DNA of 39,934 nucleotides from Deltaproteobacteria bacterium (GTDB lineage Bacteria > Desulfobacterota > BSN033 > UBA1163). Position numbers and translations under genes: made by a program. Positions 1 to 39,934 of the stretch are shown here, one piece after another. The notes below the pieces were generated by a model. That model was not told the origin of the DNA, searched no databases, and saw only the letters and a program-made list of their open reading frames with translations. The stretch lies in the NCBI GenBank assembly GCA_018333535.1, contig JAGXTA010000062.1:1-39934 (forward strand). Reading direction: 5' to 3'. Positions within the stretch are counted from its first letter, which is position 1. Each line of letters starts with the position of its first letter.

Positions 1-24
1 AACATTTTAAAAAAACATTCTCTA

Positions 25-53
25 TTGACACGGCGTGGCGAAGAGAATAGAAT
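25..53 (+). promoter_or_regulatory. Sigma70-type promoter for the PilZ gene
   Basis: A perfect -35 box TTGACA (25-30) is followed after 17 bases by a -10 box TAGAAT (48-53). Transcription would start near 60, giving a leader of about 54 bases before the PilZ start codon. The boxes are read directly from the sequence; activity is inferred. Confidence 0.6.
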
Positions 54-113
54 TGATTCCCAATCAGGTGCCTTGTATCTTCGTTCCTCCGAGCAGGTAG
101 GGAGCATATCAGA

Positions 114-473
114 ATGGATAAAAGAAAATACCCCCGGTTCTCAGTTGAAGAGAACGTTGTCGTGGCCCTCCGGAACGGACGAAACAGGATTGGAAAGGTC
201 AAAGATATCGGTCTGGGTGGATTATCTTTTGAGCATATCTACGAAGAAGACTTAACGGGAGGAGAGACAACCAAAAGTCTGATCCTGTGGATAAAGGACG
301 TCAACCTGCCTAAAATCCCTTGCAGAATCGTTTATGACCGCCCGCTCCAAACACCTACCGAATATGACTCGCTCACCATTCGATTGACCACGAAACTTTG
401 TGGAATAGAATTTGAATCCCTCACCGATGAGCAGATGGCCCAACTGAAGGAACTCTTTGGGGTCACCCCTTGA
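114..473 (+). CDS. PilZ-domain protein
   Basis: A 119-residue single-domain PilZ protein. PilZ domains bind cyclic di-GMP and usually control motility, exopolysaccharide or attachment by protein-protein contact in the cytoplasm. The N-terminal RxxxR motif is present (KRKYPRF, R4 to R8). The second motif reads DIGLGG at residues 31-36, where the usual serine of (D/N)xSxxG is replaced by glycine, so ligand affinity may differ from canonical PilZ. There is no output domain, so it probably acts on a partner encoded elsewhere. The start is the ATG at 114, with the purine-rich AGGTAGGGA about ten bases upstream. It stands alone; the next gene lies 434 bases downstream. The family call is confident; the partner and process are unknown. 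Confidence 0.85.
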   Translation: MDKRKYPRFSVEENVVVALRNGRNRIGKVKDIGLGGLSFEHIYEEDLTGGETTKSLILWIKDVNLPKIPCRIVYDRPLQTPTEYDSLTIRLTTKLCGIEFESLTDEQMAQLKELFGVTP

Positions 474-907
474 CATTGGACAAACTGATTACCCAAATCT
501 CATCAAAGACAAAAACCTTGGTTTTGACACGATCATCCTGAGTGCGACCCTGGATGATGGTTTCTGCCTCAGCTACCGCCACCGGATCTCATAAATCACT
601 CAGAAAATAAAAGCTTCATCCAAGGGTAACGGTGAGGATGCCCGTATCGTCATTCGGTTACGTTGTTCGTCTTTAAAGTCTTTAACCGTAACCGTTTAAC
701 GATTTACGAAACGGGCCTCGTTACCATAACCGAAACCCTTAGGGCTCGATTAATTTTCTTGGTTCGTGCCTGTCCCGTATAAACGGGAGGTGACGCTCCG
801 TCATGAAGGATTACCAACCGAAGATCAAATCGGATTTGCTATTTTCGTTTCGGGTGGTCATAATATGAACGAAACAGAAAGAGTTAAAAGAGAGATAAAG
901 GAGACCC
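474..907 (+). other. Non-coding gap with decayed repeats
   Basis: No convincing gene is seen. The stretch about 630-740 holds degenerate repeats of the type GTAACGGTTACG / AACCGTAACCG, which look like decayed dispersed repeats. The 3' end supplies AAAGGAG upstream of the protease start at 908. A short open stretch from the ATG at 866 overlaps that start but has no coding support. Confidence 0.4.
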
Positions 908-1531
908 ATGGGCCTTTTTAAGCTTTTGATGAACGATCCGATCGCTTTCTTGCTTCTCGTCATTCCACTCCTCTACTCAGTGGTCATCCATGAGGTGGCC
1001 CATGGGTGGGTGGCGAACAGGATGGGAGACCCCACGGCGAAATGGATGGGCAGATTGAGTCTCAACCCGCTCAAGCACCTCGACCCCATTGGGACGCTCA
1101 TGCTTTTCCTCGCGGGATTTGGATGGGCAAAACCCGTTCCAATCAATCTCAACAATATCCCGAACCGGAGAAAAGGACTCATCCTCGTCTCATCGGCCGG
1201 AATTCTCGCCAATATTCTGCTGGCTTTTGTAGCCCTGCTCGTTCACAGGCTCCTTGGCTTGCCTCCGTTTGGAATGGCCGCTGTTATTGTTTACACCCTT
1301 GCCCATATCAATATCACCCTGGCGGCCCTCAACCTCATCCCCGTTCCTCCCCTGGATGGTTCCAAAATTCTCATGGGATTTGCGCCTGCAGAGATCCGTT
1401 ATTTCCTCGCTCGCATCGAGCCTTACGGATTCTTCATCATCGTCGGCTTGCTCTTCCTCGGCCTGCTCAACCCTTTCATCGGTTTTTTCCGGGGAATCAT
1501 TGTAACAGTGATCAAAGCTCTTCTTCCTTGA
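908..1531 (+). CDS. Site-2 protease family (M50) membrane metalloprotease
   Basis: A 207-residue polytopic membrane protein of the M50 (site-2 protease) family, the short group that lacks PDZ domains. The zinc-binding motif HEVAH is at residues 28-32 inside the first membrane segment. The third ligand motif NLIPVPPLDG is at 142-151, matching the family's NxxPxPxLDG. About four to five hydrophobic segments are visible, and the length is typical for the group. Such enzymes cut transmembrane substrates within the membrane; the substrate here cannot be predicted. The start is supported by AAAGGAG five bases before the ATG. There is no anti-sigma-factor neighbour, so a RseP-like role should not be assumed. 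It is complete and looks functional. Confidence 0.9.
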   Translation: MGLFKLLMNDPIAFLLLVIPLLYSVVIHEVAHGWVANRMGDPTAKWMGRLSLNPLKHLDPIGTLMLFLAGFGWAKPVPINLNNIPNRRKGLILVSSAGILANILLAFVALLVHRLLGLPPFGMAAVIVYTLAHINITLAALNLIPVPPLDGSKILMGFAPAEIRYFLARIEPYGFFIIVGLLFLGLLNPFIGFFRGIIVTVIKALLP

Positions 1532-1774
1532 AACCTCCACGCTTAGGAAAAGAGGTCCGCTCTCAATTGACCAAGCCATGAGATCTGACTTCATGGCTGA
1601 AAGGAATGGGATAATGATCACTCGAAGCAAGTCTCCCCTCCAACAATCATTCTTCAGCCGCAGTCCCTTTGGCTCTGTAAAGTAACGATTTTCATCAACG
1701 TCCCCATCTTCCGGGTCACGTTGTTATTTTTGGGAAGGAGGAAAAAGGGGGTTGTTACCCTAAAACAAAAACAA

Positions 1775-1803
1775 TTGACAATGTAAACAATTTGACATAT
1801 ATA
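1775..1803 (+). promoter_or_regulatory. Strong promoter with repeated GTAAACAA motif
   Basis: TTGACA (1775-1780), 17 bases, then TATATA (1798-1803) form a near-consensus sigma70 promoter only about 25 bases upstream of the ATPase start at 1826. The octamer GTAAACAA occurs within the spacer (1783-1790) and again downstream of the -10 box (1815-1822). That placement would suit a repressor operator. No Shine-Dalgarno sequence precedes the ATG, so the mRNA leader would be very short. Confidence 0.55.
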
Positions 1804-1825
1804 TGTTTCTCTAAGTAAACAACTT

Positions 1826-3142
1826 ATGAGAAAAGATCAGCTTCTCCAGGTCATTGCAGAATGGCTTCGTGAAATGGTTTTCCCTCCCTTGACACATCGG
1901 GAAATGCCCTCTCTCGATCTACGGAAGCAACGCGCTATCATGGCCATCGCAGGCCCTCGCCGAGCAGGAAAGACCTATTACCTTTACCAGCTTATCCAGG
2001 ACCTCATGGAATCCAAGGGGATTTTGAGGGAAGAGATTCTTTTTGTCGACTTCGAGGATTATCGATTGCAGGGCTTCGGTCCCCCTGATGTTGACCAACT
2101 GTTTACAGCGTTTCAACAGCTTGCAGGGCGACAGCCAAGATTCTTATTCTTTGATGAAATTCAGCACGTCCCTGAATGGAATCGTATTCTACGCACGCTT
2201 CACAATCGCCGGAGTTATACCATCGTTGTTTCAGGGAGTAACTCCTCTCTGCTCGGTCGGGAGATCGCAACCGAACTCCGGGGACGTTACGAAGATCTTC
2301 TGATGTTACCCTTCTCCTTTCGAGAAGCCCTTCGCTTCTACCAGGTAACATTCGATGCCACTCTGTTTCATACGCATCAGCGGGGCCGACTGATTCAAGT
2401 TTTTGATGACTATCTTCAGTCCGGAGGCTTTCCCGAGACGCTGGTGAGAGAAGGGGCGTCGGAAAAGCGGAAACTTCTTCAGACCTATTATCGAACCATT
2501 TTCTATAAAGACATTCTTGAACGTTACAACATTAAAGCCCGGCCGATCCTGGACCAGATGATGGGGAGCTTTTTGGAGAGCTATGCCACTCCGTTTTCGA
2601 TCTCAACATTCGAAAAGCAACTCAAAGCAGCGGGCCTCACCGGAAGCAAACGAACCATCTCAAATTATCTTCACTTTTTAGAGGAGGCTTTTTTTCTGAT
2701 CACCAGTGAGAAATTTGCCTATTCCCCGAGAAAGCGAATGATGAATCCTAAGAAGGTCTATCTGATGGATACGGGGTTTGCTCTTCTGGGAGGTGCTTTT
2801 ACAGAGAACCGGGGATACCTCCTTGAAAATGTCGTTGCCCTGGAACTGCTTCGCCGTGGGCGCCGGATGTTTTATTTCAAAGGGACCCATGAGTGTGATT
2901 TTATTTTGCAGGAGGGGAGGCATCCTTCTGAAGCGTGGCAGGTCTGTTGGGAATTGACGGCCCGAAATGAGCCGCGCGAACTGAAAGGCCTACTCGAAGC
3001 CATGCGGCAGTTTAAAATCCCCAGGGGGGGCATTCTGACCTATGATCAGGAGGAAGTCCGGACCATCAATGGCCTGAAAATTCCGATCATTCCTGTTTGG
3101 AAATGGCTTCTTCTTTCAGGGGAAGAGGAGAAATGGTTTTAG
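1826..3142 (+). CDS. AAA family ATPase with DUF4143 C-terminal domain
   Basis: A 438-residue protein of the widespread AAA_14/DUF4143 family. Walker A is GPRRAGKT at residues 43-50, Walker B is FLFFDEIQ around 106-113, and a sensor-like VVSGSNSSLL follows. The C-terminal half is the DUF4143 part, with MDTGFALL and a short ECDFIL...VCWEL segment that resembles a PD-(D/E)XK-like core. Members are mobile and patchily distributed; the biochemical role is not established, although roles in DNA handling or toxin-like behaviour have been suggested. It is a single-gene unit with its own near-consensus promoter. The ATG at 1826 lacks a Shine-Dalgarno sequence but is the first in-frame start after the promoter. 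The length is normal for the family. Confidence 0.85.
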   Translation: MRKDQLLQVIAEWLREMVFPPLTHREMPSLDLRKQRAIMAIAGPRRAGKTYYLYQLIQDLMESKGILREEILFVDFEDYRLQGFGPPDVDQLFTAFQQLAGRQPRFLFFDEIQHVPEWNRILRTLHNRRSYTIVVSGSNSSLLGREIATELRGRYEDLLMLPFSFREALRFYQVTFDATLFHTHQRGRLIQVFDDYLQSGGFPETLVREGASEKRKLLQTYYRTIFYKDILERYNIKARPILDQMMGSFLESYATPFSISTFEKQLKAAGLTGSKRTISNYLHFLEEAFFLITSEKFAYSPRKRMMNPKKVYLMDTGFALLGGAFTENRGYLLENVVALELLRRGRRMFYFKGTHECDFILQEGRHPSEAWQVCWELTARNEPRELKGLLEAMRQFKIPRGGILTYDQEEVRTINGLKIPIIPVWKWLLLSGEEEKWF

Positions 3143-3245
3143 TAATGATAGATAGGATTGGATTCAATTAAAGACACGAATCACGAACCACGCCGTCTTC
3201 GGCCCCAGTGAGTAGAGGGGACACGAGTCACGTTTCTAAGGAGTA

Positions 3246-3304
3246 ACTCATGCCGGCGATCGCACCGATTGAAGATTTGAGGGCAGCTTAGGAAGGAGGT
3301 TGAG
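3246..3304 (+). pseudogene. Gene-start remnant, copy A (MPAIAPIEDLRAA)
   Basis: About 59 bases closely match 6723-6782. Both copies open with ATG and encode MPAIAPIEDLRAA, and within those 13 codons every difference between them is synonymous. Here a stop codon follows immediately after the last A. That pattern shows an ancestral coding sequence of which only the 5' end survives. The phrase 'PIE' near the N-terminus recalls ORF6N proteins, and an ORF6N fragment lies between the copies, but this assignment is only an inference. Confidence 0.5.
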
Positions 3305-3440
3305 TTTTGTTCCATGCTTTTTACAAACTGCACCTGCCTCGAGTAAGTCGAGGGGGGTCCCGTTTTTAATGTAAAGGGGTTAGCAGGTGAAGAAATCATC
3401 AGTCTCATTAAAGGAAAAGGATGTATTAAGAGGTGGCGGG

Positions 3441-4532
3441 ATGAACCGCAACAATAAAGTGAGGGGAGAAAATCCGTCCAAGGTTTCACGGGGATTCCAA
3501 CCCAAATTTACCATTACCCATCGTATTACGGGCGGCCTTACACAGATTGAACGGGCAAGAGGTTTCCTGGAAGCCGCAACTCTATCGGAAGATTGGGTCC
3601 GGTCGATGGGGGAGAGGGCTTTGGTTTTAGAAGCCCATCATACCACGCATATCGAGGGAACCCGGTTGACCTTAGAACAGGCCGAGCGTCTCTGGGCTGG
3701 GCAGGAGGTTCCGGAGGCCAACTCCGATGATGTGAAAGAATTGTTGAACTACCGAAAGGCATTTGATTTAGTTGCCGAATACCTTAACCTTAGAGGGCCG
3801 ATTACCGAAGGAATGATTCGGGAGATCCATAAGAAGTTGGTAGAAGGTGTTCGGGGAGGCCAAGCCGGTCCCGGCGAATACCGCCGTAAACAAAACTACG
3901 TCGTTCACTCAGTAACAGGTGAGGTTATTTACACACCTCCCCCATCACAAGATGTTCCTCCATTCATGACGGAATTTGTGGTATGGTTGAACCGGGAAAA
4001 GGAGATACACCCTGTATTGGTCAGCGGCATCGCACAATTCCAACTTGTACATATTCATCCTTTTCTTGACGGGAATGGACGAGTCTCCCGGCTCTTATCA
4101 ACGCTTTGTTTGTATCAGGCAGGATATGACTTTAAGAGGCTGTTCACCATTAGCGAATATTATGACAGAGATCGTACATCCTTTTACCGTGCCCTCCAGG
4201 GCGTCCGGGAGCAAGGCATGGATATGACCGGTTGGCTGGAGTATTTTGTTGAGGGCCTTGCGACCCAACTCCAAGAGGTGACGAAGAAGGGGAAACAGGC
4301 TATCTTTACTGATGTCATTGTTAAAAAACAGAAGCTCAATAAGCGCCAGGCGAGTGCTATCGGCTTCTTATTGGAACACGACAGACTGACGATTCGGGAC
4401 TATGAACAGCTCTGTCCGGGAGTCAATCGCCGGACCCTGCAGAGGGACCTGAAAGATATGGTCCAAGCAAGTATTTTAAATACAGAGGGTTCTACTCACC
4501 AATTGGTTTATCGGTTAAGAAAGAAGAAATAA
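3441..4532 (+). CDS. Fic family protein (class II, self-inhibited type)
   Basis: Fic-domain protein, predicted to transfer AMP from ATP to a hydroxyl side chain of a target protein in the cytoplasm. Counted from the upstream in-frame GTG at 3387, the catalytic motif [12 protein letters not shown] is at residues 224-235 and is intact. An N-terminal inhibitory motif TTHIEG at 86-91 fits the class II consensus (S/T)xxxE(G/N), so activity should be autoinhibited. A winged-helix-like C-terminus (about 310-375) may bind DNA, as in many Fic proteins of this architecture. I prefer the ATG at 3441, preceded by AGAGG, over the GTG at 3387, which is preceded by AAGGGG; both are possible. It stands alone in a zone of mobile accessory genes. 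The protein is complete, 363 residues from the chosen start. Confidence 0.88.
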
Positions 4533-4970
4533 TGTTTGCGACATATTTATGACGATATTTGCGACAAATTTACGGCCATGTTCACGGCTCCTTAAGAAAC
4601 CAAGTTAATGAATTTAGGTTTGTCTTGTGCTTGACCTGCCCGCCGAAAATAAGAGTGGGCAGAGGGTATGCCTGACACGAATAAATGAGCAGCAGCTTGC
4701 TGCACAAATTCCTTGGTTTCAAACAGAAATCACGGAGGACTTGTAAGACAAAGAACGTGTGACTGACGATTTTTAGGATGCCCTTAAACGGAGGATTCCT
4801 CAAGGGATTGGGGTTTATAGATTTTGCAATATGCGCTATGCTTTTTTTGACAGACACGGTCACGAGACACGCCTGCCCCGACAGATCGGGGGTCACGTTT
4901 TTAATTAAAAGGATTGAAAGGGGAGAGGGAGCAGGAAATTTAGTCACATTTCAAGGCCTGACACCTCAGC
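4533..4970 (+). other. Non-coding gap with short direct repeats
   Basis: No gene is recognised. Just after the Fic stop, TTTGCGACATATTTA (4535-4549) and TTTGCGACAAATTTA (4558-4572) form a direct repeat with a 23-base period. Near 4866-4916 a sequence of the form CACGCCTGCCCCGAC...GTCACGTTTTTAAT resembles 3331-3370 upstream of the Fic gene, which suggests a dispersed repeat. The rest shows nothing clear. Confidence 0.4.
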
Positions 4971-4975
4971 TTGTC

Positions 4976-4996
4976 GAGGTCACAAATTGTGACCTC
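4976..4996. repeat. 21-bp perfect palindrome inside ORF6N frame
   Basis: Arms GAGGTCACAA and TTGTGACCTC flank a single central A. It encodes RSQIVTS in the ORF6N frame. Confidence 0.85.
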
Positions 4997-5009
4997 AACC
5001 CCCCATTCC

Positions 5010-5034
5010 AACCGGTCACAGACTGTGACCGGTT
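5010..5034. repeat. 25-bp perfect palindrome inside ORF6N frame
   Basis: Arms AACCGGTCACAG and CTGTGACCGGTT flank a single central A, 13 bases after the preceding palindrome. It encodes RSQTVTGS. Both palindromes share the inner form GGTCACAnAnTGTGACC. Confidence 0.85.
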
Positions 5035-5515
5035 CACATGGGGGGCGACGCTATCTACCCTATGCATTCACAGAGCACGGTGCACTTATGGCAGCAAACA
5101 TCCTGCGCAGCAAGCGGGCCATTCAGATGAGCGTGTTTGTGGTGCGTGCATTTATTCGGATGCGCCAGATGCTTGTTGAACATCGGGGGCTTGCACGCAA
5201 ACTCGCAGAATTGGAAAAAGAATTTACCGCAAGGCTTGATGTTCACGAGACCACCATTAACGAAATAATTATACAAATCAGGCGATTGCTGAGTTCACCG
5301 CCAGAATCCGAATCTCCCAAGAGACGAATTGGATTCTTGGTGGAGGAACCACGTGTGCCGTATGAAGCTTCAAAAGGATTTAAAAAGCAAAAAAGGCGAT
5401 AAGCTTTTATCGTTAATCGTATGGGTGTCGTTTTTGCTTTGAATTTTCCCCTGACGCCTTACGGCTTGCGTTTCACGGAAGTTAATTTTGGTACACGTCC
5501 CATGAGGTCTATTTA

Positions 5516-6580
5516 ATGAACCTTCTACCCACCAAATCACTTCCCCCATCGGACATTTTGTTTAAGGATTTACGGGAGTTAATAATCGAAGCCCGGCGGG
5601 ATGTGGCGAGGCAAGTGAACTCTGCATTGGTTCTCCTCTACTGGCGCGTGGGTAAACGCATTCGGCAGGACATCCTCAAGGAAAAAAGGGCGGGATATGG
5701 TGAAGAGATTGTGCCGACACTATCGGCACAATTAGTCCAGGAGTTCGGGACAGGCTTCGCCGAGAAAAACCTGCGGCGAATGGTTCAATTTGCTGAAGCA
5801 TTCCCAGAAGAGCCAATTGTCGTGACACTGTCACGACAATTGGGGTGGAGCCATTTCGTCGCCATCATACCTTTAGATGACAATCTCAAACGTGATTTCT
5901 ATGCTGAGATGTGCCGCATGGAACGGTGGAGCGTCCGCACCCTTCGTCAGAAAATCTCCGGCATGCTCTTTGAGCGAACCGCTCTTTCCAAGAAACCAGT
6001 GGAGTTAGCCAAACAAGAACTCATTAAATTACGGGAAGAGGATAAACTTACACCTGACCTTGTCTTTCGTGACCCTTATTTTCTTGACTTTCTTGGTTTA
6101 AAGGATACTTACAGTGAGAAGGACCTTGAAACAGCGATTTTACGTGAATTGGAGGCTTTCATCCTGGAATTGGGAGTAGGGTTTAGCTTTGTGGCCAGAC
6201 AGAAGAGGATGACGGTAGACGATGAGGATTATTACCTCGACCTACTTTTTTACCATCGGAAGCTACGACGTCTGGTGGCCATTGATCTAAAACTGGGAAA
6301 ATTTCAGGCTGCAGATAAAGGCCAGATGGAGCTTTACCTTAGGTGGCTGGAAAAATATGAGCAACAACGTGGAGAGGATTCTCCAATTGGATTAATCCTG
6401 TGCGCCGATAAATCCGAGGAACAGATCAAACTGCTACAGCTGGACAAGAGCGGAATTCGTGTGGCGGCTTATTTAACGGAGCTTCCTCCTCGCAAACTTT
6501 TACAGAAGAAGTTCCATGAGGCCATACTTCTGGCGCGGGCGCATTTGGAAGAGAAACGCGGAGAACCAGGAAATGCCTAA
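5516..6580 (+). CDS. DUF1016 family protein with PD-(D/E)XK nuclease-like domain (YhcG type)
   Basis: A full-length (354 residue) DUF1016 protein. The N-terminal DUF1016_N helical domain (about 15-150) includes LYWRVGKRI, GYGEEIVPTLSAQL, FAEKNLRRM and the diagnostic QLGWSHF. The C-terminal PD-(D/E)XK-like domain (about 180-340) has DYYLDLLFYH followed by VAIDLKLG, with D and DLK as the expected catalytic residues, then KGQMELYLRWL. The family is common in mobile accessory loci and is thought to be a nuclease; its targets are unknown. IVxTLSxQL occurs twice (near residues 65-73 and 100-109), and each copy is encoded by a perfect inverted repeat. The ATG at 5516 has no clear Shine-Dalgarno sequence. 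The gene looks intact. Confidence 0.88.
   Translation: MNLLPTKSLPPSDILFKDLRELIIEARRDVARQVNSALVLLYWRVGKRIRQDILKEKRAGYGEEIVPTLSAQLVQEFGTGFAEKNLRRMVQFAEAFPEEPIVVTLSRQLGWSHFVAIIPLDDNLKRDFYAEMCRMERWSVRTLRQKISGMLFERTALSKKPVELAKQELIKLREEDKLTPDLVFRDPYFLDFLGLKDTYSEKDLETAILRELEAFILELGVGFSFVARQKRMTVDDEDYYLDLLFYHRKLRRLVAIDLKLGKFQAADKGQMELYLRWLEKYEQQRGEDSPIGLILCADKSEEQIKLLQLDKSGIRVAAYLTELPPRKLLQKKFHEAILLARAHLEEKRGEPGNA
5708..5732. repeat. Inverted repeat inside the DUF1016 gene, first
   Basis: Arms ATTGTGCCGA and TCGGCACAAT (10 bp, perfect) flank the spacer CACTA. It encodes IVPTLSAQL. Confidence 0.85.
5813..5843. repeat. 31-bp perfect inverted repeat inside the DUF1016 gene, second
   Basis: Arms CCAATTGTCGTGAC and GTCACGACAATTGG (14 bp, perfect) flank the spacer ACT. 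It encodes EPIVVTLSRQLG, the same peptide pattern as the first inverted repeat of this gene. Confidence 0.9.
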
Positions 6581-7065
6581 CGCCTTACGCTTTACGGTTC
6601 ACGGTAAGATGCTCATTGCGGTTTATGTTTTTGAGTTACACCTTACCCCTTGCGCCTTACGCTTCACGGAAGTAAATTAACGCTATGCCCTATGCTCTCT
6701 GCGCTCTGCGAGATGTTGGGGGACTCATGCCAGCGATTGCACCGATTGAAGATTTAAGAGCCGCCCAGGGAGAAGGGTTGAGGTTACTTTGACAGGATGA
6801 AGTTGCATTTGAACCTACGTCCCCTCCGGCTTCGGATAATCCCTTGAATCCTTCGTAGGTGACTCACTTAAGAACTTGACTGAATAATTCAGTCAGAGAT
6901 AAAGGTTTATTCGATTACGAAGTTACCTATCTGATTTCTTATTTAACTCCAAATTCCGCATTGGAATAGGCCAACTTTTTAAGGAATGACACCCGTATCT
7001 CAATCTTTAAGTCTGACCCCGAATCCTACAACCACTTCTTCCTCTTAATGAAATGGCCAACTTTT
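6581..7065. other. Gap with decayed repeats between DUF1016 gene and BREX operon
   Basis: No intact gene. It holds fragments of the CGCCTTACGCTTCACGGAAGT type (about 6582-6605 and 6648-6675, also 5455-5483), the second MPAIAPIEDLRAA remnant (6723-6782), and one copy of a 25-bp direct repeat (6969-6993) whose partner is at 7055-7079. Confidence 0.45.
6723..6782 (+). pseudogene. Gene-start remnant, copy B (MPAIAPIEDLRAA)
   Basis: Partner of 3246-3304. The frame from the ATG at 6727 reads MPAIAPIEDLRAAQGEGLRLL and then stops. The third-position-only differences from the other copy indicate former coding function. Confidence 0.5.
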
Positions 7066-7079
7066 TTATGGATGACCCC
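6969..7079. repeat. Direct repeat pair GGCCAACTTTTT...GATGACACC type
   Basis: GGCCAACTTTTTAAGGAATG (6969 onward) and GGCCAACTTTTTTATGGATG (7055 onward) are near-identical copies about 86 bases apart, each ending in a GACACC/GACCCC. They look like ends of a small dispersed element. The second copy overlaps the end of the small ORF downstream of brxA. Confidence 0.6.
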
Positions 7080-7176
7080 TGTGAATAGTGTAGACGCAAC
7101 ACCCTAAAATTAATCTGTCTGCATGGCCTTCCGCCCATTCAATAAACTTTAATAATGATTCTCTATTGAGTTGCAT
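7066..7176 (-). pseudogene. Truncated small ORF downstream of brxA
   Basis: A 36-residue frame starting MQLNRESLLKFIEWAEGHAD lies 33 bases downstream of the brxA stop in the same direction. It has a strong ribosome-binding site (GGAGAGGAG upstream of the ATG at 7176). It runs into the second copy of the GGCCAACTTTTT repeat and stops there. This looks like the 5' end of a further operon gene cut by a repeat-associated rearrangement. It could instead be a genuine short peptide; the protein is not recognised. Confidence 0.45.
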
Positions 7177-7209
7177 TTATATTTACTCCTCTCCTTTCTT
7201 CAAAATACT

Positions 7210-7956
7210 TTACTTACCATGAAGCATTACTATATCTTCATCAATGCCCTGCCGATAAATTTCTAGTCTTTCATTGAATCTTAATTCCTCGATATTGAGC
7301 GAACTAATTCTGACAGGGAAAAGCGAGGGAGTTTGGGTTAACATTTTTAGAGGTATAGATTTTAAACCGCTCGAAATTAATGCCCCCTCTATTAGCCATA
7401 TAGCAAGTCCTTTGTCCTTTATACCTCGATTAGGGGTGCCTTGGTAAATGCCCCTCCCCTCCCCTTTCTTTACCACCCCCCAATCGACAAAAGAAGAAAG
7501 GATACGTCTCGCAGCCCTTGCAACTGTTTCCCTTTCACCAAGCTGCTCCCGGATGCGTCTTTGAATTTGAGCCAATGTGAAAGACTCCTGCAATCTTATA
7601 AGCCGCCCGACTTGTTCTGCAACATTTGCAAAAAAGGGGTAAACAGCCATCGTCATTCCCCAGTGGACTGCCAGGTGGTCCTCCGAAGGCAGTTTTTTAA
7701 GAAATTCCAAACCTTCTTTGTGAAATGCCGCCAAAGATCCGGGAACGGATACCCATATTTTCAAAAGAATTGTGATCGCTTTTTCCCGAGCTCCTCTTTC
7801 AGGGCTGCTACCTATAGACAGCTTGTCCTCCAGGAAATCTTGAAGTTCTTTTTCGATCTCCTCTCTTGTGTTTCCAGCAAGGAAAAGCCTAGCTGTTTTC
7901 TCAAGCCAATCCAACTTAATTCTTTGACTAAAGCCAATCTGGGTTATTCCTGCCAT
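7210..7956 (-). CDS. brxA: BREX protein BrxA (DUF1819 family)
   Basis: A 248-residue BrxA-like protein, the usual last gene of a type 3 BREX operon. The sequence starts MAGITQIGFSQRIKLDWLEK and shows the alpha-helical, winged-helix-like character of the family (QRRIREQLGERETVARAARRI, then SFVDWGVVKKGEGRG). BrxA is thought to be a small DNA-binding component; its exact role is unresolved. The frame is open upstream to 8109, but the start is placed at the ATG at 7956. That start overlaps the end of pglZ by 13 bases, which fits translational coupling, and gives the usual BrxA length. No downstream hairpin terminator is evident. Confidence 0.82.
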   Translation of the reverse strand: MAGITQIGFSQRIKLDWLEKTARLFLAGNTREEIEKELQDFLEDKLSIGSSPERGAREKAITILLKIWVSVPGSLAAFHKEGLEFLKKLPSEDHLAVHWGMTMAVYPFFANVAEQVGRLIRLQESFTLAQIQRRIREQLGERETVARAARRILSSFVDWGVVKKGEGRGIYQGTPNRGIKDKGLAIWLIEGALISSGLKSIPLKMLTQTPSLFPVRISSLNIEELRFNERLEIYRQGIDEDIVMLHGK

Positions 7957-9959
7957 GAGGATTTCTTTTCCATTCGAATCAGCGGGACAATTAGCTCTTC
8001 GATTGAGATCCCGCCATGCGCAACGATCCTGGTCTCTTCTGCGATAAACGCCATACGATCTGGAGCAAGCAATGGCAAAAAATCGTCTGGTAATCCGATT
8101 GTGGGCCATTCTATTGCATTTAAGAAACGTTCTTTAATCTTTGATCTTAAAAGGCTGTCCGGATAAATGCGGACTCTCTCACCACGGAGGTCTGCAATTA
8201 CACCTTCGGAAGGCCGCCCATAGCCTACAGCTTCAATATTTCCATGGTCCGAGGTCAGAAAGATTTGAAAATTATGTTCCAAAAGGAGATTAAGAAGCTT
8301 GGCCATGCATCCTTCCATAGTCCATTGCTGGATTTGATTATGCATTCCTGCTGTCCCCAGTTCCATTCCATGCATAATCTTATCCACCTTATCAACAATA
8401 AGCCCAATGGCCCGGATTCTGGGATACGAAAGGATTTCTTTAACTTCCTCGATACCTTGGTCGCCGATTCCCTTAGCATAAGCCACTTCGTTTTGATTTA
8501 GCCCCTGGTCTGACCAAAACTGGGTCCAGAGCATGGGTTCTTTGTTGGTGCCATAGATGCTTGAAGGGAAAAAGAGAGGGGCCTTTCCAGCGAATACGGA
8601 CTGGCGAGATACCGAGGTGATTGTTGGTATCCAAGCAAAAACACCATCATCATGAAAACGAAGGTCTGGACACTGTGAACCTAATACTTCGCGCATCACA
8701 ACCCACTGGTCGAGTGCCAAACCATCGACCAGAAGGAGAGCAACCCTGGCTTTTTCTGATTGGCTCAATTCTCTTGCAAGAAAACGTGGAATATGGTGGA
8801 GCATTACTGGCGGCACTGCCGGTTGGTTGTGGAGACCAGCAAACCTATTTTGAACCCATGTCAGAAACGCTGAATCTAATTGCCCACGAAGTTCCTTAAC
8901 CCTTTCTAAAACCTGTAATGTTTGTTCGTCAGACCTATCAGCCAACAAAGCTGTGAGTTCCGCCCAACGATAAGCAAATAGCACCCAATCCTGGTACCTG
9001 GCTTCTGGTTCCGGTAGCGTACCCTCAACCGATTTTATGAGACCATCCAACCTCCGCAGACGATCCGCTTTCTCATCAATACGAATTCCAACCGCAACCC
9101 ATTTCCCAGTGAAGAGTCCAGATTTTTCATGTCGCACGGGATGCAACAGCCCTTCGAGGAACAGACTGTCGATGTAAATACGGATATCGTCATGATCAAA
9201 AGGTAAATCGGCAGGCCCTTCGAACGCTAAGCCGTAAGATTGCTTCTCCTCTTGGACCTTGCTTATGTCCATGCCAGTAATGCCGTCTAGAAATATTGGC
9301 CAACGCTCCTGCAAAAAACCAAGGAACGCTTGCTTGTCAGGGATAATCTGTTTAAGCGGCCAATCATCGAACAGACCTCCCTGGCGGAGAACGTACATAA
9401 ATCGCTCGTCTAAAATGCGGGGAATCCCTTGTCCCCTGTAATGGCGACGCAGCAGCACTCTCAGAAGGTCCGATGGTTGCTTGATAAGCTCTGGGGCGAT
9501 CTCGAATACGTGGCGAAGGACGAAATCTTTTGTCGCATTGTTACCGAGTTGTCCAGGATTTTGTGTATTTTGAGCTTGATAAAGAGACTCAAGGTCGCCT
9601 CGATTTAATGATGCAACCACTGGGTAGCTCAAATTGGGAAAGAGGTCACCCAAATTGAATGAGAGTTTTCGTCCCGTCTCCAGAAGATCATACGGTAACG
9701 AGTTTAGACTATTTGACGCAGACCTAAGTACGACAACAAGATCCGTATGTTTCCCATCGTCCCATCTTGACCGAAACCTGGATTCATAGGCGTACCTGAA
9801 GGAAACATGATCCTCAAACGGAATTAGCTCAAATCCTCTTTCTCGAATCGCTTGCAAAACACCCTCTTCCAGTAAAAGACCATCAGGATCAGCCACGAGC
9901 GTCAATCGTGTGATCTGTGGAGTAAACTCCCGAAGAATTTGGTCGCGCCAATCACCCAT
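7944..9959 (-). CDS. pglZ: BREX type 3 PglZ, alkaline-phosphatase-fold protein
   Basis: PglZ is the signature BREX component, a predicted metal-dependent phosphatase-fold protein needed for defence; its substrate is unknown. Counted from an upstream GTG at 9968, the PglZ core begins at LLLVDGLALDQW (411-422). It continues with PTITSVSRQSVFAG (448-461), which supplies the threonine/serine of the active-site region, then TSDHGNIEA (572-580), and ends with the family-typical VAHGGISIEELIVPLI (649-664). The N-terminal 400 residues are the BREX-3-type extension. I place the start at the ATG at 9959 because AGAGGTG lies six bases upstream. It overlaps the helicase stop by 8 bases. Protein length from this start is 671 residues, and it looks intact. 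Confidence 0.9.
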   Translation of the reverse strand: MGDWRDQILREFTPQITRLTLVADPDGLLLEEGVLQAIRERGFELIPFEDHVSFRYAYESRFRSRWDDGKHTDLVVVLRSASNSLNSLPYDLLETGRKLSFNLGDLFPNLSYPVVASLNRGDLESLYQAQNTQNPGQLGNNATKDFVLRHVFEIAPELIKQPSDLLRVLLRRHYRGQGIPRILDERFMYVLRQGGLFDDWPLKQIIPDKQAFLGFLQERWPIFLDGITGMDISKVQEEKQSYGLAFEGPADLPFDHDDIRIYIDSLFLEGLLHPVRHEKSGLFTGKWVAVGIRIDEKADRLRRLDGLIKSVEGTLPEPEARYQDWVLFAYRWAELTALLADRSDEQTLQVLERVKELRGQLDSAFLTWVQNRFAGLHNQPAVPPVMLHHIPRFLARELSQSEKARVALLLVDGLALDQWVVMREVLGSQCPDLRFHDDGVFAWIPTITSVSRQSVFAGKAPLFFPSSIYGTNKEPMLWTQFWSDQGLNQNEVAYAKGIGDQGIEEVKEILSYPRIRAIGLIVDKVDKIMHGMELGTAGMHNQIQQWTMEGCMAKLLNLLLEHNFQIFLTSDHGNIEAVGYGRPSEGVIADLRGERVRIYPDSLLRSKIKERFLNAIEWPTIGLPDDFLPLLAPDRMAFIAEETRIVAHGGISIEELIVPLIRMEKKSSWQE

Positions 9960-12855
9960 TGGATACACCTCTCTGTACCCGAACCAAAATAAGGGGCAGC
10001 ATTTCTGGACTCACCTTAGCCTTTCTTTCGAGGTGTTCATGCCATGACTTCTCCTCTTGAGCAAGCTGGCCAAGCCTATAATTTCGTACTGCCGGCAACC
10101 CAATTCGCCCAATGGCACGTCGGCGTGCCGTGAACGCATGCTCCCCCTTTTCCTGCTCAGCAATTAGGTGTTGGCGGTGTTTTTCAACAAGCTCTTCATA
10201 AACAGGTTTTCCATGTATTTCTGCGGCTTCCATGACTCGCTCAAAAATGAGCCGAGCTTCCTCGTTTTCAATGTAAGCACCTATCCTAACAGAGTCTGAT
10301 AAGAGCCCATCCCAGATACGCCTTGCAGTCGGCAGCAAGACTCTTCCGTCGTCATGCAGAAACAGCGGCATAATGCGTTTCTGATCCCAATCGGCAGAGT
10401 AGATCGATATTCTCCACAAGGACCAGATCCCACGCACATCCGAAGGAAGATCTGAAAGACCAATGATCGGTATCGGTTGGTCGGGAACAACACGGGTGAT
10501 CTCCATGGCCAACCCCCGAATCCGAGGGTCTTCCAGGGTGAGGTGCTGCGCAGTAGGCATCTGTTCAGCATCCCTACTACTAAATACAGCATCATAAATC
10601 TTTGTGCCATCCGGCCAATTGAGTTCCCACCTAGTACCATGCCGCTCGGCGGAACCACCGTGGGCTCTGAGATAGTTGACGGTCATGCACTCAACCCAAT
10701 ACGGGAGTGGGTGTGCCATTAACCTCTGGGCTTCATTGGGGTCCAGGTTCTCTGTTTCTCCGAGCACCGATCCACTCTCGCGTACTCCCTTCGCCATGGA
10801 TTTAATACGTGTCGCTACATTCTCCACGGATGTCTCTATAGTCTCTGGATGGAGAATAGCTTCCACATAGAGATCGTCGAACATTTGGCCCGTCTGGGCC
10901 GAATCGAGTACGTCACCAGTTTTGTCGATACCAAATTCTTCGAGGATGACGGCCAATTTCTCCTCAAGGACCTCACGCACTCGACGCTCCACTGAATCTT
11001 CGAAAACAAAGTTTACAGCGCGCACAACGTGCTTTTGGCCTATACGATCCACCCGCCCAATACGTTGCTCCAACCGCATTGGGTTCCAGGGTATATCGTA
11101 GTTTATAACCGCATGGCAGAATTGAAGGTTTAGACCCTCTCCTCCTGCATCTGTAGAGATCAGCATGCGCGCATCTTTCGCAAAGGTGTCTTGGGCACGT
11201 TTCCGTTCATCCATATCCATGGAACCGTTCAGACACACCACTGAGAACCCACGGTCTGTAAGAAAATGATAAAGCATCTCCTGAGTAGGAATGAACTCTG
11301 TAAAAATCAAGACCTTCAGATCCGGATCTCCTTCTTCCTGCTGGAGTCGGTATACCCAGTCAAGAAGGGCCTCTGCTTTAGCATCGGGCCCGATCTGATC
11401 GCATCTTTTCGCAGCCTCAAGAAGCGCCTTGACTTCTTTTCGTTCATTTTTGATTGCCTTTAAACGGGTTTTCAGTAGGGTTTCAATTTGCTCCTGTCCA
11501 TCCAGGTCAGCCCATTCTTCTTCTGAATACATCGGAAAGAGCGTCAGTTGTTCTTCCGGCGTCTCCAGCGCCTCAAGCCGACGCTCCAAACTCATCCGGA
11601 TAGCTCGGGTGCTTGACACTACCAATCGCTGCATAAGAATCATCAGGAAACCAATATAACTCCGCTTTTCGAGCATAGCCTGGTTGTAACCTTCTCGGAC
11701 ATACTCAGTGACCGCGTGATAAAGAAGGCTCTGTTCCCTGTGCCTGCCTGCCGGAGCGCCGGCGCAGGCAGGGCGGTCTTCCCACGAAACGGGTACCAGT
11801 TGTGTACGCCGTGGTTTGAATAAGGGTTTCCCCTCCGCATCGATGGCCCGGCGCTTCTCCGTTCGGATGACGTGGCGGCTTACTCGATCTTTCGTAACGC
11901 TTTCAATATCAGGAAATTCTTCGGGATCGATCAAGGAAACCAACCGCTGGAAAGCATCGGTTTTCCCTTGGTGTGGGGTTGCAGAGAGCAAAAGCAGATA
12001 TGGCGCTGCTTCAGATAGCCCTTGACCTAGCCTGTACCTTGCAACCTGGTCTGTGCTACCGGCAAGCCGGTGAGCCTCATCTACAATTACCAGATCCCAG
12101 CCAGCAGAAATCAAATCTTCGAAACGCTCCCGGTTATATTCCGCAACATCTTCGGGTGTCCAGCCCCGCCGTTTATCCAGGGGTTTGAAAGAGTCCATAG
12201 GAACAATAATTTGCGAAAATACTCGCCATGGGTTAGACGGTAGTCCCGGAAAATCTGATGGGGGTTGGTTCAATTCTTTGACTGCTCCAAATTTTGAACC
12301 GTGAACCTGTGAACCTTTAAGTGTAATTCGTCTAAGGGTTTCGAGGTCGTCGGGCAGTACGAGTTGGAATTCCTCATTGAAATGGAGCTGCATCTCAGCC
12401 ACCCACTGGGTGACAAGGCCTTTTGGAGCAATCACAAGCGTTCTGGTTGCCAGGCCGCGAAGCTTTAATTCGCGCATAATGAGACCGGCCTCAATCGTCT
12501 TGCCGAGCCCTACCTCATCCGCCAGCAGATAGCGCACCCGGTTGTCCAATATTGCCCGGGAGAGCGCTTTGATTTGGTGCGGTAAAGGAATAACGGACGC
12601 TTCGATGGGCGCAAGCAGCACATCATGGGTTAAGGTATCCGCAATGCGGGCTGCAGCTGTTATATAGGCAATAGCATCACTTGTCCCTATATTTGCTTCG
12701 CTTAGGGGCTTAAGACTGTCGGAACGAACTCGAACGATAGCATCCTGACCCGGAAGCCAGACGCGATAGGTCGTCTCGCCCCAGAGTATCTGGGTTTCGA
12801 TGACCTGACAGAGTTGATTGTGGTCTACACTGAAATGCCAACTTCCTTCGCTCAC
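9952..12855 (-). CDS. brxHII: BREX type 3 helicase BrxHII (SNF2/DEAD-like)
   Basis: A 967-residue SF2 helicase/translocase. Motif I is DEVGLGKT (113-120), motif II VDEAH (258-262), motif III LLLLSATPHQGK (287-298). The C-terminal RecA domain carries TDAGGEGLNLQ, then IPWNPMRLEQRIGRVDRIGQ, as in RapA/SNF2-type proteins. In BREX-3 this is the BrxHII position and architecture; it presumably moves on DNA during phage restriction. The start is a GTG at 12855, 14 bases after the preceding stop, with AAGAGAG upstream. Residues about 361-373 (PACAGAPAGRHRE) are encoded by a GC-rich palindromic repeat that also occurs inside brxC, so this segment is probably an in-frame insertion into a loop. The gene is otherwise complete. 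Confidence 0.9.
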   Translation of the reverse strand: MSEGSWHFSVDHNQLCQVIETQILWGETTYRVWLPGQDAIVRVRSDSLKPLSEANIGTSDAIAYITAAARIADTLTHDVLLAPIEASVIPLPHQIKALSRAILDNRVRYLLADEVGLGKTIEAGLIMRELKLRGLATRTLVIAPKGLVTQWVAEMQLHFNEEFQLVLPDDLETLRRITLKGSQVHGSKFGAVKELNQPPSDFPGLPSNPWRVFSQIIVPMDSFKPLDKRRGWTPEDVAEYNRERFEDLISAGWDLVIVDEAHRLAGSTDQVARYRLGQGLSEAAPYLLLLSATPHQGKTDAFQRLVSLIDPEEFPDIESVTKDRVSRHVIRTEKRRAIDAEGKPLFKPRRTQLVPVSWEDRPACAGAPAGRHREQSLLYHAVTEYVREGYNQAMLEKRSYIGFLMILMQRLVVSSTRAIRMSLERRLEALETPEEQLTLFPMYSEEEWADLDGQEQIETLLKTRLKAIKNERKEVKALLEAAKRCDQIGPDAKAEALLDWVYRLQQEEGDPDLKVLIFTEFIPTQEMLYHFLTDRGFSVVCLNGSMDMDERKRAQDTFAKDARMLISTDAGGEGLNLQFCHAVINYDIPWNPMRLEQRIGRVDRIGQKHVVRAVNFVFEDSVERRVREVLEEKLAVILEEFGIDKTGDVLDSAQTGQMFDDLYVEAILHPETIETSVENVATRIKSMAKGVRESGSVLGETENLDPNEAQRLMAHPLPYWVECMTVNYLRAHGGSAERHGTRWELNWPDGTKIYDAVFSSRDAEQMPTAQHLTLEDPRIRGLAMEITRVVPDQPIPIIGLSDLPSDVRGIWSLWRISIYSADWDQKRIMPLFLHDDGRVLLPTARRIWDGLLSDSVRIGAYIENEEARLIFERVMEAAEIHGKPVYEELVEKHRQHLIAEQEKGEHAFTARRRAIGRIGLPAVRNYRLGQLAQEEKSWHEHLERKAKVSPEMLPLILVRVQRGVSNG
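11743..11772. repeat. REP-like palindrome inserted in brxH coding sequence
   Basis: Arms CCTGCCTGC and GCAGGCAGG (perfect, 9 bp) flank a GC-rich 12-base centre. The outer sequence matches the palindrome inside brxC at 22156-22194, including the flanking G and GC. The reading frame passes through without a stop. Confidence 0.8.
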
Positions 12856-12869
12856 CGTTATTCACTCTC

Positions 12870-14063
12870 TTACCAAAGACGCTCCAATATAAAGCCTCTG
12901 GCATCTTGAAGTGCAGTCAATGCAGCACGGTTCACATCAATTATGTTCTGAAAATCGCGGTCTTGGCCGCGAACGCCTCTTCGGTGAAGTTCATTTATAA
13001 GTGCCTCGGCATTATCAAGCAGTCGGGAGTGCCATTCTGCTGTTTCTCTGAAGGATGTCCGAGAAACTTCACGACACTGCCGGTACAGACATTGCAGATA
13101 GTGTCGGTGGGCTTGCTGCTCTGAGTAAGCCGTAGATGTGGGTTGGGCTCCAGAAAAAAGGATCCCGGCATAATCTGATTCCATAGCAGCATCTGCCCTG
13201 AGGTGGTTAAGAATCCCTGCCCTGAATGCCATATCTAAAAATGGAATCTTATATTCTGACAGAGCTTGTGGACAGTAATACCATTTCACTCGTCGGCTGA
13301 TTTCATCCTCTTCTGTTTCCTGAAATTTGCTCGTGGAAAAGGACCTAACGTTCAACCATATGCCTGACGCGATGGCGTCTACTTTAGAAGCCGCAAGACA
13401 AAGCATCTGATGGCTGCTATAACCAACTATTACGGACTTACCTTGCAGCTTCAGGCCGGAACAGAGTACTAAAAGATTTGCCAGCCACATCGGATCGTCT
13501 ACCAAATACTGGGCCCCAGGATGTTCTGGCACCACATATAGCCCATCTACATCCCATATTTCTGCTGAGTTAATCACCATCTCTATTTGGTCTTCAAAGC
13601 GCATGGCCTCTCCGGAAAGACAAACGGTGGCAATACGTGGTCTATCCGCAACTACTGTAGCCGCCTCAGTAATAACGCTATCTTGAACTGCTAACCAGTC
13701 ATCGTCGACACGTTCACCATAAATGCCAGGGATTATGAACCGGTCAGCTTGCGCTGCATTATTTAAGGCCAGAAGGCGCTGTAACAAGTGAGCGAGTTTA
13801 GGGCCTCCGCTCAGCATACTTGTGTCAAAGTCATCGGGCCAATAATCATGTCTAATAAGACGGGGATGAGTAGCGCGGGGATCATAAAATTGAGGATCCA
13901 CCAAGATCCTTCCACCCATGCTCGCAACCTGTGAGCCAAAACGTTGTATCTGTTCCGTTGTTAAATCGCGTGGGCTCATTATTACAGTGCCAACACCCCA
14001 AGAATCAACGAGGTGCCGGCAATGCTCCATCATGCCATATCCGAACTGTAAATAAAGTTCCAT
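12870..14063 (-). CDS. Unknown alpha/beta protein embedded in BREX operon (possible TIM barrel)
   Basis: I do not recognise this 397-residue protein. Regularly spaced hydrophobic strands with polar ends suggest a (beta/alpha) barrel: GTVIMSPRD (25-33), GRILVDPQFYDP (51-62), RFIIPGIYGE (108-117), RIATVCLSGE (143-152), DGLYVVPEHPG (173-183), SVIVGYSSHQ (210-219) and DAIASGIWLNVRSF (229-242). Conserved-looking polar residues sit at strand ends, as in an enzyme active site. The C-terminus (about 300-397) is alpha-helical with several arginines. A distant tRNA-guanine-transglycosylase-like barrel is one possibility, but no zinc-binding CxCxxC motif is visible. It starts 3 bases after the kinase stop, with AGGAG inside the kinase end, and is 14 bases from brxH. 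It therefore belongs to the operon and most likely acts with the kinase and nuclease-like neighbours. The fold is an inference. Confidence 0.6.
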   Translation of the reverse strand: MELYLQFGYGMMEHCRHLVDSWGVGTVIMSPRDLTTEQIQRFGSQVASMGGRILVDPQFYDPRATHPRLIRHDYWPDDFDTSMLSGGPKLAHLLQRLLALNNAAQADRFIIPGIYGERVDDDWLAVQDSVITEAATVVADRPRIATVCLSGEAMRFEDQIEMVINSAEIWDVDGLYVVPEHPGAQYLVDDPMWLANLLVLCSGLKLQGKSVIVGYSSHQMLCLAASKVDAIASGIWLNVRSFSTSKFQETEEDEISRRVKWYYCPQALSEYKIPFLDMAFRAGILNHLRADAAMESDYAGILFSGAQPTSTAYSEQQAHRHYLQCLYRQCREVSRTSFRETAEWHSRLLDNAEALINELHRRGVRGQDRDFQNIIDVNRAALTALQDARGFILERLW

Positions 14064-14066
14064 AAC

Positions 14067-14927
14067 TTAATCTCCTGTGCTGCTATTTATTGCGCCACGT
14101 GTTGAGTCAAACCATTGTCGCGCATGAAGTGCAGATGGTGGTCGTCGGGAAGGGTACTTTGACATCAGTAGAGCAATGAAATTAACTAATTGGTTCTCTA
14201 TGTCGCCTTCTATTTTCAACGTATCAGGAATCATGGTTTCCGTGCGTCGCAGGGTATCAAGATGGTCTCTGGAACCTTCAGAAAACGGATGTCTTCCAGC
14301 AAGTGCTTCATATGCCACAACCCCTATTGCGAATAAGTCAGTTCTGATGTCGATTTCCTTCTTCAAGTTCCTAAACTGCTCAGGTGCTGCGTAGCCAGCA
14401 GTATGTGGTCCGAAATGAGCACCGGTTGGCGTTAGTGATGATTTTGCAAGATGTCTTGCAATCCCGAAATCGAGAAGCTTGAATGAGCCGTCAGGACAAA
14501 CCATGATATTTTCTGGTTTTATATCCCTATGCACAAGTTTTTCTTTTTCAAGTGCAACTGCTGTATTTAAGAGTGTATCTATAAGTGCCAATACTTGCTT
14601 GGTTGGCAATCGTCCTTTGGCTTTCATTTCGTCACGCAGATTTACACCCTCTATATACTCCTCAATGATAAAAAGAATGCTGTGCCCATCATGATCGAAC
14701 TTACCCCACTCATAAAGATGGGCTGTGTTAGGTATGTCACTGGATATAGCAATATCTATTTCCCGCTGTATTCTTTCGTTAGGTTCTAAAATCACCTTAA
14801 TAACCACTTCACCGTAGTCGTCATGGGAGGCGCGGAATACTATCTTCTGACCGCCCTGTGCAAGAGGCTTCAAGTCTCGAATACTTTTTATGTTCCTTTG
14901 TATTGTGTCTAGATCAAGCGGTTTCAT
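14067..14927 (-). CDS. Serine/threonine protein kinase (Hanks type) within BREX operon
   Basis: A 286-residue soluble eukaryotic-like kinase made almost entirely of the catalytic domain. The glycine-rich loop is LAQGGQKIVF (22-31), the ATP-anchoring lysine is K44 in VVIKVI, the catalytic loop is HRDIKPEN (133-140), the metal-binding motif DFG is at 153-155 and APE at 181-183. All key residues are present, so it should be active. There is no membrane segment or sensor domain. It lies 19 bases after the nuclease-like gene, with GGAG before the ATG, and 3 bases before the next gene. A kinase is normal in type 2 BREX (PglW) but not part of the six-gene type 3 core. It may modify BREX proteins or trigger the neighbouring nuclease-like protein; that is inference. 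Confidence 0.9.
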   Translation of the reverse strand: MKPLDLDTIQRNIKSIRDLKPLAQGGQKIVFRASHDDYGEVVIKVILEPNERIQREIDIAISSDIPNTAHLYEWGKFDHDGHSILFIIEEYIEGVNLRDEMKAKGRLPTKQVLALIDTLLNTAVALEKEKLVHRDIKPENIMVCPDGSFKLLDFGIARHLAKSSLTPTGAHFGPHTAGYAAPEQFRNLKKEIDIRTDLFAIGVVAYEALAGRHPFSEGSRDHLDTLRRTETMIPDTLKIEGDIENQLVNFIALLMSKYPSRRPPSALHARQWFDSTRGAINSSTGD

Positions 14928-14946
14928 TTATGTACTCCAGTTATCC

Positions 14947-15663
14947 TTATTGATGAAGATAGCGGCCTATCCATTCATTAAACATCCAGGAACCATAAGA
15001 AGATGGGATATTGCACTTCCGGGCTCCCAGATATCGTCTTACATGTGCCCCATTCAATAAAAATACCCCTACCCCGGTTTTTCGTGAGCGATCAATAATT
15101 GATTGGCTGGGCCTTTCAACTGGAGATAGCACATAAGATTCTGAAGCAAACCACTGGTCAAGCTGTCCTTGCTGAAACGCATCAGTCCAGTTTTTGATTT
15201 TCGCTTCAACTGCGATAATAGAACGCAGACCGAATATGTGATTTAAGGCTTCTGTTTTCCACATAGTCTTCGAACGAGTGATTAGTCCAGCGTCCAATAG
15301 CCGCTCTATTGAAGAAAGGAGAGGTTTTGCGGCAATACCAAGAGTCGCTATTAAGGCTGATGCATCTGCTCCTCGAACATTTGAAAGGTAATGTAAGATC
15401 TTCATGTCTATAAGTTTTAAAGAACTGCGGGCAGCCACCCATTGGTCGAACACCTTGGGTAAGTACTGAACTATGACAAGGTCAGGAAAACCGGACTCCA
15501 TCCGAGGTTCATGGAAAATTGCTACTGCACCTTTTTGCCAACGGAAACTCTGCGGTATATATTTAACAAAAGAATCAACAAGCTCTTTCTCTGTCCCCGT
15601 AACGCCATTGCGTGTAAGCAATCCGATTCGTTCATTTCCCCCAGTGAACTCGATCACTTTCAT
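14947..15663 (-). CDS. PD-(D/E)XK nuclease-like protein with inserted winged helix
   Basis: A 238-residue protein not assigned to a named family. It has the split signature of a PD-(D/E)XK nuclease: GFPDLVIV (58-65), supplying the PD aspartate, and IIAVEAKIKNW (149-159), supplying E153 and K155. These are followed by a helix with QLDQWFASESYVLS, typical of the last core strand in restriction-type folds. Between the two halves, residues about 85-135 read as a winged helix-turn-helix (IDMKILHYLSNVRGADASAL...IERLLDAGLITRS). A nuclease domain carrying an internal DNA-binding insertion is implied. The start ATG overlaps the pglX stop by one base (TAATG), so the two are translationally coupled. It could be a methylation-sensitive effector linked to PglX; that is inference. 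Confidence 0.65.
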   Translation of the reverse strand: MKVIEFTGGNERIGLLTRNGVTGTEKELVDSFVKYIPQSFRWQKGAVAIFHEPRMESGFPDLVIVQYLPKVFDQWVAARSSLKLIDMKILHYLSNVRGADASALIATLGIAAKPLLSSIERLLDAGLITRSKTMWKTEALNHIFGLRSIIAVEAKIKNWTDAFQQGQLDQWFASESYVLSPVERPSQSIIDRSRKTGVGVFLLNGAHVRRYLGARKCNIPSSYGSWMFNEWIGRYLHQ

Positions 15664-18509
15664 TATTCCTTCCCTGTTCTCGTCAACGCCTGGTCATACC
15701 ACATTAAAAGTTTTGGGTCTTCCTGTAAAACATTTTCCGGGATTTTTTGGGCAACTTCAATGATTGTCTTATAATCTCTCTCCTGCCAGGCTTTCTTGAA
15801 GCCGGCACGTACTGCCTCTAAGCGGAAAACCTTAAGCTGTCTCTGCTTGGATTCTTGGTACTCATTGAACTCCTTTAACAGGGCCCGTTCCCGGAGTTTC
15901 TCCAAATCACCTGCCTTGTTAGGGTCTGGTACACACCAGCGATCCTTAGCCTTGGCTTGCAGGACCGGGTCGTCTTTCGATAGATTTCGCAGTTCCTTGA
16001 AGTTTGTTGAAAGATAGCTGTGAATCTGGCTCGGCACGTCCCCATCCCCATCGTAACGCAGGAAGTTCTGTGCCAAGAGTTCATCCATTTCCAGCAATTT
16101 TTCGTTTTTTTGCCACCCTCCGATTTCCTGCATGAATTGTGGTTTCAGTTCTCCACCCGTTTGAGGTTTTTTGGTCAACTGCTGCCTGAGCCATTGGATT
16201 GCGCTGGACTCATCAGTCACAAAAAGTTCAAGCTGGAGCATCTCCTTTACAGTCATGCGTTTTCTGTCGTATTCGGCCACTTGGTCGGAAAGAAAATACA
16301 TGCCTTCCCGTTGGGGAAAGCGTTGGACAAGTCCTTGATAAAACTCCGCAGCGGAAAGCGGAACGGTAACTCCCCGTTGAACGTGAAAGGCAACCATACG
16401 GTCAAACAAAAGATAATTTTGCCGTTCGGCAATAACCTCGGCCTGCCCATCCCTGGAAACGAACACTGGGAGTTGTCGCAAGTGAGTGCGAATAAAATCC
16501 CAAGCGCCTTCCTCTGTGCCAGCGGTAAGCTTAAAACGTTCCTCCAAACCTCCATTGGGCTTGTAAGCGGAGATGATGAGGTCTTGCTTGACGGAATTGG
16601 CCATGAAAGCCGCTTTGACTCCACCATGCTTCTTATCAAGGGTACGAACATCGGCAACTACAAAACCTGCGTTTTCAAACGCTTCTTGAATCGCTGTCCA
16701 AACGCTGTTAAGAGAATTATGAAATTCTACAGTCATCCACCTGCCAGGCTTGAGACAGGCAAAATAGTTTTCAAAGCACTGAATCATCAGTGTCTTATAA
16801 TCACCGAGTGTTTTGTGTTGCGACTTATTCTGAATCGCTTCAGGTCTTTTATTTGTTAGAACCCTGAGCCATGCTTCCCACAAAAAACTGAGCTCAGAAT
16901 ACATTAAGTTCCCACCAAAAGGAGGGTCAACAAAAATGTAATCTACTAAACAGTTGGAGATCGCTTTTTGCGTTGACGACCTTGTGTCAACTAAATTGCT
17001 ATATTGAATAAATTTTGATAATCCTTCAAATCCCCTTTTGAGAAACTCGCTTCTGTAAGAGAATAACTCAAAAGGATTTTGTTCAACCCCAATTGATGGA
17101 ATAAACAATGTACCGGTTAATGGTCCATTGATTCTACCCCTTGGATTGTGTTTGTTAATTATGAAGGCGTTTCCTTTGTGTAAGTTTCTATTCAAACAGC
17201 TTGTGGCAACAAGTCGGACCGATGGAAATTTGACTGCCTTTGCCCAAAAGGAACTGAGAATCATCAAATTTCTAGGAGTATAGAAATGGTGTGCATTCGT
17301 GATTCCGACATTAAATGGATCTGGGGTTTTGTCCCCCTCGATCATGCGGTCTGTGGGAAACCAGTAGGGAATGTCGGACTGCTCGATCTTTTCGGTCAGG
17401 CCCAGATCGAGGGCGCCGGGTGTTTTCTCATATCGTTTCTTCCCCACGCTGTAGTTAATGAGCACAGGAACCTGCTTGGATTGGTGAGTGGTCTGGTTGA
17501 TGGCTTTGTCGAACTTGGTCACCCAGGCACGCTCCATGCGGCGCTTGGTGAGTAGGACACGGCAATGTGGGCAGGGGAATTCGTCCTTAACTTTGCCCGC
17601 CTTTTTGTCCACTGCCGCCTCCCAGAAAACCACCTCCCGCGTGCATTCTGGGCAAACGAATACATCAGACCAGACGGTGTAATTGATCCGGGCTTTGCTC
17701 TTCCCGTCGGTACGGGTGGTCTCATACATCCACCCGCATTCGTCTTCGACTTCCTTAAGAACGCGTTTGGCTTCACGCTCGAAAGCTTTAACGTCTACCG
17801 GAGTATTGTAGTTGTAACCGATAAATGTTGCTGCTGGGGAGAGGTCATTTAGAATTGCCCGCCGACCGCCTATCTTCGAAAATGCCCTTCCATTCTCATC
17901 CAGGATGGTACCATCCGACCGAACCTTATATCCAAGCGATTCGACCTCTTTTTTGCTATCGCATAATTGCGCAGCCACCCCAGTCATTCCCGTCCCACCG
18001 AAGCCGTCGAACACAACATCCCCCGGTTCGGTGTAATGCAGGATGTACCGCATGATAGCCTTGTGCGGTACCTTGGTGTGGTAGGAGTGGGCGTTGTAGA
18101 TCGGGTCGTTTTTGCCCTCGCTCACATCCGCGGCAAACGGCTCCCGCCGGTATTTATCCGTTTTGGAATCGTAGGGCTTCCCGTAGCACCGGATGAAATC
18201 CTCGATGAATGGGTTTGGACAGGCGGTATAATAAGGAGGGTCAGAAAGCGCAAGGATGTCCTCATCGGAGCCAATCGGAAAGCCTTCGATCTTGCGAAAC
18301 TCTGAGTCCTTCAGTTTTTCTTTGAGCTTTTCCAAAAAATAAGCCCGGCGGGCCTCATCATTCTCGAAGGTCATTCCGAGGCATTCTACTTGCTTCTTTG
18401 CTTTGGTCTCCAGTTCCTCCTGATAGGATTTCTCAAATAGATCGGGCTGACCGGAGGGGTCGCGGAATAATTCTTTTGTTTTCTTACCTGTGCGTTGTTT
18501 TTGTGCCAT
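15663..18509 (-). CDS. pglXI: BREX type 3 adenine-specific DNA methyltransferase PglX
   Basis: A 948-residue methyltransferase of the BREX-3 PglXI type. The order of motifs is SDPPY (89-93) before the AdoMet-binding FDGFGGTGMTG (167-177), the arrangement of beta-class N6-adenine or N4-cytosine enzymes. A zinc ribbon CPEC...CPHC (286-289, 313-316) follows, then a second catalytic-like VDPPFGGN (527-534). The C-terminal 300 residues are alpha-helical and probably recognise the target. In BREX this enzyme marks host DNA by adenine methylation to distinguish it from phage. A 331-base gap separates it from the AlbA_2-type gene upstream, unlike the tight spacing elsewhere in the operon. Only a weak ribosome site precedes the ATG. 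The gene is complete. Confidence 0.9.
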   Translation of the reverse strand: MAQKQRTGKKTKELFRDPSGQPDLFEKSYQEELETKAKKQVECLGMTFENDEARRAYFLEKLKEKLKDSEFRKIEGFPIGSDEDILALSDPPYYTACPNPFIEDFIRCYGKPYDSKTDKYRREPFAADVSEGKNDPIYNAHSYHTKVPHKAIMRYILHYTEPGDVVFDGFGGTGMTGVAAQLCDSKKEVESLGYKVRSDGTILDENGRAFSKIGGRRAILNDLSPAATFIGYNYNTPVDVKAFEREAKRVLKEVEDECGWMYETTRTDGKSKARINYTVWSDVFVCPECTREVVFWEAAVDKKAGKVKDEFPCPHCRVLLTKRRMERAWVTKFDKAINQTTHQSKQVPVLINYSVGKKRYEKTPGALDLGLTEKIEQSDIPYWFPTDRMIEGDKTPDPFNVGITNAHHFYTPRNLMILSSFWAKAVKFPSVRLVATSCLNRNLHKGNAFIINKHNPRGRINGPLTGTLFIPSIGVEQNPFELFSYRSEFLKRGFEGLSKFIQYSNLVDTRSSTQKAISNCLVDYIFVDPPFGGNLMYSELSFLWEAWLRVLTNKRPEAIQNKSQHKTLGDYKTLMIQCFENYFACLKPGRWMTVEFHNSLNSVWTAIQEAFENAGFVVADVRTLDKKHGGVKAAFMANSVKQDLIISAYKPNGGLEERFKLTAGTEEGAWDFIRTHLRQLPVFVSRDGQAEVIAERQNYLLFDRMVAFHVQRGVTVPLSAAEFYQGLVQRFPQREGMYFLSDQVAEYDRKRMTVKEMLQLELFVTDESSAIQWLRQQLTKKPQTGGELKPQFMQEIGGWQKNEKLLEMDELLAQNFLRYDGDGDVPSQIHSYLSTNFKELRNLSKDDPVLQAKAKDRWCVPDPNKAGDLEKLRERALLKEFNEYQESKQRQLKVFRLEAVRAGFKKAWQERDYKTIIEVAQKIPENVLQEDPKLLMWYDQALTRTGKE

Positions 18510-18840
18510 GGGTCACTTGCTAATGGTAGATTCGCCCTAACGGTCTTAATCCACCACTACATCTATTTGGGTTAACTATTCTACCCCATCCCCACCCTAA
18601 CCCTGGTTTGAAGGGGAGGGAATCTTTAAATTAACGGTTCTATGCGCAATTCTATGCGGAGTTTGCATTAAGTCCGCATTGGATCACATTCCATGCGAAT
18701 TCTAATGTTGAGCATCTCTCCTGGATTAACATTAAAAGTGACATTGGGTGGCTTCCAATGGTGATTCAAATGTGCAATTCACATTAAAAATCACATTTAA
18801 GGCGGAAAATGTGATTTTTAATGTGTTGGAAACATTTCCC
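18510..18840. other. Palindrome-rich gap within BREX operon
   Basis: No gene is seen on either strand. Near 18590-18615 there is a CCCACCCTAACCCTGG stretch, a common dispersed-repeat type. From about 18660 to 18835, degenerate copies of a motif like ACATTAAAAxTxACATT recur (near 18666, 18729, 18781 and inverted near 18808). It follows the stop of the AlbA_2-type gene and may be decayed C-terminal coding sequence of that gene or an inserted element. No clear promoter toward pglX was found. Confidence 0.5.
18780..18825. repeat. Perfect 19-bp inverted repeat, 8-base spacer
   Basis: Left arm CACATTAAAAATCACATTT (18780-18798) and right arm AAATGTGATTTTTAATGTG (18807-18825) are exact reverse complements. 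It could form an RNA hairpin in the operon transcript, between two genes of that operon, or bind a dimeric regulator. Confidence 0.85.
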
Positions 18841-20568
18841 TCACATTTTTTTGGGTTTTTTGGGGATGACATAGCGTGCGTTCCTGCCTCGCCCTGGTTT
18901 CTGAATGTTCGGGTTTTCAGCCATGAGTTCCTTCATTAAGCGAATTACTTGGAAACGGTCCATTCTGGCTATTTGACGTATTTCGGCATTACTTAATCCG
19001 ACCTCTCCGTGTCTGGACCTTTCCATCAACACGCTCAACACCCGTGTCTTGGCCGCCTCCCAGTCGATGCGGCGGTCCCGCTCCGGGTGACCAGGCACGG
19101 AGAGTTTCCGATGGAGGTCATGACGCAGGGTCCAATAAGTTCCACGGCCGGTTCCCCCACGCTCAATGTCCCCGAATTCCGTTTCCATCAGGCTCAGAGT
19201 TTCCCGGGCATCGGACTCGGTCTGTTGCGTAATCCGGGCAGCGGTTGCTGTGTCGATCTCGGGGTGCCGCAGAAGGTGCTGAACGATAAGCAGGTGTTCG
19301 ACGGATAGGATGCGTCCCCGGTTCGATTCGTCCGCAACGAACATTCTGAACGGAACGGAAAGTTCGGAGGCCCTGAAGATCACCCGAACTGCTTCTCCCT
19401 CGTCAAGGATTGACGGTGGTTCCTTGCCCTCGATGAGCAAGGCCTGGTACATGCGGCGCACGCCGAGGTTGCTGCGGTTGACCAGGCGCAGGCGGGTAAG
19501 GGCATCTACCAGCGTGGGATTTCGCGGGACAGGTTCGTGCCGGAGGATGTTTTCGGGAGTAATGCCACCGGGGAGACCGCCTGGATTGCTGATCTCGAGC
19601 CGATCCTTGAACTGCTTGAGCAGGATCGGGCCATGGATCCGGTAGTCAGCATGGACCAAAGCGTTGAGCACTGCCTCGCGCAGGGCTATTTCCGGATAAG
19701 TACGGATCTCGAAGTGAAACAGGCCTTGCGGGACCGTGGCAATGGGGTTGTCGGCCATAATCCGATCGATGATTCGTTCCATTGCGAGGGGGATGGCGTC
19801 CTGGCCATCGGCGCGGTCAGAGTAGTCGGTATCCGTAGCCATACGCAGGTGCGTCCAGGCATAACCCTGGAAATGTTCGCGGATAGCTTCCGTGGTTCCA
19901 GCCAGAAGCAAGCCGGCCCGCAGAAAACGACCTTTGCGAATGAGTCCGATCGCTCCAAGAAGGTTACGGTCTGACTCTCGAAGCAGGTCATCTGGCGCCC
20001 TTTCCCGTGCAGCTGACTGGCGCAGGCGCTCCATGGCGGAGGCAGAGATCAGGGATTCGAGACGTCCCGAGATCTCGGTGGCTGTGAAGTCCGTCTCTCC
20101 CGTTTCCACCATGATCCGGCGACGAAGCGTACCGGTCAGAGGTTGACAGTCTTTACCAATGTGGACCTTACCTCTTCCGGCAGTGTCGGTATAGGGAGGG
20201 ATGCCTGGGTATATCTGCATAACCAGAACCCGACCCGTTCCTTCAGGCACGAGCAGTCCCTCAAAAACAGGCGTTAACTTAGGGTCGGTTGAATCGTATA
20301 CTGCCTTTTTCAGACGATTCACATCCACTTCAGGTGGCACGCCAAGTATGGCCCGGGCCCGGCCTGTGGCTTTCTCATTTATCCCGAAGACCACCGTTCC
20401 GCCCCCGCCATTTGCCATACAAATCGCCATCTCGACGACCAGGGCCACGGAATCCTTCATGCTGCGCGGAATCCACTCTTTGAAGTCAAGATCCTGGTCT
20501 TCGAGGGCATTGGCTGGCTGCTGTTCAAGCTCCTCCAGAAGAGATCGAATTTCCGAAACGCTTCGCAC
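18841..20568 (-). CDS. AlbA_2 (Schlafen-like) ATP-binding protein within BREX operon
   Basis: A 575-residue protein of the 'ATP-binding protein, AlbA_2 domain' type, resembling RecG-like putative transcriptional regulators. The N-terminal AlbA_2 domain has DLDFKEW (25-31) and AICMANGGGGTVVFGINE (48-65). A GHKL-like C-terminal part has the helix EIALREAVLNALVHADYR (about 292-309) and the ISNPGGLPGGI ATP-lid segment. The end carries a helix-turn-helix-like region (NAEIRQIARMDRFQVIRLMKE). It starts at a GTG two bases after the brxC stop, so it is co-translated with it. Its base composition is visibly more GC-rich than its neighbours, which suggests later insertion into the operon. It is not one of the six core BREX-3 genes; a regulatory role is plausible, unproven. 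Confidence 0.8.
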   Translation of the reverse strand: MRSVSEIRSLLEELEQQPANALEDQDLDFKEWIPRSMKDSVALVVEMAICMANGGGGTVVFGINEKATGRARAILGVPPEVDVNRLKKAVYDSTDPKLTPVFEGLLVPEGTGRVLVMQIYPGIPPYTDTAGRGKVHIGKDCQPLTGTLRRRIMVETGETDFTATEISGRLESLISASAMERLRQSAARERAPDDLLRESDRNLLGAIGLIRKGRFLRAGLLLAGTTEAIREHFQGYAWTHLRMATDTDYSDRADGQDAIPLAMERIIDRIMADNPIATVPQGLFHFEIRTYPEIALREAVLNALVHADYRIHGPILLKQFKDRLEISNPGGLPGGITPENILRHEPVPRNPTLVDALTRLRLVNRSNLGVRRMYQALLIEGKEPPSILDEGEAVRVIFRASELSVPFRMFVADESNRGRILSVEHLLIVQHLLRHPEIDTATAARITQQTESDARETLSLMETEFGDIERGGTGRGTYWTLRHDLHRKLSVPGHPERDRRIDWEAAKTRVLSVLMERSRHGEVGLSNAEIRQIARMDRFQVIRLMKELMAENPNIQKPGRGRNARYVIPKKPKKM

Positions 20569-20570
20569 AA

Positions 20571-23500
20571 TTACTCCAGAACAAGACGGACCTTATTTGG
20601 TTCTTTGCCTTTTATGAGCTCATCAATATAATCTTCGAATCGTTTTTTCATTTCCGCAGGTGTTGCTGGAGCCCCGCCGGAGAGTAAAGCCTGACGAAGA
20701 TCTTCAGTCTTAACATTGACTTTCACCAACCCTGACAGGACCTCCTTCAAAGCTTGAATAAAATCCTGAGTGAGCTTTTCTGGCAAACTGCGCTTCTTGA
20801 GAAAAGCGTCAACCTGTTTTCGAGGTGTCGGTTTGAGCAGGGGCAAATTCTCCCTGGTTGTTGGATCTTCGAGGTTTGTCAGTAGAGTCTGTGTCCAAGC
20901 AGAGAGGAGGTTTTCGAGTTCACCATCTAACCCTTTGAGAATAGCTCCAACTGGGGCCGCGAAAGGTTCAACACTCGGTTTGAAGGAACAATGGGGACAT
21001 ACGGGCGATACCTCCACTTCTTGCTGGGTGAGAGCAAAACAACTTTTGAGGTTCGCCAAACGGTTCTGAAAGTCGGTCAATTGCTGGCGTGGCATTAGGT
21101 CGATTGTTGATAGTTTCTGGATTGTGCTAAGGCGTTCATCACGCATCAGGGAGCTTTTGCGCTTATCCTCGTTGACTCCTAACCTTGCTTTGGTATGGGA
21201 CGTCATGTAGCTCTGGATATAAGACTTCTTCAGATCATTGAGCTTGTGGAGTATTTGCTGTCGAAATGCCGGGGTCGTCCGCTTTTTGGGGTCTGAAATT
21301 TCGGCAAGTGCATCAGTTTGGACTTTCTTCATAAGGACCACCCACTCATGGTCTGTTGGCAAAACAGCCTCCGCGGTAGATAGATAGGACGCAGTCGTAC
21401 CCAGGTCATATACCAATTCCTGCAATGACTCGACTTCGGCAAGCGTCTGCACTCCAGCTCGTTGGCTGTTTACCTCCTGAGTATCGTAACGGAAGTTCTT
21501 TAACTTCCCTGGAGTAGAATAGGCTTGGAGTGATTCGAGGAATGCCTTGGTATCCTCCAAACGTGACCGAATTGTTTTGGCTTCATCTTCTCCCAAAAGG
21601 CTTCGGCCCCAAAAAGTAAGTCCGCTCTGCATCTGCTGGAGTGCTAACACCAAACCCTCCACGTTTTTGACAACAGCACTCTGCATTGCTTGTAGCGGCT
21701 CGTCTTTGCCCTGGGTTACAAGTTGAGCCCAACCTGGAGGCAAGCCCAGAAGTTCGAAGACTGCTTTGAGTGCGGGGATATTCCATTCCTTTGGTCGTTC
21801 GATATGTTTGAATTGAATTAGCTCATCAATAGCGGTGCCGGCAAGAGCTGATAGGTTGCCGGCGTCTAACTTTTTGCCCGGGACAGAAAGAACCAGATCG
21901 CCTGAGTAAACCAGAGACGCCAATAGGACGACTGCCCATTCGGGCTCAAGCCGCAAACTCTGCGAAGACATATACTCAACCCCTAGTGTGTCTTGAATCA
22001 GTTCAGAGCGGTTGACAACCTGTCCATGACCCTTCTTTTTGAGAATTCCCAATATATGACTGGTATACTTGGAACGATACGGATCGAGTTTATCGCCATC
22101 GAGCAGTTCCAGTGCATCAAGGACCGCCGTTGCTTGTTTGGTGCGGTTCTGTCCGCCTGCCTGCCGCGCCGCTCCGCTTTGCGGCGCAGGCAGGGCTATG
22201 GCACGAAGGGCATCCTGCGCTGCCTGACCACGGTTGGCGTCAGTTATTAGCACAGAGAAAACAGGATATTCAGGGGCCTGGTCCTGAAAATGGCTTGTAA
22301 GACAAACAGAACCTGTAATGTTGACGATGTCACGGACATTGGCCCTTCCACCCCCGCCTGATGGGATCTTGCCCTTGACCCATTCAATGAGTTTCTTAGT
22401 TTTACCCTGGTAGACTACCTCAAAAGCCACTACAATATTTTCCTGTAGCCATTTGACTAGGTCGCGCAAGAATCCAGACGCTTTAGACTCATAGGTAGAC
22501 TTAGCGTGGCCAGACGAAGTTGACGCCAGGTCAATGGCCGCGGCATAGCTACGCAGCGCTGCACGAAAAACATCATCTCTCCCAGTCAGTCGAAAGAATA
22601 CCTCATCTGCCTTCTTCTCATCTTTGAAGGGCGGGGGGTCATTGGGCTGGATAAAATAGAGATAAAAGTCTCTGGGTGGAACGGCGGTTGAGCGCTCGTT
22701 TGGAGACCCAAAGAAGAGATAACCTCTGCGAGACGCCTTATGCTCGATCCATTCCAGCTCGTGCTGCCAAATCTTGTAACCAGTTACATAGGTCTGATCA
22801 GAACATTCCATTGCCCGTTTAAGGGCTTCAAAGTAGTACCGGTCAAGTTGAGAGTCACTAAGGCTTTCTGTTCGTTTTTCAATGAGCGCATCATAGTCAT
22901 CTATTTTCTTAAGATCTATGTAGTATTGGCGGTTCTCCGGGTTGGAGGAGATGAACTGGCCACTGACGGTTTTATGTATTTCACGTAGAACCGTCTCGAC
23001 TTGGGAAAGCAGATCATCAGCCGGAACACCACCGAGATCCTCAATGCCGGGCTGGTAAAGACAAAGACCGTCCCGGAGCTCTTCCGGGGTAGCTCCAAGT
23101 GAGGCATAGATATCCCCCATCGTTAGACGATGGATTGATAAACCGTAAATGATCCGAAGGGCCATGGGTTTATACGCGGGCCTCGTAAAAGCCTGCTGAA
23201 TGCGCGATTCAAGGACCTGGCTGCAGTCAATTACAGCCCTTATGTCTGGAACAGTGCGAAAAGAAGGATTCTCCTTCAACGTTGTCCAGTAGCTATCATA
23301 TCCAATAAGACCGGGATAATCTTTGGGAACATCTTTATCGAGCAACCGCTTCATCGCTTGAGATAGCGTCTTAAGCACCTCACGCTTTTCAACTGCAGTA
23401 ATGCGCTCAAAGGTATCGATATAGTCTGGATGAACAGGGAAAAGCCGGACAAACTCTTCCATCTGCTCATTCATATGACCGTAGAATTTAGCAAACGGGA

Positions 23501-24317
23501 TTAAATACTCTCGTATCCGTGTTTGTTGCTCCCCAGTTTTCTTAAGTAAGCGCTCTGATACGACAAATTTGACATCTTTGCGGGCGATAAGGATTTGCTC
23601 GAAGCGATCCTTGACCCGCCGTATGCTGTCAGCGACGAAAGAAAACCTGGCACTATCAAAGATGGCTTCTTGCACACCAGCCATAAACCGGAATTTAAGA
23701 TCCTTACACACTTCTCCAATCTCGCGCAGGAAATTCAGGTCGAGAATCAATTCTTGATCATTGCGAGTGCGGAGGAAGTCGAGCAATTCATCTACAACAA
23801 GAAGCAATCCGTGGTCAGGATATTTTTGATGAAACAAGGCCATCATATTCTCAAATGATGGCTTATTGCTGGGAACCTTGTCAGGGAATTTGAAATTCAC
23901 TCCCAGGATATTTAGGTGTTCCTCAAGCTCGGCTACGATGATGTCCCTCAGTGACATCGTGGTAGCGCCAATCTCTGTACGAATCACCTTGAACTTTCCC
24001 GCAATTCGGGAAACTGCTTTGGAAACCTCTTTGCTTGTGAGGGAACCGACAAGATCGCTGTGCTCCGCAATAGCTGAAATTAAAGACATGAGGTGAGATT
24101 TTCCAGTGCCGTAATTACCCACAATAAGAAGACCCTTATTGTCAGCAGGTTCATCGAATTGGAGATTGGGTACAGCAATTTTTATGAGCCGTTCTGCCAT
24201 CTCGTCTGAAATAACGTAGGTTGCTACAAGCTGCCGAGCGGTTGCAGATTTATCGGCGTCCCGCAACTGAACAACTGTCTCAATTGGATCAAATTGGATC
24301 AAGTCACCATATTTCAT
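20571..24317 (-). CDS. brxC: BREX P-loop protein BrxC
   Basis: A 1248-residue BrxC, the large AAA-type ATPase of BREX systems (PglY equivalent). Walker A is GNYGTGKS at 67-74 and Walker B is LLLVVDE at 171-177; the first residues [20 protein letters not shown] are typical of BREX-3 BrxC. A CPHC-containing stretch near the C-terminus may bind zinc together with an upstream cysteine. BrxC is required for defence and probably forms a complex with PglZ. The segment around residues 706-722 ([14 protein letters not shown]) is encoded by a GC-rich palindrome shared with brxH and is likely an inserted loop. The gene starts 31 bases after brxF. It is complete. Confidence 0.92.
22156..22194. repeat. 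REP-like palindrome inserted in brxC coding sequence
   Basis: Arms CCTGCCTGC and GCAGGCAGG with GC-rich centre containing GCCG and CGGC. The outer parts match 11743-11772 in brxH. It is read here in a different frame (LPAPQSG rather than PACAGAP) and keeps the frame open. Confidence 0.8.
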
Positions 24318-24348
24318 TTCGATTCCCCCATTTGTTATTTGCTTTCCC

Positions 24349-24828
24349 TCACGACTTTTTCTCTAAAGTTACTGCCAAAAGGTCATGAGCCGGATAACGG
24401 CGATATTCAGGGTGATTGGGTGCAGCATAGGTCAGATACCCTCCCGCAATTGTTCCGTTCCAGGTCGCCACCACCGTACGATTGCGTGAAATTTGTTGAA
24501 GAAGCCGAAGTGGATCCTGCTTCAACGAAACCTCGAAGAGAATTTCAAGATTATCTATGAGCACCACGTGGTCACCAGTCTGCCCGATTATTTCATCGAT
24601 CAAAAGGGGTAGCCTTAGAATTCGCTGCCGTTCAGTCAACTCGAGAAGGGATCTACTGAGTTCCAGATTCAAATTTATGTATCTGAACCCGGTTTGTTTC
24701 GATACCTCCTGCAAAAGAGAGGTCTTTCCTGATCCAGACTGACCAACGACCAAAACCAATCGATGGTAAAGCTCGTGAGTTTGACCAATTTTTTCTATAA
24801 GTTGCTCAGATAAGGTAGCAATTTCCAT
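24349..24828 (-). CDS. brxF: BREX-3 P-loop protein BrxF
   Basis: A 159-residue small P-loop ATPase, the first gene of type 3 BREX operons and specific to that type. Walker A is GQSGSGKT at 29-36. A Walker B-like strand [11 protein letters not shown] lies near residues 90-100, followed by [15 protein letters not shown], typical of the family. It is thought to assist BrxC or PglX; the mechanism is not established. The ATG at 24828 follows a leader of roughly 245 bases from the predicted promoter. The length fits the family. It is the marker that makes the type 3 assignment firm. Confidence 0.88.
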
Positions 24829-25080
24829 AAGAGTACGTAATTCTTTGGTTCAATCCCCTTCCCCCTTTAGTTGTTCTGGAGTACGTTCCTCAAGCCAAAG
24901 CATGAAAACTAATGACCGTTACACTCAAGATACGCTCCGTTTGAGAAGCGCTGCGCTTGAGGTAAAACCATAAAAAACAAAAGCCCATTCCTACTTCAGA
25001 AATGAGGTCTAAATTAATCTGGTAACCATACCCCCCCTTACGGTTAGAGGTTAAGAACGGTTGACTTCAGTTTCGATTGG

Positions 25081-25109
25081 ATTGTATTCATAATTAGACA
25101 ATGTGTCAA
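25081..25109 (-). promoter_or_regulatory. Predicted promoter of the BREX operon
   Basis: On the minus strand, TTGACA (25104-25109) and TACAAT (25081-25086) are separated by exactly 17 bases. Transcription would start near 25074, about 245 bases upstream of brxF. It is the only near-consensus promoter I saw upstream of the operon. Confidence 0.6.
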
Positions 25110-25210
25110 TGGAAATTGGGGAAGGTTACTGAACGGATTTCAGTGACAGGTTACTGACAGTGTTTTTGAGGGCTTGAAAGCTGCAAGCTATTGAAATAAT
25201 TAAGTGTGAT

Positions 25211-25253
25211 TGGTGGCGGTGCAGGGATTTGAACCCTGGAAACTGATTTGCCA
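25211..25253 (-). other. tRNA 3'-half-like fragment (minus strand)
   Basis: Read on the minus strand, this ends CAGGGTTCAAATCCCTG (T arm, perfect stem), then CACCGCC, A, CCA. No matching 5' half (acceptor GGCGGTG and D arm) lies upstream. It resembles a tRNA 3' end left after integration of an element. Confidence 0.6.
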
Positions 25254-25256
25254 AAT

Positions 25257-25287
25257 GTTGGCGGTTCAAATCCGTCCGTGGGCTCCA
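25257..25287 (+). other. tRNA-Cys-like 3' fragment, att-core copy 1
   Basis: The T arm GGCGGTTCAAATCCGTC is followed by CGTGGGC, T and CCA. A T before CCA (position 73) is characteristic of tRNA-Cys. The first 23 bases are repeated exactly at 25859-25881. No 5' half is present. Confidence 0.55.
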
Positions 25288-25338
25288 TAACTAATTGAAA
25301 ATGCCCACTTTTCATAGGTGGGGGCAGAGCCCCAAGTC

Positions 25339-25367
25339 TTGACAGAAAACGGTTTATCAATTAAAAA
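25339..25367 (+). promoter_or_regulatory. Possible promoter of the 59-residue protein gene
   Basis: TTGACA (25339-25344), 17 bases, then TAAAAA (25362-25367, four of six matches). It lies about 63 bases upstream of the start codon. Confidence 0.4.
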
Positions 25368-25430
25368 TGAACTTAATGCAGCAGGTCTCCAAGTAGGGAC
25401 GCTACCAATAATTTATAAGGAGAACAAAAG

Positions 25431-25610
25431 ATGAAAAATGTAGAGATGAAAGTGGAAGACAATATCCTGATTATTAAAGTAGACCTTACAAAAGAACATG
25501 GTCCTTCATCATCAGGAAAGACCATTATCATTGCATCAACGGAAGGGAATATTTCTATTCCTAATAAGGAAGATATTAAGATAGGATTGAATATCTATAA
25601 GAAGAAGTAA
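25431..25610 (+). CDS. Small conserved-looking protein, 59 residues
   Basis: A short gene with a clear ribosome-binding site (AAGGAG eight bases before the ATG). The product begins MKNVEMKVEDNILIIKVDL, has a central GPSSSGKTIIIAST stretch and ends IGLNIYKKK. Alternating hydrophobic residues suggest a small beta-rich fold. The SSSGKT segment resembles a P-loop in letters only; the protein is too short for an ATPase. I recall similar small proteins in related bacteria, but no function is known. It lies between the two copies of the 23-bp tRNA-derived repeat, so it may belong to a mobile or excised element. It has good codon structure and no overlapping alternative frame. Confidence 0.65.
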   Translation: MKNVEMKVEDNILIIKVDLTKEHGPSSSGKTIIIASTEGNISIPNKEDIKIGLNIYKKK

Positions 25611-25858
25611 GGCGGCAAGTGATTTTTTCTAGCCGATACTTTTAAATGGAGGCAGCTGTAAATGAATATGTTGCTAAAACTCCGATACAGTCACTGTGAT
25701 AAAATTGTGATAGAATCAAATCAAAAAGACCGAAACAGATAGAATAGACTGGAATAGATCAAAAACCTTCCAACCCAATATTATCAATGCTTAGCGGGAA
25801 ACCAGACCAGATATCAAGGGGTTAGAAATTACGCCAAATTTAGATTTGCAATCAGCGG

Positions 25859-25881
25859 GTTGGCGGTTCAAATCCGTCCGT
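25859..25881 (+). repeat. Copy 2 of 23-bp tRNA-derived direct repeat (att-like)
   Basis: Exactly matches 25257-25279, beginning GTTGGCGG and ending CCGTCCGT. The bases before it (GATTTGCAATCAGCGG) look like a tRNA-Cys anticodon and variable region, but the acceptor end is missing after it. Copy 1 has the acceptor but not the anticodon. This is what attL/attR halves of one tRNA gene would look like. Confidence 0.6.
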
Positions 25882-25884
25882 ATA

Positions 25885-26205
25885 TTAAGATCGTATCATT
25901 GTAAGAATCATTTTGAATCTCGTTATCGCTTTCAATGCGTGTGGATCGTTGGCAGGCATTATCACCATCTCGCCCCCCTTCAAGCGAAACGGTTTACCCG
26001 AAATAACAACTTCTGCTTCACCGTCAAGAAGATAGACCAGGGCATCAAATGGTGCTGTATGTTCGCTCAGCCCCTGTCCTTCATCAAAAGCGAAAAAGGT
26101 TACTGTCCCTGTCTTTTTGTCAATGATCGTCCGACTCACGACAGAACCTTCTTGATAATCTGCCAAATCAATTAACCTTATTGCCTGTATCCCACTTTTT
26201 TCCAT
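25885..26205 (-). CDS. Cupin-domain protein
   Basis: A 106-residue single-domain cupin. The conserved core reads GLSEHTAPFDALVYLLDGEAEVVISGKPFRLKGG split over two motifs: motif 1 with H, and motif 2 with MIMPAND.PHAL supplying a later histidine. A bound metal is likely, but the first motif has only one clear histidine, so enzyme activity is uncertain. Small cupins of this sort often act as sensors or isomerases. The gene lies 18 bases downstream of the flavodoxin gene on the same strand, so the two are probably co-transcribed. A purine-rich AAGGAGAAGG precedes the ATG. Complete. Confidence 0.85.
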   Translation of the reverse strand: MEKSGIQAIRLIDLADYQEGSVVSRTIIDKKTGTVTFFAFDEGQGLSEHTAPFDALVYLLDGEAEVVISGKPFRLKGGEMVIMPANDPHALKAITRFKMILTMIRS

Positions 26206-26223
26206 GACTCCCTTCTCCTTCTT

Positions 26224-26685
26224 TCATTTTTCAATCTCTTTTGCGAGCCTCTCCCCATATTCCTGGCATCTCTTTTCAATTTCTTTATCACTTTCACCAT
26301 CCACCCGCAGGATACCCTCAACCACCTTCATCCCGTGGTGTAATCCCAGGGCAACCTCAAGCATTTTTAGACAATCCTTCCCATCTCTGCTTGTTCCAGC
26401 AGATGTGAAGATACCCGCCACTTTCCCCTTCAATTTACCCCCCCTGTAATGAACGATTGATTCATCAATCGCCTTTTTTACTTGCCATGCCACGTTGGAA
26501 AAATAAGTGGGTGAACCGAGAACAATGCGGTCGTAATTCGGGAGAAGAGAAATGTCAAACTTCCCAACATCTTCTACCGTGACACTGATGGCACTTGACT
26601 TCATAGCCTCGGCTATCGCTTTTGCCATCTTCTTGGTGTTCCCACCCCCGCTATAATAAAGAATCAACACCTTTTTTGAAGAAAT
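26224..26685 (-). CDS. Flavodoxin family protein (FMN-binding)
   Basis: A flavodoxin-fold protein of about 153 residues that should bind FMN and carry electrons or reduce small substrates in the cytoplasm. The FMN phosphate loop is YYSGGGNTKKMA, and a second loop GSPTYFSNVAW lies in the family position. The frame closes with an in-frame TGA just upstream. The only standard start is a GTG at 26670, which has no ribosome site at proper distance. An in-frame ATT at 26685 lies six bases after a perfect GGAGG and restores the usual N-terminus (SSKKVLILYYS). I therefore annotate an ATT start. A TTGACA box at 26743-26748 on the minus strand may be its -35 element. Confidence 0.8.
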   Translation of the reverse strand: MSSKKVLILYYSGGGNTKKMAKAIAEAMKSSAISVTVEDVGKFDISLLPNYDRIVLGSPTYFSNVAWQVKKAIDESIVHYRGGKLKGKVAGIFTSAGTSRDGKDCLKMLEVALGLHHGMKVVEGILRVDGESDKEIEKRCQEYGERLAKEIEK

Positions 26686-26773
26686 CTTTCACCTCCAATA
26701 TTTTAATTCTTTCATTCCAATCTATTAGATCAGGGACAGGGTTGTCAATGGAAATTGGTTTTTAGTTCGACCA

Positions 26774-28936
26774 TCAGGACTTCAATCTCTCCGAGAGAAG
26801 AGTGAATCTCAATTGAGGTTTATTGTTTTTAATAGCAATGGCAAGGGCTTTTTTAGTCCCCACCAGCACCACCAACTTTTTTGCTCTGGTAATCCCGGTA
26901 TAGATCAAGTTTCTCTGAAGGAGCATGTAGTGCTGGGTAGTCACGGGGAGGATCACCACTGGGTACTCGCTTCCCTGCGATTTGTGGACAGAGATAGCAT
27001 AAGCCAGGACAACCTCATCCAGATCAGAGTAGTCATAAGGGATCAACCTCCCGTCAAAGTCTATCGTGAGTTCCCTATCTTCCTGGTCAATTCTTGATAC
27101 CCATCCAATGTCCCCATTGAATACTTCCTTGTCGTAGTTGTTGACGATTTGCATGACCTTATCATTCAGTTTGAAGGTTCTGCTTCCGTGGGTGATGCCT
27201 TGCTGGTCAGGATTAAGTTTCTTCTGTAGCTCGATATTTAGGTTAATTGCTCCAATCACTCCCTTATGCATGGGTGTCAGAACCTGGATATCTCTGATGG
27301 GATGAAATCCAAAATGGTTGGGTATTCTTTCGCTGCAGAGTGTCAAGATTTGATTTAGTGCTTTTTCTGGTTCTTCTTCCTGGATAAAGTAAAAATCTGT
27401 AGCCTCTTTCTTCTCTATTTCTTTCAGAATGGGAAACTCTCCTTGATTTACCTTGTGAGCATTTACGATGATCATGCTCTCCTGAGCCTGGCGAAAGATT
27501 TCCGTTAGCCTGACTACTGTAAATATACCAGAGCCTATGATGTCTTTCAAAACATTGCCTGGGCCGACTGATGGAAGCTGGTCTACATCCCCTACCAATA
27601 TCAGATGAGCCTGAGGCGGAATGGCTTTGAGCAAATGATACATCAAAAGCGTATCGATCATGGATGCTTCGTCTATGACAACAACATCTGCCTCCAGAGG
27701 ATCTTCTTGGTCTTTTTTGAAGTCACTCTTTTTGGGAGAGTATTCAAGCAATCGGTGGATGGTTTTAGACTCCCAACCTGTTGCCTCGCTCATCCTTTTG
27801 GCAGCCCTGCCCGTTGGAGCAGCAAGAAGGATTCTAAGTTTCAACTGCTGGAATATCTTCAATATGGCTGTGATGATGGTCGTCTTGCCAGTCCCTGGGC
27901 CACCCGTAATAATCAGAACCTTTGAATTTCCTGCTAATAAAACCGCCTCTTTCTGCTTTTCAGCCAGTTCGATATTCAGCTTCTGCTGAACCCACTCAAT
28001 TGCCTTTTCAGGATGAATCGGTCGAATGGTTGAGGGAGACTCTTTCAACCCTCTTAACCTTTGAGCAATTTCTGTTTCTGCCACATAGAATGGAGCAAGG
28101 TAGACAGCCCTGTGATCCTTCTCAACGTTTATTTCCTCAAGAATAATCTCCTTTCCCTTGGAGAGCTCAGTAATGGCTTTGGTAATGATTTCCTGATCAA
28201 CCTTCAATATCTCTTTGGCCTTACGAACCAAATCTGTTTCAGGATAGTAGACATGGCCTTCTTCTGTTAATCCATTCAATACATAGATGACTCCTGCTTT
28301 GGCTCTGATGAGAGAATTTGGGTCAATCCCCATGTTTTGGGCGATCTTATCTGCCGTGATAAATCCGATGCCGTGGATATCCTGAGCAACGCGGTAGGGG
28401 TTTTCCTTCACCACTTCGATAGAACGGTCTCCGTATTGTTTGTAAATCTTTGCCGAATAAGTTGCACTCACTCCGTGACCCTGAAGAAAGATCATAATCT
28501 CTTTGATCTCCTTCTGCTCCTCCCAAGCCCTTGTGATCATCTCAATTCTTTTTGGGCCGATGCCGTCTACTTCAGAAAGCCGTTTTGGTGTCTTTTCTAT
28601 AATCTCCAAGGTATCCAAGGCGAATTTCTTGACAATCCTCTCTGCCATGATTGGGCCGATGCCTTTGATCAAACCCGAACCCAGGTATTTCCTGACGCCG
28701 TGGACTGTAGCGGGAACAGTAACTTCGTAAGTCTCGACCTGAAATTGCTCTCCAAATTTCTTGTTATGAACCCATCTCCCTGTCAGCTTTAACGACTCGC
28801 CTGGATTGATGGCGGTCAGATTCCCAACAATGGTGGTCAACTCCCTTTTTCCCTTCTCCTGGAGTTTGGCAACCACGAAGTCATTCTCTTCGTTGTGGTA
28901 GGTTATTCTTTCAAGAAAACCGTAAATGATGGGCAT
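26774..28936 (-). CDS. recD2: ATP-dependent 5'-3' DNA helicase RecD2
   Basis: A 720-residue SF1B helicase of the RecD2 type, the form found without RecBC. The N-terminal OB-like region is followed by helix-hairpin-helix motifs (GSGLIKGIGPIMAERIVKKF near 87-106 and VDGIGPKRIEMI near 123-134). Walker A GGPGTGKT is at 345-352, Walker B is VVVIDEASMID, and the UvrD-like C-terminus has AYAISVHKSQGSEYPVVI. RecD2 unwinds DNA with a free 5' end and works in repair and replication-fork stability. It is a stand-alone minus-strand gene with no strong ribosome site before the ATG. The length is typical of the family. Complete. Confidence 0.93.
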   Translation of the reverse strand: MPIIYGFLERITYHNEENDFVVAKLQEKGKRELTTIVGNLTAINPGESLKLTGRWVHNKKFGEQFQVETYEVTVPATVHGVRKYLGSGLIKGIGPIMAERIVKKFALDTLEIIEKTPKRLSEVDGIGPKRIEMITRAWEEQKEIKEIMIFLQGHGVSATYSAKIYKQYGDRSIEVVKENPYRVAQDIHGIGFITADKIAQNMGIDPNSLIRAKAGVIYVLNGLTEEGHVYYPETDLVRKAKEILKVDQEIITKAITELSKGKEIILEEINVEKDHRAVYLAPFYVAETEIAQRLRGLKESPSTIRPIHPEKAIEWVQQKLNIELAEKQKEAVLLAGNSKVLIITGGPGTGKTTIITAILKIFQQLKLRILLAAPTGRAAKRMSEATGWESKTIHRLLEYSPKKSDFKKDQEDPLEADVVVIDEASMIDTLLMYHLLKAIPPQAHLILVGDVDQLPSVGPGNVLKDIIGSGIFTVVRLTEIFRQAQESMIIVNAHKVNQGEFPILKEIEKKEATDFYFIQEEEPEKALNQILTLCSERIPNHFGFHPIRDIQVLTPMHKGVIGAINLNIELQKKLNPDQQGITHGSRTFKLNDKVMQIVNNYDKEVFNGDIGWVSRIDQEDRELTIDFDGRLIPYDYSDLDEVVLAYAISVHKSQGSEYPVVILPVTTQHYMLLQRNLIYTGITRAKKLVVLVGTKKALAIAIKNNKPQLRFTLLSERLKS

Positions 28937-29070
28937 TTTGTTTATCGACTCAGGCTAAAGGAATTGAATAGATAATCCATCCTTCCAGAACTTTATCAGA
29001 ACCGATTTGGGTAGTCAAAAAATTTGGGGTGGAGAATGGGAGAAGCGTCGTTAATGAGGATCGAGGTATT

Positions 29071-29391
29071 CTAAGAAAATTCTTTCAATTTTTCCTTATC
29101 AATTAGGTCGAATGGTCTTTGCTCGGGTATCCTATCCAATAGCTCCCTGAGGACTGGTCGTAAGTAGATCTGATCGAGATCGAAATGCTTCAATGCCGTC
29201 GCCAAGGTGTTAATCCTTTCCATCGTCGTTGCCTTAGAACTGATTATTAATACATACTCCCCTCTTAATAGACACAGACCTCCTACCACCTTGACTAAAT
29301 CTTCCTCCTGTTTTATGGCTTCATGACGGATATGTACGCCGAATGTTTTTATCAAATCCTCGAGCTGTTCTATGATGGTATTCTCGTCCAT
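29071..29391 (-). CDS. Hypothetical protein, 106 residues
   Basis: I do not recognise a named family. The protein starts MDENTIIEQLEDLIKTFGVH and mixes helix-strand segments: IRHEAIKQEEDLVKVVGGLCLLRGEYVLIISSKATTMERI. The two-strand stretch GGLCLLRGEYVLIIS and the following helix look like a compact alpha/beta domain. The acidic and basic residues are balanced, and there is no signal peptide or membrane segment. Its position between ssrA and recD2 is not informative, and the spacing argues for independent transcription. AAGGAAA lies about ten bases before the ATG. Codon structure supports a real gene. Confidence 0.65.
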   Translation of the reverse strand: MDENTIIEQLEDLIKTFGVHIRHEAIKQEEDLVKVVGGLCLLRGEYVLIISSKATTMERINTLATALKHFDLDQIYLRPVLRELLDRIPEQRPFDLIDKEKLKEFS

Positions 29392-29555
29392 ACCGGGAGT
29401 TTCCTTAAAGAATCAACCTGCCATCGGATAGCTTCGATTTCAATCGGAGTGTACTTAATTCTGAGAAGGGTGTCAATGAGAATCAAAAATGGGAGTGAAT
29501 ACATCTTACCATCCAGCGACGGTCCAGCGACGCCTCTTTTGGACTTACTAAAAAG

Positions 29556-29583
29556 AAAAAGCCCTGAAACTAAAGGGCTTTTT
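29556..29583 (-). terminator. Rho-independent terminator after ssrA
   Basis: A perfect 10-bp stem (AAAAAGCCCT / AGGGCTTTTT) with an 8-base loop lies 10 bases beyond the tmRNA 3' end and is followed on the minus strand by a T-rich run. Confidence 0.85.
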
Positions 29584-29593
29584 CAATTGAAAT

Positions 29594-29949
29594 TGGTGGA
29601 GGCGGCGGGAATCGAACCCGCGTCCGAGAACCTTCCGACAGAGCTTCTACATGCTTAGCCCGTGTTTTAAATTCACCCTTCCAATCTCCCACGGGCAGGA
29701 TTCCGGAAGGATTAGCTTATGGTGATTCGCCCCTCATCCTATAAGCGTCGGAGAGGAACTATCCTGTATTTCTGACATCCACTTTCCGCCCTGCAGGAGA
29801 AAACGGAAGGGACGCTAGCTGCCCTTAAGCAGCTAGGGCATAATCGTAGTTGGTTGCGATTATGTTTATTCCCATTTGTTTAACGAGCCAATGGGACCTC
29901 GGCATGCCACCCTGACGTCAACGATCCCCGTCGAACCCTTTTCGCCCCC
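29594..29949 (-). ncRNA. ssrA: tmRNA (transfer-messenger RNA)
   Basis: A one-piece tmRNA of 356 bases. The 5' end GGGGGCG pairs with CGCCTCC before ACCA at the 3' end (one G-U pair), and the 3' T arm has GGTTCGATTCCC. The tag reading frame is GCAACCAACTACGATTATGC and onward, giving ATNYDYALAA followed by TAA. The tag ends in the usual LAA that ClpXP recognises; clpX and clpP are in this window. The 5' end overlaps the last 32 bases of smpB, which is unusual and implies processing from the same transcript or a promoter inside smpB. A strong terminator follows. Typical pseudoknot-rich central sequence is seen. Confidence 0.95.
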
Positions 29950-30379
29950 TTTCCATCTCTCTCTGCATTGTCTTTCGTTTGAGTGTTTCCCGTTTATCAA
30001 AAAGTTTCTTTCCCTTTGCCAGCCCCAGCTCTACCTTCGCCTTCCCACTCGAAAAGTAGAGGCGGAGCGGGATGAGGGTAAATCCCTTTTCCTGAACCTT
30101 TCCGATGAGACGCCGAATCTCCCTTTTATGGAAGAGAAGCTTTCGCGTCCTCAACGGGTCGGAATTAGACCGGTTCCCATGGGAATACGGACTGATATGG
30201 GCGTCGACAAGAAAGATCTCTCCGTTTTTGATCGTCCCGTAACTGTCCCCAAGGTTGACCTTCCCCTCCCGGAGGGATTTGACCTCTGTTCCCAGAAGGC
30301 AGATTCCTCCTTCCATGGAGTCTTCGATCGAATAATGAAACCTGGCCTTCTTGTTCTGGCAGATCAGCTTTTCGCCCAT
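29918..30379 (-). CDS. smpB: SsrA-binding protein SmpB
   Basis: A 153-residue SmpB, the small RNA-binding protein that brings tmRNA to stalled ribosomes. Recognisable blocks are [28 protein letters not shown] split across the N-terminus, the DSYG segment, [19 protein letters not shown] and the basic tail [15 protein letters not shown]. Length and end composition are typical. The stop lies 32 bases inside the ssrA 5' end, so the two genes overlap on the same strand. A promoter with TTGATT and TAAAAT boxes sits immediately upstream. The ATG has no Shine-Dalgarno sequence, so translation may be leaderless or nearly so. Confidence 0.95.
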
Positions 30380-30387
30380 GATATAAT

Positions 30388-30416
30388 ATTTTAGTGGAAA
30401 AGGTGCTGAAAATCAA
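30388..30416 (-). promoter_or_regulatory. Promoter of smpB (and possibly ssrA)
   Basis: On the minus strand, TTGATT (30411-30416), 17 bases, then TAAAAT (30388-30393). The -10 box is only 8 bases from the smpB ATG, which implies an almost leaderless mRNA. Confidence 0.5.
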
Positions 30417-30454
30417 TGATTTCGTTTAGGTTGGGTTTCATCATTTCACCTCCG

Positions 30455-30702
30455 AGTAAAGAACCCCGCAGCAGAGCTGCGGGGCATTAAAATCAAAAGC
30501 TAACTGTTCCTGGAGTTGATATTTTTTCTTGATATATCTACGTATGACTTCATGAACATTATTTGAAAATTCAAACCATTTATATTTGAGATCATATACT
30601 TCATGCTGGATTTATCTAATCGGGCCCATGATGTTTTATCGCTTTCAGCGAACCTGTTTTCATCCGCCCAGCAGAGCTGGGCGGTATTCAACAGGTATTT
30701 TT
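30455..30702 (-). mobile_element. IS200/IS605-type remnant, copy 1 (internally deleted)
   Basis: Both ends match copy 2 (39663-39934). One end has hairpin CCCCGCAGC-AGA-GCTGCGGGG, and the other has CCGCCCAGC-AGA-GCTGGGCGG; subterminal hairpins of this kind are typical of IS200/IS605 elements. On the minus strand the end of a Y1 transposase is still readable (EVIRRYIKKKYQLQEQLAF, then DFNAPQLCCGVLYS), while the rest is gone. The CCGCCCAGC end overlaps the 3' end of the radical SAM gene and supplies its last dozen codons and stop. Confidence 0.75.
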
Positions 30703-31814
30703 ATAAATTTCTTCACCCTTTCCTCAAACAACTGATTCAATTGTTGACTGTTTTGGGGCGACCATCCAAAAACTTCCTTCCAGACCTCCTGGCTTTCCAT
30801 ACAGAGGTAAATAAAAAGGTCGGGGCTCACCTGTTTCAACCATTTCACCATTTTCCGGTACATCTCTACCCGGATCGTTTTAAAATAACGAAACTTACCA
30901 TCCCCTCCTGGGAACAACTCCCCTAAAAATATTCTGGTTTTAGGAAATCGCTCCTCAGCAATCCCCTTGAGCTGAGCAGGATACCGGAATCCTCCCAGAC
31001 TGATCCAGACCACTCGTTTTGGATCGATCCGACTGAAAAGGAAATTGATTAGCCCCTCATACCCCTTCTCCCATCCCTCATGGTCGATCATCGGGTCAAA
31101 ATGAAATCCCAGAGGATACCCCGCCTCCTGACACCTCTTCGCCGCATCGATTCGCTCTTCTAAAGAAGCGGTTCCCCTCTCCTCCTCTTCGATCACTTGA
31201 GGGGGATTAAGTGACCAGGAGACCACTGTTCTCCCACGATGATCGAGAGAAAGAAGGTGTTCCACTTCGGTTGACTTCGTCTTCAGTTCGAGGATGGCAT
31301 TCTTTTTGGCAAAGAAGGGCACGAGAAATTGAGAAATCGGGAAAATGGACTCCAGGGCTAAGCTGTCGGAGAGTTCCCCTGTCCCCAAACGGGAAAGAGG
31401 GGGGCGCCCTATTGCGAGAAAGCTCTCGACCTCCTGGAGAAGGTCATCCCAGTTCGAATAGAGGGTGAGAAAGGGATTGTTCAGGTATCCCTGAAGGACA
31501 CAATAGGAACAATCCATCGGACAGTTGGTGATCGGGTTGATCACATAATATCCACAGCAGATATGGCGGGATGTCCCTGGACAGGGTTTAAGCCGCCTTC
31601 CATAAAAATGGGTGATGAGAAGATTTCTTTTCCCCATCCCGATGGGGTCGGTGATTGGGAGGAACTGTTTGATAAGATTTTTCTTATCTTCGACTCTCTC
31701 CACCGGGACATCAGGCAAGGATTTCAGAATATGCCGAGTCACCCAATTCGTCTCAGCTTTAACGTCGAGATAAATCTTTTCAATTTTGAAGGAAAGCATC
31801 TCTTTTCGTTTCAT
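30660..31814 (-). CDS. Radical SAM protein, spore photoproduct lyase (SplB) family
   Basis: A 384-residue radical SAM protein resembling spore photoproduct lyase. The [4Fe-4S] motif CPMDCSYC is at 98-105 with CxxxCxxC spacing, preceded by HICCGYYVINPITN. Downstream, the LGTGELSDSLALE and FHFDPMIDHEGWEKGYE blocks are typical of the SplB-like family in non-sporulating bacteria. True SPL repairs UV-induced spore DNA lesions; in a Gram-negative background the substrate is uncertain. I start at 31814, with GGGAGA just upstream. The open frame extends further, to 31979, only through repeat sequence. The C-terminal peptide IPVEYRPALLGG is encoded by the IS remnant, so the original C-terminus was probably altered. 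Confidence 0.85.
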   Translation of the reverse strand: MKRKEMLSFKIEKIYLDVKAETNWVTRHILKSLPDVPVERVEDKKNLIKQFLPITDPIGMGKRNLLITHFYGRRLKPCPGTSRHICCGYYVINPITNCPMDCSYCVLQGYLNNPFLTLYSNWDDLLQEVESFLAIGRPPLSRLGTGELSDSLALESIFPISQFLVPFFAKKNAILELKTKSTEVEHLLSLDHRGRTVVSWSLNPPQVIEEEERGTASLEERIDAAKRCQEAGYPLGFHFDPMIDHEGWEKGYEGLINFLFSRIDPKRVVWISLGGFRYPAQLKGIAEERFPKTRIFLGELFPGGDGKFRYFKTIRVEMYRKMVKWLKQVSPDLFIYLCMESQEVWKEVFGWSPQNSQQLNQLFEERVKKFIKIPVEYRPALLGG

Positions 31815-31860
31815 ATCTCTCCCGCCAAGAGACTGTGTTATACAAGCCCGTTCATGTTTC

Positions 31861-32030
31861 GACAGGGCCTGTCCTGAGCGAACCGTTCGTCCCTTCGAGA
31901 GCCTCAGGGCGAACGGTTTTTTCCGAATGTCCTGAGCGAAGTCGAAGGAAGGGCTCACCACGAACGGAAAATGGCACAATTAAAACCACTCACTTAGCCG
32001 TTCGCCCTGAGGCTCTCGAAGGGGGAACGG
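31861..32030. repeat. REP-like inverted repeat cluster
   Basis: Two roughly 33-base copies of a palindromic unit face each other: about 31883-31916 (CCGTTCGTCCCTTCGAGAGC and onward) and 31998-32030 (CCGTTCGCCCTGAGGCTCTC and onward). Between them lies a CCTGAGCGAAGTCGAAGG unit, a widespread REP motif. Together they fill the gap between the parB-like and radical SAM genes and could fold into a long hairpin. Confidence 0.75.
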
Positions 32031-32083
32031 CGAATTACGACACAGTCTCCAACGGAGGGAAGACATCTGCTCTTACTTTCCGT

Positions 32084-33049
32084 CTAAGAACTTTCAATTA
32101 ATTTTTTAAATTCTTTTTTGTCTACAAGCTCGGATAAAGAGTTAAGGATGGTCCGGTATTCTTCCGTTGATTCAAACTGAAACTCCATCTTTAGCCCCTT
32201 CCCTTCAAAATAGGGCGCATGATGGACGGACACGCCTACCGGCAAATTGAATGCTTTTCTCTTCCTATCAAACTCCTCCTCCATTTGTTTCATCTTTGGG
32301 TGACGAAGGTTCATGAGAACTCTCTTCACGCGCTCTGTCCTTTGAATGGGGGTAAGTTCTTTCTGTGAAAGGATCCCTTGAATGTCAGGGCGATCGATAA
32401 CCTCCTTTATACTGATTCGTTCCCGCCGGGAGATTTCACTCAGGAGGGTGAGCATCTCTCTCAAACGATTTTCGCCCAATTTCAATAGGGAAAGAAAAGG
32501 GAGAAGAGCCATCCGGTCTTCGGAACTCATTTGAGCAAGGAGTCGAATGTTGGAACGGGAAACCTCCTCTCTCAGGACAAACCTTTTTGTCTCATCTTCC
32601 ATCTCCGCAAGGGAGAGATAGGTATTCAAGATTTTCTCGTTAGGTTCCAGGGAAAATAAGTGCAGATAAGTTTTGACCACCTCGGAATGTTCGAGTTGGA
32701 AACGATGAATCAATTTTTGCAGGGCAATGGCTTTCTCCACAGCATTAAACCCTCTGGTCGTCAGATTCTCCTGGAGAGAAAGAACAAATAATTCCAAATC
32801 ACTCGGCTCTTTCTCTTCAAAAACCATCGCCGGAATTTCAAAAACTCCAAGTTCCTTTAATACCCAAATCCTCCTGAACCCGCAAACAATCCGGTAATGA
32901 CCCTTTTCCTTTCTTAATAGGACCGGCTGAATGAACCCGATCGCTTTGATGGAGGATCGAAGGCCTTGAAGGTCAGGCATAAAATTGACAGAGAAGGTTT
33001 CATCCGAGAGATCAATCTGATTGAGAAGTATCTTTTGAATGGCATTCAT
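32084..33049 (-). CDS. ParB N-terminal domain protein
   Basis: A protein of 321 residues with a ParB/Srx-type N-terminal domain: DLQGLRSSIKAIGFIQPVLLR, then HYRIVCGFRRIWVLKELG (residues about 51-68), the GxRR box that binds CTP in ParB proteins. Helical middle and C-terminal parts (NAVEKAIALQKLIHRF; SRSNIRLLAQMSSEDR) resemble the ParB HTH and linker region only loosely. No ParA gene or parS site is seen nearby, so this is not the chromosomal parAB locus. It may regulate transcription or act in a different DNA-related process. Start: the ATG at 33049, nine bases after GAGG, is preferred to the ATG at 33064, which has no ribosome site. Confidence 0.8.
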   Translation of the reverse strand: MNAIQKILLNQIDLSDETFSVNFMPDLQGLRSSIKAIGFIQPVLLRKEKGHYRIVCGFRRIWVLKELGVFEIPAMVFEEKEPSDLELFVLSLQENLTTRGFNAVEKAIALQKLIHRFQLEHSEVVKTYLHLFSLEPNEKILNTYLSLAEMEDETKRFVLREEVSRSNIRLLAQMSSEDRMALLPFLSLLKLGENRLREMLTLLSEISRRERISIKEVIDRPDIQGILSQKELTPIQRTERVKRVLMNLRHPKMKQMEEEFDRKRKAFNLPVGVSVHHAPYFEGKGLKMEFQFESTEEYRTILNSLSELVDKKEFKKLIESS

Positions 33050-33222
33050 GCTCCACGTCCTCATAGCTTTCGTAGCATCATCTCGGGATACCGGGATATC
33101 AGGTGATCAGGTGGTGGCCATCAGGAAACCGGGGGATCAGGCTAATAATCTTGCTTTCTTCTGATGTCCTGATGTTCTGTTGACCTACACCCTGATTCTC
33201 TGATGACCCGATAACCTTAACT

Positions 33223-34056
33223 TCATATTTCAACCCCATATCTCCTCATGACTTCAAGGTAGTACCTACTCTCAAGCTCGTTTCCTCTTTTGGTGAATCC
33301 TTTAGAAAGAACCTGGCATTTTCTTTTCATCTCTTCGAGGACCATCGTCCTTTCCTCAGGCTTGAGATAGGGCTCGGACAGAAGTTTCTCCAGTGCGATC
33401 ACCCGGTAGCGGTCATTTCCCCAGGAACGGTTTGAGAGCTGGTCCGGATGTCCGCCCCGTTTGATGATCAGTTTCTTATTGATGAAAAAGATGGGAAACC
33501 GGGCTGACACCCTGAGCCAGAAGTCATAATCCTCACATACCGGAAGGGCTTCGTCGAAGAGACCGACCTTTGAAAAAAGCGTCTTCCTCATGAGGGATGA
33601 AGAAGGGCTGATGATGCAGAGGGGAAGACATTTCTCAAAGATCCAGCCGGAATATTTCGAATGTTTCTTCATCGGGTTGACCCGTTTCCCTTTCCGGATC
33701 CAGATCTCGTCGGTGTAACAGAGAGGGTAGTGCGGGTTGTCGTCTAAAAAGGCGACCTGCGTTTTTAATTTCCCCTTAACCCAGAGGTCGTCCGAATCGA
33801 GGAAGGCGACATATTTGCCCCTGGCATGAAGGATGCCTCTATTTCTGGCCGCACTCACGCCCCTATTCTCATTGAGTCCGATGACGTTGACCCTTCCTCC
33901 CAATGGTCTCATCTCTTCGGAAGTTCTGTCTGTGGAACCATCATCCACAACGATCAACTCAAAATCTTCAAAATCCTGGGTCAATACGGACTGGACTGCC
34001 TCCTTCAACATAAGCAGCCGGTTATAGGTGGGAATGATGACGGAAACCTTGGGCAT
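33223..34056 (-). CDS. Family 2 glycosyltransferase
   Basis: A 277-residue GT2 enzyme with the GT-A fold. Diagnostic parts: VSVIIPTYNR (4-13), ELIVVDDGSTDRT (33-45), GVSAARNRGI (66-75) and the metal-binding FLDSDD (85-90). An acceptor-side CEDYDFWLR follows near residue 175, giving the ED(Y) catalytic-base motif. It should transfer a sugar from a nucleotide donor to a glycan or lipid acceptor at the inner side of the cytoplasmic membrane. There is no membrane helix and no linked polysaccharide cluster in the window, so the product is unknown. No strong ribosome site precedes the ATG at 34056. Complete. Confidence 0.9.
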   Translation of the reverse strand: MPKVSVIIPTYNRLLMLKEAVQSVLTQDFEDFELIVVDDGSTDRTSEEMRPLGGRVNVIGLNENRGVSAARNRGILHARGKYVAFLDSDDLWVKGKLKTQVAFLDDNPHYPLCYTDEIWIRKGKRVNPMKKHSKYSGWIFEKCLPLCIISPSSSLMRKTLFSKVGLFDEALPVCEDYDFWLRVSARFPIFFINKKLIIKRGGHPDQLSNRSWGNDRYRVIALEKLLSEPYLKPEERTMVLEEMKRKCQVLSKGFTKRGNELESRYYLEVMRRYGVEI

Positions 34057-34185
34057 GGTTTAAACAGTTTGAGGATCACTCCGTTTGAGGATTGAGGTTT
34101 TTCTTATGAAGCCTCGTGCCTCAAGTTTTCTGAAAGAAAACGCTCCTCAAGCCCGTTTGGGGCGGTCCTTTAACCTCTATCGAGG

Positions 34186-34527
34186 TTAGGCGATTCGCCT
34201 CGTCATTTTTTTCAACCGGTTGATCCGCTTTCTTAAAATCTGAGCCATCTTAAGATTTCGCTGTTGGAGGATTTCCTCTCTTTTGGCTTTAAGCTCTTTC
34301 ATCTTCTGTTTCAACTGTGCCGCAGTCAGAATTACTTTTTCCTTTTTTACGCGAACCTTTTTCTCTTTCTTCAGTTCCGGTTCAGGAATGCCTTTGGCTT
34401 TCCGGATGGCAACAAGCAACTCTTCTTTCTTCATCGCATGAACGCCATGGATACCGGGCAATCCGAGGGCCATCTCCCTCAACTCTTTGGCTGTCATCTT
34501 CTCCAACGGTTTCTCTTTTTTCTCCAT
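34186..34527 (-). CDS. Small basic protein with Rho-N/SAP-like domain
   Basis: A 113-residue basic protein. The N-terminal part, KPLEKMTAKELREMALGLPG followed by IHGVHAMKKEELL, matches the Rho N-terminal (SAP-like) helix-extended-loop-helix. That domain binds nucleic acid. The remainder is lysine-rich and forms a probable coiled coil ending KMAQILRKRINRLKKMTRRIA. It may be an RNA- or DNA-binding accessory protein; no target is known. The frame is open further upstream, but the start is set at the ATG at 34527, six bases after GGAGGAG. An in-frame ATG at 34533 touches that same site and is too close to it. It stands alone between glycosyltransferase and cyclophilin genes. Confidence 0.75.
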   Translation of the reverse strand: MEKKEKPLEKMTAKELREMALGLPGIHGVHAMKKEELLVAIRKAKGIPEPELKKEKKVRVKKEKVILTAAQLKQKMKELKAKREEILQQRNLKMAQILRKRINRLKKMTRRIA

Positions 34528-34638
34528 TCCCATCTCCTCCTCGTCAAATAGAAATATTGACCGGCAAGCGCCTCGCAAGCCCCGCCTTGCAGGCGTGGTC
34601 AAGGGGCGCAATATAAATGATATTTCATTTCCGGGAAG

Positions 34639-34657
34639 CCCCGTCCTGTGGACGGGG
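34639..34657. repeat. Hairpin between cyclophilin and Rho-N-like genes
   Basis: CCCCGTCC-TGT-GGACGGGG, a perfect 8-bp stem, with a related AAGCCCCGCCTTGCAGGCG segment at about 34573-34591. This could be the end of a decayed IS or a read-through-reducing hairpin. No T-run follows. Confidence 0.5.
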
Positions 34658-34747
34658 AACTTCACTGTCTGAAAGGCGACGAATAGTAATGTATATGATT
34701 TCTCAGGCCAAATCAATCCACTCTAAAAGAACATCTTAGAAACAAGG

Positions 34748-35233
34748 CTATTCCTCAATGATCTTTACCTTCATTTCAATCCGCTCCGTAGGATTGTCTG
34801 CTCTGTCTTTCGGTTGGCTGACGATCTTGTCGGCGACTTCCATCCCGGAAACCACCTCGCCAAAGACGGTATATTGCTTGTCAAGGAAGAAGGCATCGGC
34901 CACGCAGATGAAGAATTGTGAGCCTGCACTGTCGGGGTGTTGGGATCTGGCCATGGAGAGGATGCCTCTCTTATGTTGTTTTTCATTGAATTCAGCCTTG
35001 AGGGTAAAACCCGGGCCGCCCATTCCATGTGTTGATCTATCTGGGCTCTTGGAGTTGGGATCCCCACCCTGGATCATGAATCCCGGGATCACACGATGAA
35101 AAGTCGTCTCATCATAAAATCCCTTTTTAGCGAGATCAATAAAGCTGGATACGTGTTTAGAGGCAACTTCAGGGAAAAACTGGAGTTCCATATTCCCAAA
35201 TTTTGTTTCTATCACCGCTTTTATCTCAGACAT
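34748..35233 (-). CDS. Peptidyl-prolyl cis-trans isomerase, cyclophilin type
   Basis: A 161-residue cytoplasmic cyclophilin that speeds proline isomerisation during folding. Signature blocks: FHRVIPGFMIQGGD (45-58), ILSMARSQHPDSAGSQFFI (91-109) and the FGEVVSGMEVADKI stretch (124-137). The catalytic arginine of FHRV and the glutamine and phenylalanine of SQFFI are present. No signal peptide is visible at the start chosen (ATG at 35233 with GAGGAG ten bases upstream). The open frame extends to 35290 without coding support. It lies downstream of tRNA-Asp, separated by a strong hairpin. Complete and conserved. Confidence 0.92.
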   Translation of the reverse strand: MSEIKAVIETKFGNMELQFFPEVASKHVSSFIDLAKKGFYDETTFHRVIPGFMIQGGDPNSKSPDRSTHGMGGPGFTLKAEFNEKQHKRGILSMARSQHPDSAGSQFFICVADAFFLDKQYTVFGEVVSGMEVADKIVSQPKDRADNPTERIEMKVKIIEE

Positions 35234-35326
35234 TTTCTTTTTCTCCTCTGTTATTGAATTTTTATATCTCGCCTCTATACAGACCCTCATGAGGTGGACA
35301 AGATACCCAATGCCTCCATATACAAG

Positions 35327-35352
35327 AATGCCTGCCTTTTCAGGCAGGCATT
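35327..35352 (-). terminator. Hairpin downstream of the tRNA genes
   Basis: An 11-bp perfect stem AATGCCTGCCT / AGGCAGGCATT with a 4-base loop lies 7 bases beyond tRNA-Asp. No T-run follows, so it may end tRNA transcription inefficiently or with Rho help. Confidence 0.6.
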
Positions 35353-35358
35353 TAAATT

Positions 35359-35435
35359 TGGCGGGAGCGACGGGGCTTGAACCCGCAACCTCCGACGTGA
35401 CAGGCCGGCGCTCTAACCAATTGAACTACGCCCCC
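35359..35435 (-). tRNA. tRNA-Asp (GTC)
   Basis: On the minus strand GGGGGCG pairs with CGCTCCC (one G-U). The anticodon loop reads CTGTCAC with GTC, and the T arm GCGGGTTCAAGCCCCGT and encoded CCA are present. All arms are complete. Confidence 0.95.
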
Positions 35436-35522
35436 AATATTTTCACTAAAAAATCTATTACAGAGTTAACTCCGAACTACGAACTTAAAACTCATAACTC
35501 GTTTTGCCTTCGGCAAAACGAA

Positions 35523-35598
35523 TGGTAGGCGGAACAGGGATTGAACCTGCGACCCCCGGCTTGTAAGGCCGGTGCTCTCCCAACTGAGCTATCCGCCC
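35523..35598 (-). tRNA. tRNA-Val (TAC)
   Basis: On the minus strand GGGCGGATAGCTCAGTTGGG opens the acceptor and D arm. The anticodon loop CTTACAA contains TAC. The T arm GCAGGTTCAATCCCTGT and CCA follow. All arms are complete. Confidence 0.95.
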
Positions 35599-35644
35599 TC
35601 CCCCGTACAGCTCATTTTATGGAACCGCCCTTCCAATGTCAAGC

Positions 35645-36895
35645 TCAGGCCGCTCCGGCCTCTTTCTCGTAGAGGAGGATCGGACTTTCGTGATTGAGAA
35701 CGACCTCTTCGCTGATGATGCACTCACGGATGTTTGGCTGAGAGGGGAGTTCATACATCACATCCAGCATCGTGTTCTCCATGATCGCCCGCAACCCCCG
35801 TGCGCCGGACTGCCTCTTGATGGCCTCCTTCGCAATCGAGGTCAGGGCTCCCTCGGTAAACCGGAGTTTTACATTTTCAAAATCAAAAAGTTTCTGATAC
35901 TGCTTGACCAGCGCATTTTTCGGCTTCTTCAGAATATCGACGAGGGCTTCCAGGCTGAGATTCGAAAGGGTGGCGATGACCGGGAGCCTTCCGATAAATT
36001 CGGGAATCAAACCAAACTTAAGCAGATCCTCGGGCTGAACCTCTTTAAGCAATTCTCCCATATCCCGCTCTTCCTTGGTCTTGATGTCCGCTCCAAATCC
36101 TAATGTCTTTCCTCCCACCCTTTGTTCGACAATCTTTTCGAGTCCGACAAAAGCCCCTCCGCAGATGAAGAGGACATTAGTCGTATTAATCTGTATGAAT
36201 TCTTGTTGAGGATGTTTGCGTCCTCCCTTCGGCGGCACGCTCGCTACGGTCCCCTCGATGATCTTGAGCAGGGCTTGCTGGACCCCTTCTCCCGAAACGT
36301 CCCTGGTGATGGATGGGCTATCCGATTTTCTTGAAATCTTGTCGATCTCATCAATATAGACGATCCCCTTCTGACAGCGCTCGATATCGTAATCCGACGC
36401 CTGAAGAAGGCTCAGGATGATATTCTCCACATCCTCACCCACATATCCGGCCTCGGTGAGACAGGTGGCATCCGCAATCGTGAAAGGGACATCAAGGATG
36501 CGGGCCAGTGTTTGAGCCAGAAGCGTTTTCCCGGAACCCGTTGGACCGATCAGAAGAATATTCGATTTCTGAAGCTCCACCTCGCTGGAGAGAACCCGTG
36601 AGTCGATTCGCTTATAGTGATTATGGACGGCCACCGATAAAATCCTCTTGGCGTGCTCCTGCCCGATCACATATTCGTCCAGCCTGGCTTTGATCTCCAT
36701 GGGTTTGGGAACGGTCAACTTCCCGGGGACGAATCTCTCCTCGGTCTCTTCGGCGATGATCTCATTGCAGAGTTCGATGCATTCGTCACAGATATAGACC
36801 GTGGGGCCCGCGATGAGTTTCCTCACCTCGTCCTGGCTCTTACCGCAAAACGAACAATGCAATACGTTCCCGTAGCTTCCCCCGTTCGATTTCAT
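35645..36895 (-). CDS. clpX: ATP-dependent protease ATPase subunit ClpX
   Basis: A 416-residue ClpX, the AAA+ unfoldase that feeds ClpP. The N-terminal C4 zinc finger uses C14, C17, C36 and C39. Walker A GPTGSGKT is at 117-124, and Walker B YIDEIDKI follows. The ClpP-binding loop reads TLGFGAD, a variant of the common IGF. It recognises the LAA end of tmRNA-tagged proteins; ssrA and smpB lie in the same window. The start ATG follows a good purine-rich site, and clpP ends 31 bases upstream. It is the last protein gene of the tig-clpP-clpX operon, ahead of tRNA-Val and tRNA-Asp. Complete. Confidence 0.97.
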
Positions 36896-36925
36896 CTCCC
36901 TCTCCTTTCTGATCTCTCCCCGGAA

Positions 36926-37525
36926 TTAATTCTGAGACCGGACAGGACGCTGGATGACAACTTCATCAATAATCCCATATTCCTTGGCCTGTTGACCGTT
37001 CATATAAAAATCCCGTTCCGTATCGGTGCCAATCTTATCTAACGGCCGGAGGGTATGTTTTGCCAGGATCGCATTCAATTCTTCCCGGAGTCGAAGAATC
37101 TCCTTCGCCTGAATGTCCACATCCGTGGCCTGGCCCTGAAACCCTCCCATGGGTTGATGGATGAGGATCCTCGAATGGGGAAGGGCAAACCGCTTTCCCT
37201 TCTCCCCGGCGGATAGAAGAAGGGCCGCAATGCTTGCCGCCTGACCCATGCAAAGAGTCGAAACCTTCGGCCGGATATACTGCATGGTATCATAAATGGC
37301 CAACCCGGAGGTAACGATCCCTCCGGGAGAATTGATATAGAGATGAATATCCTTGTCCGGATCTTCCGATTCCAGAAAGAGCATCTGGGCAATCACCAGA
37401 TTGGCCACATCGTCATCGATGGCCGTGCCGACAAAGATGATCCGCTCCTTTAATAGGCGGGAATAGATATCATAAGCCCGCTCCCCCCTTCCGTCCTTCT
37501 CGATCACAATCGGTATGAGTGCCAT
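36926..37525 (-). CDS. clpP: ATP-dependent Clp protease proteolytic subunit ClpP
   Basis: A 199-residue ClpP serine protease, which forms the tetradecameric barrel of ClpXP. The catalytic triad is S98 (QAASIAALL), H123 (ILIHQPMGG) and D172 ([10 protein letters not shown]). The start is placed at the ATG at 37525, which gives [20 protein letters not shown], the standard N-terminus. GAGGAAGGG lies just upstream. An upstream in-frame codon at 37546 is open but unsupported. It sits 37 bases downstream of tig and 30 bases before clpX. Complete. Confidence 0.97.
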
Positions 37526-37562
37526 TTTCCCTTCCTCATCAATCATTCCTGCCTGCTGACAG

Positions 37563-38840
37563 TTATGAAATATTTGCTTTCCCCAGGAGAAAGTTCAAGG
37601 TCTTATCGGTCAGGATCCCCGTCTTTAGTTCGGGGATCAACCCGTTCTTTTCATAATATCGTTTCACCACATCAAACTTTTGATGACTTCTCTCTGAAAT
37701 GGATTGGAGACGTTCGTCCGCCTCCTCATCGGTCACGGCAATCCCTTCCTGGGCGGCAATCTTTTCAAGGATCAAAAAGGTCCGAACCTGTTTCTGCGCG
37801 ACTTCCTTATAATCCTCCTGGAGTTTCTCCTCCGGGATATTCAAATTTTTCAGCGCGATCCCTTGGCTGGCCAATCTCAACTTGGTATCCGAAACAAGGA
37901 CCTTGGCCTGCTCCACCACCATGCTCTCAGGTATTTCAAAAGAGTTCGCCTGAATCAACTGCTCGATCATCTGATCTTTCAGTTGCCGATCCAGCATCAA
38001 TGCCTTCTCCTTTTCGATCTCCTCTTTTAGTTTGGCCTTTAAATCTTCAAGGGAGGCGTAATCCCCCAGATCTTTTGCAAATTCGTCATCCAGGGGAGGA
38101 AGAACCTTCTCCTTTATCTCTTTAACCTTAACGAAGAAGGAAACCGTTTTCCCCGCCCATTTTTTATATCCGTAATCTTCGGGGAAGGGAACCTCTATCT
38201 CTTTTTCCTCTTCCTGTTTTAAGCCAATCATCTTTTCTTCCAGGGCAGGGATAAAACGCCCGCCTCCAATCTCAACGGTGAAGTCGACCGCCTTCCCCTC
38301 TTCTAATGGCTTCTTGTCCATTCTGGCTTCATAATCGATGATGACATGATCTCCGGACTGGACGGGCCTGGGTTCCGGAACCGTTTTCAACTGGGCGTGG
38401 AGATTTTGAAGGCCTTTCAGCCTTTCCTCAACCTCCTCCTCTTTTGCGCTCTCTTTCTTCCCTTCAATATTTAAACCGGTATAGCCCTCCATTTTGATCT
38501 CGGGTTTGACTTCAACAGTGGCTGAATATTGAAAGGGCTTTCCGCTCTCCAACTCACCGGGGTCGACCACAGGAGGAGAAACCGGATGGAGATCCTTCTC
38601 GGAAAGCGCGGCCGGATAAGTCTCCTGGATCAGCTTCTGAATCACCTCTGACTTGACATAATCCTTGAAATGTCTTTCCAATATATCCTTGGGGATTTTG
38701 CCTGGTCGGAATCCCTTGATCTTCGCTTGTTTCCCAACTTCCCGGTAGAAAGATTCGATCTCTTTCGTCACCTGTTCCTGAGGAATTTCAACATTCACCT
38801 TCTTCTTGACGGAACTGATCTCTTCAACGGTAATATTCAT
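37563..38840 (-). CDS. tig: Trigger factor
   Basis: A 425-residue trigger factor, the ribosome-bound chaperone at the peptide exit tunnel. Three parts are visible: the ribosome-binding N-terminus with the signature GFRPGKIP (42-49), the FKBP-like PPIase domain (about 160-245; [20 protein letters not shown] and onward), and a helical C-terminal domain with FEIPESMV. It heads the tig-clpP-clpX operon. GAAAGG lies upstream of the ATG, and the start is the first in-frame one. Length is typical. Complete. Confidence 0.96.
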
Positions 38841-38912
38841 CTATCCATAGCCTTTCTCATTGTTTTTTTCCCTTTTTCTGCCTTCTGCCGACTGCCTACT
38901 GCATTCTGCTCA

Positions 38913-38999
38913 TGGTGCCGAGGGCGGGACTTGAACCCGCATAGTCTTTCGACCACGAGATCCTAAGTCTCGCGCGTATGCCAGTTTCGCCACCTCGGC
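38913..38999 (-). tRNA. tRNA-Leu (TAG)
   Basis: On the minus strand GCCGAGG pairs perfectly with CCTCGGC before ACCA. The anticodon arm GCGAGACTTAGGATCTCG contains TAG. A long variable arm (class II) and the T arm GCGGGTTCAAGTCCCGC follow. Confidence 0.94.
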
Positions 39000-39007
39000 T
39001 TAAAAAC

Positions 39008-39052
39008 TGGTGAGCCGTGTAGGAATCGAACCTACAACCTACTGATTAAGAG
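39008..39052 (-). other. tRNA-Lys (CTT) 3'-half fragment, att-like
   Basis: On the minus strand CTCTTAATCAGTAGG carries the anticodon loop (CTT) and variable region. It is followed by a T arm (GTAGGTTCGATTCCTAC) and ACGGCTCACCA. Upstream of the anticodon loop the sequence does not pair with TCAGT and no D arm or acceptor 5' strand exists. Truncation at the anticodon loop is what integrase attachment leaves. The neighbouring AAGTGGGAAAATAGTGGGAA (39149-39168) looks like repeated arm-type sites. Confidence 0.65.
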
Positions 39053-39295
39053 AGGGTAAATGACTCTTAACGATTTCAATAAGTTAGCGAAACGACTCAC
39101 ACAATCTGTAATGACAGTTAACACAAAAAACCCCATTTTGTCAATTAAAAGTGGGAAAATAGTGGGAAGACAGGGGATCTCCAGGGCTATTAATCCGGTG
39201 GCTCTGGAGGTCCCTATCCTCTTACCAGTGACCAGAGAAAATTTCCTCCCAAGGATATTAAAATCTGGTATAATCCCTAACAGGAGGTGATTAAA
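39053..39295. other. Gap upstream of the lipoprotein gene, with extended -10 promoter
   Basis: No gene is seen. It contains the repeated GTGGGAAAATAGTGGGAAG element and, at 39266-39274, TGGTATAAT, a perfect extended -10 box. No -35 box is recognisable. AGGAGGTGA (39282-39290) is the ribosome-binding site of the next gene. Confidence 0.5.
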
Positions 39296-39667
39296 ATGAA
39301 GATAAAGACGATCTTCCTTCTTATCCTGATCTTATTTCTCACCATTGGATGTATCATGGCAAAGCATAAAGAGTCGATTCGGGAGGGGTTATTAGTTACA
39401 GGGTTGAATCGAGAGGCTTTCTTAAAAGAATGGGGGATGCCCGATAAGACTCACACAATTCCCAGCGAAGAATTTGCTTCATTCACCGCCGGGTGGGGGC
39501 GTGGTTCTTATGGTGGATCAGGTAGGGCAAGCTTTTTTCGGGGGAGGGTTTCTCTTGATGTGTGGGTTTATGAAAAATGGGACATAACGCTTATTTTCCA
39601 TAGTCTAAGATTAGTGGCTTGGAAAACGGATAAAAGCAGGGAGGAACTTAAGGCTATTTCAAAGTAA
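39296..39667 (+). CDS. Small putative lipoprotein, BamE/SmpA-like
   Basis: A 123-residue exported protein. Residues 1-17 form a hydrophobic signal ending LTIGC, a slightly atypical lipobox, so lipidation at the cysteine is likely. The mature part starts with REGLLVTGLNREAFLKEWGM and then PDKT, resembling the BamE/SmpA-type 'GM...lG.P' repeat fold of the outer-membrane assembly lipoprotein. It would sit at the periplasmic face of the outer membrane. The ATG at 39296 is five bases from a perfect AGGAGGTGA; the in-frame GTG inside that site is not used. The stop codon TAA falls inside the end of an IS200/IS605-type remnant, so the very end of the protein may not be original. Confidence 0.75.
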   Translation: MKIKTIFLLILILFLTIGCIMAKHKESIREGLLVTGLNREAFLKEWGMPDKTHTIPSEEFASFTAGWGRGSYGGSGRASFFRGRVSLDVWVYEKWDITLIFHSLRLVAWKTDKSREELKAISK

Positions 39668-39934
39668 AGAACCCCGCAGCAGAGCTGCGGGGCATTAAAA
39701 TCAAAACTCAACTGCTCGTGGTGCTGATACTTTATGTTTCAACCTATGACATCTGAGGTTACCTTGTCCCCAACAGACCGAACAAAATACCCATCACCCC
39801 AAAAATCTCCTCCCCAAAACTGCAAGACTTGTTCGTTTTATCAGGCTCATATCCAACTTATACCATGTTTTATCGCTTCGCGAACCTGTTTTCATCCGCC
39901 CAGCAGAGCTGGGCGGTATTCAACAGGTATTTTT
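39663..39934 (-). mobile_element. IS200/IS605-type remnant, copy 2 (runs to window end)
   Basis: Matches copy 1 at both ends: hairpin CCCCGCAGC-AGA-GCTGCGGGG at 39671-39691 and CCGCCCAGC-AGA-GCTGGGCGG near 39898-39918. On the minus strand the end of a Y1 (TnpA) transposase reads QFWGGDFWGDGYFVRSVGDK, then VTSDVIG, a stop, and NIKYQHHEQLSFDF. It is therefore a dead, internally deleted copy. The sequence may continue past the window. Confidence 0.8.

Follow-up and report, generated by a model that had tools for sequence, protein, structure and literature searches.

A recurrent trio of nuclease-like, kinase and predicted TGT-fold genes, found inside and outside type 3 BREX operons, as a candidate defence system

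The window (the whole stretch of DNA analysed, 39,934 nucleotides) carries a type 3 BREX operon with all six genes of this type: brxF, brxC, pglX, brxH, pglZ and brxA (Table 1). Between pglX and brxH lie three further genes outside these six, co-directional on the minus strand, whose ORFs span exactly 12870-15663. The flanking genes are recognised by PADLOC (PglXI 1510 bits, BrxH 1522, BrxC 2007 and PglZ 1002; BrxF and BrxA also matched) and by the NCBIfam models BREX_3_BrxF and BREX_PglZ_3, both above cut-off. The sequence-only reading had described three genes added to the six-gene core and joined with BREX in an apparent single translational unit, and both points are borne out: the pglX and nuclease genes have one base in common (TAATG), and the following gaps measure 19 bp (nuclease-kinase), 3 bp (kinase-third gene) and 14 bp (third gene-brxH). 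A scan of 12500-18900 gave 11 promoter-like signals (8.5 expected from shuffles) and 12 terminator-like signals (6.0 expected). The operon has a second cargo position, taken by a Schlafen AlbA_2 / HATPase_c_4 protein; proteins of this type are catalogued as BREX-linked in the accessible part of PMC12839542.

Table 1. Features of the BREX-3 operon in the window and of the trio nested in it
Feature	Position	Strand	Assignment and basis
brxA	7210..8109	-	PADLOC
pglZ (BREX-3)	7944..9968	-	PADLOC, NCBIfam
brxH (BREX-3 SNF2-like helicase)	9952..12855	-	PADLOC; downstream border of trio slot
Third gene	12870..14063	-	TGT-fold (tRNA-guanine transglycosylase-like) TIM-barrel protein, predicted, 397 aa; AF2 model and VIA-align
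Kinase gene	14067..14927	-	Hanks-type Ser/Thr protein kinase, 286 aa; PF00069 (3e-32), PADLOC similarity
Nuclease gene	14947..15663	-	ORF call; predicted PD-(D/E)XK nuclease, 238 aa, winged helix inserted at about residues 80-139
pglX (BREX-3 methyltransferase)	15663..18509	-	PADLOC; upstream border of trio slot
Schlafen AlbA_2 / HATPase_c_4 protein	18841..20568	-	Domain search; second cargo position, brxC-pglX
brxC (DUF6079 type)	20571..24317	-	PADLOC, domain search
brxF	24349..24828	-	PADLOC, NCBIfam

The product of the gene next to pglX fits a predicted nuclease of the PD-(D/E)XK type into which a winged helix is inserted, as proposed before. By sequence it shows nothing beyond sub-threshold winged-helix matches. 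The AF2 model (pLDDT 86.9, pTM 0.84) aligns in VIA-align with winged helices at Z of about 10-11, and its core gives moderate matches to 3dnx (Z 10.1 over 128 residues) and to the type IIS enzyme PaqCI (Z 9.5 over 131), with no Foldseek match at E 0.001. The residues PD...(D/E)xK are catalytic in the PD-(D/E)XK nuclease superfamily. Here the winged helix is inserted between the PD (P60-D61) and ExK (E153-K155) motifs, and E25, D61, E153, K155 and Q165 are conserved in 24 of 24 nuclease rows (those of L005, L007 and L014 were left out; the kinase alignment has 25 rows).

The second product is, judged by its sequence, a Hanks-type Ser/Thr kinase with its catalytic residues intact, and the earlier view of an apparently active enzyme stands: it scores 112.5 bits against Pkinase PF00069 (cut-off 31.7), and K44, H133, R134, D135, K137, N140, D153 and G155 (HRDxKxxN, DxG) are conserved in 25/25 rows. 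Its best PADLOC matches are PD-T4-6 and mad6. The likeness to the PD-T4-6 kinase and to the mad6 kinase of MADS is kinase family resemblance only; the NCBIfam MAD6 model yields 92.7 of 460 bits, far under its cut-off. Of the trio, the kinase alone is matched by the NCBIfam PglW model (60 of 990 bits).

The third protein had been called an unrecognised alpha/beta protein, and it has no match in Pfam, NCBIfam or PADLOC. Predicted structure places it instead among the TGT-fold barrels: after re-alignment of the Foldseek matches of its AF2 model (pLDDT 86.4, pTM 0.89) with VIA-align, TGTs account for 50 of 50 among the matches listed (Z 18.6-20.7), headed by 1iq8_A (Z 20.7, rmsd 3.5, 306 aligned residues, 11% identity). 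This is an assignment from fold and not from sequence similarity to TGT. PF01702 does not match the window's protein at E 1, nor at E 5 any of ten divergent proteins, of which two are of doubtful membership, hhalign against TGT gives a probability of 0.3-0.4 per cent in local and global mode, and comparison with PDB sequences returns just five antibody fragments (E 0.5-1.5). In the Foldseek output itself, pyruvate kinase stands in the first PDB row and a TGT in the second, and the top viral row is an uncharacterised protein.

Over 25 rows of the third protein D56 is the sole invariant Asp, followed by D33 (21/25); from the strand order D56 would be the equivalent of TGT D102. No column has a cysteine in more than 11 of the 25 rows, and the zinc site CxCxxC is absent, against 20/20 with both FDCV and CxCxxC among canonical TGT genes of the window's phylum (picked by their DSGG motif). 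We reject the protein as a canonical transglycosylase, the second catalytic Asp and the zinc cysteines not being conserved. For the same reason the suggestion that it makes or modifies a small molecule or nucleic acid fits only in part: the fold agrees with it, the missing residues do not. By spacing, the second TGT Asp would fall near G234.

Searches with the third protein alone found 30 loci, the window included and the near-duplicates L006/L007 and L012/L014 counted separately. All three genes lie side by side in 26 of them, which is more than chance and rules out that they never co-occur elsewhere. The trio is spread over several bacterial phyla and one haloarchaeal plasmid (one archaeon), and is also present in viral contigs; tblastn of a phage collection gave no match. 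Gene order varies in divergent branches (nuclease-kinase-third, kinase-third-nuclease, or kinase-third converging with the nuclease gene) and the set still stays together. The tree has long branches for L010, L020 and L113, and its deep part is unsure. In L005 the nuclease is split across two ORFs, and in L010 it was recognised from position and motifs rather than by blastp. Four of the 30 loci miss one or more genes of the trio: in L118 the kinase would fall beyond the contig start, in L108 the nuclease was not found and the contig end is close by, and L109 and L111 are weak third-protein matches with neither partner gene.

Two of the 26 complete trios (window and L112) sit inside BREX-3, both at the pglX-brxH junction. 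The other 24 lie outside BREX-3 operons, in the sense that blastp with the window's BREX-3 genes against the retrieved flanking sequence, which was short for some loci, gave no hit at E 1e-4, 1e-2 or 1e-3 depending on the locus batch; the trio travels both with and mostly without BREX-3 genes nearby. The second genome with the same nesting (L112/L129) shows tight coupling to pglX and brxH, with trio and BREX genes diverged to a similar degree. It probably belongs to another phylum than the window, since it was sampled from the phylum of L003's Planctomycetota MAG and shows no overlap with the sample of the window's phylum. Within the latter, BrxF is above cut-off in 20/297 genomes and the third protein is found in 3/297 (both 297-genome samples are apparently identical), and the only overlap is the window's own genome. 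A PF08665 PglZ search, which came back empty for 14 of the 15 trio genomes or records, was rejected as evidence: it missed the PglZ of G309 (PADLOC 858 bits, L119), so BREX absence is not demonstrated by it.

Outside BREX-3, trios adjoin PglX-PglZ-BrxL of another BREX locus (L119), HsdR-HsdM-HsdS (L114), HsdR plus PDC-S02 (L113), an N6-methylase (L110), a type IIG/DrmMI-like methylase (L010), a helicase-nuclease (L020) and a C5-methylase (L011); these annotations cover chosen neighbours only and the counts carry no background rate. Beside 17 of the 26 complete trios no defence gene was identified in this partial annotation, in which a sub-threshold Mrr-like neighbour at L006 was not counted.

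The pglX-brxH junction is often occupied in other BREX-3 operons. We examined 20 of the 23 BrxF places above cut-off (leaving out the window's own, G184 and G268), and an interval could be measured in 11 of these 20 loci and in three of four plasmid operons. Together with the window and L129 this gives 16 intervals, 12 with inserts and four empty. Occupants include Gabija (L076) and IetAS (L069, L070, L079), furthermore HEC-02A, a PDC-M23B/HamB-like helicase, PDC-M34A and AbiU/AIPR, and some intervals hold unassigned genes; the scan left out the L081 inserts and the second insert of L068, and returned no match for the second insert of L073. A profile search of the 14 other measured intervals found the trio in none of them. 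Since the slot elsewhere holds complete named systems (Gabija, IetAS), the sequence-only idea of a second defence layer is plausible. If this reading is right, the results suggest that the BREX-3 pglX-brxH junction is a cargo berth where whole defence systems can be found by position alone.

Parts of the trio resemble known systems. According to the accessible part of PMC12839542, PglW of BREX type 2 likewise brings a PD-(D/E)XK-clan nuclease and a Ser/Thr kinase into a BREX setting, as a NERD nuclease plus tandem kinase in a single protein, whereas the trio consists of separate short proteins with one kinase and an unrelated TGT-fold partner, and its host is BREX-3 rather than BREX-2. TGT-fold proteins also occur in the defence loci of Dpd, whose DpdA is a TGT paralogue, and of a BREX-related capture system with a TGT (PMC12839542 and PMC6884629, in the portions at hand). 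The trio's third protein differs by its lack of TGT sequence match, second Asp and zinc cysteines, and it is accompanied by a Ser/Thr kinase and a nuclease. Compared with Dpd directly, the nuclease and third protein have no PADLOC match, and brxH fits the DpdE models much less well than BrxH. PMC12839542 also describes auxiliary effectors inserted in BREX loci, among them OLD/TOPRIM types, HNH and Schlafen proteins; these share the position inside the operon, but its available text does not name the combination of nuclease, kinase and TGT-fold protein. This is in line with the trio not being an already named BREX-3 accessory set. A literature search gave no description of a TGT-fold protein, a kinase and a nuclease together, and the trio is apparently undescribed as a defence system.

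We show that the three genes constitute one conserved module, inside and outside BREX operons, in which the putative catalytic residues of nuclease and kinase are kept. Given that the trio recurs alone in other bacteria and one archaeon, it looks like a separate defence system using the operon as a berth. We consider it reasonably probable that it is an autonomous three-component system of sensor, switch and effector, carried as cargo in methylation-based defence operons, and from the genomic neighbours we infer an antiviral role; if true, this would be an undescribed defence system. The TGT-fold protein would bind a base, nucleoside or RNA/DNA structure altered during infection, a role as binder or sensor being suggested by the fold, the one invariant candidate active-site Asp and the lack of a second Asp for covalent chemistry. 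Binding may release or engage the kinase (which way the signal runs is conjecture), phosphorylation may activate or free the winged-helix nuclease, and this would cut DNA of the phage or, as a last resort, of the host. Positioned behind a methylase gene, the trio would be co-made with a restriction-type system and act once the first layer fails.

Other explanations draw on the same observations. Possible, if unlikely, is a toxin-antitoxin or abortive unit, in which the nuclease (or the kinase) is a toxin; the TGT-like protein would watch over a tRNA or base of the host and restrain the toxin until infection perturbs that molecule. The trio is compact and recurrent, and mean column identity is higher for the third protein (66%, 12 rows) than for the nuclease (49%, 10 rows), which would fit a protein that reads a conserved molecule of the host; however, there is no direct sign of toxicity, and the explanation overlaps that of sensor, switch and effector, the sole differences being the molecule sensed and the target cut. 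It might also be argued that the third protein works as a DNA transglycosylase, like DpdA, and puts deazaguanine on host DNA, with the nuclease attacking DNA that lacks the mark and the kinase setting the balance. The TGT fold, the invariant D56, the nuclease with winged helix and the precedent of DpdA as a TGT paralogue within a restriction system (PMC6884629, in the part at hand) agree with this, but neither a second Asp nor the zinc cysteines are conserved as in canonical TGTs and PADLOC, Dpd models included, matches neither nuclease nor third protein, which makes it improbable.

About as doubtful is an accessory role in which the trio feeds into BREX-3 and the kinase tunes PglX, PglZ or BrxH instead of its own nuclease. 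The close linkage with pglX and brxH seen in two genomes far apart, and the similar divergence of trio and BREX genes, are what such a role predicts; against it, 24 of 26 complete trios are found outside BREX-3 operons, and among the phylum genomes above the BrxF cut-off only the window's own has the third protein. Finally, a metabolic or regulatory operon inserting near mobile DNA by chance would account for the 17 complete trios without an identified adjoining defence gene (neighbours partly annotated), but we regard it as very improbable in view of a slot shared with Gabija and IetAS, the restriction operons repeatedly nearby, and the occurrence in viral contigs and a plasmid.

The preferred explanation, an autonomous cargo system, can be taken further, though what follows is speculative and on balance distinctly unlikely. 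The trio might be a fail-safe for methylation-based restriction, its TGT-fold protein having lost base-exchange chemistry, reading a deazaguanine-type or altered guanine and signalling by phosphorylation to the nuclease: a swappable three-step relay (base reader, kinase, nuclease) docking, in Bacteria and Archaea alike, into operons of BREX and restriction systems. Phage DNA is shielded from restriction by deazaguanine bases (PMC6884629, in its accessible part), and a reader with the TGT fold encoded next to restriction genes would therefore make a direct, testable link. The altered guanine would be one in restriction-resistant phage DNA or in infection-disturbed tRNA.

The three genes between pglX and brxH (nuclease, kinase and third gene; the trio) form a real and recurrent module, which is apparently undescribed so far and most likely represents an autonomous defence system docked in type 3 BREX (BREX-3). 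On the minus strand of the window the order is brxF, brxC, a Schlafen-type gene, pglX, the trio, brxH, pglZ and brxA. The sequence-only reading had placed the three genes at 12870-15663, which ORF calls confirm exactly. The tight junctions it described were also recovered: pglX and the nuclease share 1 base, followed by gaps of 19, 3 and 14 bp to the kinase, the third gene and brxH, respectively. GC content of the trio genes (0.43-0.48) is similar to that of the window (0.47). The Schlafen-type gene starts 2 bp after brxC and ends 331 bp before pglX, and this interval is a second cargo position of the operon.

Coordinates of the features discussed, in the window and in the loci compared
Feature	Locus	Coordinates	Strand	Remark
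Third protein	window	12870-14063	-	
Kinase	window	14067-14927	-	
Nuclease	window	14947-15663	-	
Schlafen AlbA_2 + HATPase_c_4 protein	window	18841-20568	-	between brxC and pglX
Complete IetAS	L069	7583-11246		between pglX and brxH
Complete Gabija (GajA + GajB)	L076	9574-13166		between pglX and brxH; E below 1e-270
Single protein	L066	8558-9907		pglX-brxH slot; no Pfam or PADLOC match at limits used
Unassigned genes	L081	10306-14773		pglX-brxH slot
128-aa ORF	L129	12058-12444		between brxC and pglX; PIN-type toxin-like by eye
BREX genes and trio	L119	2-9706		
HsdR-HsdM-HsdS, type I restriction operon	L114	7592-15765		kinase overlaps hsdS by 4 bp
Broken nuclease gene	L005	1865-2621		two overlapping ORFs

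Trio loci were found by using the third protein as the sole query against genome contigs, plasmids, viral contigs and three phylum samples (matches in 3/297, 7/297 and 8/246 genomes), giving 30 loci in total with the window included. As to whether the three genes travel together elsewhere, a check proposed earlier, all three are present in 26 of these loci. The order nuclease, kinase, third on one strand is seen in 21 of the 26; in four others (L020, L114, L115, L119) the kinase-third pair converges with the nuclease, and L116 has kinase, third and nuclease in that order. Given that the third protein retains just 21-31% identity across its aligned part in divergent branches, the link among the three genes is old. 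Among the incomplete loci, the kinase of L118 would fall beyond the contig start, the nuclease was not found in L108, and L109 and L111 hold a third-like gene alone with weak scores. The broken nuclease gene of L005 is due to a frameshift or sequencing error. On viral contigs L012 and L014 the trio lies close downstream of a 1359-1361-aa ORF (tape-measure-like by eye); possibly it is prophage-borne defence cargo there.

On the presence of BREX, the second part of the same proposed check, the trio occurs both inside and outside BREX-3 operons. Two complete trios lie inside BREX-3, namely in the window and in a second genome (L112/L129), probably from another phylum, where the same pglX-brxH junction is occupied (brxF-brxC-pglX-trio-brxH-pglZ-brxA, with one extra ORF ahead of pglX). 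Identities between the two are 65% (third), 52% (kinase) and 45% (nuclease), and 62%, 61%, 56% and 49% for pglX, brxH, pglZ and brxA. In L119 a PglX-PglZ-BrxL set (BREX; PglZ undetected by the PF08665 profile) is followed after 33 bp by the kinase and third genes, with the nuclease converging. For the remaining 23 trios, the flanking sequence retrieved gave no hit to BREX-3 genes of the window (Schlafen-type or g26774 matches were not counted as BREX). In the third-protein tree the window pairs with L002, whose 10-kb flanks hold no such match, and L112 comes next (supports 96/94 and 96/98); the module therefore seems to have entered or left BREX on at least one occasion within this group. In the window's phylum, 20/297 genomes pass the BrxF cut-off, and only the window's own is also among the 3/297 with the third protein.

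Among neighbours chosen for annotation, the trio is accompanied by a type I restriction operon (L114), HsdR and PDC-S02 (L113), an upstream N6-methylase (L110), a type IIG/DrmMI-like methylase 1.4 kb upstream (L010), a C5-methylase about 1 kb upstream (L011), a helicase-nuclease (L020), or a phage integrase and an Mrr-like protein (sub-threshold match; L006).

The pglX-brxH interval (the slot) is at least 300 bp long in 10 of the 14 BREX-3 operons where it could be measured, and is filled in 12/16 once the window and L129 are added. For brxC-pglX this holds in 15/19 (at least 8 of the 15 with a Schlafen-type gene), for brxH-pglZ in 2/15, for pglZ-brxA in 0/13 and for brxF-brxC in 1/24, that one being a split brxC. 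The slot is filled by the trio twice, by IetAS three times (L070 and L079 being assigned by 93-94% and 64-67% identity to L069), once each by Gabija, HEC-02A, PDC-M23B/HamB-like, PDC-M34A and AbiU/AIPR, and in two operons (L066, L081) by unassigned genes; it is empty in L083 and plasmids L042-L044. Hence the trio sits at a position of whole defence systems. The slot genes of L066 and L081 are candidates for more.

The third protein (397 aa) has no family match in Pfam, NCBIfam or PADLOC, and neither profile search nor profile-profile comparison, scans of divergent members included, linked it to tRNA-guanine transglycosylases (TGTs). Its predicted fold (pLDDT 86.4, pTM 0.89) is that of a TGT: all 50 structural matches listed are TGTs (best Z 20.7, 306 residues, 11% identity). 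Foldseek ranks pyruvate kinase first and TGT second in PDB; its top viral hit is an uncharacterised protein, followed by a putative queuine tRNA-ribosyltransferase. Invariant in 25/25 rows are Q6, G8, S30, P31, D56, Q58, L69, P112, G234 and F242. By strand order, D56 (motif DPQFY, after strand 3) would occupy the position of the DSGG of TGT; PDB titles among the matches name D102 and D280 as mutated TGT residues. Canonical TGT chemistry is unlikely, since every other Asp is conserved in 21/25 rows at most and every cysteine column in 11/25 at most, against FDCV and CxCxxC in 20/20 canonical TGT genes of the window's phylum (chosen by their DSGG motif).

The kinase (286 aa) keeps a complete catalytic residue set in 25/25 rows. 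In the predicted nuclease (238 aa; pLDDT 86.9, pTM 0.84), residues 80-139 match winged helices (Z about 10-11), and the remainder aligns over 131 residues with PaqCI, a restriction enzyme of type IIS (Z 9.5), and over 128 residues with 3dnx (Z 10.1). Because Z values near 10 are moderate and a Foldseek search at E 0.001 found nothing, the PD-(D/E)XK case is based on residues: E25, D61, E153, K155 and Q165 are invariant in 24/24 rows, divergent ones among them, which is the pattern of these enzymes. The third protein, kinase and nuclease may act as sensor, switch and effector.

Searches of the open PMC literature yielded no paper whose title or abstract start describes a nuclease-kinase-TGT-fold set. 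The trio is not mentioned in the examined portions of PMC12839542, and neither transglycosylase nor BREX occurs in the part of PMC13092281 covered; background on DpdA, a TGT paralogue, comes from PMC6884629. The portions of PMC12839542 do report a TGT-containing system related to BREX, nuclease effectors nested within BREX loci, and Schlafen proteins, present in 1017 taxa or more.

Follow-up and report, generated by a model that had tools for sequence, protein, structure and literature searches.

The barrel protein encoded at 12870-14063 belongs to a three-gene unit together with a Ser/Thr protein kinase and a PD-(D/E)XK nuclease-like protein. This unit, which was absent from the first-pass annotation, is independent of BREX and is nested here within the BREX type 3 operon of the window, the whole 39,934-nucleotide stretch of DNA analyzed. 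The trio is probably a new antivirus module. We give an even chance to the reading that the barrel is part of a self-contained, mobile three-gene defense cassette in a BREX-3 slot, in which the barrel and kinase would sense and relay and the nuclease would be the effector in a back-up to BREX.

We infer the following course of events for the cassette installed in the pglXI-brxH cargo slot. A small molecule made or changed during infection, or when the host restriction system fails, would be bound and perhaps processed by the barrel; a nucleobase, a nucleotide, or a phosphorylated compound is most likely. The kinase, tightly coupled to the barrel, would relay the signal by phosphorylation, and the winged-helix PD-(D/E)XK protein would cut DNA when BREX needs a back-up. 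The direction from barrel to kinase to nuclease is suggested by gene order and analogy, and the effector could instead be the barrel. Somewhat below even chance, we place the broader proposal of an undescribed bacterial and archaeal defense system, where the barrel senses or makes a nucleobase-type signal, the kinase relays it, and the nuclease executes, carried as cargo among BREX-3, type I restriction-modification (R-M), and stand-alone sites. If true, this would be a signaling defense system with a barrel component unlike known sensors and with a phosphorylation-controlled nuclease.

The barrel protein and its likeness to TGT

The barrel ORF has 397 codons and an ATG start on the minus strand, and the plus strand at this place is full of stops. 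The first-pass annotation had described a 397-residue protein at these positions and named no strand; the protein it described is indeed encoded there. The ORF is a real gene, because full-length homologs with 35-69% identity occur in unrelated genomes. In a survey of 2000 genomes and of plasmid and viral collections, full-length homologs with 47-69% identity were found on eight contigs from the genomes of unrelated taxa (Planctomycetota, Acidobacteria, Methylotenera, Armatimonadetes, and one unassigned bacterium). Viral contigs also carry homologs, and those with 22-28% identity are present in further genomes, one haloarchaeal plasmid, and one Polaromonas plasmid. The genome of the window itself has a single copy. 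No family of Pfam, PADLOC, or NCBIfam covers the barrel, and PDB sequence searches with the single protein and then with a profile gave nothing credible (the best match, E 0.19, was to antibody chains), in agreement with the earlier remark that it matches no known defense family. One of the 28 barrel members in alignment A5 matched phrog_30305 of PHROGs (6.7e-5), a family of unassigned function, so a phage-borne relative may exist; a direct search of phage records for the barrel found none. The candidate L017 (E 9e-4) was rejected as a relative for want of profile support.

A family of barrel-only genes in Acidobacteriota (L048, L049, L050, and L051), with neither kinase nor nuclease, is related to the barrel by profile comparison (hhalign 98%, E 3.5e-14). 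These genes sit among metabolic genes, and those of L049 and L050 adjoin a cysteine dioxygenase-like gene and an AMP-forming ligase. The family may reflect what this fold did originally.

The AlphaFold2 model of the barrel, made with 26 homologs, has a pLDDT of 93.6 and a pTM of 0.93. Its alignment left out the plasmid sequences L010 and L022 and also the L048-L051 family, the latter because, though related, it has no kinase or nuclease. In the model, eight beta-alpha units are followed by a hairpin and C-terminal helices, and this helical extension begins at about residue 300. The strands (residues 2-6, 26-29, 52-55, 109-111, 143-149, 174-180, 210-213, and 230-233) are each followed by a helix and the Foldseek matches are barrels, which gives a (beta/alpha)8 (TIM) barrel fold; the regularly spaced hydrophobic strands seen earlier from the sequence are thus real and number eight. 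Conserved polar residues (Q6, S30, D56, Q58, Y60, Y215, N238, and R240) form a pocket at the C-terminal strand ends. Mean information at these ends is 2.58 bits, against 1.68 bits on the opposite face and 1.61 bits in the helices, and none of 20000 random draws in a permutation was as high. The same ends hold 18 of the 33 most conserved positions, against 7.6 expected. Q6, G8, S30, D56, P112, G234, and F242 are invariant, and P31, Q58, Y60, Y176, Y215, N238, and R240 are nearly so. As read from the alignment, the L048-L051 family has counterparts of S30, D56, P112, G234, and R240. The first-pass annotation had staked its proposal on a barrel with a clustered pocket, and the confident model has both. 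The conserved pocket at the catalytic face of the model suggests a candidate enzyme. The fold and pocket of the "barrel enzyme" proposed earlier therefore stand; an action on tRNA, DNA, or a nucleotide signal is a further conjecture, and the likeness to tRNA-guanine transglycosylase (TGT) is one of fold only.

This likeness bears on an alternative that we consider unlikely, in which the barrel would be a divergent base-exchange enzyme of the TGT/DpdA type acting on tRNA or DNA, for self-marking or attack, and the kinase and nuclease would act on the modification as in the Dpd system. The barrel is close to TGT in size (about 390 aa), and TGT ranked first in the Foldseek search of the PDB (2z1v, E 5.6e-5). 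Query TM-scores for TGT were 0.46-0.50 over four entries (2pwu, 0.48; archaeosine TGT 1j2b, 0.50) versus 0.29-0.39 for other barrels, and the many glycoside hydrolase barrels among the matches scored below TGT. A viral queuine ribosyltransferase was the second match in the BFVD fold search. The invariant D56 lies at the end of strand 3, which we take to be the strand carrying the general acid Asp of TGT (D102 in Z. mobilis TGT), and DNA methylases are often near the cassette.

On the other side, a TM-score of about 0.5 goes with only 8-9% identity to the TGT structures. The profile of 25 TGTs from the host's phylum aligned to the barrel profile with E = 0.35 over 27 columns (hhalign), and TGT homology by sequence was rejected on this comparison. 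PF01702, the Pfam TGT family, matched none of the 28 barrel members, and the PADLOC DpdA model did not match the barrel. With strands equated by order, not by superposition, strand 8 (AIASGIWLNVR) has no conserved acidic residue in the place of the nucleophile Asp; G234, N238, and R240 are conserved instead. The zinc motif CxCxxC...H is absent from the barrel sequence. A scan of the window operon found no Dpd partner such as DpdB or DpdC apart from brxH, whose SNF2 similarity to DpdE is generic, and the barrel is accompanied by a kinase and a nuclease, not by a 7-deazaguanine pathway. The true Tgt of the host genome is encoded elsewhere, and the phage TGT matches found with it were plain Tgt, not DpdA. 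The fold search that the first-pass annotation suggested thus returned a TGT at the top, and the further step to a TGT identity failed on profile, nucleophile, and zinc site. The barrel is TGT-like in its predicted fold, TGT identity is not supported, and the barrel may act on a base.

The three-gene unit and its partners

The kinase (286 aa, 14067-14927, minus strand; Pkinase 3e-32) is gene 2 of the cassette and ends 3 nt before the barrel start, the barrel being gene 3. Its motifs are intact, with K44, E56, H133-R134-D135 (HRD), N140, and D153 (DFG) conserved, and by these motifs it is an active-looking Ser/Thr kinase. In PADLOC the kinase matched PD-T4-6 (5e-47) and MADS mad6 (1e-39). These systems share a related Ser/Thr kinase domain; unlike the cassette, they have another gene set and no such barrel, and kinase similarity alone is generic. 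Gene 1 encodes the nuclease-like protein (238 aa, 14947-15663, minus strand), whose start codon overlaps the pglXI stop by 1 nt. D61, E153, K155, and Q165 are invariant in 19 aligned sequences with overall identity down to 16%, which is the PD-(D/E)XK motif with its supporting Gln. In its AlphaFold2 model (pLDDT 92.6), an inserted winged helix separates the D61 strand from the E153-x-K155 strand and splits the core; the fold search gave only winged-helix matches, at E 0.01 or worse, and no PDB restriction enzyme. No PADLOC model matched the nuclease. A kinase and a nuclease-like protein had already been noted as neighbors in a defense operon, and both identifications hold, the operon being BREX-3.

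Of 33 loci scanned with profiles, 32 have all three genes, a count that includes the near-duplicate pairs L005/L006 and L012/L013. The loci span several bacterial phyla, one haloarchaeal plasmid, and viral contigs. The exception is L039, where no kinase was detected in the short stretch scanned and the barrel frame looks damaged; the barrel is also broken in L040. In intact loci the kinase is always directly upstream of the barrel with a gap of -4 to +90 nt, frequently a 4-nt overlap. In most loci the nuclease gene is co-oriented and comes first; it comes after the other genes in L141 and L142, still co-oriented, and in L135, L137, L143, L144, L031, L039, and L040, where its orientation is reversed. 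Linkage that outlasts this rearrangement argues for one functional unit, and the fixed adjacency of kinase and barrel with a mobile nuclease position is as expected for a sensor-relay pair with a separable effector.

Most copies of the cassette have no BREX gene within the flank examined. Three adjoin type I R-M genes hsdS/hsdM/hsdR (L135, L137, and L138), two an N6/N4 DNA methylase (L139 and L132), one an Eco57I-type (type IIG-like) enzyme (L010), and one a helicase-REase (L144). The cassette of L003 adjoins a TrwC relaxase and AbiEii, and that of L005 an integrase. The neighbors in L001, L002, L004, L007, L008, and L131 are ordinary metabolic or unidentified genes, so the association with defense is not universal.

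It is rather improbable that the trio is a toxin-antitoxin-like or stress-signaling unit, in which the kinase phosphorylates a host target under the control of the barrel or of the nuclease-like protein as a repressor, and which is kept on plasmids and in BREX by selfish stabilization. There are precedents for kinase toxins, HipA among them; the contexts are plasmid and mobile ones, and the inserted winged helix could belong to a repressor. However, a pure repressor would not need the D, ExK, and Q residues that are invariant over very divergent copies of the nuclease, and the BREX-3 slot and R-M neighbors point to defense.

The defense reading has a partial parallel in PglW of BREX type 2, which is described in a BREX survey as a single chain of NERD-REase, Ser/Thr kinases, and wHTH, and is proposed there to be a sensory hub and back-up effector; some DndF proteins are likewise said to pair a kinase with a REase (PMC12839542). 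The cassette resembles PglW in its kinase, PD-(D/E)XK nuclease, winged-helix DNA binding, and BREX setting. It differs in having separate genes and an added barrel, and in its occurrence in BREX type 3 and mostly outside BREX. The cassette kinase reached 59.9 bits with the PglW model NF033442, whose cut-off is 990. As the pairing of kinase and REase recalls PglW and some DndF proteins, the most economical view is that the cassette is a split, portable counterpart with the barrel as its sensory part.

The BREX-3 operon and its cargo slot

The window contains a complete BREX type 3 operon on the minus strand, in the order brxF, brxC, Schlafen/AlbA_2 accessory, pglXI, nuclease, kinase, barrel, brxH, pglZ, and brxA. 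The P-loop protein gene brxF (24349-24828; NF033453, 197 bits, cut-off 50) is followed by brxC, a DUF6079 ATPase gene (20571-24317; 1814 bits), and by a gene for a protein with Schlafen/AlbA_2, HATPase_c_4, and winged-helix domains found by domain search (18841-20568). This architecture is among the BREX accessories described in the BREX survey (PMC12839542). The adenine methyltransferase gene pglXI (15663-18509; PADLOC PglXI, 1510 bits) is the upstream edge of the slot, and the SNF2-type helicase gene brxH (9952-12855; PADLOC BrxHI|BrxHII, 1522 bits), which starts 14 nt after the barrel stop, is the downstream edge. They are followed by pglZ (7944-9968; 1002 bits) and brxA (7210-7956; PADLOC BrxA, 1.4e-88). 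The brxA ORF runs to 8109; its start is probably near 7956, because the BrxA match covers residues 55-298 and the first 50 residues lie inside pglZ.

The cassette fills the pglXI-brxH interval (12856-15662). The only other copy found in BREX-3 is in L130, of the same phylum as the Planctomycetota genome, where brxC, pglXI, nuclease, kinase, barrel, brxH, pglZ, and brxA follow in the order of the window; its barrel is 65% identical to ours and its BREX-3 operon has diverged. The window and L130 thus represent two separate, independent insertions at one place in BREX-3. In L100, L116, and the plasmids L126-L128, the slot is empty (about 6 to 87 nt). Elsewhere it holds IetA and IetS (L099, and also L102 and L111 as judged by sequence), AbiU (L098), PDC-S19 (L097), HEC-01A/B (L120), Ppl with an NsnB/HEC-03-like ATPase (L118), or an NsnB/HEC-03-like ATPase (L117). 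Three stretches without an intact brxH edge carry SIR2 and HerA (L113), an NsnB-like gene (L119), and an AriA-like ATPase (L112), the NsnB-like and AriA-like genes being the Menshen- or PARIS-like part of the cargo. Nine of ten occupied slots scanned matched a PADLOC defense model, the 449-aa gene of L101 having no match. The interval thus behaves as a cargo slot for complete defense systems, as observed in L097, L098, L099, L102, L111-L113, L117-L120, L125, and L130 against the empty slots above. Since the cassette occupies it twice and known defense systems occupy it elsewhere, the cassette is likely a defense system of its own.

The same junctions could be read differently, with the trio as subunits or regulators that serve BREX-3 itself, and we regard this as quite improbable. 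The close junctions, 1 nt with pglXI and 14 nt with brxH, the same placement in L130, and the kinase and REase built into PglW of BREX type 2 (PMC12839542) would fit it. However, most cassette copies have no nearby BREX gene, and the trio is absent from most BREX-3 operons. A metabolic or sugar-hydrolyzing barrel with accidental neighbors would suit the glycoside hydrolases among the fold matches and the metabolic surroundings of the Acidobacteriota barrel-only family, but is very improbable given a linkage that holds in nearly every locus across bacteria and archaea, even where the nuclease gene is inverted.

A cassette with its own defense function would join IetAS, AbiU, and SIR2-HerA as a complete unit within the operon of another restriction system, probably as a back-up. 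PrrC inside type I R-M is an example of such nested defense. The trio itself, unlike these systems, is absent from PADLOC, NCBIfam, and Pfam. Our literature search, with subscription journals and preprints outside it, found no report of a kinase/barrel/nuclease system or of a BREX-3 slot; among BREX accessory effectors, the passages of the survey consulted name nucleases of PD-(D/E)XK, Schlafen-kinase, and further types, with no such trio and no such slot (PMC12839542). If our reading is true, BREX-3 operons have a fixed internal slot where complete defense systems swap, and it can be mined for further systems, one example being the 449-aa gene that L097 and L101 carry.

Remnants of the pglXI 3' end were found outside any BREX operon in L121 (6795-6932, plus strand), L122 (8349-8468, minus), L123 (6733-6897, plus), and L124 (5135-5251, minus). 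They are about 40-60 codons long and 71-83% identical, and directly precede Ppl-like and AlbA cargo (L121-L123) or other genes (L124), as if cargo had moved together with the pglXI tail. In L097, the last 25 pglXI codons recur 3 kb downstream (12540-12611), on the far side of the cargo genes, and this second copy resembles a duplication from insertion. To the left of the BREX operon in the window (1826-6580), genes identified by eye for a DUF4143-like ATPase (1826-3142), a Fic-like protein (3387-4532), a frame-shifted ORF6N-like gene (4778-5402), and a DUF1016-like protein (5516-6580) appear to mark the edge of an island.
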